Part shown: positions 1 through 64,000 of the stretch, piece after piece
Layout of the letters: the number at the start of each line of letters is the position of its first letter
How positions within the stretch are numbered: the first letter of the stretch is position 1
Source: Combretum micranthum
Taxonomy: Eukaryota; Streptophyta; Magnoliopsida; Myrtales; Combretaceae
Length of the DNA stretch: 64,000 nt
Assembly: GCA_024138025.1 (NCBI GenBank)
Contig: JAMXBD010001377.1
Coordinates: 62,001-126,000 of the forward strand
Direction of reading: 5' to 3'
The notes under the pieces: generated by a model
Database searches by the model: none
The model's input: only the letters and a program-made list of their open reading frames with translations
What the model was told of the DNA's origin: nothing
Position numbers and translations under genes: made by a program

Positions 1-478
1 CTACCTATACACCTATTTCTTACACTTTTACATTTCTAATATAACTTTATTCACATCAAACCTTACACATTACTTCTTTTCATTACAAAAATTAATCAAA
101 ACCCTCTCTCTTTCTTCTCCTTTATGCACCGGCCATCCCTCTCTCTTTCTCTATATTTTTTCTTTTTTAATTTATTTTATTACATCTAATTTTCACTTCA
201 AAATTCTATAAATACCTCATTCCTCCTTCATTCTTTCACACATCCATTTTACATAACAAAACTTTACCAAAATTCTCTCTCAAAACCTCTCTCCAACAAT
301 TCCCTCTCAAAACACTCTCTACCATTCACTACTTTTCAAGAAAAATAACAAAATCCAATCATCTCTTTTCAAATCCTCCATTAAACCTTAAGTAAAAAAA
401 ATCCTACCTATATTCTTTATCATGTTCATACAACTTTGCATGAGCTTAGTGTATGTTTCTTAGACTCATGAGAGTTAA
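1..478 (+). mobile_element. F1-1 LTR, left visible part (interrupted by F1-2)
   Basis: This is the upper-middle part of an F1 LTR read on the + strand. Its 5' end lies left of the window. It holds the pyrimidine-rich U3 stretch around 100-160, a TATA box at 207-214 and the start of the transcribed leader. It stops at GTTAA (474-478), the left target duplication of F1-2, and resumes at 3898. The orientation follows from the TATA box and from the GGGGCGTAACA end at 6843. No protein is encoded. Confidence 0.85.
207..393 (+). promoter_or_regulatory. F1-1 LTR promoter and leader exon to donor-like motif
   Basis: CTATAAATA at 206-214 is a canonical plant TATA box. About 180 bp downstream the sequence CTTAAGTAAAA (GT near 392) is this copy's version of the CTTAGGTAAA donor-like motif shared by the family. 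The last exonic G of the consensus is A here. Promoter function is inferred from motif and position. Confidence 0.6.
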
Positions 479-1760
479 TGTCATACCCTGAAGGGTACCC
501 CAAACGTGGCAGCCCGCCACATATAATATCAAGACTCAAGAATGACTACCTTAGTCACGCGAAAGCCTTAGTATTACATGTAAGACGTCTAGCATGGTAA
601 TAGGAGACACTTTTGGGAAGCATAGTCTAAGCAAGTAAAAATGAACATACAAAAATCCAGAAATAAAATATATCATAGCATTAATAACCAAAGGTCTATT
701 TCATGATTTCTTAGGGTCATACCCCTGCTAAATCCCAAAGATCGAAATAGTCTTTACAATATTTAAATACTACATTAGAGATTTCAAAGGAATTATAATC
801 TAAATCTTCAAGTAGATTTCCTCCAAAAGCTTCAAAAGAACACTTACGCAGATATGAGGAGACCTCGGGTACAAAAATAAATGTTCCTGAGAATGCAAAT
901 ACCTATAAAGGCATAAGCTTACGGGCTTAGTAAGTAAATTCCAAAAATTCATACTCAAAGTAAAATATCAACCAAGTTTATTAGTCAAGCAAATGGAATG
1001 CAACAACCACATGAGCATACAAGACATATGACTTTCCGAGAATCATATGTTGAATGAATTACGCCCTTCATTCGGGGTTAGGTATTCAGGTCAATTACAG
1101 CCATGACTTTTAAAACACTTTTATAGATCTTACCGACTCCTATACGCCATAAAAAACTTGTAGTTATTACATGGTCCTACTAGCCACCAATTTATGTAGT
1201 TCTTAGCGGCTCCTACTCACCACTTACGTGATATGCCGGTTATGCCTACCACCACTATTATACACTTATCCCACCAATTGCATAGTAGTGAATGAAATGT
1301 GACTTAGCATATGAAGTGTATACATAATTTCTTAATTAAAGTCTAGTAGTTATATTTAACTTCTTTCAAGTGAGCAACCAATTTCAAACACTTCAAGATA
1401 TTAATATACATGCAACTTTATTACAAATAAATCATGTTTCGATATACTTAATATTCTTTCAACATAATATCATACAAATTTCATTTGATTTTGCCTAAAT
1501 TCTAATGCAACTAAATTTACAAGTACAATCATAAGTATGAAAAATAACGGGGAGTAGACTCACTTAGCCATGATGACACCTTTCTTGTAGTGGATGAGTT
1601 GTTCGGGATTTCCACTAATCGTAGTAATCTTCAGAATATGAACAATCCTCCTCGAGATTACCTAATCAAGAAGAATACCTAAAATGAGTATTTCTTTTTG
1701 ATTCTATGGTACTAATAAGGAACTATGTTATAAGATCGTTAAAATTCGTATAAAGAGAAA

Positions 1761-1850
1761 TTCTATCTTAAAATGGCCCTAACTTGGTCATTTTAACTCA
1801 GAATTGCGCATATAATATACCGTTTTCTACCTAATCTAAAAGATCTATCC
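1761..1850 (-). other. Conserved ~95-bp F1 block (copy in F1-2)
   Basis: This is one of twelve copies of the best-preserved internal stretch of F1 LTRs. It includes AAAATGGCC(A/C)TAACTTG, ACTCGGAATT and TTTTCTACCTA. It lies 1.3-1.4 kb downstream of the TATA box. It has no recognised function; a structured leader RNA or protein-binding site is possible. Confidence 0.6.
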
Positions 1851-3083
1851 AATTCTAAAATTATTTTCATCAAACTAAGTCGTTTGAACTCTGAAATAGT
1901 GGTGATGATATGCACCACGAATTTTACAAAACTTACTTTCTTCTTTTTGTAAAAACTTAAATCAAAGAGATAGATATTATAATATTTGTAAGACCTTTGA
2001 AAAATTTACATATTTGTTTACTCATGTTAAATGCATGAAATCAATGAAGTTGTCTCAACTATAAATTTTTGGTAAAAAGTAAATCTTCTAAAACTTTTGA
2101 AATTTTCCTTTTAGTTTGTTAGAATTTTCTCAAGTCGTTTTGAAAGGGTATTTTCTTAATTCTATTTCCTTAAATTTCGAAAGAATGACTTCCACTTCCT
2201 AAATTCCTTATGGCTTAGTTTCTAATTCTTTTGAAAGTAATAATTCTATATTTTGAAGAAGTGATTTAGTATGTTGTTCATTAATTCTATTTTTATGAAA
2301 GGAAATTTCTTGGTGTTTGTCAAACTAGTCTTTTTGGAATGATGAAAAGTGAAGTTTTAGTAAAACAAGAATTTGAAATTTCTTAATGTTTAAAGAATAC
2401 TTTTTTCCAATAAATGTGTATTTTCTAAGAATTCCTCTTTTCTTTAGTTTCTAACTTCTATTATGAGCTCCACTAATTTCTTAGAAAAGATATACTAAGT
2501 TGGTTCCTTTTTCATTGAAAAATTGTTTTTTCATGACAACATTTATTTTTGGAGAAGAACTTCTATTTCAAGAAAACTTTTCTTTTTAATCTTTTTGAGA
2601 CAAAATCACTATGTTCATGCATGATCATGAAATAAAATTATGAAAACATAGGAAAAACATAATGGTAATAAAATAAAAAAATAAAGAAATATATCAAGTA
2701 TTGGGAACCTTAGCTTCATCAGGGTATCCCGGAGCTAAGAATGGACTAGTCGTAAAAGAAAAACAAAGAAATTGTTTTGACTTGATGAGGACAATTCTAA
2801 GACTAGAAAGACTAGTCTTAAAACAATATGAAAGTAAATAAACTGCAAGGAAAGTAAATAAATTGTAAAACAAAGGAGCTCATATACTCTAAAAGATATA
2901 TATAGCTACATAGATATATTTAGTTAAATATATATATATATGAAAGCAACATAAAAGAAATTAGATTCATGAACAAAAACAAATTATGAACTTATTGTTG
3001 CTTTCTTTAACCTTCATGGTTTAGAAAACACACACTAAGCTCATACTAAGTAAATGAACATAAAGGAAACTTGAAGAAATATT

Positions 3084-3199
3084 ACCTATGAAAACTAAAC
3101 TTGAGAGAACTTTGAGAGAGAATTCTTGTAGAATTTTGAGAGAGTAATTTTAGTGTATGGAAGATGTGAAAGAAGTGGAAGGAAAAGGGGGTATTTATA
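3084..3199 (-). promoter_or_regulatory. F1-2 TATA box to donor-like motif
   Basis: TATTTATA at 3192-3199 is a TATA box on the - strand. CATAGGTAAT with its GT at 3085-3084 lies about 110 bp downstream, where the family carries its conserved donor-like motif. Function is inferred. Confidence 0.6.
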
Positions 3200-3897
3200 A
3201 AAAAATGTGGGAAGAAATTTGTGTTAATTAAATGAATGAAAATTGAAACAAATTGAAGAGGGGAGGAGGCATGGCCGGTGCAAATTGAGTGCAGAGAGGG
3301 AGAGGAATTTATTTTTTATATTTTTGTTAATAAAAAGTAAGATATGAAAGATGTGAATTAGTATTGGAAATGAAAATTGCAAGAAAATAGAGGTATGGTT
3401 TGTAAGAGTAGGTTATAAGAAAAAGTAGAGATAGATAAATAGTGTCAAATAGTAGTAAATAGTGTAATGTAAAGTAGACATGATAATTTAAGTACCGGTA
3501 GTAAGAAAATACGCGTATAATTGCGATATCTGATATTTTTAATTATCGAAAAATTACAAAACTGATATTTTTGAAATCCTTATATTAAATTGGTCCTATT
3601 GGTGTTATCGGAATATTTTTATTATTCCGAGCTTCGGGACACGATTTTCGAGAACTGATCTCATTTGAGTCCGAAGGGCACTCGGATTTCGCAAATTTGA
3701 TATTTTTATATAACCTAAAGCTATTACGAACTATTATCACTAATTATTCCAACTTCGTTTTTGAGGGCCAAAGAAAACGGGAATGCTGGATCTAAAATCT
3801 AGGGTTTGTACCAGACTTTTGTTGACCTTTAGGGTTTCGATTGACTTTTTATTATAAGATCAAACTTAAAATTAACCGAAAATTTTAGGGGTTTACA

Positions 3898-6843
3898 GTT
3901 AAGGAAGCAACAACATGTTCATGTTCTGTTTTTATTCATGTTCCTATTTTACATTATGTTATTATGTTGTTGTTATTATTGTTATTATTATTTGCTCTAA
4001 TCTAACTTCTACATAGTATTATGTATATATATATTTCTTTAGAGCACATAAGCTCACTTATTATTTATTTATTTTCATGTTTTGTAATTTATTTATTTAA
4101 TGCAGTTTATTAAGCTAGTCTTTCTAGTCTTTGATTTGTCCATATCAAGTCAACACAATTTTCTTTGATTTCTTTTCTTTTGAGACTATTCTATTCTTAG
4201 TTCCGGGTTGCCTTGATGAAGCTAAGGCTCCCAATACATGATCGGGATATCTTGATGAAGCTAAGGTTCCCAATGCTTGACTATTATTATTACGTTTATT
4301 TACTTATGAGTATTTCTTTCTATCTTATTATGTATTATCCTTACTTTTACATTGCTACATAATCATATTCATGCATGATTAGAATATTGTTGTCTTAAAT
4401 AAAAATAAAAATGGATTCTTTCTTAAACAAAGGAAAAGTGAACTAGATATCTTAACAAAGGATTTTTCAAAAAAAAGTCTAAGTATTGTTTTTAATAAAT
4501 TCTTTTCAAAAGCTTAAGTAAGTTAATCATAAGTTTTAAAGTATTAGTGCCCAAGATTTCTTCAAATAAAAGAAACTCATTTCTTTTATAAATCAAAACT
4601 AAATACTCCATAAAAATAGAATTTTTAGCATTTAACTTAAGATTTTAACTCAATCATATCTTTTATAAGACTTAAATAGGTTCACTATAGACTTCGAAAA
4701 TCACATACTAAGAAAGTTTCTTCAAAATTTAAATTTTATATTGTTATTCTCTTTTCAAAATTAAAATGAAATTTTGCTAAGTTCTAATGTTAACAATTCT
4801 TTATTAAGAAAGCTTTTCTTATAAACTTGTCTAAAAGAATTATTCTACCACTTGATAAATATTAAGAATAAAACAAGTTTTCAAACCAAGGTAAAATCAA
4901 CTCACTATCTTAGAAACCAACTTAGAAAATAAAATTTGCCAAGCAAGTAAAGTTTAAAAAGTAAACTTATTTTTCTAAAGAAGAAAAAGGAAATAAAAAT
5001 GAGAGGAAAACATACATTTAACACAACTTCAAATATTTGACCACACAAAAAACTTAAGGAATATTTTGAAAAGCTCATTTTTCTATCACTAGAAATAAAG
5101 TTAGTAGATAACTTAAAGAACCAAATTTTTGGAAATTAATTTTCTTTTGAAAAGATAGGACATGGAATTATAATAGGAAAACACTCACTCATAACAACTC
5201 AAATATATTTTAGTTTTCCTTCTAACAATTCAAAAAGGAGAAATTTTCAAAAGTTTTATTTTTTAAAACCCTTAAAGGCAAATTGTTTATGAAATATCAA
5301 TATTGAGACAACACTACAAAAAAATCATGCATACAATATGAGTGTATATATATGTTCAAAGGATTTTTCCACTATATATATATCCATATATTTTGCTAAA
5401 GGATTTTGAGTAAAGTGAAGTTTGGAAAAATCATATTTTGTGAATTATAAATTCGTAACTATTCTGTACCGTAGTATTTTCCAACCCAAATGACTTTTTA
5501 TGATAAAAATAACCTTAGAAATGGATAGATATTTTCGAGTAGGTAGAAAACGGTATATTATTTGTGCAATTCCGAGTTAAAATGACCAAGTCATAGCCAT
5601 TTTAAGTTAGAATTACCTTATATACGAATTTTAACGATTTTATGACATAATTTTTAATAAGTGTCATAGATTCAACAAGAAGTACTTATTATGGGTATTC
5701 TTCTTGATTAGCTGATCCCGACGAGGAATATTCATATCCGGAGGGTTATTTTGATTAGTGGAATTACCGATCAACTCCTCCATAAGAAAGAAGTGTCCTC
5801 ATGGCCGAGTGAGTTTATTTCCTACCTTTTACATACTTGTTTGTGCTTGTAACTAGAGGCACTAGAAGTAGGAAAATATGAAAATGAATTATGTATGATA
5901 ATATTGGTCGAAAGAATAGTTGTTAATTAACTTGTGTTTTACTATTATTATGTTGGAGTGTGCAAATTTTGTGATCACCTTTAAAGTACTTTAATAATAT
6001 ATTATGAGTTATATTAATTGATTCATGCATATCACGTAGTTAGTTTCATCTCATGAGCTACTATACTAAATGGGACAAGAGTATAGTAGTCGGGTTTGCA
6101 GGAGCCATAAATCTGCAAGATGGGCAATTAGGAGCCTGAAAGAACTATTTCAAGATGGGTGAGTAGGCGCCTGAAATAAAGTACATAAGTTGGATTTTAA
6201 AGATGGGTTTTAAAGAGCCTGAAACACCTAACCCTGAATGGAGGGGTAAATCCATTCAAACATATGATTTCCGGTAGATCATATGTATTGTTTGTTCATT
6301 TGCTTGATGCATTCATATGCTTGTTTAATAATTTGTTTGAATTTATTGATATGAGTACGTTAAGTCAAGAATAATCTTACTAAGCTAGTTATGCTTATAC
6401 TCCGATAGACTTTTGATGTAACAGGACTATATCTTTTATGCTCAAGGACTTCATATACTCGAGTGGGATTATGTTTTGGAAAGCTTCTAGAAATCCTTTG
6501 AAGATCTTAGGCTTAATATCCTTAATATCTTTTGGTGTTAGTATTGTTTTCTTGTGTAAAAGATTAAGTTGATATTATGATTGTTTGGAGATTTATAGGG
6601 GAAAAACCCCTAAGATGATGTAAGGATTATATTCTTATAATATTGAAATTAGATGGCTATCTGGATTTCTTATAGGCTGTATTTACTATCTCGAACTATA
6701 CATCCCACTGGTGTCTTCTATTGTTGTGATAGATGCCTTACATATGGCATTGAAACATTCGCATGACTTCGGAAAGTCATTCTTAAGTTTTAATACCGTA
6801 TGTAGCGGATTGCCATGTCTAGGGTACCCTTTGGGGCGTAACA
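3898..6843 (+). mobile_element. F1-1 LTR, right part to its U5 end
   Basis: This continues from position 478 after the second GTTAA copy. It includes the gene-poor AT-rich R/U5 region, the conserved block at 5523-5615, degenerate tandem GGGCGAATAGGAGCC-like units around 6090-6230, and the terminal GGGTACCC and GGGGCGTAACA (6824-6843). The usual TGACA end is mutated to TAACA. The following base 6844 lies in the middle of another F1 LTR, so F1-1 was inserted into F1-3. Confidence 0.85.
4205..4285 (+). repeat. Two tandem copies of the F1 'CCTTGATGAAGCTAAGG' module
   Basis: A unit of about 55 bp (CTTGATGAAGCTAAGG followed by CTCCCAATAC or TTCCCAATGC and then TTGA or ATGA) occurs twice in a row. 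The same module is single in some F1 LTRs and present two or three times in others, so it is a marker of copy-number change within the LTR. Confidence 0.6.
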
Positions 6844-9541
6844 ACTAGCCCATGTAGACTTTCCGGCTCCTATTAGCCACCACTACGACTCCTCGTTTCC
6901 CCACATGAAGAATAGTAGTGAAAAATGAATGGGACACATAATATGTTATGCATGAATTGTTTTCCACATTGGTTTATTCAATTATCGTCGAGCTCAAGTT
7001 AAAGGTGACCAAAACAGTATTCATCATACCATTGCAAGAAAACATAAGTTATTCATCAATTCTTCTTTCGACATACTTAGCTTTTGTTCAACAACCACAT
7101 CATTCAATCATGAATCCAAATCACACCATATTTATTCATTTATCTTTTTCCTTACTCTTTAGTGCTACTACTTACAAGCACATTCAAGGAAATGTAATTA
7201 GTAAGGGATTAACTCACCCATGACAATCGCTCTTAGTCGAAATAATCTTCCAGGAAGGCGATATCAGTTCCTTTTTCACCTAAAGAAGATGAAATATCCA
7301 AAATGAGTCTTTCATAGAATCTCTACTTTAAGAATTCTAAGTCTATCTTTAATTTGCGGTAAAATCGGATTGAAGGAAGTTCCAACTTAAAATGGCCATA
7401 ACTTGCTCATTTTAACTTGGAATTTTGCATATTATATGTCTTTTTCTACCTAATCGAAAAGATCTATCCATTTCTAAGTTTACTTTTACTATAAAAGGTA
7501 ATTTGGGTCTCAGATTAGAATGGTACAGATCTAATATGAAAATTCCATTCTTGAAAAACAATATTTTCTAATCCTTCCTTTACTAAGGTTTGTTTAAGTA
7601 AAACTAAAATATGTGTATTTTTTAAAAGGATTCCTTATGTATATAAATAGACTCATAATTTATGCATGAAGCTATAGGTGTTGTCTTGTTTAATTTATTT
7701 TCTTAAAACAACCTTTTCTAGTGTTTTGGAAAAATTTGGATATGTTAGACCTTACTTTATGTGGGTGAAGTAACTTATAAATTTTTGCATGATCAAAATC
7801 TAATATACTATATTTTGATTCTTTAGTTTATCAAAAGTGAGTTGAAAATAAAGTTTGGTCTTTTGAGGTTATCTACAAAATTTATTTCTCAGAAATGAAA
7901 AATAGAGTTTCCAAAAGTTTTCTTTAGTAGTTCTTAATGAGTTTATTCTTTGAAAATTTATTTTCATTTTCCTTGTAAATTGACTTTCTTGAAAACTTAT
8001 TTAGCTCTTGATTTAGAAAGTTGGTAAAAATAGTACCAAGTTATTATATATATGTCAAGACTTTCTTTTGTTATTTTGAAAAGGAAAAATCTTTAGACTC
8101 TGGAGAAACTTCTTTTATTAATAGTTTGAAATTTCATGATAAGTTTACATAAACTTTTAAAAGAGATTTATTTGAAAAATATTTTTCTAATTCCTTGGAA
8201 AAACGTTCATCAAATTTTATTCTTTCATAAAAAAGATTCATTTTTATTTAGACAACAACTTATTAGCCATGCATGAATATGATCATGTAGTTTATAAAAG
8301 CTAAAAAAATATATCACAAGATAAGATAATAAAGAATATAAGAAATATATAAGCATAATAATAATTGTCAAGTATTGGGAGCCTTAGCTTCTTCAAGGCT
8401 TCCCGGGACTAAGAATAGACTAGTCCCAAAAGAAAAGGAAAATTATTTTGACTTGATGAGGACAAGTCTAAGACTAAAAAGACTAGTCTCAAAATAACTT
8501 GAAAGTAAATAAATTGCAAGGAAAGTAAATAAAATGCAATAACAAATGAGCTTATATGCTTTAAAAGAGATATATAACTACATAAATATATTTAGTTAGA
8601 TATACATAAAAACAGCATAAAGGAAAATAGATTCATGAACAAGAACAAAGTATGAACATATTGTTGCTTTTTTAACCTCCATGGGTTTAGAAAGCATACA
8701 TTATGCTCATACTAAGTAAATGAACATATAGAAAGCTTTAACTATTACCTATAGAAGACGAAAAAACTAGAGAAAATTTGAGAGAGCTTTTGGAGAGATT
8801 TTGGGAGAGTAATAATAGTGTATAAAAGGTGTAAAGGAAATGGAAGGAAGATGTGGTATTTATAGGATAAAGTGGAGGGTAATTTGTGTTAATTAAATAA
8901 AAAAAAATTGAGTGTGAATGGGGGAAGGCCGGCCCAATTTGTGCGGAGGAGAGAGAGGAATTTTTGTATTTTTATTAATGAAAAGTAAGATATGAGATAT
9001 GTGAAGTTGTATTGGAAATGAAAATTGTAAGAAAATAGGTATATGGTTGTAAGAGTAGGTTGTAAAGAAAAGTAGAGATAGATAAATAGTGTAGAATAGT
9101 ATTAAATAGTGTAATGGAAAGTAGATATGACAAATAAAGTACCGGTAGTAAGAAAATACGTGTATAATTGTGATATATGATATTTTTAGTTACCGAAAAA
9201 CTATAAAACTGATATTTTTGAAAACCTTATGTCTTTATGAGTCTAACGGTATATCCGGAATATTTTTTCTATTCCGAGTCTCAGGACATGTTTTTTCAAA
9301 ATTGTATTCGATCGGCTCAAAATGAATCGTGGTTTAACTAATCTGATATTTTTAAGCTTTCTTATATTATTACGAACTATTCTACATACTAATCTCTCAC
9401 TTACTCACTTAACGTTATGAACACGGGATTGTCGGACTTGAACGGTTGTGTCAGACTAGGTTTTGTTGACTTTAGGATTTCCAGTTGACCTTTTTAACTA
9501 AGGTTTAAGTTTAATCGATCGTAAAACTTTGGGGGTTTACA
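6844..9541 (-). mobile_element. F1-3 LTR fragment (interrupted by F1-1)
   Basis: The - strand LTR start TGTAAACCCC sits at 9541 downward. The segment runs through U3 (about 680 bp), TATA, leader and the conserved block at 7381-7470, and stops in mid-U5 at 6844 where F1-1 was inserted. The U5 terminus is left of the window. At 9542 the sequence drops into the middle of yet another F1 LTR (F1-4), which is the host of this insertion. Confidence 0.85.
8747..8864 (-). promoter_or_regulatory. F1-3 TATA box to donor-like motif
   Basis: TATTTATA at 8857-8864 is the - strand TATA box. TATAGGTAATAG with GT at 8748-8747 follows 110 bp later, at the same relative place as in other F1 copies. Confidence 0.6.
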
Positions 9542-11136
9542 ATAATAACATGAAAAAAAAAAAATAAATCACATGAGCATAAATAAAGGTTATATTAGTG
9601 AGCTTATGCTCTAAGAAATATATATACATAAATATATTTAATAGCATATAAAAGTTAGATTAAAAACAATAAATAAAGCATAAATAATATCAACATAACA
9701 ATAAAATTTTTGTATGAATAATAACAAAACATGAACATATTATTGCTTCTTTACTACCCATGGGTTCAAGAAGCATACACTATGGTCATGTTAAGTTACA
9801 TGACATGAAGAATGTTTAGAAACATTTACCTAAGGTTATGTGAAGATGGAGGAAGAAAGAAAGCTTTGGTAGTTGTATGGAGATGATGATGGTGTAGGAA
9901 GAAGAGAGAGTTGAGAAGAAATTTTTAGGAGAGAAAAATTAGAGAGAGAAGTTGATAAATGATTTTGGTAAAGTTTTGTTATGGTAAAAGAAAAATGTGT
10001 AAGAAGTGAAAGAGGGAAGGGATATTTATAGATAAAGTTAGAGGAAAATTGTAATTAATTAAATAAATGAAAAATAAAATAAAATTGATGGCATGAAGAA
10101 GAAGAGTAATTAAAAATTAATTTTAGAAGAAAAGTGTAAGAGAAGTTAAGTAAAAAGTAATATTGGAAAAGTAAATGTAAGAAATAGATATATAGATTGT
10201 AAGAAGTAGATAGTAAGAGAAAATAGAGACATATGAACAGTAATGAATAGTAGAAATAGTATAATGAATAGTAGACTATAAAATAAAATATCGGTAACAA
10301 TAAAAATATGCATAAACGAGTTATATAAGATTTTTTAGATTCCGAAAAATTCTAAAACTGATATTTTTGAAATTCTCATATTATTATGAGTCTAATGGTA
10401 TTATTGGAATATTTTTACCATTCGGTGTACCAGGGCATGATTTTCGATATTTGATTCTGTTCGGATCCGAAATGAACTAAATTTTAAGGATCTGATATTT
10501 TTAAACTTCTCTATATTATTACGGACTTTAATCCATAATTATCTTAACTTTATTATTTAGGGTAAAGAGCGTGGGATTGCCGAATCTAATCTCATTCGGG
10601 CTTGTTGTTGGCCTAGTTAACTTTTAGGGATCCAGTTTTAATTCTGGCTTTAAGATTTATTCGCAAGAGTATAAATTTTTTAGATTTATGACTGTTTTAT
10701 ATTTTTGGCTGAAAATTTATGTGTTTCTTTATTTTTATGATTTATGTAATATTTTTCAGTTACTGGGATTGTTCAATCTAGTTTAGGGTTGTGTGATGAC
10801 TCAGTTTGACTTTCGGTATTATTTATATTTTTTATTCCGAAATTAGCCAAAAGGCTTAAGGTTCTATAATTTTTTTCTTGAATATCATTCGGATATTCCA
10901 TCTCGATTTATGTGTTAGGGATCAAATAGATGAATTATTTCACGTTCAGGTTTTGAGTCAAACGATTATTGAATTCTATTTTGTTTTTTAAAGTTCTTTT
11001 TTTTTAAGGCCATGAAATTTCATATTTGATATTGTTTAGGGTTTGGTTTTAACTTAGGTCGGCTTTTAGGGTTTCGATTCGGTATTTTAATTTTAGGATT
11101 ATTTTCTAAGAGGTACGAAAAATTCGAAGGTTTACA
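9542..11136 (-). mobile_element. F1-4 LTR fragment, long-U3 class
   Basis: On the - strand the LTR begins at 11136 (TGTAAACCTTCG). The U3 is about 1.1 kb, some 400 bp longer than in F1-2 or F1-3. The extra upstream part matches that of F1-8 and F1-12. The copy stops at 9542 in the leader region where F1-3 was inserted, and its U5 is left of the window. Confidence 0.82.
9829..10030 (-). promoter_or_regulatory. F1-4 TATA box to donor-like motif
   Basis: TATTTATA at 10023-10030 on the - strand, then CTTAGGTAAATG with GT at 9830-9829. The intervening roughly 190 bp is purine-rich on + (pyrimidine-rich in the transcript), as in the other copies. Confidence 0.6.
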
Positions 11137-13626
11137 TCCCCTTCATGCCATCAATTTTCTTTTCTTTTTTATTTATTTAATTAACTACAATTTTCCTTTA
11201 CATTTATCTATAAATACCCCCACCCCCTCTCCCTCCACTTATTTCACACATCTTTATTTCATTTAACAAAATTCTACCAAAATTTCTTCATAACTTCTCT
11301 CTCCAAAATTTCCTCCAAACACTCTCTTCTTTCCTCCTTCATACAACAACCCTCTTCTTATAATAACCAATACATCATTTTCTCTTCCAACTACCATTAA
11401 TCTTAGGTAAAAAAATTCCTACAATTTTTCTTTATGTTAATGTAACTTAACATGTTCATAGTGTATGTTTTCTAAACCCATGGGAGTTAAGAAAGCAATA
11501 ATATGCTCATGTTTTGTTCTTGTTCATATAAAATTTTATTATTGTATTATTATTATGTTATGATATATTATTCTTGTTTCTAATCCAACTCATATATGCT
11601 ATTAAATATATTTATGTATATATGTTCTTAGAGCCTATAAGCTCACAAACATAACTTTTATTTAGTCATGCTCTTATATTTCTTACAATTTATTTATTTA
11701 TTTCATGCAATTTTATTAAGCTAGTCATTCTAGTATTAGACTTGTCCTCATCGAGTCAAAACATTTTAGTTTGCTTTCTTTAGGACTTGTTCATAATCTA
11801 AGTCTAGAGAGCCTTGACATAAATCTAAGCTTTCCATGTTTTTCCTATTATTTTCTTGTTTTTCTTTTTAAAACTAGTCAATTCTAACTTCCAGAATGCC
11901 TTGATGCAAGCTTAAACTTCCTAATACTTGATTTTACTTATATACTTATTTAATTTTCTATGACTTTTATTTTTATGTACGTTATTCTTTTTTACATAAT
12001 TATATGTTCATATTCATGCATGAACCTAATGTTGTGTCTTGATAAAATTTCCAAAGAAACAAAAGGGGTTATTTTCTCTCACTTAAGAAGAAGAACTAAA
12101 TTCTCTAAAAACATGATTTTAACACCTAGAAAAAAATTTCCATTAAAACTTATGATCATGGTTTAACAATATTCTTTTTAAAAATTTAAATAAATTCATC
12201 ATAAATCTCTAAGTGATGTTATAATGCAAAGATTCTTCAAAACTTAATTATATGGTTCTCTTACTCTTTTTTCAAAATACTAAAATAAATTATTAAATCT
12301 TAAGGTTGACAGTTCTTTTCGAGAAGGTAGAAAACGACATTTTATATGCAAATTTTCGAGTTAAAATGAGCAAGTTATGGTCATTTTAAGTTAAAATTTC
12401 AATTCATTCGATTTTTGATGAAAATAGTGAAATAGAATTAAAAAGTTTGATTAGAACTTCCGTGAAATACTCATTTCAAATATTTCTTTAGTTTAGGTGA
12501 TGAGGAGTTGGAGGATCCATATCAGGAGGACTTTTACAAGTAAAAGGATTTTTTTGGCAAGGATGGTCGAGCGAGTTTATTTCCTACTTTTACATACTTG
12601 TTTGTGCTTGTAGCTAGAGATACTAGAAGTTGTAAAAAGATGAAAATGGAATATGCACGATAATATTGGTTGAAAGTATACAAAGCATATCGAGACATGA
12701 ATTGTTGTTAATTAAATTGTGTTTTATTATCATGTTGGAGTGTTTGCAAATTCTATGATCGCCTTTAAATTACCTTAATTACATATTAAGAGTTATATTA
12801 ATTGATTCATGCATATCATGATGTGAGTCACATTGCATGTAGCTACTATACCTCGGTGGGACAAGAGTATAGTAATGAAGTAATCGCAGGAACGGTAAGA
12901 CTGTCAAGATGGGTGAATAAGAGCTGAAAGAACAATTTTAGGATGGGCGAATAGGAGCCAGAAAAAAACTACAAAGTAGATGACAAAGATAGGTTTTAAA
13001 AAGCTGGAAATACATAACCTCGAATGGAGAGCATAATCCATTCGAACATATGATTTCCGGTAGATCATATGTATTACTTGCTCGCTTGCTTGATACATTT
13101 CATATGCCCATTTAGTAACTTATTTGAATTTATTGATACAAGTATGCTAATCCGAGAATATTCTCACTAAGCTAATTAAGCTTACACCCCAATAGATTTT
13201 TGTTGACACAGGATCAATATCTCTTATACCCAAGGCCTTCGGTTACCAAGTAGGCTTACGCTTTTGAAAAGCTTTTAAGGGAAATCATTTTAAAGATCTT
13301 AGAATAGATTTCCTTTAAAATCTTTGTAGTTATAGTTGTTGTTATATTTAAGATTTAGACTATATATTTGATATTGGAGAATTATCGAGGGAATGCCCTA
13401 AGTTTATGTAAAGACCTTATTATGACTAATCTAGTGAATATATGTTTATTAGTTCTTATGCTTTATATTACTACTTAAATCACATATCCTACTAGTGTTT
13501 CCTGTTATTGTGTTAGGCACCTTACATATAATATCAAGACTTTCGCATGACTAAAGTAGTCATTCTTAAGTCTTAATATTGTATGTGACGGATCGCCATG
13601 TTGAGGATACCCTTTGAGGCGTGACA
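11137..13626 (+). mobile_element. F1-5 LTR fragment, promoter to U5 end
   Basis: This starts abruptly just upstream of the TATA box because F1-4 was inserted there. It then runs through leader, conserved block (12313-12400) and U5 to the terminal TTTGAGGCGTGACA at 13626. The next base lies in the middle of another + strand F1 LTR (F1-6), so F1-5 is an insertion in F1-6. Its U3 lies left of the window. Confidence 0.83.
11209..11408 (+). promoter_or_regulatory. F1-5 TATA box to donor-like motif
   Basis: TATAAATA at 11209-11216 is followed by a CT-rich untranslated stretch. A near-consensus donor CTTAGGTAAAAA has its GT at 11407-11408, about 198 bp after the TATA box. Confidence 0.65.
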
Positions 13627-14550
13627 CTATGTGTGTGAATATTGATTGATCGCCTTAAATGATTATTAATTGTGGATAAGAAATTCCTTATAACTAAATT
13701 GATCATGCATATCACTTAGAATATCATGCCCACATTTTGCTACTACTCCTTAGCGTAGGACTAGAAAGGTAAGCTACCTAGTTATATTTTGAGAATTAAG
13801 ATGTTCGGGAATACGACCTCATGATATAGTTGAGCCAGATCGATCACTTTGGGTAAAGAATACCCAGGGACTAGTAGAACGTTGTTTGGAACCCCAAGAC
13901 ACGTGTGCAAAGGTCATTGGACCCATTCAAAGTGTTCCCTAACCCCGAATGGAGGGCATAAATCCTTTCTACATATGAATCTGGATAGTCATATGTATTT
14001 GTTTGATCATATAGTTGTTGCATTTCATATACTTGCTAATGGACTTTTTTGATTTATTTTTTATGAGTACTTTTGTGTAAGGAATATCTCACTAAGCTCG
14101 TTATGCTTACCCCTCAATAGATTTTTTATGTTTTCAGAATCATTGTTTTTGCACCCGAAGCCACCTTGTTTGTCCGAGTAGGATTTACGCTTTTGGGAAG
14201 CTTTTGGAGAAATTCTATTTGAAGACTTTAAAGTAGCTTTTCCTTTAAAATCTTTTGGTTATATTTATCTGTTAAGTAAGACTATGATATCTTGAGATTA
14301 TCTGGGGAATACCCCTATGATATTGTAAGACTATTGACCTTTAAGTTGTGAATATGAATGTTTAAGTATTTTCTTGGTTGCTATGTTTTTACTATCTTGA
14401 ACAACATATCTTATAGGTATCTCATATTGTTGTGAAAGTATGCCTTACACATGGTATCGATGCTTTTGCATGACTAAGGAATGTCATTCCTAAGCTTTAA
14501 TATCATATGCGACGGATTGTCATGTTTATGATACCCTATGGGGTGTGACA
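13627..14550 (+). mobile_element. F1-6 LTR, U5 part only (outermost of the left nest)
   Basis: This is the last 0.9 kb of a + strand F1 LTR ending GGGGTGTGACA at 14550. It contains the landmark sequence around ACCCCGAATGGAGGGCATAA (13941-13960) and the CTCACTAAGCTCGTTATGC stretch. Its central U5 resembles F1-8 and F1-12 (the ACTAGTAGAACG segment) rather than F1-1 or F1-10. It is the oldest layer of the left nest. Confidence 0.8.
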
Positions 14551-14935
14551 TTAAGACTTTGAGGTGCAACTCAAATCAAGCAAATTTCTGGTCTTCATTC
14601 AATCTTCATTGCTAATCAAGGTTAAGGCTCAACTTTTGGCGCGAGAGAGACTTCTCTTCAAATCTAAGGCTTGATCACCTCAAACATATGTCAAATGTCA
14701 TGTCAAGGGCAAATTTAGGGCACGACAAACCAATTTTGCTTGTTTGCCTTGACACTTTGGCCTCAACCAATGCTTTTGCGGGGTTAGACTTATTCTTTCA
14801 TCAAATATTGTTGCTGTTTTGCTCCAAATCTGATTCAAAACACTTTAGTTCTTCTTCTTTTGACTCAAGGAGCTGAAAAACAACAATTAAACATTAAAAC
14901 CGCCATATTCATAAGAATTCTTCCAAAAATATATC
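14551..14935. other. Unassigned host segment left of F1-7
   Basis: This 385-bp segment belongs to none of the LTR families recognised here. It is flanked by the end of F1-6 and by the degraded end of F1-7. No frame gives a recognisable protein. It and 51775-52168 were adjacent before F1-7 inserted, so it may be part of the same old gypsy element, but I see no integrase homology in it. Confidence 0.4.
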
Positions 14936-16296
14936 TATCATGTTCCAAAGGATACCCTAAACGTGATAGCTTACCACACTCAATATTAAAGCTTAAGTAT
15001 AACTATCTTAGTCATGCAAAAGCTTCGATACCAATTTTAAGGCGTCCTTTCACGATCTTAGAGAACCATACTTTGAAACAAGTAGCTTATAAAATATATG
15101 CATAATAGCGATTAAAAAAATCATAACATTACAACTTAGTTCTTAATATAAGGAGTCTTACAGAAAACAAAGGCGGCATACCCTCATCAAAATATACACT
15201 TCATACATTAGTTCTTCAAAAATAAATACAAAGGAGTTTTCTTCTGGGTCATGACTTCTTTCAAAAGCTTCTAGATGCCAAAAGGTCGTTACCTATGTAA
15301 AATATCCCTGGGCTTCAACCACAAAAAGGGGATCTGGAAAAGGTATCTAAGGGAGTGTAATCTTACTTGCTTAGTGAGAGATATTTCCATGATAATGCAC
15401 TCATTACAACAAATTTCAAACAAGTTAATTTAAGCAAACATATGTAATGCAACAAACACGTGAGCAATCAATACACATCATATTAAAAAAAATCATATAT
15501 TGTATGGATTTATGTGCTCCAGTCGAGATTAGGTGTTCCGAGCCCATATGACCAAAGTTCGCAAATAACAGATTTTGCAGTTCTTTTGGGCTACTGCTCG
15601 CCTTTAAAATGTAGTTCATCGGCTTCTACGTGCTAAAACAACAAAAATAGATTTCGGGCCCCTGCGTACCTTACTACCATACAGTTATCCCACCAAAGGT
15701 ATGTAATGAATGTAATGTAATGTAACTTACTTTGTGATATGCATGAGTTCATTTAATTAGATTCTTTTATCATACTAATAAATATCTTAGTGGCAATTAT
15801 AAAATTTGCAGACACTCCAATATAAATCTAAACAACCATTTGATTATCGATAACTCAGGCTTCGATATGCTTAGTATAATTTCAACCAATCGTATAAGGT
15901 ACATTCACTTTCTGATTTTTATCTTTTCCTATTCTAGTGCCACTATACTACAAGCAAAAATATAAGTATAGAATTTAAGGAAATAAATTCACTCCACCAT
16001 GGTGCGGGAAAGGTCCACTAATCAAAGTAATCATTGGGATAAGGAAAGTCGTCTCCACATCATCTAAACAAGAGAAATATCCAAAATAAGTATCTCATGG
16101 AAATTCTACTTTAACTTGCTAATTCTAGCTTACTATGTTCGTTAAAATTCAGATTGTGTGAAATTCCGACTTAAAATAGTCATAACTTGCTCATTTTAGC
16201 TCGAAATTTCACATATTATATGTCATTTTCGACCTACTCGAAAAAATCTATCTATTTATAAGGTTATTTTCAATCATATAAAGCCATTTGGGTTCC
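14936..16296 (-). mobile_element. F1-7 solo LTR, part 1 (U5 end)
   Basis: The U5 terminus is degraded (TATCATGTTCC where the family has TGTCATGCCCC). The rest aligns with F1 U5, including the conserved block at 16161-16255. It breaks at 16296 within the host sequence TTGGGTTCC, and GTTCC (16292-16296) is the left TSD of F1-8. It resumes at 37159-37302 and again at 49590-51774, giving a reconstructed length of about 3.68 kb. Outer TSDs are ATATC (14931-14935) and ACATC (51775-51779), one mismatch. Confidence 0.85.
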
Positions 16297-16302
16297 TGTC
16301 AT
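16297..16302 (-). mobile_element. F1-8 first six bases (TGTCAT)
   Basis: These six bases are the extreme U5 end of F1-8, cut off from the rest at 25641 by F2-1. GTCAT (16298-16302) doubles as the left TSD of F2-1 and is repeated at 25636-25640. The LTR edge is preceded by GTTCC, matched by GTTCC at 37159-37163 after the other end of F1-8. Confidence 0.85.
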
Positions 16303-17382
16303 TGTAATCCCCCCTAATTTTATGTAATCTAATTTTAGCAAATACTAAAAATGTAATATAGAATTATTTAGAATATTTGGAACGAGTAGTAAAAATCGCT
16401 CCAAAATTTTCTCGAATTAAAAATGTTAAAATGTGATTGAATTTGATTATAATTAGAAAGATTAGAATCTCTACCAATAAACATTTTGGAATACAAATTG
16501 TAACTTCAATGATTTCAAATAATTTATAAACAACGATAAACCAATCGTTAATATAAATTCCTGAATCATTTTTCCTTAAGTTCAATACTTAGAAAATAAA
16601 TCCTACGTTTGCTAAATAATGAAATAATAGTATTTAAGCTATTTCTAATATGTCAACTCTATTAAGGAGCACTAGAAAAAATACGTTGTTATTAACAAAT
16701 TAGTATAAATAACTCTCATTTAGTAAAACATAATATTTGGTAAAATAATCAATAGTCCAATAAGAAATCATAGCTAACCTTAAATTTAAATCACAATAAA
16801 AGACGATTAAAGTTTTAGAACCTACAAGTTATAAAAATATAGACTAAAGATAAATCACTAGAATTACAAAATATACGATAAGATAAAAAAATAGATTGAT
16901 ATCTAAGAATATAGATCTTAAATAAATAATTAAATTACAATAATATTCTAATTAAAAGATTTAGAGATTTTAGAAATTAAAATCCTAAGTTGTCAATGTA
17001 ACCTTCAATAATTTTCATAATTAGAAAATAAACAAATTAGCAAATGTGAAACTAATATCAAATATATGATTCAACAAAAATCTTTGAATAGATCTATGAA
17101 TCGTAATAAACCCATTCTTAGTTTGAAAAACCCGAATAAAAATTTCTTTAACCTTAATAGATACCAAAAACGAGATTTCGTATCTTGAACTGATAATTCA
17201 AGGTATATTTAGAAGTAGTCCTAAATTTCAAACCCGATAAAATATAATTTAGTAATAGAACTTATTGGCATAAATGATAATCCAAAGATGAACTACTAGT
17301 ATTATAAATATGTAGTAGATATTAATATAGATCACTAAACACAAGTCTATATCTCAAATAAAAATTTCAAACACACTGTTAT
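16303..17382 (+). mobile_element. F2-1 LTR, part 1 (5' end)
   Basis: This starts TGTAATCCCCCC at 16303 and runs through very AT-rich U3 with no coding signal. It is interrupted at 17382 by F1-9, with GTTAT at 17378-17382 as that insertion's TSD. It resumes at 21049 and ends at 25635. The reconstructed length is about 5.66 kb with TSD GTCAT on both sides. It is longer than most plant LTRs. Confidence 0.83.
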
Positions 17383-18626
17383 TGTCACGCCCCAATGGGT
17401 ACCCTAAATGTGACAGTCCACCACACTCAATATTAAAGCTTAAGTATGACAACCTTAGCCATTCCCAAAAGCTTTTTTATTAAGTGTAAGGCGTACTTTC
17501 ACAACTTTAGAGGACCATATATGGAATTATGAAGCTTAAGGAGATATAGAAACATATTAAGAAAAGAGGATTCACAATAATTATTCATTCATGGCAAAGA
17601 CTTTACAAACTTAGGGACAACTCCCTAAATTACTAATCTATTATATAAATATTTGCATGCTAATACTATGCTACACTATACCCAAGTTTCTAATGTTCAA
17701 GAGAGATTACCTGCCCGCATGGTCCACGTGGCCTTAACCATAAGTACGGGAACTGCAAAAGATATCTATTGGGGTATAAGCTAATAGGCTTAGTGAGAAC
17801 TATTTCCATAAATAACTTCTTGTAACAAGATTCAAACAAGTTGATTTAATCAAACAAATGTAATGCACAAGCACGTGGGCAAACAAGCATATAGTTTTCC
17901 GGGAACTATATGTTGAATGGATTTACGCCCTCCATTCGGGGTTTGGTGATACGTAACCTCAATTCAAGTAGATTTAATTAAAAAGTTTTCTTGCTCACGA
18001 GCACACATCGTCGAGCATTCCGAATCTACTTGATTGACCTTGCTTTCGGATCTACCGCCAAGCATATTCCATTAAGCCGCCAAGCAATCGCTTTCGGATC
18101 TCCCGCCAAGTGTTGCTTTCGACATGAGCTTACTATCCTTCTCACCCAAGGATAATAACCCAACCATGCAATGTGACTCACTTCGTGGTATGCATGAGTT
18201 CATTAATTTATAAAGTCATAACATAATTATTTTCAACTTTATGGCGATCAAGGAATTTCACACAAATCAATATTAAACTAAAACAATCACTTAGAACAAT
18301 TCTGGCTTCGATATTCTTAGGATTCTTTCAAGGAATTATTTTACATGCATATCGGTTTATCTTTTCCTAACTCTAGTGCAACTAATTTACAAGCACAACA
18401 AGTGTAGCATTTAATGGAAATAAACTCACGATGCCATTGTCGTCTATTCCTCTAAGCGGATGAGTCGTTCACACACTCCACTTAATCGTAATAATCCTCG
18501 GGGTAAAGGAATCCTTTCTCGGGGTCACCTAGCCAAAGAAAATACCCACAATGAGTTTTTCTTGATGATTTTCTTGAATTTTGACAAAACAATGTCAAAG
18601 AACGTCAAAGTTCGTATGAAAGAACG

Positions 18627-18720
18627 TTCCAACTTAAAATGGCCATAACTTGGTCATTTTAACTCGGAATCGCGCATATAATATACCGATTTCTACCTAC
18701 TCGAAAAGATCTACCCATTT
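18627..18720 (-). other. Conserved ~95-bp F1 block (copy in F1-9)
   Basis: A well-preserved copy with AAAATGGCCATAACTTGG, AACTCGGAATC, TATAATATACC and TTTCTACCTACTCGAAAAG. The neighbouring sequence on both sides differs far more between copies. Confidence 0.6.
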
Positions 18721-20219
18721 CCGAAATTATATCCAACAAACAAGGCCATATAGGCTCTGAAAAAGTAGTGACAAAATTCACCACGGATTTCCAAGTAAAA
18801 ACAACTTTGGTTCAAGGAATCAAAATTGTTTGATAAATACTTAGTTATCTATATAGTTGAAAAATTCTCTTTTTTATAACTATATAACTCATATTTAAGC
18901 ATGCTCAAGTGTCTTGTTGTCCAATTATTTTTCTTAGGTAAAACAATGTCGGGTTGAAGCTTTTCGGAAATTGTTTTTGTAAATTTCTTTGAAATGAATA
19001 CCTTGTTTTCTTTATTTTCTAAAAACGTTTTATGTTGGTTTTATTTATCTTTTTCTAAGTGACCTTTGAAAATAAAATTTTCTACTTTCTAAGTTACATT
19101 AATACTATATTTGAAGTTTTCTAGGAAATATGCTATTCTTCATTTTTCTTGTGTAAATTCCTTTGTTTACTTGTTTTGCAAAAATCCTTACTTGATATTT
19201 CTCATTCTTTTTCTCATGTCTCATATTTTTCAAAAATAATCATCCATGCATGAAAATTTGTTTTCTTCATAAAAACAATGTGGAACAATTAAGGACTTTT
19301 TGTAGAAAAACTAATTTCTATAATCTTATTAACTTCTTCTTGTAACTTGAAAAGAAATAACTTTATTATTTTCAAACCATAAATTTTCTTTGCCTATTTG
19401 TTTGCAAAGGTCTTTACTTAAAAATTTCCTTAGTCATTCATCTTATTTTCTTTCTTATGAAAAGAACCATTTTTGTCAACAAAATATTTTCTTTTGAAAA
19501 ACAAGGTGGAATAATAAGGATCTAAGTGGCTTTTTAAAGTAAAAGTAGTTTATAAAATTATAGTGAGTTCTTTTTGTAACATGAAAAGGAATGAGTTTAT
19601 TTTTGTTATCTTATATATTTTATGCTTCATAAACTTATTTTCAAGTGACAAAAATCCTTCTTTTGTTTAATTATCTTTAGAAAATAAAATTTTTGGACAA
19701 CAATCTAAATGAACATGATTATGAGATAATAATAACCAAAATAACATAAAGCATAATAATAAAGTCAAGTATTGGAGTCTTAGCTTTTTCAAGGCTCCCG
19801 GGACTAAGAAGTAAACTAGTCCCATAATGAAATAAAATGAAAGGAAAAAAAACTTGTTTTGACTTGATGAGGACAAGTCTAGACTAGAGACTAGTCTTAA
19901 AAACACTCGGAATAAATAAAATGCATTGAAGTAAATAAATTGCATGAAAGGTAAATAAATTGCAAGATCATGAGCTTATATGCTCTAAATAGTATATATA
20001 GCTATATAGATATAGTAGATAGTTATGAACATAAAAGAAACATAAATGATCATAAGAGAAACATAAATGAATATAAAAAAACATGAACATAAAGGAATTA
20101 TGTTATGGACAAAAACAAAGTATGAACCTATTGTTGCTTTCTTAACCTTCATGGTTTTAGAAAACACACATTAAGTTCATACTAAGTAGATGAACATGGA
20201 AACTTCTTGAAGAATTTTT

Positions 20220-20348
20220 ACCTAAAGGAATGAGCTAAAGAGAACTTCTTGAAAGAACTTCTTGGAGAGAAATTCTTGAGAGATTTTGAGAGAGTAATTT
20301 TAGTGTAGAAGTGGTGTGAAAGAAGTGAAAGAGAAGGGGGTATTTATA
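20220..20348 (-). promoter_or_regulatory. F1-9 TATA box to donor-like motif
   Basis: TATTTATA at 20341-20348 on the - strand. TTTAGGTAAAAA with its GT at 20221-20220 follows at about 121 bp. U3 is short class. Confidence 0.62.
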
Positions 20349-22387
20349 GGAAATTGAGGAGTGATTTTTGTGTGATTAAAATAAAGTGAAATTAAAACAA
20401 ATTGAGGGCATTGAGAGAGGGGGGCGCCGGCCATGCATGGGAGGGGTGTTTTGTTTTATTTTTTTTTTGACTTTTTGAAGAAATAAAAGATGTAATATGT
20501 AAGGTAGATATAATATAAAGTTATGGGAAAGGTAAAAAGTTAAGATTATAGGTTTTGAGTGTAAGAATAGGTGTAAGAAAAAGTAGAGATAAAAGAATAG
20601 TGTAGAATAGTAATGAATAGTGTAATGTAAAGTAGATATGACAATTAAAGTACCGGTAGTAAGAAAATACGCGTATAATAGCTATATCTGTTATTTTTAC
20701 TTACCGAAAAATTACGAAACTGATATTTTTGGAAAACTTATATTTTTACGAGTCTAACGGTGTATTCGGAATATTTTTACTATTCCGGCTTCCGGACACG
20801 TTTTTCGAGAACTGTGTCCGATCGGGTTCGAAGGACACCCGAATTTCACGAAACTGAAATTTTTATAAAACCTATGGTTATTACGAACTATTTTAGCTAA
20901 TATCCAACTTCGTTTTCAGGGCCAAGAAAACGGCAATGCCGGATTTAGTTGGATACGGTAAACTAGGGTTTTGTTGACCTTTAGGGTTCCGTTTGACTTC
21001 CGGTTTAGGGTTTTATGCTAAACCGATTCCGAAAATTTAGGGTTTACAGTTATACTTATTAGGGAATTCTGAATTCATTAAGACTTAGTTCCTAATTCGA
21101 TTTATTGGACTTGAAAAATTTAATCGCGTGAGTTAAAATACTAAAAATAATTAATCGTGTAAACTTTAAACTAAAAATTTGAATATATAAATAATCTAGA
21201 GTTTTTCTAGTAAATTATATAAATTTATCTAGATAAAACTCATACGTAACGGTTATAGATATATGTTTATAACATAATATTAGTAAAAATATTTTAGTTA
21301 ATTACTATTAATCAACTAATAAACAAACCAAACAAAAAAAAAATGAAAACCGAACTTTGAAGCAAATCACGAACAGTCTTCACGCTAGAGGAATCCTTCA
21401 TGTTGGAAAATGCGTCATGGAACAAAGGACAACAAATTTGAAATCATGGCCAAAGTCCACGCATCAGCAAATCCACAATTCTCAGTTGGAACAAAGGAGA
21501 CTTCAAGTTGCAGGAGTTTCACGTGGACAGGGGCACAGTACAGCAGCAGGGGAGAAATTCTTCAACTTTCACGTAGTTTGATCCAAATTTAAGCTCCGGA
21601 ATTCAACTTGAAAATGACCTTCAAACCAATCAAATGATTCGAGCTTGGATCCTTATTAAATCAAGAAGAAAATCTACTCATATTTACAAGTTGAAGTAGC
21701 TCCATTCCAACGTGAAAACTGCAGCAAAGAGGGAACAAAACAATATTTTAACTTTGCTTAGTTGAGTCGTTTTTTTTTTTTTTACTAAATGAGCACCAAT
21801 TAAAAACCTTTAAATGCACACTTCAAACACCAATTATTGGCTAGAAAACAACAAGAGAAATCTGATAAAAAAATCCATGCCAACTAAGGTGGAAAAAAAA
21901 AAACTGCAGCAGACACTTGAATATTTGGCCTCTGTTTTCACACGAATTTTAACCTGATTTTTGTGCAACTTGAGCTCCAAATTTACACCTATAAAATGAC
22001 CTTAATTAACTAGCAAACAAATACAATTAATTCCCCTAAAAAACAACCACAATTTTTGTACAAATTCATCAAAAATAGTCTTTAAATTCGCACCACAAAT
22101 CCCACCCGAGAACAATAGCTGGAACATGATCTATAGCCCTTCATTTGCTCCGATTTTTCTCAACCATTTTGTACTTCAAATAAACCACTATTTAATAGCC
22201 TTAATTAACTAGAAAATAAACCCCATAAATATCCTTTAAACAACTACAAAAATCTATCAAAAAAGAATATAAAAAAAAATTGTCATCCAACACAGTTGGT
22301 TTTCTATCCGAGATTTACAGCTACAAACACATATTTTTCCAAGTCTAAAACACCCTCTCTTGTACCTAAATCTTATCCTAACATTAG

Positions 22388-22399
22388 TATATATATATA
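22388..22399 (+). promoter_or_regulatory. F2-1 TATA-like box
   Basis: TATATATATATA, followed by a pyrimidine-containing leader with many CAAA and CCAAA runs. F2-2 has the corresponding TATATATA at about 62904-62912 on the opposite strand. Promoter function is inferred. Confidence 0.45.
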
Positions 22400-23589
22400 G
22401 GCTTAAGTTGGCTACAAAACCAACTCAAAATCTCCCCAAACACAATCCAAAAATTTTCCCCAAATAGCCACCACGAATTTCATATATCCATCTTCTTTGC
22501 TCACTTGTTCAACCTTGTTTAAACACTTCAAAATAAAAGTGTATCCCTTGTTTTTACCTTATGGCATTATCTAAACATCAATCCTTAACAAACACAATCA
22601 AAACCCCACTTTAACTAACCCAAACAACATAAAAAACCAAGCTAAATAGCCTTGGTTTACCATAGACCCAAGTTGGATTCTAAGCTTAACAAGGTAAGAA
22701 AACAAAACCAATATATATGCTAGTTGGCTAGATTAATTTTTCCTTAGTTACTCATCTTCTTACCTTACTCTTTAGATCATTATTTTCATCAAGAATGAGG
22801 AGCTAAATTCATTCTAGCATCCAACCAAGGTAAGGATCATATTAAGTTTAAGTGTTCATTATGTTTGATCTTTAGAAATTGACTTATAAATTTATCAAAA
22901 TTGATATAATAGTATATTGATGATAGTTAGACTATTTAGGATATAAATATATCAACTTAAAGATTTTTAAGTGTGGAAATTCAAATCCTAGAAAGGAAAA
23001 ACTGAAACCATACCTAAACTATAACAAACTAAGTTGAACCTTAGATAACTTATGTAAATCCCTAGGAAGATTGAATAAACTGTATTGATGTGTTTATTAT
23101 AAGCAAAACATGACCCCACCAATGGAAAGAACATGACAAATCCTATGAAATCGACTATTTATTTGTTAAAAATGGATAAGAAAAGAATTAGATATTGCAA
23201 AAACAAAAATTGGATTATTGTTGCCAGATTTGTATGAATAGAGCGAATTGTTCTTGCATTTTTTGCCCCCTTAATGACCTTGTTTAATGAAAAAAAACCC
23301 TATCAATGGATTGTACTCGGAAAATACTATGAAAATGACTATTTATTCATAAAAAAATGGACTAGAAATGAGTTAGATATCACAAAAACAAAGTTAAGAT
23401 AAAACTGTCATGATTCATCCGAAAATTGCAGACTTGATTTATGAATTTAAAAACCTTACATGTTTCTTTTCTTGAAAATAACACCACTACTAGAAAGTAC
23501 TCGAAGAGTACTATCAAATCGACTTTTTATACAATGAAATCGGATTTAAAATAAATAAGAAATCGCAAACTAGAAAATCACTAAGTTTT

Positions 23590-23900
23590 CACTCTTAATA
23601 AACCAATGTTAATGTTAATGTTATTCCTATCAATATGATTATGATTATTACTACTGACTATAGTATTTAGTATTATTAATATTTTCATCACGAGTCATTA
23701 TGATTATTAATACTGTTATTTTTACGTTAAGGTCGCTATATTTATATTATCAACAATTATATTATTATTTTTGTCAATAATATTATTATTTACTAAAAGT
23801 CTGAAAATTGTTGTTGCTATTATTATACTTGTATTTATTATTAATATTGATATTAACATTTCAAAACTAATATTACTGATAATATCATATTATTAAACTT
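23590..23900. repeat. ATT/TTA low-complexity tract in F2-1
   Basis: A run dominated by ATTATT, TTAATG and TATTAT triplets, imperfect and without a fixed unit. The counterpart in F2-2 lies at about 61080-61380. It is probably replication slippage in an AT-rich LTR. Confidence 0.6.
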
Positions 23901-25635
23901 AGCTTATTTTGCAATAAAAATGAAATTGAAGTATAATAAAAATTTGGTACATCTAAACTCCATAGACATACAATTTTATAATTTTTGAAAGATATAGATA
24001 CTAGGACATATCCTTAAATAAATAAAAATATTAATTTAAGAGATAGATGAGGTTACAAGGCAAAGAATTAATAAACAAAATTCTTCTACTAAAAGCAGTA
24101 GGACTTAAGGAAAAGACAAACCCCCTAAATAAAAATAGATAGCAATTAAGATCGAGAGAAACAAAATGAAAATAAATAACAGATAAATATTCTTTACTAT
24201 AAGGATTAAAACCTTAATAAAAATTGTATCAAATACCGATACGGAATAATTAGATACCTATAAGGATTCAATTAAATTATTGAACAACACAATAATTAAT
24301 ATAACGAACTTAGCCTAATATCACGATTGAGATATGCACCTTTAATTCTAGGAAGACTTCTCTTACAGAAACGATCTAATAATGAATCTCTGTTATTTCC
24401 TTTCATAGGAAAATAGATCAATTTCCGGACTTCCGGTAGCTTATACAATGATTTAGCAAGGACCACAGGTGAGTTACTTAACTTTATCACATTGTTTGTG
24501 CTTGTAGTATAGTTGCATTTGGAATAATATATATTCAATTGATATGCATACGGGATTGGGGATAATGCATGATGCGTGGTGTATGATTGAATGACAAATT
24601 ACCATAATATAAGTGATAATTCTATTGTATGATAAATGTTGTATGAAGCATGTTGATGATTGTCTGTAAATCGTATGATCACCTTAAACTTAATTAACAA
24701 CTACTGGTGCTATAAATGAAATGGACATGCATCACATGATTTGCATAAACTACATTTGAAGATAGGGCAGCCTACTATGTGTTAGTATTTCGGTTCTTTG
24801 GTAATGCTTGGTTTTTCTAGGCAAGAGGTTATTAGTTCTACGCAAGATTACCTTTATTCGATCCATAGGAACTAACTGGTAATGAAGGACGCCGCCTATG
24901 GTATCGTTATGAAATGACTAATACTTAGTGGATTTTCTAAGGCTTAAAATAGGAATTGAGTGCCTAAAGTATAAAGAGATAACTACAATGAGGATCGTGG
25001 CTTTCTTGTATACTTAGTCTCTCTTGGGTAGGTGGGCCATAGTATCGTGTTCCTTCAACCCCGATGAGAGGGCGTAAATCTCCATCCTGCTTTGGATTCT
25101 AGATCATCCAAGCTTGTAATGTGCATATGATCGATTGTTGCATTGCATATAATTGATAATTATACTTGTTTGTTATTGGTTGATGTGTGGTCTGGTCAGG
25201 TTATCTCACTAAGCCCGTGGTTCGCTTATCCCTCCCTCCCCTCCCTTCCCAATAGTTTTTGTGCAGGATTAATACTAGCTGGGATTGAGCTAGGAATGTG
25301 TGAAGAGAGCTTCTCCAATAAACTCTATTGAAGATAGAGTTATAGGATATGGTAAACTTAGAATGTAAATTAGATAAATTTTGAAATTTGTAAGTTGTAG
25401 TTTGAAACCCATTTTCACCATTTGGTAGGGGATATCGATTCTCTGCGATCTTGGTAGAAATTGGAAATTTGGATTCTATTGTTGAAATCCAGTAATATAA
25501 TATATCGTTTATATGATAAATATTGATAAATAAATAGAGTCTTGTACACTCTGACTTACAAGATGGCTCTCATATGAACACGTGATATGATAGCTTTAGA
25601 TTTATTTTACTAGGCCCCCATTTTGAGGTGTGACA

Positions 25636-26074
25636 GTCATACCCCAATGGGTATCCTAAACTTGACAGCCCACCGTACACAATATTAAAACTCGAAAATA
25701 ACTACCTTAGTCACTCGAAAGCTTTCATATTGGCACAAGACATACGTTCATAATAAAAGGAGACTAGTGGAGTTATGCATTTTAAGATAGTGGTGGCGGA
25801 ACATTCAAGGCAATACTATTATCATTTATCAAAATAAAATGTCTTACATCTCCTACGGGCATTCACCTGATAAATCTCCATAGTAACATAGTCTTAATAA
25901 GATAAATAATTAAACCTGAAAGATTTTTGAAGGAAATTTAATTTAAAGTCTTCAAAATAGAATCCCTCTAAAAGCTCCTAAAAAACGTAGGTTCTACTCA
26001 GATGGTCAGGGTGGTCTCGGGTACAAAAACAATAATCCTGCAACATCATAAACATATTTTGGGGGGGTGGGGGT
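25636..26074 (-). mobile_element. F1-8 solo LTR, part 2
   Basis: GTCAT (25636-25640) is the duplicated target of F2-1. From 25641 (ACCCCAATGGG) the - strand F1 U5 end continues directly from 16302. The segment ends in a G-rich stretch (26061-26073, seven G, T, five G) where F1-10 was inserted. F1-8 resumes at 29416. Confidence 0.83.
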
Positions 26075-26685
26075 TATAAACCCCCGAAATTTTTGGATTC
26101 GAATTGTAGTTTAAAACCTAATCGGAAGTCAACCGGATTTCCAGAGTCAACCAAACCCTAGTTTACCGTAACCGCTTAAGTCCGGCATTACCGTTTTCTC
26201 AAGCCCTAGAAAACGAAGTTGGAAAAATTAGCTATAATAGTTCGTAATGGTTATAGGTTTTATAAAAATATCAGTTTTTCAAAATTCGAGTGTCCTTTGA
26301 ACCCGAACGGACACGACTCTTGAAAAACGTGTTCGGGAGATTGGAATAGGAAAAATATTCCGAATATACCTTTAGACTCGTAAAAATATAAGATTTCCAA
26401 AAATATCAATTTCATAATTTTTCGGTAGCTAAAAATATCAGATATCACTTTTGTACGCGTATTTTCTTACTACCGGTATTTAATTGTCATGTCTACTTTT
26501 ACATTACACTATTTTCTACTATTTTACTCTATTCATCTATCTCTACTTTTTCTTACAACCTACTCTTACAAACCATACACCTATTTCTTACACATTTTCA
26601 TTTCTAATACAATTTCACATCTTTCATTTCTTACTTTTCATTAAAAAAATAAAAATTTCCCCTCTTATATGCCTAAAGTAGCGCC

Positions 26686-26686
<1 letters not shown>

Positions 26687-26719
<33 letters not shown>
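26687..26719 (+). repeat. C33 homopolymer
   Basis: Thirty-three consecutive C, in the U3 of F1-10 about 70 bp upstream of the TATA box. Other F1 copies have short purine- or pyrimidine-rich sequence (for example a GCCGG motif) at this place. On the - strand it is a G33 run able to form quadruplexes. Its exact length is error-prone in any sequencing technology. Confidence 0.9.
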
Positions 26720-26722
<3 letters not shown>

Positions 26723-26791
26723 TCACATAATGCCTCAAATTGTTTTATTTTTCAATTATTTAATTGACACAAATTATCTCCCACATTTTCC

Positions 26792-26923
26792 TATAAATAC
26801 CCCCTCATACCTTCACTTCTTTCACACCACTTCTTCACTAAAGTTACTCTCTCAAAAATTTCTCTTCAATTCTCTCCAAGAAAGTTCTTCCAAGAAGTTC
26901 TCTTTAGTTCATCTTCTTTAGGT
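26792..26923 (+). promoter_or_regulatory. F1-10 TATA box to donor-like motif
   Basis: TATAAATA at 26792-26799 is followed by a pyrimidine-rich leader. TTTAGGTAAAAA with its GT at 26922-26923 lies about 130 bp after the TATA box. Confidence 0.65.
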
Positions 26924-28040
26924 AAAAATTCTTCAAGAAATTCCTATGTTCATCTACTTAGTATGACCTTAGTGTGTGTTTTCTAAAACCATGAAGGTTA
27001 AGAAAGCAACAATAGGTTCATAGTTTGTTTTTGTTCATCATCACAAATTCCTTTATGTTCCTTATGTTTCCTTTATGTTTATTACTATCTAATATACCTA
27101 TATAGCTATATATACTATTTAGAGCATATAAGCTCATTGTCTTGCAATTTATTTATCTTTCATGCAATTTATTTACTTCATTGCAATTTATTTCAAGTTG
27201 ATTTTAAGACTAGTCATTCTAGTCTTAGACTTGTCTTCATCAAGTCAAAACAATTCCTTTTCTTTTTCTTTTCAGGACTAGTCTTTTCTTAGTCCCGGGT
27301 ACCTTGATGAAGCTAAGGTCCCAATACTTGATTTACTTTACTATTTACTTAAGCTTTCAAGTTATTATGTTCCTTTAATTTCTATAGTTTATGATTCATA
27401 TTCATGCATGAACATAATGTTATTGTCTTAATAAAAATAAATGGGGAAGTGTTTTCATAAAAAAAAAAAAAAAGATTCTTGACAAATAAAAATAGGAAAT
27501 AGATTTCCTAAAAACTTGCTTGGAAATGATTTTTCTTAAATAAACAAAAGGTTTTATGAAAACTTATCTTTCATCAAGAAATAGAAATTCTTTTGGAATT
27601 ATTACAAGAAACAAAATATCATTTTATGAAATTGTTATTTCTTTTAAAGATATTGGGATCTAAGTTTAGAAAATAAAACCACTCCCTAGAAATTTAAAAG
27701 TAATTACAAGAGACTAAATTTAGAAAAAGCAATATTCATCTTAAATAACTCAAGATCTTTTCAAAAGTAAAATGAATATTCCAACAAAATCTCAAGTTCA
27801 AGGTCTTTTAAAACCTTACTTTTCATAAGTTGAGACAACTTCATTTACTTCATACATTTGTTATGAGTCATTACATATATGAATATACCTTTCAAAAAAT
27901 TTACAAAATACTTGAAATATTCATCTTTTCAAATGAGCTATATTTACAAGAAGGAAAACAAGTTTTTACAAACTCGTGCAAATCTGGTCGCTGCTTTTTC
28001 TGGACCCAAACGACTTAGTTTTATGAAATTAAGCTTAGAA

Positions 28041-28137
28041 ATGCGTAGATCTTTTCGAGTAGGTAGAAAACGATATATTATACGCGAAATTCCGAGTTAA
28101 AATGAGCAAGTTATGGCCATTTTAAGATGGAATTTCC
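28041..28137 (+). other. Conserved ~95-bp F1 block (copy in F1-10)
   Basis: In transcript orientation the order is CTTTTCGAGTAGGTAGAAAA, a CGATATATTATACGC-type spacer, TTCCGAGTTAAAATGAGCAA and GTTATGGCCATTTTAAG. GAGTTAAAATGAGC and GCCATTTTAA contain partly self-complementary pieces. Confidence 0.6.
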
Positions 28138-29415
28138 CCTTATACGATTTTACCGCGATTTTGAGAAAAGTTTAGAATCTCCAAGAATAGAAGTTCATGA
28201 AATACTCATTTTGGGTATTCTTTTTGATTAGATAATCTCGAGGAGGATTGTTTGTATCCCGAAGATTACTACGATTAAGTGGAAATCCCGAACGACTCAT
28301 CCGTTTCAAGAAAGGTGTCATCATGATTGAGTGAGTTTATTCCCCGTTATTTTTCTCATACTCTTGATTGTGCTTGTAAAATTAGTTGCACTAGAATTTA
28401 GGCAAAATCAAAAGGAAGTGTATGATAATATGTTGAAAGAATACTAAGTACATTAAAACTCGATTTGTTGCAATAAAGTTGTATGTGCATTAATATCTTG
28501 GAGTGTTTAAAATTGGTTGATCACTTGAAAGAAGTCAAATATAACTACTAGACCTTAATTAATAAATTATTCATGCACTTCATATGTTGAGTCACATTTC
28601 ATTCACTACTATACAATTGGTGGGACAAGTGTATAATAGTGGTGGTAGGCAGAACCGATATATCATGTAAGTGGCGAGTAGGAGCAGGTAAAAACTACAA
28701 AATTGGTGGCTAGTAGGAGCCTATAATAACTACAAGTTTTTGATGACGTATAGGAGCCGGTAAGATCTATAAAAGTGTTTTTAAAAGTTGTGGCTGTAAT
28801 TGGCCTGAATACCCAACCCCGAATAAAGGGCGTAATTCATTCAACATATGATTCCTGGAAAGTCATATGTCTTGTATGCTCACGTGGTTGTTGCATTCCA
28901 TATGTTTGAATAATAAACTTGGTTGATAATTTTCTTTGAGTATGAGTTTTGGGATTTACTCACTAAGCCCATAAGCTTATACCCCTATAGGTATTTGTAT
29001 TCTCAGGAACGCCTATTTTTGTGCCCGAGGCTTCCCCGAACCCGTGTAAGTTTTGTATATTGAAGCTTTTAGAGGAAATCTACTCGAAGACTTAGATTAG
29101 AATTCCTTTGAAATCTTTAATGTAGTATTTTAGATGTTGTAAAGATTATCACGATCCTTGAGATTAGCGAGGGTAGCCCCTAAGAAATCATGTAATAGAT
29201 CTTTGGATATTAATGGTATAATATGTTTTATTTCTGGATTCTTGTATGTTCATTTTACTTACTTAAACCATGCTTCCCAAAAGCGTCTCCTATTACACCG
29301 TGCTAGACGCCTTATATATAATACTAAGGCTTTCACATGACTAAGGTATCATTCTCGAGCCTTGATATTATATGTGGCGGGCTGCCACGTTTAGGATACC
29401 CTTCGGGGCGTGAGG

Positions 29416-32045
29416 AGGTGTGTGGTGTTGGGGGAGCATAACTAATTTACTGAGATATTTCTTACGCATAAATACTCATAACAAAGCAATCAAACAAGTC
29501 CATTAAGTAAGCATACGAAATGCAATAACCATATGATAAAACATATATATGACTATTTGGTTTCATATGTAAAATGGATTTACCCCTCCATTTTGGGTTA
29601 GGGAATGCTTTGAATGGGTCACTATCAACCTCCTTGAAATTTGCACTCGTCTTGGGTTCCAAACAATCGTACTACTAGTCCCCAAGCTTTCTTTATTCAA
29701 AACGATAGATCCGGTTTGGCTACACGATGAGGCCGTATTCCCCGAATGTTTTAATTCCTCAAGATGTAGCTAGGCAACTTGCTTTTTTTTTCGATCCCAT
29801 GCTTAGTAGCAAAATGCGAAGATGATATTTAAAGTGATATGCATGAGCAACTTAGTTATAAGAAATCTCCAATATGACATTAATCCATTTAAGGTAATCA
29901 ATCAATATTTGTACACACACAACAATATGCATAGAGGTAATTTATATATTAATCAACCAGTCGAGCTTCGATATGCTTATCATTTATTGGCCATACATAA
30001 CGAATCATATACATAGTACCCATAATAACCCCCATGCATATCAATTTTATCTTTCCTTAATATCTAGTGCTTTCTTCTATAAGCACATGCAAGAACTGCA
30101 CGAATACATAAAACATAAAAGAAAACTACTCACACTACTCTTCATCATAATTTTTTTAGTCATAATAATCATCAGGAAAGGAAGTCTCGTATTCCTTGTC
30201 ACCTAAACAAAAGAAATACTCGAAATGACCATTTCATAGAAGTTCTACTTAAACTTTCTAATTCTATTTGGTTATTTTTGTCAAAATCCGGACTATGTGA
30301 AATCCCAATTAAAATTGTCATAACTTGCTCATTTTAATTTGGAATTTTGCATATAAGATATCGTTTTTCTACCTATTCAAAAACATCTATCCATTTCTAA
30401 GGTTATTTAAACATTTGAAGCCGTTAAGTTCAAAAATGGATCGGTATAGATCTTACATGAAAATTTCGATCTCAATTTATAATTTTTCTCAATTTTATTT
30501 CATCTAAAATTTTATAGCAAACACATAAATATCTATATAGTTGAAAAATCCTTTTAATATATACATAGACTCGTATTATATGCATGATTTTAGTGATGTT
30601 GTCTTAGAAATAAAATTTGTAAATAATTTTTAGGAAAGATAGAGTTTAGTGAAGCATTATTCTTTAACTTGTGATTTAAATCGCTATTTTGTAAATATGT
30701 GATTCGATTAACAAGAAAAATCATAATTTAATATATGTATTTTTAAAGGTTTTATATTTATTCACAAATTCTTGCTTAACTATTTACTTTATTTAACATG
30801 GTTTTGTGACAAAAACCTAAGTATAGTTTTCTTTAAAGAATTTCTTGAGTTTGATTATTTCAACAAAATTCTAATTCTTAGATTTTTGTAAATATTAAAC
30901 TTATGTAAAGAAGATCATGGTTTCATATTATTTTGAGTTGATGAATATTTTATTCCCACGCTAAACTTCTTTTAACTAATTATTTTTTGAAACATGAACT
31001 TTTTTGTGGTTGTGAGGAAAAATTATCCTAAGTTGTATAAAAACATTTTAAGTTTTAGTTGATGAGGAAAATTAAAGGAATAGCTTATTTTAAATTCTTA
31101 TTTTCGTAATAACTCTTTTCTAAATCCATAATTTTTCAATACATAGACCTTTGTTGGAACAATCCCATTATTTGGATTTTTTTGTTTTCATAAAAGAATT
31201 TGGATTTTCACTTCATAAAACTTAGTTCTTTAAGTTGTACACTGATTTAATTTCTAAGTGGATTTTAAACTTGACTTAGAAAAATTGTTTGGTTCTTAAG
31301 TTAAAGTGTTGGTGATAATCTTATAAATAAGTTTTTTTTTTTTAAATTATATAAAAAAAATTATCAACCTTAGGGTTTTGGATGGCAATTTATTTTGGTA
31401 GTTTGAAAAGAAGTTAGAGATCTATTTAGTTAAATTTTAAAAAGGTCATAACAATACAAAAATCTATGATGGGCTTGCCTAAAACTTTTGGAAAGAATCA
31501 TGTTAAAATATAGATCTAAGTTTAAATGGGAATTTACTCCTAAGTATCAAATATTATTTTATTGTAAAAAGTTTAATTTTTATTTTCTTTATCAAGGAAA
31601 GAAATTGTTTTATTTTATTAAGACAACAACAAGATGATCATGCATGAATATGAGCTTGTAGTTAAGTACAATTTACAAAAATAATTCATATGAAAGATAA
31701 AAGACATAGAAATTAAATAATCACATAATAATAGTCAAGTATTGGAAAATTTTAGCTTGTATCAAGACTTCCGGGACTTAACATGGGCGAGTCCTTTAAG
31801 AAAATAAGAAAACAAATAAGAAAAATCATGGAAGTCTGAGATTTATTTCAAAGCTCCCGAACTTAGATTTTGGACAAGTCCACAAAGAAAAAAGGAAAAA
31901 ATTGTTTTGACTTGATGATGACAAGTCTAAGACTAAAAAGACTAATCTTAATATACTGGTATAAAATAAATAAATAAATTGCAAAGTATGAATAAATAAA
32001 AGTTATGTTAGTGAGCTCATATGCTCTAAGAAATATATATACATA
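29416..32045 (-). mobile_element. F1-8 solo LTR, part 3
   Basis: This is the middle of F1-8, from mid-U5 (TTTACTGAGATATTTC near 29447) through the conserved block (30301-30398) and two divergent tandem copies of the CCCGGGACT-type module (about 31735-31880). It stops at ACATA (32041-32045), the left TSD of F1-11. No coding capacity is seen. Confidence 0.85.
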
Positions 32046-32733
32046 TGTAAACCCCTAAAGTTTTACGATCGGTTAAGCCTAAACGCTAGTTAGAAGGCCA
32101 ACCAAAAACCTTAAAATCAACAAAACCCTAATTAAACGTAATAGTTTAAGTCCGACAATCCCGTGTTCGTATCCTAAGTGAGTAAGTAAGAGAATAGTAT
32201 GTGGAATAGTTCGTAATAACATAAGAGAGCTTAAAATTATCATATTAGTCAAACCGTAATTCGTTTTGAACCCGATTAGATACAATTTTTGAAAAATGTG
32301 TCCTCGAGCTCAAAATAGTAGAAATATTTTGAATATACCATTAGACTTGTAAAAATATAAGGTTTTCAAAAATATCAGTTCTAGAATTTTTCGATAACTA
32401 AAAATACCAGATATAGATTTTTATGCGTATTTTTATTACTACCGATAATTTAATTGTCTTGTTTACTATTCATTACTATTCTCTACTATTCTTCTATCTC
32501 CACCTTTCCTTACAACCTATTCTTACTACTTATACATCTATTTTTTACAATTTTTATTTCTAATACAACTTCACATCTCTCACATCTCACTTTTCATTAA
32601 CAAAAATTACAAAAAAATAAAATCTCTCTCTCTCTCTTTCCCTCAAAATTGCACCGGCACCCTCCCCATTTGACTCATATTTATTTTAATTTTTTACTTA
32701 TTTAATTAACACAATTTATCCTCTACTTTTTCC

Positions 32734-32841
32734 TATAAATACCACCACTTTCTTCCATTTTTTTCACACCTTTCTTACACTACCAAAACTCTCATAAATT
32801 CTCTCCAAAAGTTCTTTCTATTTTTCTCTTCTTTCGTAGGT
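32734..32841 (+). promoter_or_regulatory. F1-11 TATA box to donor-like motif
   Basis: TATAAATA at 32734-32741. CGTAGGTAATAA with its GT at 32840-32841 lies about 107 bp downstream, the shortest spacing among the F1 copies. Confidence 0.62.
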
Positions 32842-32883
32842 AATAATCTAAGCTTTCTATATGTTCATTTGCTTAGTATGAAC

Positions 32884-33225
32884 ATAGTGTGTGTTTTCTA
32901 AACCCATGGAGGTTAGGAAAACAACAATATGTTCATACTTTGTTCTTGTTCATGAATCTGTTTTCCATTATGTTGTTCATATATATATATATATATACAT
33001 ATATATATAACTATATAGATATATTTAGTTAGATATATATATATAATATGAACAACATAATGGAAAACAGATTCATGAACAAGAACAAAGTATGAACATA
33101 TTGTTGTTAGATATATATATATATATATATGAACAACATAATGGAAAACAGATTCATGAACAAGAACAAAGTATGAACATATTGTTGTTTTCCTAACCTC
33201 CATGGGTTTAGAAAACACACACTAT
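32884..33225. repeat. Long inverted repeat with an extra partial arm inside F1-11
   Basis: The left arm (about 32884-32998, from ATAGTGTGTGTTTTC through ATGTTGTTCATATATA) returns as a perfect-looking reverse complement at about 33112-33225. A third, shorter reverse-complement copy lies at about 33047-33108. A 35-bp direct repeat (AACTATATAGATATATTTAG and on) occurs at 33009 and 33228. TA runs separate the pieces. Other F1 copies have only the single left-arm version, so this is a local duplication-inversion. Confidence 0.85.
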
Positions 33226-34430
33226 ATAACTATATAGATATATTTAGTTAGATATATATATATATATATATCTTTTAGAGCATCTAAGCTCACTTGTTAT
33301 TGCAATTTATTTATTATCATTACAATTTATTTACCTTCCTTGTAATTTATTTACTTTAATGTTATTGTTAAGACCAGTCTTTCTAGTCTTAAACTTGTCA
33401 TCATCAAGTCAAAACATTTTTTTTTCTTTTTGGACTAGTCTATTCTTAGTCCCGGGAAGCCTTAAAGAAGCTAAGGCTCCCAATACTTGAGAATTATTAT
33501 TATTATGCTTATTTGTTTCTTATATTCGTTATTATATTATCTTGTGATATTCTTATCTTTTTATGAACTACATAATCATATTCATGCATGGCTAATGAGT
33601 TGTTGTCCAAATAAAAAAGAGATCTTTTCAATGAAAGACTAAACTATTAAAATTTTAATAAATGCTTTTCACCAAGACTTAGAATGATGTTTACAAATAA
33701 TTTTTTTTTTTAAGTTTATATAAGCTCATTATGAAATTTCAAACTATTGATAAAAAAGTTTCTTTAAAGTCTAAAGAAACTTTCTTTTCAAAAGATAACA
33801 TAGGAAATTTTGTTATATAGATAATAACTTGATACTATTTTTACCAACTCTCTAAACAAAGAGCTAAACAAGTTTTCAAGAAAATCAACTTACAAGTCTT
33901 AAGAAACCCACTTAGAAAAATGAAATTTGTCAACAATCTAAGAAAATAAATTTTCAAGGAATAAATTCATTAAGTACTACTGAAAAAAAACTTTTGGAAA
34001 CTCTATTTTTCAATTCCTAGAAATAAAATTGGTAGATAACTTAAAAAGACCAAACTTTATTCCAACTCACTTTTGATAAACTAAAGAATAAAAATATAAA
34101 ACACTAAATTATGATCACCCAATAATTTATAAGTTATTTCAACCACAGAAAGAAAAGTATAACAAAACCAATTTTTCAAAACTTAGGAAAGTTTATTTTA
34201 TGGAAATTAATTAAATGAGACAACACCTATAGCATCATGCATAAATTATGATTCTGTTATGTACCAAAGGAATTCTTTTCAAATATATACATATTTAAGT
34301 TTTGCTTACCAAGCTTTGAGCGAAGGAAAGATTAGAAAATATTGTTTTTCAAGAAGGGAATTTTCGTGGTAGATTTGTACCCCTCTAATCTAAGACCTAA
34401 ATGACTTTTTATAGTAAAAATAACCTTAGG

Positions 34431-34527
34431 AATGGATAGACCTTTTCGAGTAGGTAGAAAACGACATGTAATATGCGAAATTTCGAGTTAAAATGAGCAA
34501 GTTATGGCCATTTTAAGTTGGAATTTG
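34431..34527 (+). other. Conserved ~95-bp F1 block (copy in F1-11)
   Basis: Reads TTTTCGAGTAGGTAGAAAAC, TTTCGAGTTAAAATGAGCAA and GTTATGGCCATTTTAAGTTG in order, close to identical with the copies in F1-10 and F1-5. Confidence 0.6.
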
Positions 34528-35759
34528 CTCCAATCCGATTTTTACCTCAATTTGAAGATAGACTTAGAATCTCTAAAATAGAAATTATATGAAAGACTTA
34601 TTTTGAGTATTTCATCTTGTTTAGGTGAAGAAGGAACCGATATCACTTTCCCAGAATACTATTTTTGACTAGGAGCGACCACCATGGAGTCAGTTAATCC
34701 CTTACTAATTATATTTCCTTGAATGTACTTGTAAGTAGTGGCATTAGAGATTAAGGAAAGATAAATGAATAAATGTTGTGTGAATTGGATGCATGATTGA
34801 ATGAAGTGGTTGTTAAATAAGAAGCTAAATATATCAAAAGAAGGTTTGATGAATAATTTATGTTTTCTTGCAATGATATGATGAATATTGTTTTGGTCAC
34901 CATTAACTTGAAATTAAAAATAATTGGATAGACCAATATTAAAAATGATCCATGCATGGCATATTGTGAGTCACATTTATTTTTCGCTACTATTCTTCGT
35001 ATGGGGAAACGAGGAATTGTAGCGCTAGCTAGTAGTAGCTGGAAAGTCTACATGGGCAAGTGGGAGTCGGTAAGTCTACAAATATTGATGGTTGAATGGG
35101 CCGGTAACCACCCAACCCTCGACATGGAGGGTGAAAAATCCATGCTACACATGGTTTCTAGTTAATCGTGTGTATTTTGATTTCTCATGTGATTGTTGCA
35201 TTCACATATGATTGTCTAAAATACTTGTATGTTTTATGGAAATGCTTTGAAGAAGAGAGTTATCTCACTAAGCTAGTTTTGCTTATACACCTATAGCCTT
35301 TTGTTACAATTTGATTACTTATGGTTGGCACCAAGGAGCCCCTTTTGTTAGGTACGAGCCAAAGTTACTAGGAGTTTTTTTTTTTTTTTTTATAATAAAT
35401 TTACATATGTAGTTTTTGGGTGTAGACTTCTAAGAAAAATCTCTATAATAGTCTTTTGATATATTTATATATGTTTAAGATGGCTTAGAATAGTAAGACT
35501 TTTAGTACGAGGAGGGGGGAGATTCCCTTAAGAAGTTGTAAGAATTTTGAATTTAATGATTATTACATGTTTACCTTTATAAGTTTTTGCATGCTTTTTA
35601 TTATTTACTTAAACGTAATACCCCTTTGAGTCTGGTACTATCTTGGAAGCACGCTTTACACGTAATGTCAAAGCTCTTGCATGACTAAGGTTGTCATTTA
35701 TCAGCTTTAATATTGTATGTGCAGACTGTCATGTTTAGGGTACGCTTGGGGGCGTGACA

Positions 35760-37158
35760 ACATAAATATGTTTAGTAACATATATCTAGAGTAATAATAA
35801 CAATATAATAATATAACAACAATAAAATAATATAATAACATAATGAAATTTTGTGCATAAACAAGAGCACAACATATGTTGGTAGTGGTTTTGTGGAGAG
35901 AAGAGAGAGTTTGAAAGAGAAATTTGGAGAGAGAATTTGAGGAGAGAATTTGGTAGAGTTTTGGTAGGAAAAATGAGATGTGTAAAATAAGTAGAGGGAA
36001 AGCAGGTATTTATAGATAAATGTGGAGAAAATTGTTGTAATAAAATAAATTGAAAAAGAAAAAAATTTGAGAGAGAGAGAGTGAGAGAAAGGAGGCCGGC
36101 AGTACAAGGGGGAGGAGAGAGAGTGTAATTTGTTTTGTTATTTATAATAAAAAGTAATAATATGTAAGATATGAAAGATATAATAGTATTGAAAATATAA
36201 ATTGTAAGAAAGTAGATGTATAGGTAGTAAGCAAAAGTAGAAATACATGAATAGTAATTAATGGTAAATGAATAGTAGACTAGACAAATAAAATACCGGT
36301 GGTAATAAAAATACACGCAAATGGACTACATAAGATATTTTTAGATACTAAAAAAAAAAAATTCTAAAATTGATATTTTTGGAATCCTCATATTATTATG
36401 AGTTTAACGGTATTATCGAAATATTTTTACCATTCGGTGTACCGAGACATGATTTTCGAAATATGTTCCTATTCGGGTCCGAAACGAACTGAATTTCGAC
36501 TAATATGATATTTTTAAGTTGCACTATATTATTACGGACTATAACCTATTATTAACTCAATTTTATTGCTTAAGGATTTAGAGCATGGGATTGTCGAATC
36601 TAAATTCATTAGAGTTTGTTATTGCTTTAGGTTGACTTTAAGGTTTCGGTTTAACTTCTGCCTTTTTGATTTATTCGTAAGATCATAAAATTTCGAGATT
36701 TATGATTGTTTTATATTTTTGGTTCAAAAATTAAGTTTTTACTTTATTTTTATGATTTATTTAGTATTTAACAATTTTCAGAATTGTATAATCAAGTCTA
36801 AGGTTATGGGTTGATTTTGTTTGACTTTTTGTGGTAATTGAAATTTTGTTTCTAAAATTCATCGAAGGGTTTAAGGTTTTAGTATTTGTTCGTTGAGTGT
36901 TATTTGGATATGTCGCCTTGATTTACGTTTAGGGATAAGAGAAATGATTTGGTTGGCATATGGATGTTGAATTGAACGATTATTGGATTTTTCATTTTGT
37001 TTTGGGCGGGTTCGCTTTTTCTCAAGATCATGAATTTTCGTATTTGATATTATTTACAATTCAGTTTTAACTTAGGTCGATTTTTCAGGATCTTGGTTTC
37101 GGTATTTAATCCTAGGATTATTTTCTAAAAATTTTGAAAAGAAATTTAGGGGTTTACA
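35760..37158 (-). mobile_element. F1-8 solo LTR, part 4 (U3, long class)
   Basis: After the second ACATA copy the - strand LTR continues to its start at 37158 (TGTAAACCCC on -). GTTCC at 37159-37163 matches 16292-16296, fixing F1-8 as one insertion of about 4.46 kb once the later insertions are removed. U3 is about 1.14 kb. The region that should carry the donor-like motif is deleted: sequence jumps from CAACAT to ATGTTGGTAGTGG near 35873. Confidence 0.88.
36007..36014 (-). promoter_or_regulatory. F1-8 TATA box
   Basis: TATTTATA on + in the context GGTATTTATAGAT, the same as in the other F1 copies. The downstream leader is shortened by a deletion that removed the donor-like motif. Confidence 0.6.
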
Positions 37159-37302
37159 GTTCCAAATTGGTTCGGAACAGAACTGTTACAAAATTCCCAA
37201 CTCTCAAAAAGAAATTTTTCTAAGCTTTTCATAATCCAAAAATCCTTAAACAAACATATTGATATTTATATAGTTGAAAAATTATTTTTAATACATTATG
37301 AA
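37159..37302 (-). mobile_element. F1-7 solo LTR, part 2
   Basis: GTTCC followed by AAATTGGTTCGGAAC joins directly to the end of part 1 (TTTGGGTTCC at 16296), recreating the family sequence. It is interrupted at 37302 by F3-1. The bases 37298-37302 (ATGAA) are the left TSD of F3-1, repeated at 49590-49594. Confidence 0.85.
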
Positions 37303-38331
37303 TGAAATAGCCATGAATTCCTTAATTTATATTTTACTGTGTTATTGAAATGATATATGATTTTGAAATGAGATATATGTGCATAAACAATATAATTAGT
37401 GCATGTGTTGAATATGTGTCATTTTGTATGTGTGTAGTGCAATGAAATTAATATTATTGTATTATGTATACTAATATATGCATGGTGTAATGAATGTGTG
37501 TGTCTTTTATAAATCAATATGTGTGTGTTATGCTTAGAATTTGTTAAAACAACTTTTAAATTATCTAAGAAAATTGTTGACAGAATTTTACAAAGTTTAA
37601 GCCTAATTTTTAAGCCCAAATTAAACTCAAATGCATTCCAAATTAAGTCAAATTAACCCTAAGTCAAACATATCCTAAAGTCAAACTTTGGATTAGTATT
37701 GACCTCAAATTTGATTAATTAGGGACTCTTTTGGCAGCCCAATTTTCCATACAAATTTCTTTCTTTTCTTTTCTTTCTATTTTCTTTCTATCTCAAAACC
37801 ATAAGCCCTAAACCAAAATAAAAAACAAGCCTTTAGATTCAAAAATCACTCCAAGCTAAAGCCTATTCATGTAAGTTAATGCAAGCCTAAGCTCTTTGTT
37901 TTATTTTCTTTATTGTATTTAGATGTAAAACTTATGGTAGGATGAGTAAATGCCAATTGAGTTGATTGATTTATGCATTGATATATGTTAGATTTTGCTT
38001 TGTTATTGTGTGAGCTTAGTTAAGAGTTTGGAAAGTTGTAAGGAGTGTTGATGAGTAGTGGAACTAAATTGAGTAGGTGAAGTGTGGAATTGAAGTGAAA
38101 TGGGTATTTGAATGTTGTAGTTGAGTTTTTAATGATCAGAAGTGGAGTTCGTATTGTTTCGATGGTGTTTAGAACATATAACAAGTTTTGGGAAGCTTAT
38201 AATAAGTTTGGAAAATTTTTGAAATGAAAAGTTTTTGTAAAGAAAACAGGGGAAGCAAAACATTTTTGTATAGGTTTATTTTTGAGCGTACACCGCATCT
38301 GATACTTCAACGCCGCCAGCATAGAGGCGGT
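37303..38331 (-). mobile_element. F3-1 3' LTR, downstream part (end TGAAATAGCC on +)
   Basis: It begins at 37303 with TGAAATAGCC, the complement of an LTR ending GGCTATTTCA. It resembles 58752-59414 (F3-2) in order and content, including AAGCCT...CATGTAAGTTAATGCAAGCC near 37861. Around 38281-38320 it resembles the piece of the 5' LTR just right of 48319 (GTGCACCGG...CACCGGCATG). Further right the resemblance stops and gag begins, so the first ~1.25 kb of this LTR is missing. The exact boundary (38331-38462) is uncertain. Confidence 0.65.
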
Positions 38332-38338
38332 GTTGAAG
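38305..38338. repeat. 13-bp-stem hairpin at the F3-1 LTR/gag junction
   Basis: CTTCAACGCCGCC (38305-38317), an 8-base loop, then GGCGGTGTTGAAG (38326-38338). Arms match at 12 of 13 positions. It lies where homology to the other F3 LTR end stops, so it may mark the deletion breakpoint. Confidence 0.6.
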
Positions 38339-38462
38339 GTGATCAGAATCTATTTTCGTAAAGCCGCTTGAAACGCTACTGACTTTCGCATTCGTAACTA
38401 TCGTCTTCTCCTAAAACAGTGAATTCTATCTCTTGGTTGGCTTCCTCGTAAATCCATTGTCC

Positions 38463-39611
38463 TTATAGGTTGTACACACGTATTTCTTGTGGGGGTATTG
38501 CCGAGTATCTCCCTTCCATATTTTTCTTATTAGGACACTTCTTGGCAATCTGTCCTGGCTCCTTACAGATCAGATAGGTGGCAGAGGTTTTCTTCGGACA
38601 TCTCATGACTTTGTGATTCGGATTCCCGCAGTAGTAACACTTATGTTGCAACTTAGGACACTGTCTTGGTTGATGTCCCTTTTTGCATTTCCAACATTGG
38701 GTATCTGGTTTCTTTTTATCCTTCTTTCTACTCGGGCTGACCGATGTTTCAAGCTCGTTGACTTTGAGGCTTAAGCTAGGTTCACTTATAGATTCTTCCT
38801 CAATTATCATGACATTTCCTTCCGTCCTTCTCCTTTTCTTAGCACCATCCACAATTCGTGCTCTTTCTACTAGTTCTCGGAAATCTTTGATGTCAAATTC
38901 TATCAACTTGATACGAAGGTCTTCATCCCATTCTCCTAAGAAGACTTGCCTCTTGAGTTCCTCGCTATCCTTGTATGATTCAGGGGCATATTACAACAGC
39001 TTGTTAAACTCTGTTTCATATTGTTCAAGACTACGGTCTCCTTGAGAAATACTTAAGAAATTTGCACTATATTGGATTCTCAAGCTTCCAGGGAAAAACC
39101 TCTCCAAGAATTCGTGCCTAAATGTCTCCCATGTGATTGGTGGTAGTAGCTCTCTACTTTTGGATTCCCACCATATCCTTGCATTGAACCTCAGCATAAA
39201 AGTTCCATATGTAAGCTGAAGGTGTTGTGGTACTTCAAAAGCATTGAAAGATCGTTCTATTTGTGCTAACCAATCATCAACTTCATCAGGATTTCCAAAA
39301 GCTCCATCAAAATATTGATTGCACTTGATGAATTCTGGCAACATACTCTGATAAGGTTTTGGTAATGGCGGCTCAATTGGTGCTGTTTCAATCGGTAGTG
39401 TTGGAACTTCTTGTGCTTCTTCTTGTGTAGGTACTGGTATAGGCATAGCATGGGCTTGTTGTGCGAAATTTCTTATGAGGTTAGCAAGTTGTTCGATGTT
39501 AGCTGATCCATTCGCGGTTGGTTTGGTTGTTGAGGTCCTTCCGGGTTCTCAGGTTCTACAGGGGGTATTTCTTGGTTGCGTTGAGCACGAGTGCGTCTCC
39601 TATTTGTTCTA
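38463..39611 (-). pseudogene. gag: Ty3/gypsy gag pseudogene (nucleocapsid and gag core)
   Basis: Gag forms the particle shell of an LTR retrotransposon and binds its RNA. Upstream (39446-38991) is the plant Retrotrans_gag core: DDWLAQIERSF, RIWWESKSREL, ITWETFRHEFLERFFP. Downstream are CCHC zinc knuckles, CWKC-x3-H-x4-C and CYYCGNPNHKVMRC, followed by a third knuckle whose first Cys is Tyr and whose His is Gln. Breaks: a frameshift at about 39520, an in-frame TAA at 38991-38993, and an early stop at 38463. The basic N-terminus (RRRTRAQRNQ) is typical of Tekay/Del-type chromoviruses, but assignment without pol is tentative. No pol follows; the sequence passes into the F3-1 LTR. Confidence 0.88.
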
Positions 39612-39856
39612 CAGGTTTTATTAAGCTAGTGTGAGATTCTTGAATTTTATTAAGTCTTAGACGCTTTTCAGAAAAACAAGCGAGAAACATGCTAATAGAA
39701 ATCGAGTATGGAAATGAGAAATATATATATAGAAGAAATATTGAAAATTGACTGAAATCATAATAATGAAAAAGGAAATTTATATCATTAAAACAAATAC
39801 ATGGAAACAGAAGGAAGATTTAAATACTTCCTTTACAAAAGTTCAAAGAAAGGATG
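39612..39856 (-). other. AT-rich segment upstream of the gag pseudogene
   Basis: 245 bp between gag and the F4 LTR. It carries no motif I recognise. Before F4 inserted, it continued directly into 42464. It may be gag leader or the untranslated internal region of the F1-12 element. GGATG at 39852-39856 is the left TSD of F4. Confidence 0.45.
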
Positions 39857-41014
39857 TGTCGAGCCTGGATTTTTCCCACTTATCTGGTTCATTTCTCATA
39901 ATCCGATTCACATTAAACCCGAACCCATTTAACATGAATCCTCGACTAGGGATTAAAAGAAATTTTAAAAAAAATTTTAGAGTCGCCACCCGATATAAAT
40001 CGAGAAAAAAATAAAAAGCTAGGATCAATGGGTCGGTCGATCCTAACTTAGCTACTAGTCTGCGAAAATTTGATTTAAAAAATCAACTTTTAAAACCAGA
40101 TATCATGGATTCGGGGGCTAACCTATTAAAACCAAATTGGTTACCACTTTTGGAATTTTAAATTTATAATCTATCCTTTTCATGCTCAAAAAACTCAAAT
40201 AATATATTATAGCAGAAATATTTACAAGTCAAATCATTCATTTTTATTTTTTATGTGCTTTTCTTCATTTTTATTTTTATTATTTTTTAGAACATAATCA
40301 TTAACAAAATATCTTATATTTACAAAATATTTATTTACTAAAAAGAACAAAACATTTTTTTTATTTTTAATGTCGCCCCGCAGGTGCCTACGTACGCTAA
40401 TCGAGATCAGACAAAACGTAGTTCTTTTAAAAAGAACTTTAATTTTGATCAATTTTAATTTTTGAACTATTCTCAATTTAAGTTCATTAAATTTTGAATT
40501 TTTTGTGAAAACCATTTTTGATGATCCTATGATCTAATCAGTTGGTTTTTTATTTCATGAAATCATATTTTTCTAAGTCCAAAAATCATTTTTTATTATT
40601 TTAGAAATTTTGTTCTTTGGAAAATCCAATTTTATTATTTTATTTATTTTTTATAATTTTTTATTATTTATTATTTATTTTTTTTAAAAAAAATCATCAC
40701 ATAAATTCACAATATATCCAGAATATTTACAAATATAAAATATTTTTCGTGCATTAAATATGCATTTCTAGGGCAATTTGTGTATAAATACACATTAAAA
40801 AATTTTTAAAAAAATAAAAAATATATAAAAAAATAAATTATATAAAAAATGATTATTTTGATTTTTCTGGATTTTTCTGTATTTTTCTGAATTTTTCTGA
40901 ATTTTTTTATGAATTTTTATGAATTTTTTACTATTTTTTGTTATTTTCTGAAATTAATTAATAATAAACTATTAATAAAATAATGCGGATTAACCTGGAC
41001 CGTCGGATGAAGCG

Positions 41015-41365
41015 GACGAGATCTGGAGCGTCGATCTCGCTGACCGATCTGGATCGTCTGATCTTGTTGACTCGATCTGAGCCGTCTGATCTCTTGATGA
41101 AATCTGGACCGTCTGATCGCTTGATGAAATCTGGGCCGTCTGATCGCTTGATGAAATCTGGGCTGTCTGATCGCTTGATTGAATCTAGGCCGTCTGATCT
41201 GCTTGATCAAATCTGAGCCGCTGATCTGCTTGAACAAATCTGGACCGTCTGATCGCTTGATGAAATCTGGGCCGCTGATTTACTTGATCAAATCTGGACC
41301 GTCTGATCTGCCTGGTGAAATCTGGACCGTCTGATCTGCCTGATGAAATCTGGGCTGTCTAATCA
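41015..41365. repeat. About 13-copy minisatellite, unit 27-30 bp
   Basis: The unit reads approximately GATGAAATCTGG(A/G)CCGTC TGATC(G/T)CTT with point and indel variation. CCGTCTGATC recurs through the array. Period is mostly 27 bp. It lies in the F4 LTR, 0.5-0.85 kb downstream of its TATA box, so it would be in the transcribed leader. It is GC-richer than its surroundings and gives open frames on both strands that are repeat artefacts. Confidence 0.88.
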
Positions 41366-41640
41366 GAGTTGACCGTTGACCGATGATCGACGACCGTTGA
41401 CCGATGACAGACCGGGTTGGATTCGGATCTTCGGGTCGGATCTCGGAGCTCCGACGGGTAAAGAAGACGATGACGGAACTTTTCGAGGCGGATTCCGGCG
41501 GCTCCGGTGGTCCTCGGCGGCTGGAAGCTTGTCGGCCCGACTTCTATGCTGGTGACGCGTCCTTTGGTGGTGGTGGCGTTCACTCAGAATGGCGGCAAGG
41601 GGCAGCTCCGGCGGTGGTTGTATGGCGGCGTTAATGAACA
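41366..41640. other. GC- and CpG-rich leader island of F4
   Basis: Between minisatellite and TATA box, with GACCGTTGACC repeated twice around 41368-41405 and many CGG and CCG triplets (GGCGGATTCCGGCGGCTCCG near 41486). It contrasts sharply with the AT-rich remainder of the window. No protein is recognised in either strand. Confidence 0.6.
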
Positions 41641-41877
41641 AAATTTAAAAAAATTTTCAGAGAGAAATCCGATCAATTCGAACAAATCTAAGCACACTAA
41701 ATCATCCAAATCAAGTTTCTAACATTGTTACAACACTCAATTTGGATTAAATCTGATCCAATCAATTCGAATTTGAAAAATTCAAATTCTATACCCTAAA
41801 TTCAAGAATTTCGAATTGGCTTTGCTATGTATGTGTTTTCTTGAAATTGACTTCTGCCTTTTGCTCCTAGGACCTCC

Positions 41878-41885
41878 TATTTATA
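41878..41885 (-). promoter_or_regulatory. F4 TATA box
   Basis: TATTTATA on + (TATAAATA on -), in the context ACCTATAAATAGGAGG on the - strand. It lies about 570 bp into the LTR, leaving about 2.0 kb of R/U5. Function is inferred from motif and position. Confidence 0.6.
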
Positions 41886-42463
41886 GGTTGCAAGCTCAAT
41901 TTTACATTTCAAGCAGTTTCGAAAATGAATCGATTTTTGCCTCTTGATTTTTCACGAATTTAATTCGAAAATCCATGATTAATTTGTTTGAAACTGATGA
42001 ATTGATGATTGTTTTCATATTCCATGTCAGATTCATCCAATCAATTTTTGTAACTCCCCATTCATGTGCAATTGAATGCTTTATACATTGAATTTTGTAA
42101 CTTTTGGGTTGTTTTTTGCACTAATCTTTCATATTCTATAACCATTTTGCAATTCCATCATCAATTTTGACAATCAATGTTGTTTTGTCAGTTAAAAACT
42201 GATGCAAAGTAAGGCAAAAGTCACATTTGAGGAAAATGAAAAGACAAAAATGATAAAAAGGCAAAAATTTGCCTTTGCTAGGGTTTGAACCTGTGTCCTT
42301 GAGCTTGAATGTGTGTTTGGGTCAATGTGTTTAACTAACAGGCCATTTGGCCTGTGCTTGATCACTTAGCCAATTTCATCAATACTTAAGGCTTTTGGAA
42401 AAATGAATTTAATTAAATTTTAAGCCTTAATTAATTAGGCAAAAATTGGGTGTCTACAGGATG

Positions 42464-42599
42464 CAAAACATAATAATTTCAAATCATTACATAGACAACA
42501 TATACATCATCGTTTATCCTTCTACCAAAACGTTATTCCTATTGGTATATTAAAGCTTTTGCGGGAGGTTCAGCGTCCGTTCTTGTTTCGGATTGCTCT
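42464..42599 (-). other. Short segment between F4 and the gag-like frame
   Basis: 136 bp directly following the stop of the gag-like frame at 42600 in the - direction. It was contiguous with 39856 before F4 inserted. No further protein is recognisable in it. Confidence 0.4.
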
Positions 42600-43343
42600 T
42601 CACAGGGTAGGAATATTTCCTTGATTACTTGATCCCTCGTCTTCATTATCAGAACCTTTTTCTTTTCCTTTCTGGTGAGATTTGGTGGTAGGATCTCTAG
42701 ACGAGGTTCCACATTCTTTCTTGGATGAGTTATTTCCTTTGGTGGGGTTGTCCCATAGACCTTGTGACTTTAGATCTTCACGTACGTAGAGATACCATAC
42801 CTTGCACATGTAGCATGTTTCCTTGGCATTGGTAGGGTAATTCCTGGTCCTACAAATGAGACGGTTGCATACGTAGCATTTCCTTATTGTTGTTAGGTAA
42901 AAGTTGGCACGGTGTTTTCCCTTTGCATAACCAGAACAGATAGTGCCATTCTTCTTAGGACAATTAAGGATTTTGTGGTCTTTGTTCCCACAGAAGTAAC
43001 ACTTATGCTGCAATTGTGGGCAACTTTTGGGGAAATGTCTTCCTTCACACTTCCAGCATCTGACCTTAGGGGTTACGGAATCCTTAAGGAGTTGGAGTTG
43101 TTTATGTTTCTTAGCCTGGGGTTCTGGATTGGCCATGAAGGAAGGCACTTGCGATACTGGGTTTGCTCCGAGTTGGGGTCTTATAACTGGAGTGGGTGCA
43201 GAGGTTGTGGGTACTTGTTGTATATAAGTCCTTATCGTCTCTTCTAGACGTCTTATGGTGGTCAAGAGTTCTTGAGTTAGATCTTGTGGTGGGGGTGTTC
43301 CTTGTTCTTGTTGTGCTTCGATAGGGATGCTTGATCGTGGCAT
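42600..43343 (-). CDS. gag: Gag-like zinc-knuckle frame lacking the gag core (F1-12 element)
   Basis: An uninterrupted frame of about 247 residues from the ATG at 43343 (MPRSSIPIEAQQ); the frame is open to an ATG at 43421. After a Gln/Pro/Thr-rich N-terminus come CWKC-x3-H-x4-C, the canonical CYFCGNKDHKILNC, and three degenerate knuckle-like repeats (CSGY...KH, CYVCNRLIC, CYMCKVW). The tail is Lys/Ser-rich. The WLxxIE and WETF gag-core motifs are absent, so capsid assembly is unlikely. It follows the PBS and leader of F1-12, so it is the first internal frame of that element. It could be a core-deleted gag or a nonautonomous nucleic-acid-binding protein. Confidence 0.7.
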   Translation of the reverse strand: MPRSSIPIEAQQEQGTPPPQDLTQELLTTIRRLEETIRTYIQQVPTTSAPTPVIRPQLGANPVSQVPSFMANPEPQAKKHKQLQLLKDSVTPKVRCWKCEGRHFPKSCPQLQHKCYFCGNKDHKILNCPKKNGTICSGYAKGKHRANFYLTTIRKCYVCNRLICRTRNYPTNAKETCYMCKVWYLYVREDLKSQGLWDNPTKGNNSSKKECGTSSRDPTTKSHQKGKEKGSDNEDEGSSNQGNIPTL

Positions 43344-43915
43344 AATTTCCTTGGGTAGCTTCCTAGAACCAAACGAAGCGGTCATATTAGATATTTTCTT
43401 TATTTCGAGTTTTACGCACATATTATTTGTTTTTAAGGAAAAGAGAAGCGTTAAAGATTTTTGTTCATTTGATTTAAAGGTTAACGTAGGTACTTAATTA
43501 AAGGGGTCTTACCTATAAAAGAGGCATTACACTTATCTTCCTCTTAATTGGTCTTGAATAGGGTTACTATGCATTAAGGCCTATTGATCTTGCTGAGGTA
43601 AGCTTACTATATTCATTCTATATCTAAATTCTAAGTCTCCTTCATGTTTTCTCCATATTGTTTTGTTATGTTCTATCTCCAAGTCATTTCTACCTTTCCC
43701 AATCTTGGGTCAACATCCTAGGGTAAATCCTCTTCATGTGATACTTCCATTTCATATCTTGCTAAATATCCTCCGATTTTTGTATAAGTATTTCTTGCCT
43801 TCTTCTAATATTCTCTAAGGTAGAGTTCTATTCCTAGACATAAGGATTCTTAAACATAAGATCAAATCCTATTAATCTATCCTTCTACTCTTCTTTTCAT
43901 AATTCCCAAAACCTT
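43344..43915 (-). other. F1-12 untranslated leader
   Basis: About 570 bp between PBS and the chosen gag ATG. It contains an unusually strong donor-like ATAGGTAAGA on the - strand (about 43508-43517) and an acceptor-like TTTGGTTCTAGG near 43365. No other coding signal is seen. Confidence 0.5.
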
Positions 43916-43930
43916 GTTGCTCTGATACCA
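43916..43930 (-). other. Primer-binding site (initiator-Met tRNA)
   Basis: On the - strand TGGTATCAGAGCAAC matches the common plant LTR-retrotransposon PBS, complementary to the 3' end of initiator-Met tRNA. It lies 8 bases inside the LTR end at 43939. It fixes the - orientation of F1-12 and shows that the F1 repeats really are LTRs. This is the only PBS found in the window. Confidence 0.9.
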
Positions 43931-45210
43931 ACTTAAACTGTCACACCCCAAGGGGTACCCTAAACGTGGCAGTCCGCCGTACACAATACTAAAGCCTAGG
44001 AATGATGACCTTCGTCACGCAAAGACTTCCATATCATGTACAAGGCGTACATCACAACCAAGGGAACGCATCGGAGTAGCGCAATTTATATTGATAATAA
44101 ATAAGTAACAAGGCAAAGAGAATACTTATCATAAAACATAAACATATTGCATTGCAATTCTTAGGGGCATATCCATCTATTATCTTCAAATAAATATATA
44201 TCACTATTCATATAAGTCATTATATGTAAAAAACCTTACAAAATTACTTATCTTATGATTCTAATTCCTTCATAGAAGCTTAACCATCCTTCCATGATTT
44301 CCTCAATGTCATGATCCTCACTTTAAGCCACGGATATACCTGATTCAACAAAATCTATAGGGGTATAAGCTACAACTAGCTTAGTGAGATATTCCTTTTC
44401 ATTCGCACATATTTTCAAACAAGTTTATTTATTTAATCACACATATGCTATGCATACAATGCAATAACCACGTGATTACGCAAATATATACAGTTATCCG
44501 GAAACCATATATAGAACGGATTTACCCCTCCGTATCAAAGGTTAGGGAATCGGTGTTGAAGGTCCTCGACCTTCTACTGCTAGTCCCCAGGTCCTCACCC
44601 ACAACGTTCGGTTGGCTCGGCTCCGAACCTAGAGTCGCTTTCCCCGAGCGATTTGGATTCTCCAGGAAGGAACATGGCCCGTGGCACCGCACGATCACAG
44701 CCAATCCAACTCTACGCGTAGGAGTAGCAGCTTCGAAATAGATGTGACTCGATGGATACTATGCGTGAGCGTTTTAGTTTTCTTAAGTCAAACCTTATTA
44801 AGGTTTATTGGAGGCGATCAATCAATTTAGCAAACAATAAACAATCATACCAGTAAGTAACAAAATTATTTTAAACAAGCAGTTCGAAGTTGCGATATTC
44901 TTAATTCTCATACATAAACATAGAATCACATATACATATCCCAAATTCCCATTCCCCAAATATATATCCATTTTTATCTTTTCTTAGTATACTAATGCCA
45001 CTACTTTACAAGCACAAGCAAGGTAACGAAATTAGAAGAAATAACTCACTCATCCATTTCGCTATCTTCTTAGTCGTAGTAATCCTCGGGTAGGGTATTC
45101 TCGTGTCCTTTGTCACCTAGACAAAAGAAATACTCGGGATAAGTCTTTCATGAAATCCTATTCTTGGATTTTCTAAACTTTCTTAAAATCGTGGTAAAAT
45201 CGTATAAGAG

Positions 45211-45309
45211 GAAATTCCAACTTAAAATGGCCATAACTTGCACATTTTAACTCGGAATTCCGCATATAATATACCGTTTTCTACTATTCAAAAAGATCTA
45301 TCCATTTCT
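45211..45309 (-). other. Conserved ~95-bp F1 block (copy in F1-12)
   Basis: TTAAAATGGCCATAACTTGC, TTTTAACTCGGAATTCCGCA and TATAATATACCGTTTTCTAC in + orientation. Because this copy is linked to a PBS, it places the block in the transcribed R/U5 leader of a real element. Confidence 0.62.
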
Positions 45310-46431
45310 AAGGTTATCTTTGTCATATAAGGTCATTTGGGTATGAAAACATGGGTACAGATTTAAAACGAATTATTTCTAAACTTTTCCAAATCCATTT
45401 CTAACTCAACTTCGTTTTAAGGAAAATCCTCTTGTAACAATATATATATATATATATATTGTATGTGTGAACATATATTTGATAAATACTTTGAGTATAT
45501 AGATAAGCTCACTTTATATGCAAAGTTTCTAATGGTAGTGTCTCAACAATTTATTTCATAATTCAATTCGAGTTGTTAAACTTTAACCTTGATAATTTCT
45601 TTTCAAGTATTTGAAAGAAACTTTATATTATAATGAATATATTCTTATTTTATTTCCTTAATTCCTTTTTCCAAAGCAAGTAAATTTTTCTTTAACCTTA
45701 GTCTTTCCATAAATTTCTCTTCTAGTGATAAAAGATCAATTTTATCAAAAGTATATTAAGTTAATGAAAACCTTTTCATAATTTTGTATTTAAGATGGTT
45801 TTTAGAAAATGAATCTTGTTTCTTATGTTTATTTCTAAATATAAGCTTTTGCTTTCTAAAACTTGTTCTTTCATTTCTTTTGAAAAGAATCATCTTTATT
45901 GATAAAATCCATTATTGTTAATCTTACTTTATTTATATTCTTTTGAAAATGAGTTCCTTCTTTTTAGAAATTTGAAAGTCATTTTTTTCCCTAAGTGGGT
46001 TTATCACTTTATGAGTTGATCTTTATCTTAACTTTGAAAACTAGTTTGTTTTCTTAGTTTTATTTCGAAGCTTAAAAGAGTTTAAATCTTAAGCTTTTTG
46101 TAAAAACTTTTAATATTAATAAATTATATTTCTAAAAGCTTAGGTTAACATAATATACAAAGAAAATATTTATTTCTTATGTTTCCTTGGAAATCTATCT
46201 TTGTTATTTATGAAAATGTTGAGAAAACTCTATTTCTATGCTGTTGATAATAACTTCATGATTTTGTGATAAATCATATAATCGAAAACTTAGCTTTGAG
46301 TTCATTAAGTAAAGTAAAATTCTATTTTTAGATTAGTTGAGACATTAACATTATGTAAATGCAAGTATCATGAGCATATAAAGCAATTAAGAACATAAGA
46401 AAATATTTAGAAATAAGCAAGAAAATAAATA

Positions 46432-46512
46432 TCAAGCATTGGGAACCTTAGCTTCATCAAGGTGTCCCGGTCAAGTATTGGAGCCTTAGCTTTATCAAGG
46501 CATCCCGGGACT
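46432..46512 (-). repeat. Adjacent duplicate of a ~40-bp module in F1-12
   Basis: TCAAGCATTGGGAACCTTAG...GGTGTCCCGG is followed at once by TCAAGTATTGGAGCCTTAG...GGCATCCCGG. It is the same module as the tandem copies in F1-1, but here the two units abut directly. Confidence 0.7.
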
Positions 46513-46882
46513 AAGAATGGACTAGTCCCGAAAGATTAAAGAAAATAAACAAAAGGTTGTTTTGACTTGATATGGACAAGTCTAAGACTAGAAAGACTAG
46601 TCTTAATAACAAAATAAATTGCATAACTTGGAAGTAAATAAATAACAAATGAGCTTATATGCTCTAAATAAATATATACATAATATACATAATACTATAT
46701 ATAAGTTAGATTAGAAGCAAATAATAACAATAATAGTAACAACATAATAAAATAGAAAGCTTATGTACAAGAACAAAACATGAACATGTTGTTGCTTTTA
46801 CTACTCATGTGAGTTTCAAAACAACACCATAGTCATGCTAAGTTACATGACATGAATAGATAAATGGTTGAAAGAAATTTTT

Positions 46883-47103
46883 ACCTAAGGTTTTGTGTGG
46901 TATGAAGATGGTAGTGAATGTATGGTTATGTGATTATGGAGAGATGGTAGTTGTATTGCATGAAGAGAAATTCTTGTATATTTGGTGAAAGAGAATTTTG
47001 GTAGAGGAAAAGTTTATGGAGAGTGTTTGTATAGAGAATTTGAGAGAGTTTTGGTAGTGAAATGAATTGTGTGAAAGAATGGAAGAGGAAGGGGGTATTT
47101 ATA
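46883..47103 (-). promoter_or_regulatory. F1-12 TATA box to donor-like motif
   Basis: TATTTATA at 47096-47103 on the - strand. CTTAGGTAAAAA with GT at 46884-46883 lies about 212 bp downstream. Confidence 0.65.
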
Positions 47104-48318
47104 GAATTTTTGGAGTGAATTTTGGATGTAATAAAATAATTTGAAAAGAAAATAAATTGTTAAAGAGACATGGGGGGGTGCCGGTTTGCTTTATGGGGGG
47201 TGGGAATTGATTTGTTTTAATTTGTTTTGTGTAATAAAGAAGTAATGTGTAAAGTTGATGTGAATAAAGTTGTATTGGAAATGAAAAAAGTAAGAAAATA
47301 GGTATGTAGATGTAAGAAATAGGTGTAAGAAAAAGTAGAGATAGTGAAATAGTAATGAATAGTAGAAAAGTACTATGAATAGTAAACTAGATAATTAAAG
47401 TACCAATAGTAATAAAAATACGCGTAATAATGCGATATCTGTAATATTTAGCTACCGAAAAATTCTAAAACTGATATTTTTGGAATCGTTATATTTTTAC
47501 GAGTCTATTGGTATAAAAGGAATATTTTTAATATTCCGAGCTTCGGGACACACTTTTCGAGCACTGATCCCATTTGAGTCCGAAGGACACTCGAAATTCG
47601 TGAATCTGATATTTTTATGTTACCCTATGTTATTACGAACTATTCTAAGCCATTAACTTAATTTCATTTTCTAGGGTTTGAAAACGCGGGATTGCCAGAT
47701 CTTAAACACTAGGGTTCGTTATAGGCTTGTTGACTTTTAGGGTTCCGTTTTGATTTCTGATTTTACTGAGTTATTCGTAAGACCGTATAATTTTCGAGTT
47801 TTGATCGTTTTATATTTTAGCTCGATATCTATGTTTTATCTATTTTTACTTGTGATTATTTAATAGTTTTTAGTTCTCGGGATAGTTTAACTGAGTCTAG
47901 GGTTATGAGTTGACTCAGTTTGACTTTTGGCGAAAATTGAAAATTGTGATTTAAAATTTTACTGAAGGATTTAAGATTTTATCATTTCGTTATTAAGCGG
48001 TATTTGGATCTACCGTTTTGATTCGCGTTTTAGGAATTGGGTAGACGATTTAATTGGCGTACGGACTTTGATTATACCGATAGTTGGACTTTATATTTTG
48101 TTTCAAGAGTTCTCGTTTTCTCAGGATTGAGAAAACTCGTTTTTGATCTTATTTGGGATTAAGTTTTAACTTGATTTGATTTTTAGGATTTCGTTTCCGG
48201 TGTTTTGACTTGGTCTAGAATTGGGTTTTTATCTTGAGTTGATTTTCGGAGTCTGTATTTTGATATTAGGCTTCTAAGATTATTTTTTTAAGAACTATGA
48301 AATTTTTGGGGGTTTACA

Positions 48319-49589
48319 GTTTTAGTGCATTGTGCACCGGTTCAACACCACCGGCATGTCCCTTGTAGTTTTTCTTTTCAAAAACTTTCTTCAAAATTTC
48401 CCAAAGCTTGATATATGATCAATTGAATAATTGTTAAAGTATTGTATGATATAATATGATGTTTAAATGCTCTGTTATGACTTTGTAATAATTTATTTGA
48501 ATTTCTTTGATTAATTATATTTGGAACTAGTTAATTAGTACTTAAACTAAGTGGGAAATTCAATATTATCTTGAACAGTGATAGATTCTCGCTCGGCCAA
48601 CCCCATTAGTTCCCGAGTCATCTCAGGTACACGATAACTTGCTTGTTTCTTTGCTAGGATAAGCATTACTTCAAGTTACTCTAAATTAAGAAAATTTTAA
48701 TAATTGATGAGTGTTGATTGTCTTTTACGCCATTAAATTTGGTTCGGAGAGCGACACCTTGCTCAGATTGCTTTTTTGTTATTGGATAGATTTATCTAGG
48801 AGATATAAGTATCCGAGCTACTTATATCAACCCCCTGAGCGTCGTGATGCATTACGCAGGATCCCTTAATATTATGGGCTACGCTAGAAGGTGGAGCTGC
48901 CTAGTCTGTATGAACAATAGGGACCACTTAGAGAGGCGGACGTGATATTAGATCCTTGATGTCCGGAGTTTGAATACTCCCATGATGAATGACTAACTAA
49001 AGATTGAATAATAAATTATTGGTTGTTGCATTTTGCATTTAGCTTAAGCATGTGTAAATCACTTTGCATTTGTATTCGTTATTTGTGTACTGGGCATTTG
49101 GCTCATATTTTAACCATTTCAGGTGATGAATCCGATGAGTTTTACACGAGTATGGGGTATGGAACCGATTTCGAGGATTTTCTTGATGATTTGGAGGACT
49201 AGAGATGACCTTAGACTTGATGGAATCCAAATTTTGTAATAGACTAGTTGTGTTAGTCTTGTGATAGTATTTAAAGTTTTAATTGGATTTTATATGTAAT
49301 TTTGTTAAGGCTTGTAAGAAGCCTTTGGTTGTAATGTATGTATATATATGTACTTAGCTATGTATCACTTAAGTTTATTTCTTTTGTGAAATATGATAAT
49401 AGTGTAGTGTGTTTTGTTAAAAGTTTCGAAAAAAACTATGGTTTCTATTATATTAACTATGTGGAATTAGACAAGCAATTCCTTAAACACTTCTTTTTAG
49501 ACAACCTTACATATAATCTTACAAGTTATATATGGTTGGGGAACTATTATCGCCTATTTTAATTATAGGGGTGATAGTGGGTCTTTACA
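48319..49589 (-). mobile_element. F3-1 5' LTR, upstream part (start TGTAAAGACCC on -)
   Basis: On - it starts TGTAAAGACCC at 49589, followed on + by the TSD ATGAA (49590-49594) that matches 37298-37302. It is cut at 48319 by F1-12. A TA-rich TATATATA lies at about 49341-49348, roughly 240 bp in. Near 48335-48355 CCGGTTCAACACCACCGG is a small inverted repeat that reappears in altered form at the F3-1 left end. The rest of this LTR is not present before gag, implying a deletion. Confidence 0.7.
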
Positions 49590-51774
49590 ATGAACTCGCA
49601 TTATATGCATGATTATAATGGTGTTGTCTAATCATCTATTTTCATAAAATAATTTATTTTAGGAGTTAAAGAGTGAAGTTTACAAAAGTTCTCTTTAAGT
49701 TGTTGGAGTGAAAACTAAAAATTTGAGTTATTACAAATGAGTGTTCCCTTATTATAGTTATATTTTCTTAACTTCTCAAAAATAATTTTATTTCCAAAAT
49801 TTTGGTCATTTAAGTTATCTATAAATTTTATTTCTTAAGTAAACTTTTAATCGGTGAGTTGATTTTAGCTTGATTAAAAAAAAAATACTTGTCTTGTTCT
49901 TAGTATTTACTAAAGTATTGGTATAAATCTTATAAATAAGTTTTTAACAAAAATTTTCATAATAAGGAATTATCAATATTAAGATTTAATAATAAATTTA
50001 TTTTAGTATTATAAAAAGAGAGTGTAATGGAACCATACAATTAAATCCTAAAGAAGCTTTGCATTACAACAACACTAAATTTATTATGGACTTATTTAAG
50101 TTTTTGAAAAGAATGTTATTGAAACATAATCCAAATTTTAATGGGAATTTTTCCTAAGTGACAAAATTATTTTTATAGTGGGTTTTAGTCTTTTATAAAA
50201 GAAAAGAACTCCTTTTTATTTTATTAAGAAAACATAATATGGTCATGCATGAATATGAACTTATAGTCATATAGTATCATAAAAATAATTCATATAAAGA
50301 ATAAAAGACATAGAAATTAAATAAGCACATAAGTAAAAGTCAAGTATTGGGAAGTCTTAGCTTGTATCAACACTTCTCGGACTTAGACATAGGTAAGTCC
50401 TTTAAGAAAAACAAGAAAATAAATAGAAAATCATGGGAGTCTTAGATTTATGTCAAGGCTCACGAGACTTATATTATGGACAAGTCCAAAAAAAGAAGGA
50501 AGAAAATTGTTTGGACATGATGAGGACAAGTCTAAGACTAGAATTACTAGTCTTAATAAACTACATGAAATAAATAAATAAATTGCAAGAAACATAAAAG
50601 CATAAATAAAAGGTTATGTTAATGAGCTTATAGGTCTAAGAATATATGTATATATACATAACTATACTTAATAACATATAGGAGTTAGATTAGGAACAAA
50701 AATAAAACATGGCAATATAACAACAATAATCATAAATTGGCATAATGCTGAACAAGACATGAGCAACTTGTTATTTTCATGATTTCCTCCCTAGCAACAA
50801 GCTCATGGGGCTTTAGAAATCAAATAACAAGATGATCATGTTATATTAACATGAAAATAAGAAGGGTTTAGACATTTACCTAAAGTATACGGTGATAGAA
50901 GATGGTTGGTGATGGATAGATGAAAGAAAATTTGTGGAAAATGTTTAAGAATGGGATGGAGAGGCTCACGATTCTACAAGAGGGAGGGAGAGAATTTGAG
51001 AAACAAAAATGCAAGAGTTTTGTTGTTGTGAGAAAGTGTGTGTAAAGAATGAAGGAGGAATAGGGTATTTATAGAGTTTAGAGTGGAATTTGTGTAATTA
51101 AAATTAAATGAAAATGAAAAGAAATTTGATGGAAGAAGAGGGGGAGGGGCACTGGCCATCAGGAGTAGGAGGATAGAAATTTACTAAATTTGTATTTTTG
51201 TAATAAAAAATAAGTAATGTGTAAGATATGAAAAGTAAAAAGTAGTATTGGAAATGAAAATTGTAAGAAATAAGTGTATAAGTTGTAAGAATATGTAATA
51301 AGAAAAATTAGAGATAATGAATAGTAATGAATAGTATAGAATAGTAACTTGAATAGTACACAAGACAAATTAATACTGGTTGTAAGGAAAATATGTGCAA
51401 AAGGGCTATGTTTGATATTTTCAGATACCGAAAAATTCTAAAACAGATTTTATGAATCCTTATATTATTACGAGTCTAAAGATGTTATTGGAATTTTTTT
51501 TACCATTTTACGTGTTAGATCTTGATTTTGAAAACTGATCTTGTTCAGGTTAGAAACGAACTAAATTTTGACAAATCTAATCTTTTTAGGTCGTATTACA
51601 TTATTATTGATTATAATTTACAATTATCAATTTTTCATTTTAAGTTTAGAGCGCAGGATTACCGAATGTAAACTTACTAGGGTTTACCACTGACCTAGTT
51701 GACTTTAGAGTTTCTGGTTGACTTTCGGTTCTAAAGTTTAAGCATAAAATTAGCATAAAATCTAGGGGTTTACA
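49590..51774 (-). mobile_element. F1-7 solo LTR, part 3 (to U3 start)
   Basis: ATGAA followed by CTCGCATTATATGCATG resumes F1-7 exactly where 37302 left off. Two tandem module copies lie at about 50338-50490. U3 is 701 bp (short class). The LTR start TGTAAACCCC on - is at 51774, followed by ACATC (51775-51779), a one-mismatch TSD with ATATC at 14931-14935. Confidence 0.87.
50878..51073 (-). promoter_or_regulatory. F1-7 TATA box to donor-like motif
   Basis: TATTTATA at 51066-51073 on -. TTTAGGTAAATG with GT at 50879-50878 is about 187 bp downstream. Confidence 0.62.
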
Positions 51775-51828
51775 ACATCAATTTAGGCCTAAATTCCTAT
51801 GAATAAAACAGAGTAAAATACATTGATC

Positions 51829-52168
51829 ACTTCCTTTGAATTCCATGACACATGTGCATAACATATCTTCCAAGGTTTGTATGGTCTATTCTGATTGTCC
51901 ATCCGTTTGTAAGTGATATGTCATGTTGAAGTGTAGCTTTGTTCCTAGGAACTTTTGCAAGCTTATCCAGAACTTGGATACAAACATAGGGTCTCAATCT
52001 GATATGACTCCGGCAAGTACTCTATGCAAACGTGCTATTTCCCTTATGTTAAGCTTAGCTAGTTTGTCCATTGAGAATGTCATTTTGATCGGTAAGAAGT
52101 GAGCAGACTTGGTCAGATGATCCATAACAACCCATATAGCATCATATCTTACGGATGTTCTTAGTAGT
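51829..52168 (-). pseudogene. Ty3/gypsy integrase core fragment, two stop codons
   Basis: Integrase inserts retrotransposon cDNA into the genome. The frame reads DAIWVVMDHLTKSAHF, later GVISD, then FLGTKLHF and LQTDGQSE, and ends in TIQTLEDML...EFKGS. These are the D, D and E catalytic segments of a plant gypsy integrase, closest in style to Tekay/Del-like chromoviruses. In-frame stops replace the codon after GVISD and the codon after GQSE (both usually Arg). The upstream part is cut off by F1-13 at 52169, and homology stops at about 51829. The 50 bp to 51775 are unassigned. Confidence 0.9.
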
Positions 52169-55114
52169 TGTCATACCCCGAGGGGTACCCTAAATGTGAC
52201 AATCTGTCATACATGATATTAAAGCCTAAGAATGATTACCTTAGTCATGCAAAGGCTTCTATATTATGCATAAGGCATCCTTCACAGCAAAGAGAACACA
52301 TTGGAATAGTGCAATTTATGATGGTAGGAATTGAATAGTAAAGCAAGAGAACCATATATCATTAAACTTGAATAAGATAGATTACATTTCTTAAGAGTAT
52401 GACCACAAATAGTTCAAAAGGTACAATTTGATCATAATAATCTCCAAAGTAAAAAATATATAACATAGAATGTTTCCAAGAGAAACTTTGTGTTAAGTCC
52501 TCAGATCTTTCATTAACGCTTCAAAATCCCCTAATTATTTCCTTGTCATCTTATTCCTCGAGAAAAGTCTCAAGTATATATGTTTCAAGCAAGATCGATA
52601 AGGGTGTAAGCTTACAACATGCTTAGTGAGATATTTCCCCATCACTCGCACCGACATAATTAAGCAAACAAGTATATTAGTTAAAGCATATGCTATGCTC
52701 ATGCAACAATCACATGAAAATCACAAATATATATAGTTATCCGGAACCTATACATAAATGGATTTAACTCCTTCCATATCGAGGGTTACGGAATTGTTTA
52801 TGAAGGTCTCCATGATCTTCTACTACTAGTCCTCAGGTACTCGCCCATTGCGATCAGTTGGTAAGGTTCCAAACCTAGTGCCACATTCCTCGAATGATGT
52901 GGATTCCCTATGAAGGAGCAGGACCTGTATCCCACCACGATTACAACCCATCCAACTTTATACATAAGAGTAGCAGCCTTTTGAAATGTGACTCGACAAA
53001 TGCAATGGGTGATCGTTTGTTTTGTTAACACCATCTCGTGTTAAGATTCATTATGGGCGATCAATCAATTTGAACACACATAGAAATCAAGCATATAAAT
53101 GAATAAACACAGTTAAACAAACATTCTAAGGTTGCGATATGCTTAGTATTCACTTAATCACACAAGCAAAGAAACACATGCTTATCCCTTGATAATCCCT
53201 AATACATAATGATTTTTATCTTTTCCTACCACACTAGTGCAACTACTTTACAAGCACAAACAAGATAACAAATTAAAAGGAAAAACTCACTCAATCATTT
53301 CTTAAAATACTTTAATCGACGTAGTCCTTAGAAAAGGTACGTCGAACTTGTAATCACCTAAACAAAAGAAATACCTAGAATGAGTATTTCATAGAGGTTC
53401 TACTTAAATTTTTAATTCTATTTCTTTTATTTGCATCATTCTTCTCGATTGTAGAAGTTCCAACTTAAAACAATCATAACTTACCAATTTTAACTTGGAA
53501 TTTTGCATTTGAGTGGTCATTTTCTACCTACTTCAAATGCTTTATTTATTTCTAAGGTTATTTTTAGCATTTAAGGTCTTTTGAGATTCGAAATAGGATG
53601 GTAGAAAATACGAACCAAAGGTTCCAACCTTATTATTTTCAGTTGTTAAAATTTTTACTTCATTTGGATTCTATAAATTAAGTATAAAATATTCCCATAT
53701 TTAGAAATCATATAATAATGATAATAACTCATATTATATGCACTATCCTAATGATGTTGCTCCAAAATAGGAAATCTATTAAAACAACTTTCATGGAAGG
53801 TAGAAAAGTTAAGTTTTTGGAAAAATCACTTTGGGATGTTTAAATAAATTTCAACTCTTGATTTTTATAAATTTAAATAGTAAATAAAAAATCCTAATTT
53901 CATATTTATTTTGAGTTTATGAACATTTCATTTTTATAACAGAATTCTTTTAGCCATTTATTTTACAACATAAATTTTTATATGTTTGTGAAGAAAACTC
54001 TAAGTTGTATTTTCTTTGAAATTTTCTTAAGTTTTGATATTAAGAAAAATTTAGATAACTACTTGTTCTAAATTTCCTTTCTTGCTAAAAAAGTTCTCAT
54101 GTGTATTTGAAAAAAGAATTTCAAGTTGTAAAATTTTCCCCAAGCATTACATGGGGTCACGATATTTAAAAAAAAAGGTTGATATTGTTTCAAAATTTGC
54201 TCTCACTTGAATGAATCCTAAGGCTTTGAAAACAGATTTAGAAATTATTTGCAGAATAAAGAATTGTCAACATTTACGTTTTTTGGAAAATTTATTTTGG
54301 CATTTTGAAAAATATGGTTTAATGTTTCTCTCTAATTCTTTATTCCTAATGAAAGGATTTCTCAAGTGTGAGACATAAGTTTTTTTAGAAAATATTTTGT
54401 ATAACAAAGAATTATCAACATTCATGTTTTTTGGAAATTCGTTCTTTCATAGCAACAACATTTTCTATGACCATATATGTGCATGAGCTTAAAATAAAAA
54501 TAAAATTAATAGCATGAACTTATGCAAAAACATAATAATTAGAAATAAATAATCAATAACATAAAGGTATTAAAACAAAAGCATGGGAGTCTTAGCTTGT
54601 TATCAAGACTCCCTGGGACTTGAAATAAAACAAGCAAAAAGAAATGAAAGATGAAAGTCTTATATATTTTATCAAGGCTTGTCGAGACTTGAAACATTTT
54701 TAATCTCATAAATAAAATCAAGATAGATAATAAGAAAAGCATGAGAGTCTTAGATTAGTATTAAGGAATTACTCTAATCTTTTTCGGACTTGAATATGAA
54801 CAAGTCCAAGACTAAAAATGGACTAGTCTTATAAAAATATGGAACATGAAATAAAATATGTGCATGAAATAAATAAATAAATGTTAGGTTAGTGAGCAAT
54901 AGGCTTTAAAGAATATAAATATTACATATACATATTAGTATATAAAAAGTTAAGTTAGCAACATGAAAAAAAAAGAGAGCATATTATGAACATGAATATA
55001 ATAATGTGACATGAATAATATGTGCCTTCCATTTCTATTCCCTAGCATATGCATCATGGGGATTTCATATGGAAAATAATTGAAGATATTCAAATGCATG
55101 CCACTTACATAAAC
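52169..55114 (-). mobile_element. F1-13 LTR, U5 to leader (right part beyond window)
   Basis: The U5 end TGTCATACCCCG begins at 52169, right after the integrase fragment; GTAGT (52164-52168) is the left TSD candidate. It carries the conserved block (53455-53550) and three divergent copies of the module (about 54580-54810). It is interrupted at 55114 by F1-14, precisely at the position of the donor-like motif (CTTACATAAAC). Its U3 lies right of the window. Confidence 0.83.
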
Positions 55115-58100
55115 TGTCATGCCCTAAGGGATATCCTAAACATGGTAGTCTACCATACACAATATTAAAGCCTAGGAATCACTTCCTTAGTCCTGCAAAG
55201 AGTTTCATATCACGTACAAAGCATACAATACATCAGATGGAACACATCAAGAGTGGTGCAATTTACTTCGATAACAATTAAGTAATATGGCAAGAAAAAT
55301 ACTTAACATGAAACATAAATACGGTAAATTATAATTCTCGGGGGTATACCCTACTAATGTCTTCAAGAATACAAAAATAAATTTCTTAGTAATCTCCGAA
55401 ATATTAACTAACATTATTACTCATATAGAAATTTCAACAAAGTAAATTCCTTCTACGCTTCTACTTCTACCGTAAAATCTCAATAATCCACCAAAGATTT
55501 CCTTAGTGTCTCGTCCTCGAATAAAGTCTCAAGCATACCCATTTAAAAAAAAATCGATAAGGGTATAAGCTTACAATATGTTTAGTGAGATATTCCCTTT
55601 ATTCGTATCCGATTTCAAACAAGTTTATTAATTTTCATGCATATACTTTGCGTGCTGTACAAAAACCACATGATGCAAACAATTATGTATGGGTATCTAG
55701 AAACCATACACAGAACAGATTTATGACTTTTATATCAAGGGTTAGGAAATGGTATTTGAAGGCCTAAATGATCTTCTACTGCTAGTGCCCAAGCCTCTTG
55801 CTCATATCGATCGATGCAACTCATCCTGGGGATGTATCCCTAGTAGCCCTTAGTTAAGAATGAGCATGGCCGCAAGCCCTCCTGGCCTTAGACCCTCCCG
55901 ATTCTTTGCGTAGGAGTAGCAACCTTCAGTATGTGACTAAACGGATGCAGTGCGTGTCCATTTAATTTATATCGAAGCAGAGTATAATTAAGGTATACTT
56001 AAAGCTGATCAAGCAGGCATTATACCCACATAAGCAACATATAATATTGATGATACACTTAAACAATCATTTGTGGGTTTTGATATGCCTAGCATCCTTT
56101 GTCACACATTGATAGAAGCATATACATATAAACCTTTAACTCATTCATATTCATTTTTATCTTTAACTTATAAATCTAGTGTAAGCATAAGCAAGGTAAT
56201 AAAATCATGAGGGAAAACTCATTGGTCCACAACGCAATATGCTTAGTCGTAATAATCCACAGAAGAGGAGACTTGTATTCTCATCACCTATACAAAAGAA
56301 ATACCCATAATGAGTATTTCATAGATGTTCTACTTAAACTTTCTAATTCTATCTTGTTATTTTTGTCAAAATTCGGACTAAGAGAAATTCAACTTAAAAT
56401 GGATATAACTTACTCATTCTAACTTAGAATTTCTCATATTAGTAATCGTTTTCTATCTACTCGAAAAGATCTATCATTTCTAAGGTTATTTTTAGCATTT
56501 AAAGTCATTTGGGTCTCAAAATGGATTGGTACAGATCTGACCCAGAAGTTACAACCCTTAAATTGCAATTTTTCCCAAGTTTTTCTTCACCTAGATACTT
56601 TGTAACAAACATATAAATATTTCTACCTTTGAAAATCATTTAATATTGATAATAACTCATATTATATGCATGACCTAGTGATGTTGTCTTAAAAACAGAA
56701 CTCATAAACAATCTTTATGAAAGATAGAGTTTTGTGAAAAGTCATTCTTTGTCTTGTGATTAACTTTGCTATTTTGGAAACAAGTGACTTAACAAGAAAA
56801 TCATAATTCAATATATATTTTTAAATCTTCAAAGGTCTTATATTTGTTCAAGAATTCTTATTTAACAATTTATTTTATAAAACATGATTTTACCTATTTA
56901 TGACATAAAACTCCAAGTGTTTTTACTTTTAAAAATTTTCCTAAGTTTGATTCTTAAATAAAATTTTAATTCTTAGGTTTTGCAAATATGAAGCTTAATA
57001 AAAGAAATCATGATTTTATATTTATTTTGAGTTCTAAATATTTCATTTTCATATTAGACTTCTTTTAACTAATTATTTTCCATCACATGGACCTTTATGT
57101 GGTTATGAGGAAAAATCACTCTAAGTCTTATTATCTCTAAAAGGTTTTAAGTTTTTAGCATTTGAGAAGAATTAAGTAGATGACTTTTTCTAAACTTTCA
57201 TTCTCATAATAACTATTTCTTAATTCATAATTTTTCAACATATAGACCTTAGAGGATTGTTGGAAAAAAACTAAAATTTTTAGTTGTTACAAGTGGGTGT
57301 CTAATTATTATAATCATTATTTATAGTTCCTTAACTTTATTAAAAAAATAATTTACTTCTTAAAACATAGTTCCTTAAGTTGTATACCGATTTTATTTCT
57401 AAGTGGATTTAACTAATGAGTTGATTTTTAAGTTTGTTTTAGGATTTTTTTATTCGAAGTGTTTATCAAATATTGGCATATGCCTTATAAATGAGTTTTT
57501 AAGAAAAACTTGCATAACAAAGGATTATCAACATTGAAAATTTATGATAAATTTATTTTAATACTTTAGAAAGAGTGTAGCTTGAACAATTATCCTTAGT
57601 CTTAATGAAAATTCTTTCTAGGTGTTGAAAATCATTTTTCTTGAGAGTTTAGCCCCATTTTCATATATAAGAAAATGATCCATATTATCATTTTGAAAAT
57701 TTTATTAAGACAACAACATCATCATAAAACCATGCATGAATATGAACTTAGTGGTTACATTATGAGATAATTTATAAATTCATATAGAAAAATGAAAGAA
57801 TAGAAAATTAAATATGCAAATAAAAGAACAAAAATATGGAAGTCTTAGCTTGTTATCAAAACTTCCTGGAGCTTAGATATGGACAAGTTCCATAAAAAGA
57901 AATGAAAGCATAAGGAAGCTTAAACAAAGGAAAAGAAGAATACGGTGGAAGCCTTAAATTTTTCTTTAAGTCATCCTGGGACTTAGAAATGGACAAGCCT
58001 ATAAAGAAAAGCAAGAAAATAACAAGAAAATTATGAGAGTCTTAGATTCATATGAAGGCTCCTCATGACTTCGATTATGGACAAGTTCCAAAACGTTTCG

Positions 58101-58451
58101 ACTTGATGAGGACAAGTCTAAGACTATAATAACTAGTCTTAATCATTTGCATGAAATAAATAAATGTGCAAGAAAATAAAAGCATAAGTACAAGATTAAA
58201 TTAGTGAGCTTTAAGCTCTAAGAATATATCTATGTACTTATATTTAAAAATATATATAAGAGCTAGGTTAGGATCATGTACATAACAATATATAATAGTA
58301 TTTATAAATGAACATGGTATTGAACAAGACATGAACAAGTTGTTGTTTTCATAATTTCTTCCCTAGCATAAAGCTCATGAGGTATTAGAAATCAAAACAT
58401 TCAAAGTGTTCATGTTATATTAACTTGAAGGAAAGAAGGGTTAAGATATTT

Positions 58452-58614
58452 ACCTAAGGTGAAAGATGGTGATAGATGAATGAAAGAAAAAATTGTGGAA
58501 ATTGTGTGGGAATGTGGATAAGAGGCTCATGGTTTCGATGTAAATGAATTTGCGAGAGTTTTGTTATGTTTAGAAAGTATGTGTAAAGAATGAAGGAGGG
58601 ACGGGGTATTTATA
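58452..58614 (-). promoter_or_regulatory. F1-14 TATA box to donor-like motif
   Basis: TATTTATA at 58607-58614 on -, and CTTAGGTAAATA with GT at 58453-58452, about 154 bp downstream. Confidence 0.62.
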
Positions 58615-58668
58615 GAGTTTTTGAGTAGAAATTGGAATGAATAAAATTAATTGAAAAAGAAATATAAT

Positions 58669-58690
58669 AGAGAGAGAGAGAGAGAGAGAG
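58669..58690. repeat. (AG)11 microsatellite
   Basis: Eleven AG units in the purine-rich zone upstream of the F1-14 TATA box. Other copies have shorter AG or CT runs at this place (for example 36069-36081), so it is a slippage-prone site in the F1 U3. Confidence 0.85.
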
Positions 58691-58751
58691 GAATGGAGCC
58701 AGTTTGGAAGAGAGGGGAGAGAAAAATTGATTAGTTTTATGTTTTTTGTAA

Positions 58752-59414
58752 TGAAATAACCTAATTTATTTAATAATTCAATTTTCATGTAAATATAATA
58801 TTAGTTCTAAATATTAAGTTTGAAATGAATTTGATATATAAAAATGAATGTGTAGAAATAGAATTGTAATAAAATGTGTATACTTATGAAAGTATGAATT
58901 ATATGTGATTATTAGTGTAGGTTGAATATAATAATTATGTATATGTGAGATAATAATTAATGCTTTTGTTTTATATGTATTAATGTGTGTAAAGTATAAT
59001 TAATATTTGTGTTTTATATTTATTAATATGTATGAATTTGGTATGGAAATTTTCAAAATAAGCTTTTGAATGCCAGAAAACATAGCATAAAATTTCTCTT
59101 ATTTTAGCTCATGTTTTAAGTCCTTTTTAAGCTTAAATAAGCCCCAAAACATGCAAAAAGCAAGCCCAATCCATAGCAGCCTCAAAAAGTTAAGTTTATG
59201 ATAAGTTCGAATCCATATTTTGATCAAAAGACTCACTTTGGGTAGCTCATTCCCCCATCCAAAAATCCAACTTCTCCTTCGTCCTTTGCTCTTTGTTTTT
59301 CTTTCTTCTCTCTAAGGGAAAGTAGCCCAAACCTTTCACTAGACAAGCAACCAAAGTCCAAAAACCTCCTTTAAGACAAAGCCTCATCCATGTAAGTCCA
59401 AGCAAGTGTATAAG
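58752..59414 (-). mobile_element. F3-2 LTR fragment
   Basis: It starts TGAAATAACC on +, matching the TGAAATAGCC edge of F3-1. It shares the order of AAGCC-rich stretches and ends in AAGCCTCATCCATGTAAGTCC, parallel to 37861 onward. It is cut at 59414 by F2-2. The remainder is to the right of the window. Confidence 0.7.
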
Positions 59415-62400
59415 TGTCATGACTCAAATATGGGGCCTAGTAAGATTTATCAAAAGCCATCATATCATGTGTGCACCCGTAACATGAGAGCCGTCTTGTA
59501 AGTCAAAGTGTACAAGACTATTTATTTATAAATGTTTATCGTATAAATGATATAATATATTACAAGATTTCAACTATGGAATCTGATTTTCTAATTTCTA
59601 CCAAGATCGCAGAGAATCGGTATCACCACCAAATAATGAAAAAGGGTTTCAAACTACAACTTACAAATTTCAATATTATAAAATTTATCTAGTTTACATT
59701 CTAAGTTTACCATATTCTATATCTCTATCTTCAATAGATTTCGTTGGAGAAGCTCTCTTCACACATTCCTAGCTCAATCCCAGCTAGTATTAGTCTTGCA
59801 CAACACTGTTGGAGGGGGTAAGCAAACTACTCTCAGTGAGATAACTTGACCAGACCACACATCAACCAATAACAAACAAGTATAATTATCAATCGTATGC
59901 AATGCAACAATCAATCATATGCACAACACAAGCTTGGATGATCTAGAATCCAAAGCAGGATGAAGATTTACACCCTCTCATCAGGGTTGAAGAAACTCGA
60001 TACTATGGCCCACTTACCAAGGAGAAACTAAGTATACAGGAATGCCACGATCCTCATTGTAGCTATCTCTTTACACTTTAGGCACTCAATTCCTATTTTA
60101 AGCCTTAGAAAATCCACTAAGTGTTAATCATTTCATAGCGATACCATGGGCGAAGTCCTTCATTTCTAGTTAGTTCCCATAGAATCGACAGAACAAAGGT
60201 AATCTTGCGTAGAACTAATATCCTCTTGCCTAAAAAAACCAAGCATTACCAGAGAACCGAAATACTAACACGTAGTAGGCTACCACATCTCCAAATGTAG
60301 TTTATGCAAATCATGTAATGCATGTCCATTTCATTTATAGCACCGATAGTTGTTAATCAAGTTTAAGGTGATCATACAATTTACAGACAATCATCACATA
60401 TTTCATACAATATTTCATGCATTATTCCCAATCCCGCATGCATATCAATTGAATATATATATTATTTCGAATGTAACTATACTACAAGCACAATCAATGT
60501 GATAAAGTCGAGTAACTCACCTGTGATCCTTGCTAAATAGTTGTATAAGCTACCGGAAGTCTGGGAATTGATCTATTTTCCTATGAAAGGAAATAACAAA
60601 GATTTATTATTAGACTATTTTTGTAAGAGAAGTTTTCCTAGAATTAAAGGCGCCGATCCCATTCACCGGATGTTAGACTAAACTCGGTATATTAATTATT
60701 GCATCGTTAAATAATTTAATTGAATCCTTATAGGTGCCTAACTATTTCGTATCGGTATTTGATATAGTTTTTATTAAGGTTTTAATCCCTATAGTAAAGA
60801 ATATTTTCTGTTATTTTTTTTATTTTGCTTTTCTTGATTTTAATTACTATCTATATTTTTATTTAAGGAGTTTGTCTTTTCTTTAATCCTACTGCTTTTA
60901 GTAGAAGATTTTTATTATTAATTCTTTGCCCTCAACCTTATCTGTCTCTCAAATTGGTATTTTTATTTATTTAAGGTATGTTCTAGCATCTATACCTTTC
61001 AAAAATTATTTTAATAAAATTGTATGTATATGGAGTTTAGATATATCAAATTTTTATTATACTACAATTTATTTTATTTAACAAGCTAAGTTTAATAATA
61101 TCTATATCATAATATTATATTGAAAAATTAATATCAATATTAGTAATATTACAAGTATAATAATAACAACAATTTTCATACTATCAGTAAATAATAATAT
61201 CAGTGGCAAAAAATATATAGTATTGATAGTATAAATATAGTGACATTAACGTAAATAATAACAATATTGATAATTCTAATGATTCTTGATGAAAATATCA
61301 ATAATACGGAATACTATAAACAGTAGTAATAATAATGGTAATAATCATAACTTAATAATAAAACAACAGTAACCTTTTTTTTTTGGACATTATAGTAACC
61401 TTAATATTGGTTTATTAAGAGATGAAAACTGAGTGAATTTCTATTGTGATTTCTTATTCGTTTTTAATCCGATTGCGCTGTATAATAGTTGATTTGGTAG
61501 TACTCGAAGAGTACTCTCTAGTAGTGGAATTATTTGAAGAAAAGAGACTGAACAATTTTTAATTTATGAACACACATAGTTCAAGTGAATCCTAATTAAC
61601 ATAGTCAAACTTGTTTTGATGATATTTAACTCTTTTCTAGTCCGTTTTTGAGGAATAAAAGTCATTTTCATATATTTTCGGAGTACAATCCATTATGGGT
61701 TATTTTTATCAAACAAAGTCATGAGGGGGTGAACAAGAAAACAATCGTTATTCCCGTGTAGCTAACAACAGTGTTTCATTTTTGCTTCGCAATATCTAAT
61801 TCGTTTCTTATTCGTTTTAACAAATAAATAGTAGATTTCATAGGATTTTTTGTGTTCTTTCCTTTGGTGGTGTTGTTTTTAGCTTAAACAAACACATTCA
61901 ATACAGTTTATTTGATCTTTTTAACACTTTTCTTTATTTGATTTCTTTTTGGGTTCTAATTTCCTAAAGCTTAGAGTTCTAATTTTCAAGTGATGTTTCT
62001 ATAACTAAATAATTATGTATCATCATTTGTTCAACTATATAACTTAAAACCATCATCTAATCCTATCTATTTCTTTAGCTCACTCATCATTTGTAAAATC
62101 ATCATATGTATAGTTTTTCTATGAATTGTTCATAATATTTTCTTGTAATGCAAAGCTCCTAATCATGCTTTAAAGTTGTTTTTATCAAGTTTTATAGTTT
62201 ATAAGGTCCTAGAGTATTAGATATGAAGTTAAACAGTTAGATGAAATTTGAGTCTTGTTTTGGCCACTTTATCTAGATCCGAATTTGCTATTCCTAAGTT
62301 TAAAACATCTCTAAGTTAATCTTCTTCTTAGCCATCAATATTCAAGCATTCCTAACACATCAAGAACTCATCTTCTTGCATTCATCATTGGAATAATTAT

Positions 62401-64000
62401 TTTTCCTAATCATATAACTTTCCTCCAATGCTGGACATTTCAACTTCATGTCTACACATATACGTAACAAAATGTGTTGATAGTTTAGGAGTTACCTTGG
62501 CTTGAAGTAGAAACGGATTCCTAACTCCCTTCCTTAGTAATAAATCAAACCTATATCAAAGGTTGATTGATGACTTTCTAGCTAAATTATAAGTTAGCTA
62601 CTTTAACTAAATTTTCTTTCCTTGTTGAGCTTGAGTTCTAGCTTGGATCTATGGTAAACCAAGGCTATTTAACTTGGTTTTTGATGTTGTTTGAAAGAGG
62701 GAATTGATGTTTTTGGATGTGGTTGATGCTTGGATAGGATATAGGAAATAAGACATGGGTTATATCTTGTTTTAGAGTTCCTTCAATATTGTCTAAATGA
62801 AGGAATTGGTGAAGAAAAGTGGCTGTTCATTTTTCCTTTTGTAGCTAAGATTTCAACTTGTTTTTGTAGAGATTTTGAGTTAATTTAGTGTCTAACTTAA
62901 GGCTATATATATGTACTAAGGTTAGGCTTAAGTTAGGAGGCTAAAGAGAGTGTTTTGGGCTTAGGAATAACTCAAATTTGCAGCTGGAATTTTGGATACG
63001 AATTTAGTAAATTTTGGTGACGAATTTTGACTTGTGTTTTGACAGATTTTTGTAGTTGTTTAAAGGATATTTATGGGGTTTTTTTGCTAGTAAATTAAGG
63101 CTATTAAATAGTGGTTTATCTGGTGTATTTGTAGTACAAGTTGGCTGAGGAAAATCGGAGCAAATGAAGGATTATAGATCATGTTCCAGCTGTTGTTCTC
63201 GGGTGAGAATTATGGTGCGAATTTGAGAATGATTTTTGGACGAATTTGTATGAAATTTGTGGCTAATTTCAAGGGGCATTAATTGTATTTGTTTGCTAGT
63301 TATTTAAGGTCATTTATGTGTATAAATTAGGGGCTCAACTTGCAAAAAGAATTGGGTCAAAAGTTAAGCTAAATCAGAGGTTGAAATTGTAATTTCTGTT
63401 GCAGTTTTTTGTTGCTGTTTTCCACCCGCTGCAGCATCTTCAACGTGGATTTGGACAAGGTTTTGGAGCTTTGTTTGATTTTCATTTGAGCTGGATTTCT
63501 TCTTTATTTAATGGAGATCCTAGCTGGTAATTTGTGGTTGGTTTGGATATTATTTTCATGTTGAAAACTTAGCTCAAATGTGAACATATTTCTTGTTATT
63601 TTCCTCTTACTATTACTGTCATTTTCATTGAATAATTTATCTAAATTTTGCAAGTTGGGGACATGAATTAATGAAGAATCAGTAGCCATTTTCTCCCTTT
63701 GTGCAGCCGATATTTTTGAAGATTTGGACCATATTTGAATTTGTTTTGTGTTGTTGTCCTCATGTCACTTTCACTTGGAAATTGGGAGCTCAAATGGTGC
63801 AAATTGGAGGCATCAAATGCTGCAAAGTGCTGGACGATTTTCCCTTGGTGTTGCAGCAGCCGTGATCGTTGATTTGGTCATGGATGCGCATGGAGTGGTC
63901 TTGATTTTTCAATTTCTCCAGCCAAACTCCCCATCCTGCTCGTGGAGACATCCATCTCTAATTCACGTAGAGAATGAAGACTCCTTTGCTCAAAGTTTGC
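59415..64000 (-). mobile_element. F2-2 LTR, U5 to U3 (runs off the window)
   Basis: The U5 end TGTCATGACTC begins at 59415 (TSD candidate ATAAG, 59410-59414). The segment aligns with F2-1 in reverse: the CACCTGTGATCCTTGCTAAA stretch at about 60519 mirrors the same region of F2-1 near 24450-24480, and the TATA-like box at 62904-62912 mirrors 22388-22399. By comparison with F2-1, over 1 kb is missing to the right. Its AT-rich tract is at 61080-61380. No protein is recognised. Confidence 0.82.

Follow-up and report, generated by a model that had tools for sequence, protein, structure and literature searches.

A six-deep nest of a long-LTR retrotransposon family within its own copies in Combretum micranthum

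Deep nesting of LTR retrotransposons and the insertion of elements into members of their own family, or autoinsertion, have already been published, and the F1 nest of Combretum micranthum is a clear, unusually well documented and well dated case of a process known in large genomes. Large retrotransposon derivatives are non-autonomous LTR elements with two long LTRs, a PBS, and a purine tract, without pol. Long LTRs are also characteristic of the Tekay/Del chromoviruses. F1 resembles the large retrotransposon derivatives in its long LTRs, PBS, purine tract, and the lack of a recognised pol, but differs from them in that its intact copy contains pieces of Gag and upstream open reading frames. 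With the Tekay/Del chromoviruses (PMC6317226), F1 shares a Ty3/gypsy-type Gag, whereas neither pol nor a chromodomain was found when four pieces of the intact F1 copy were compared with Pfam. In PMC6911290, autoinsertions of plant LTR retrotransposons are named, in certain species, for Tekay, Ale, Athila, CRM, SIRE, Retand, and Reina, and LTRs are the least-hit region there, whereas the targets in the F1 nest are LTRs because the block consists mostly of solo LTRs. The F1 chain differs further from the autoinsertions described there in being ordered in six steps and in having a duplicate that provides empty sites. The nests of wheat chromosome 3B are built of layered LTR retrotransposons, as is the F1 block, and reach up to eight layers (PMC4290129).

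The duplicated nest amounts to a natural experiment, in which one ancestral block is present in two contigs that split at a K2P distance of 0.033. Insertions private to one contig have a bracketed age and a known target, and for most of them the other contig preserves the empty site; counting them could therefore separate targeting from retention. The ordered chain also provides a check on LTR-based dating.

Structure of the F1 family

We analysed a window of 64 kb (C1377:62001–126000) from the 1.86-Gb assembly; negative positions lie to the left of the window start. Judging from its sequence, F1 is a long-LTR Ty3/gypsy-type retrotransposon family with LTRs of about 3.3–4.7 kb. An intact element located to the left of the window in C1377 (−34535 to −22388) has paired LTRs of 3659 and 3605 bp, TG...CA ends, and the 5-bp target-site duplication (TSD) ATCAT. 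Its LTRs are 99.0% identical to each other (K2P 0.0102), and its 4.9-kb interior has a longest open piece of 222 amino acids. The F1 PBS, TGGTATCAGAGC, is on the 5′ LTR side, and the purine tract, GGGGGGTAGG, precedes the 3′ LTR. The gypsy-type Gag family PF03732 scored above its cut-off in both a window copy and the intact copy, and PF19259 (Ty3_capsid) reached an E-value of 1.6e-5 in F1 Gag, yet remained under its own cut-off. The Gag pieces of the intact copy correspond to the capsid and CCHC regions. A pol is present in L008, but it belongs to another element, one that is interrupted by F1.

The true strand of F1, deduced from the PBS, is opposite to the TGTCA...TTTACA reading used to describe the LTR. 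F1 copies are very diverged from each other (about 50–84% identity). Lenient gapped alignment of this AT-rich sequence performed no better than alignment of shuffled sequences for most pairs, and therefore strict scoring was adopted.

The six-deep nest and its duplicate

Positions 1–14550 contain F1-2 in full, together with the right parts of F1-1, F1-3, F1-4, F1-5, and F1-6. As the preliminary description had stated, the order from the inside outwards is F1-2 in F1-1 in F1-3 in F1-4 in F1-5 in F1-6, with junctions at 3897/3898, 6843/6844, 9541/9542, 11136/11137, and 13626/13627, and with the end of F1-6 at 14550. Every junction is formed by a genuine F1 terminus (TTTACA or CGTRACA), and the adjoining sequence begins in the middle of an LTR; entry points are given below on the F1-2 scale. 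The innermost copy, F1-2 (479–3897, minus by the true element strand), is a full solo LTR of 3419 bp, and the perfect duplication GTTAA that had been reported for it is present at 474–478 and 3898–3902. Its target is F1-1 at about coordinate 2529. F1-1 (plus strand) occupies 1–478 and 3898–6843 on the two sides of F1-2, ends with CGTAACA followed by ACTAG, and entered F1-3 at about 737. The right part of F1-3 (6844–9541, minus) ends with TTTACA before ATAAT and lies in F1-4 at about 2334, that of F1-4 (9542–11136, minus) ends with TTTACA before TCCCC and lies in F1-5 at about 2792, and that of F1-5 (11137–13626, plus) ends with GTGACA before CTATG and lies in F1-6 at about 917. The right part of the outermost copy, F1-6 (13627–14550, plus), ends with GTGACA before TTAAG. 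Five of nine entry points are located within 458 bp of the LTR; since the P-value of the scan is only 0.09, an insertion hotspot inside the LTR is not claimed.

The preliminary description had forecast that the left halves would be found in mirror order with matching TSDs, ACTAG in the case of F1-1. In the sequence left of the window, F1-1 starts at −668 with ACTAG, as forecast, and the left part of F1-3 (−1391 to −669) starts with ATAAT. F1-4 extends further to the left, and it carries additional F1 insertions, F1-9 and F1-11, beyond the window. Searching C1377 back to the contig start (−61999) did not reveal the left ends of F1-4, F1-5, or F1-6; two copies, with starts at −54630 and −45955, were considered as the start of F1-4 and were ruled out by their flanks and neighbours.

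Contig C977, from another part of the genome, contains a duplicate of the block with 96.8% identity along 38 kb (96.78% by base count), which may represent a homoeologue, a segmental duplication, or a haplotype. The same nest is present there, including F1-2 (C977:199484–202894), and the left halves of the six copies follow one another in mirror order. The left part of F1-4 extends from C977:175632, that of F1-5 occupies C977:175048–175631, and that of F1-6 extends from C977:172431 with the flank TTGAG, the sole 4/5 flank match among five TGTAAAC words in 44 kb. The target sequence is continuous across the F1-4/F1-5 and F1-5/F1-6 junctions. The flanks of the three inner copies match in all five positions (F1-2, GTTAA; F1-1, ACTAG; F1-3, ATAAT), and those of the outer copies match in three positions for F1-4 (TCTTC/TCCCC) and in four each for F1-5 (TTATG/CTATG) and F1-6 (TTGAG/TTAAG). 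The outer target duplications are decayed, and therefore the placement of F1-4, F1-5, and F1-6 rests on order, LTR coordinates, termini, and flanks. The left halves of these three copies are seen only in C977, and the left end of F1-9 only in C1377; a deletion removed its C977 counterpart.

Insertion history and origin of the nest

C1377 and C977 split at a K2P distance of 0.0331, and the six-deep nest is older than this split. Both contigs have since gained further F1 insertions, at least four of them private to each. C977 has empty sites for F1-14 (GGGAC), F1-8 (GTTAT), and an Athila-like element (CTTGT), and conversely four F1 insertions private to C977 have empty sites in C1377. The TSDs of F1 insertions in C1377 are exact in ten cases and match in four of five positions in one, and in 8 of these 11 TSD-paired insertions a younger copy lies within an older F1. 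The inner copy of a nested pair has the shorter terminal branch in 8 of 10 pairs and the longer one in the remaining 2. These observations support successive waves of F1 into its own copies; the repeated bursts suggested previously agree with the pre-split age of the nest, the later private insertions, and the near-identical LTRs of the intact copy.

The best explanation of the block as a whole, which we consider highly probable, is serial integration of F1 into its own older LTRs. Every integration event leaves a target duplication of 5 bp, most of the inserted copies are now solo LTRs, presumably through recombination between their own two LTRs, and the subsequent wave integrates into these solo LTRs. 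The block is presumably heterochromatic, and a relative presumably supplies the enzymes in trans. Inside the block, F1 probably lands in F1 because it forms the bulk of the available sequence. F1 is present at 28 of 34 points of the block versus 6 of 40 points of a genome sample. This richness may result from a regional integration preference or from slower loss; it fits both equally, and the data do not separate them.

The chances are roughly even that F1 integrates widely, is removed near genes by deletion or selection, and persists in the block, with nesting following density. At high density, deep chains form without targeting: under uniform random insertion, the probability of a six-deep F1 chain in 64 kb lies between 0.01 and 0.77, depending on the density assumed, and therefore depth alone says little about targeting. 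The divergence of the copies is as expected from long survival. However, retention alone does not account for the nine F1 copies that have entered the shared block of about 40 kb in the two lineages since their split, unless F1 activity is very high throughout the genome.

Chromatin-targeted integration, proposed in the preliminary description, did not gain support and we regard it as doubtful. In this reading, the chromatin over old F1 copies, presumably heterochromatin, would be recognised by an integrase that steers new copies to it and that probably comes in trans from a relative with a chromodomain. The F1 richness of the block is in keeping with such targeting, as is the gain by the shared block of nine F1 insertions versus one Athila-like element since the split, in both copies; chromodomains are also assumed to confer targeting preferences on chromoviruses (PMC6317226). 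However, 7 of the 9 post-split F1 insertions are in F1, which makes up 80.2% of the target (probability of seven or more, 0.74), so that within this block autoinsertion does not go beyond availability; no self-preference is detectable, and with n = 9 a moderate preference is still compatible with the counts. The test of the regional insertion rate did not reach significance (P 0.06, 0.14, or 0.71, depending on the assumed F1 share). The Pfam searches of the four pieces, which recovered neither chromodomain nor pol, also speak against targeting, as does the description in PMC6317226 of seed-plant chromodomains as lacking the aromatic cage through which H3K9 methylation is bound.

In a more elaborate and rather improbable scheme, a family with Gag but no pol would maintain a self-renewing landing zone, with a borrowed integrase steered to its own solo-LTR blocks and the block growing in two independently evolving copies. 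If so, old F1 waves would be a sink that spares genes.

Although F1-2 is the only insertion of the chain with both sides inside the window, chance, misassembly, or a mosaic of truncated copies that deletions have brought together is very unlikely to be the source of the nest, because of the ACTAG and ATAAT flanks, the mirror-order halves with continuous targets and TSDs across two contigs, the empty sites, and the F1-4/F1-5 junction, which only C1377 and C977, out of 40 scored places, contain intact (33 of the other 38 matches stop at the LTR end).

Other F1 copies of the window

F1 covers most of the window (44.4 kb, 69%), as previously described, in 15 copies instead of the 14 counted before. 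The F1 copies assigned earlier to a right-hand nest and to F1-7/F1-8 are present, but they are not separate and constitute one single further nest. The left part of F1-7 (14936–16297, minus; coordinates 1 to about 1410) is interrupted by the solo LTR F1-A (16298–37158, minus, TSD GTTCC), past which F1-7 resumes from 37159 to about 37300. Strict BLAST of 37159–38460, considered as a long remainder of F1-7, identified F1 in only about the first 140 bp.

F1-A itself is divided into pieces at 16298–16303, 25636–26074, 29416–32045, and 35760–37158. Six bases into it lies F2a (16304–25635, plus, TSD GTCAT), which belongs to a different LTR family with similar ends, has a relative, F2b, starting at 59417, and contains the full solo LTR F1-8 (17383–21048, minus). 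Two further solo LTRs in F1-A are F1-26075 (26075–29415, plus), which is without a clean TSD and is missing from C977, where the corresponding site is G-rich and not clean, and F1-32046 (32046–35759, plus, TSD ACATA), which is common to C977.

A degraded F1 element (38388–48318, minus), missing from C977, has its 5′ LTR at 43939–48318 with the PBS just inside and Gag pieces at 38463–39548 and 42600–43493, and is split by another LTR at about 39850–42455. F1-7 and F1-43939 were considered as the LTR pair of one element; their outer flanks do not match (ATATC and GTTTT). Further to the right are the right part of copy C (49589–51774, minus, from about coordinate 1560) and copy D (52169–55114, minus), which is split by copy E (55115–58756, minus, right end not recognised). 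Between C and D, positions 51775–52168 contain integrase-like words discerned by eye, with no Pfam confirmation. The sequence at 37392–37561 resembles that at 58908–59071.

Junctions of the six-deep nest

The nest at 1–14550 contains, from the inside out, F1-2, F1-1, F1-3, F1-4, F1-5, and F1-6, which are copies of the long-LTR Ty3/gypsy-type retrotransposon family F1. F1 termini are present at all six edges (3897, 6843, 9541, 11136, 13626, and 14550), and beyond each of the first five the next F1 copy is entered in the middle of its LTR, near F1-2 coordinates 2529, 737, 2334, 2792, and 917. The preliminary description, in which LTR after LTR to the right of 3898 opens within the next copy, six deep, is confirmed and extended. 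Within the window it could close only the innermost insertion on both sides; the leftward extension that it called for was carried out here (negative coordinates). The ACTAG predicted for F1-1 is present before its start at -668 as an exact match. F1-3 starts at -1391 and is preceded by ATAAT, the same as on its right side. F1-4 runs on leftward of the F1-3 start in C1377, the contig holding the window at 62001–126000, and is interrupted by F1-9 (-20809 to -1527, target-site duplication (TSD) AAAAT), with F1-14 inside it (-18649 to -13905, TSD GGGAC), and by F1-11 (right end at -22190). No start of F1-4, F1-5, or F1-6 was detected in C1377 between the left edge of the window and the contig start.

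F1-9 also contains an Athila-like element with TGGCGCCGTTGCC after its LTR (L003:1-7975, window -9999 to -2025, TSD CTTGT); the solo F1 LTR F1-13 (TSD TGGAA) sits inside it. Another solo F1 LTR (flanks TGATT/TGATC) lies directly left of a broken Ty3/gypsy pol with RT, RNase H, weak integrase, and SH3_Tf2-1 (L008:1860-4655).

The 1.86-Gb assembly (5442 contigs) was searched with 201 bp spanning the F1-4/F1-5 junction, and 40 of 2614 first-look candidates were scored. The junction is whole in C1377 and present from query base 5 on in C977, a second contig carrying a duplicate of the nest. In 33 of the remaining 38, the match breaks off at the LTR end (query bases 97–103); two matches start at 101–103, and three extend to 106, 114, and 147.

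The whole-nest copies span -22246 to 49091 in C1377 and C977:179974-241998, with private insertions in each. They are 96.78% identical (K2P 0.0331; twelve blocks, 38,273 aligned bases), which places their split at 1.3 My at a substitution rate of 1.3e-8 or 2.4 My at the alternative rate of 7e-9, and may represent homoeologues, a segmental duplication, or haplotypes. C4354 has shorter pieces in common with the duplicated nest, and the two copies show an unclassified 448-bp difference at 4841. In C977, from left to right, the left part of F1-6 starts at 172431, that of F1-5 at 175048, and that of F1-4 at 175632. A clean copy of F1-11 follows (176921–180026, TSD TAATT). F1-9 is then present by its right end (185855), its left end having been removed by a deletion, and next come the F1-3 and F1-1 left ends (185991 and 186679, respectively) and F1-2. 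The target in F1-5 is continuous across F1-4 (F1-2 coordinates 2809 and 2792), as is that in F1-6 across F1-5 (left about 837–919 by seven references, right half 917). From the inside out, the TSD flanks match at 5/5, 5/5, 5/5, 3/5, 4/5, and 4/5 positions, and the decay of the outer three pairs is in line with their greater age. Therefore, the inner three steps of the nest are closed on two contigs and the outer two on one.

Same-family nesting is described in PMC6911290 as "autoinsertion" in some plant families, falling least in LTRs, and nests in wheat 3B reach eight layers according to PMC4290129. A search of titles and abstract openings found no description of a six-layer chain of one family; no priority is claimed.

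The right-hand nest and relative ages

The copies at 14936–37300 form a single nest with both sides within the window. F1-A (16298–37158) is a solo LTR in F1-7 (TSD GTTCC). F1-7 resumes after it (summed score z 18.7, 0/200 shuffles), and the two halves meet at 1404 and 1399 on the scale of copy E, the F1 copy at 55115–58756. F1-A contains F1-32046 (TSD ACATA), F1-26075, which lacks a clean TSD, and, six bases from its end, F2a of another LTR family (TSD GTCAT), which in turn contains F1-8 (TSD GTTAT). F2b at 59417 is related to F2a.

The junction of F1-26075 at 26060–26074 is G-rich, the matching C977 site has a longer G-rich stretch, and a run of 33 C occupies 26687–26719. A non-F1 stretch adjoining the F1-7 remainder and copy E is common to 37392–37561 and 58908–59071 (69%). 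A degraded F1 element holds an LTR-like insert of another family at 39850–42455 (TGTAGACACCC..., flanks CATCC), including a tandem array at 41020–41364. The minus strand at 51775–52168, between F1 copies C and D, contains gypsy-integrase-like words (TIQTLEDM); three pieces of it had no Pfam match.

In a tree with one piece per F1 copy, the inner copy has the shorter terminal branch, an upper bound on copy age only, in eight of ten nested pairs; the contrary pairs are F1-1 in F1-3 and F1-5 in F1-6. PMC7251063, which quotes the rate of 1.3e-8 per site and year, reports that about one fourth of nested elements have LTRs more diverged than those of their host.

Insertion preference

Nine F1 insertions entered the shared block after the split. 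Those private to C1377 are F1-14 in F1-9, F1-26075 in F1-A, F1-10 in F1-11, F1-8 in F2a, and the F1-43939 element in unidentified sequence. Those private to C977 are a two-LTR element in F1-1 (TSD TCAAA; LTR K2P 0.036 and 0.021 in two blocks), an F1-8-type LTR in F1-1 (ATAAT), and F1-26075-type LTRs in F1-4 (4/5 TSD match) and F1-A (GCGAA). F1-26075, F1-43939, and F1-10 were kept despite lacking a clean paired empty site and TSD. The Athila-like element is also private to C1377; F1-13 within it and an intact F1 element inside F1-10 were left out, their targets being private to one contig. In C977, the sequences flanking the F1-43939 element stand 326 bp apart.

Seven of the nine landed in F1, which makes up about 80.2% of the shared target (39,958 bp, 7,912 non-F1, with approximate boundaries), and seven or more are expected with a probability of 0.74. 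The preliminary description proposed bursts of F1 into its own copies, perhaps through chromatin targeting; the successive self-insertion is supported. No preference of F1 for itself emerged when this was tested within the block.

If insertions fall uniformly at random into a growing block, a chain of F1 copies six deep arises within 64 kb with a probability of 0.01–0.77 (TE fractions 0.75–0.98, F1 shares 0.75 or 1), or 0.08–0.77 at TE fractions of 0.95–0.98. F1 makes up 69% of the window, where host sequence is otherwise scarcely recognisable. In the C977 nest, 28 of 34 points showed similarity to F1 (78% of bases), as did 6 of 40 500-bp points sampled from contigs among the longer ones of the genome (15%, interval 6–30%; 11.3% of bases; 2 of the first 20), a contrast biased upward because the probes came from the nest's duplicate and diverged copies elsewhere were missed. 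Under a uniform rate, the four C977-private insertions in about 39.6 kb have a P of 0.06, 0.14, or 0.71, depending on the assumed F1 share. Therefore, a regional insertion preference is only possible. Chromatin targeting of F1 is possible but unproven.

Structure and age of the F1 family

On the F1-2 strand, F1 copies read TGTCAYRCCCC...GGGGTTTACA; the element itself runs in the opposite direction. The primer-binding site TGGTATCAGAGC, of the initiator-Met type, lies on the minus strand directly inside the LTR edge at 43939, followed by Gag pieces of this F1-43939 element, one of which matches Retrotrans_gag (PF03732). F1-2, 3419 bp long, is a complete solo LTR. The intact element lies left of the window (-34535 to -22388, TSD ATCAT), and has the same primer-binding site, a purine tract, and LTRs of 3659 and 3605 bp. 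Its LTRs are 99.0% identical (K2P 0.0102), corresponding to 0.39 My at 1.3e-8 or 0.73 My at 7e-9. Its 4.9-kb interior yielded one capsid and one zinc-knuckle piece, and no pol among the four interior pieces given to Pfam; Pfam gave no match for a pair of open pieces lying upstream of Gag (-27144 to -26140, minus strand). We infer that the enzymes F1 needs are supplied in trans. Because F1 copies are only about 50–84% alike, the activity of the family was long drawn out.
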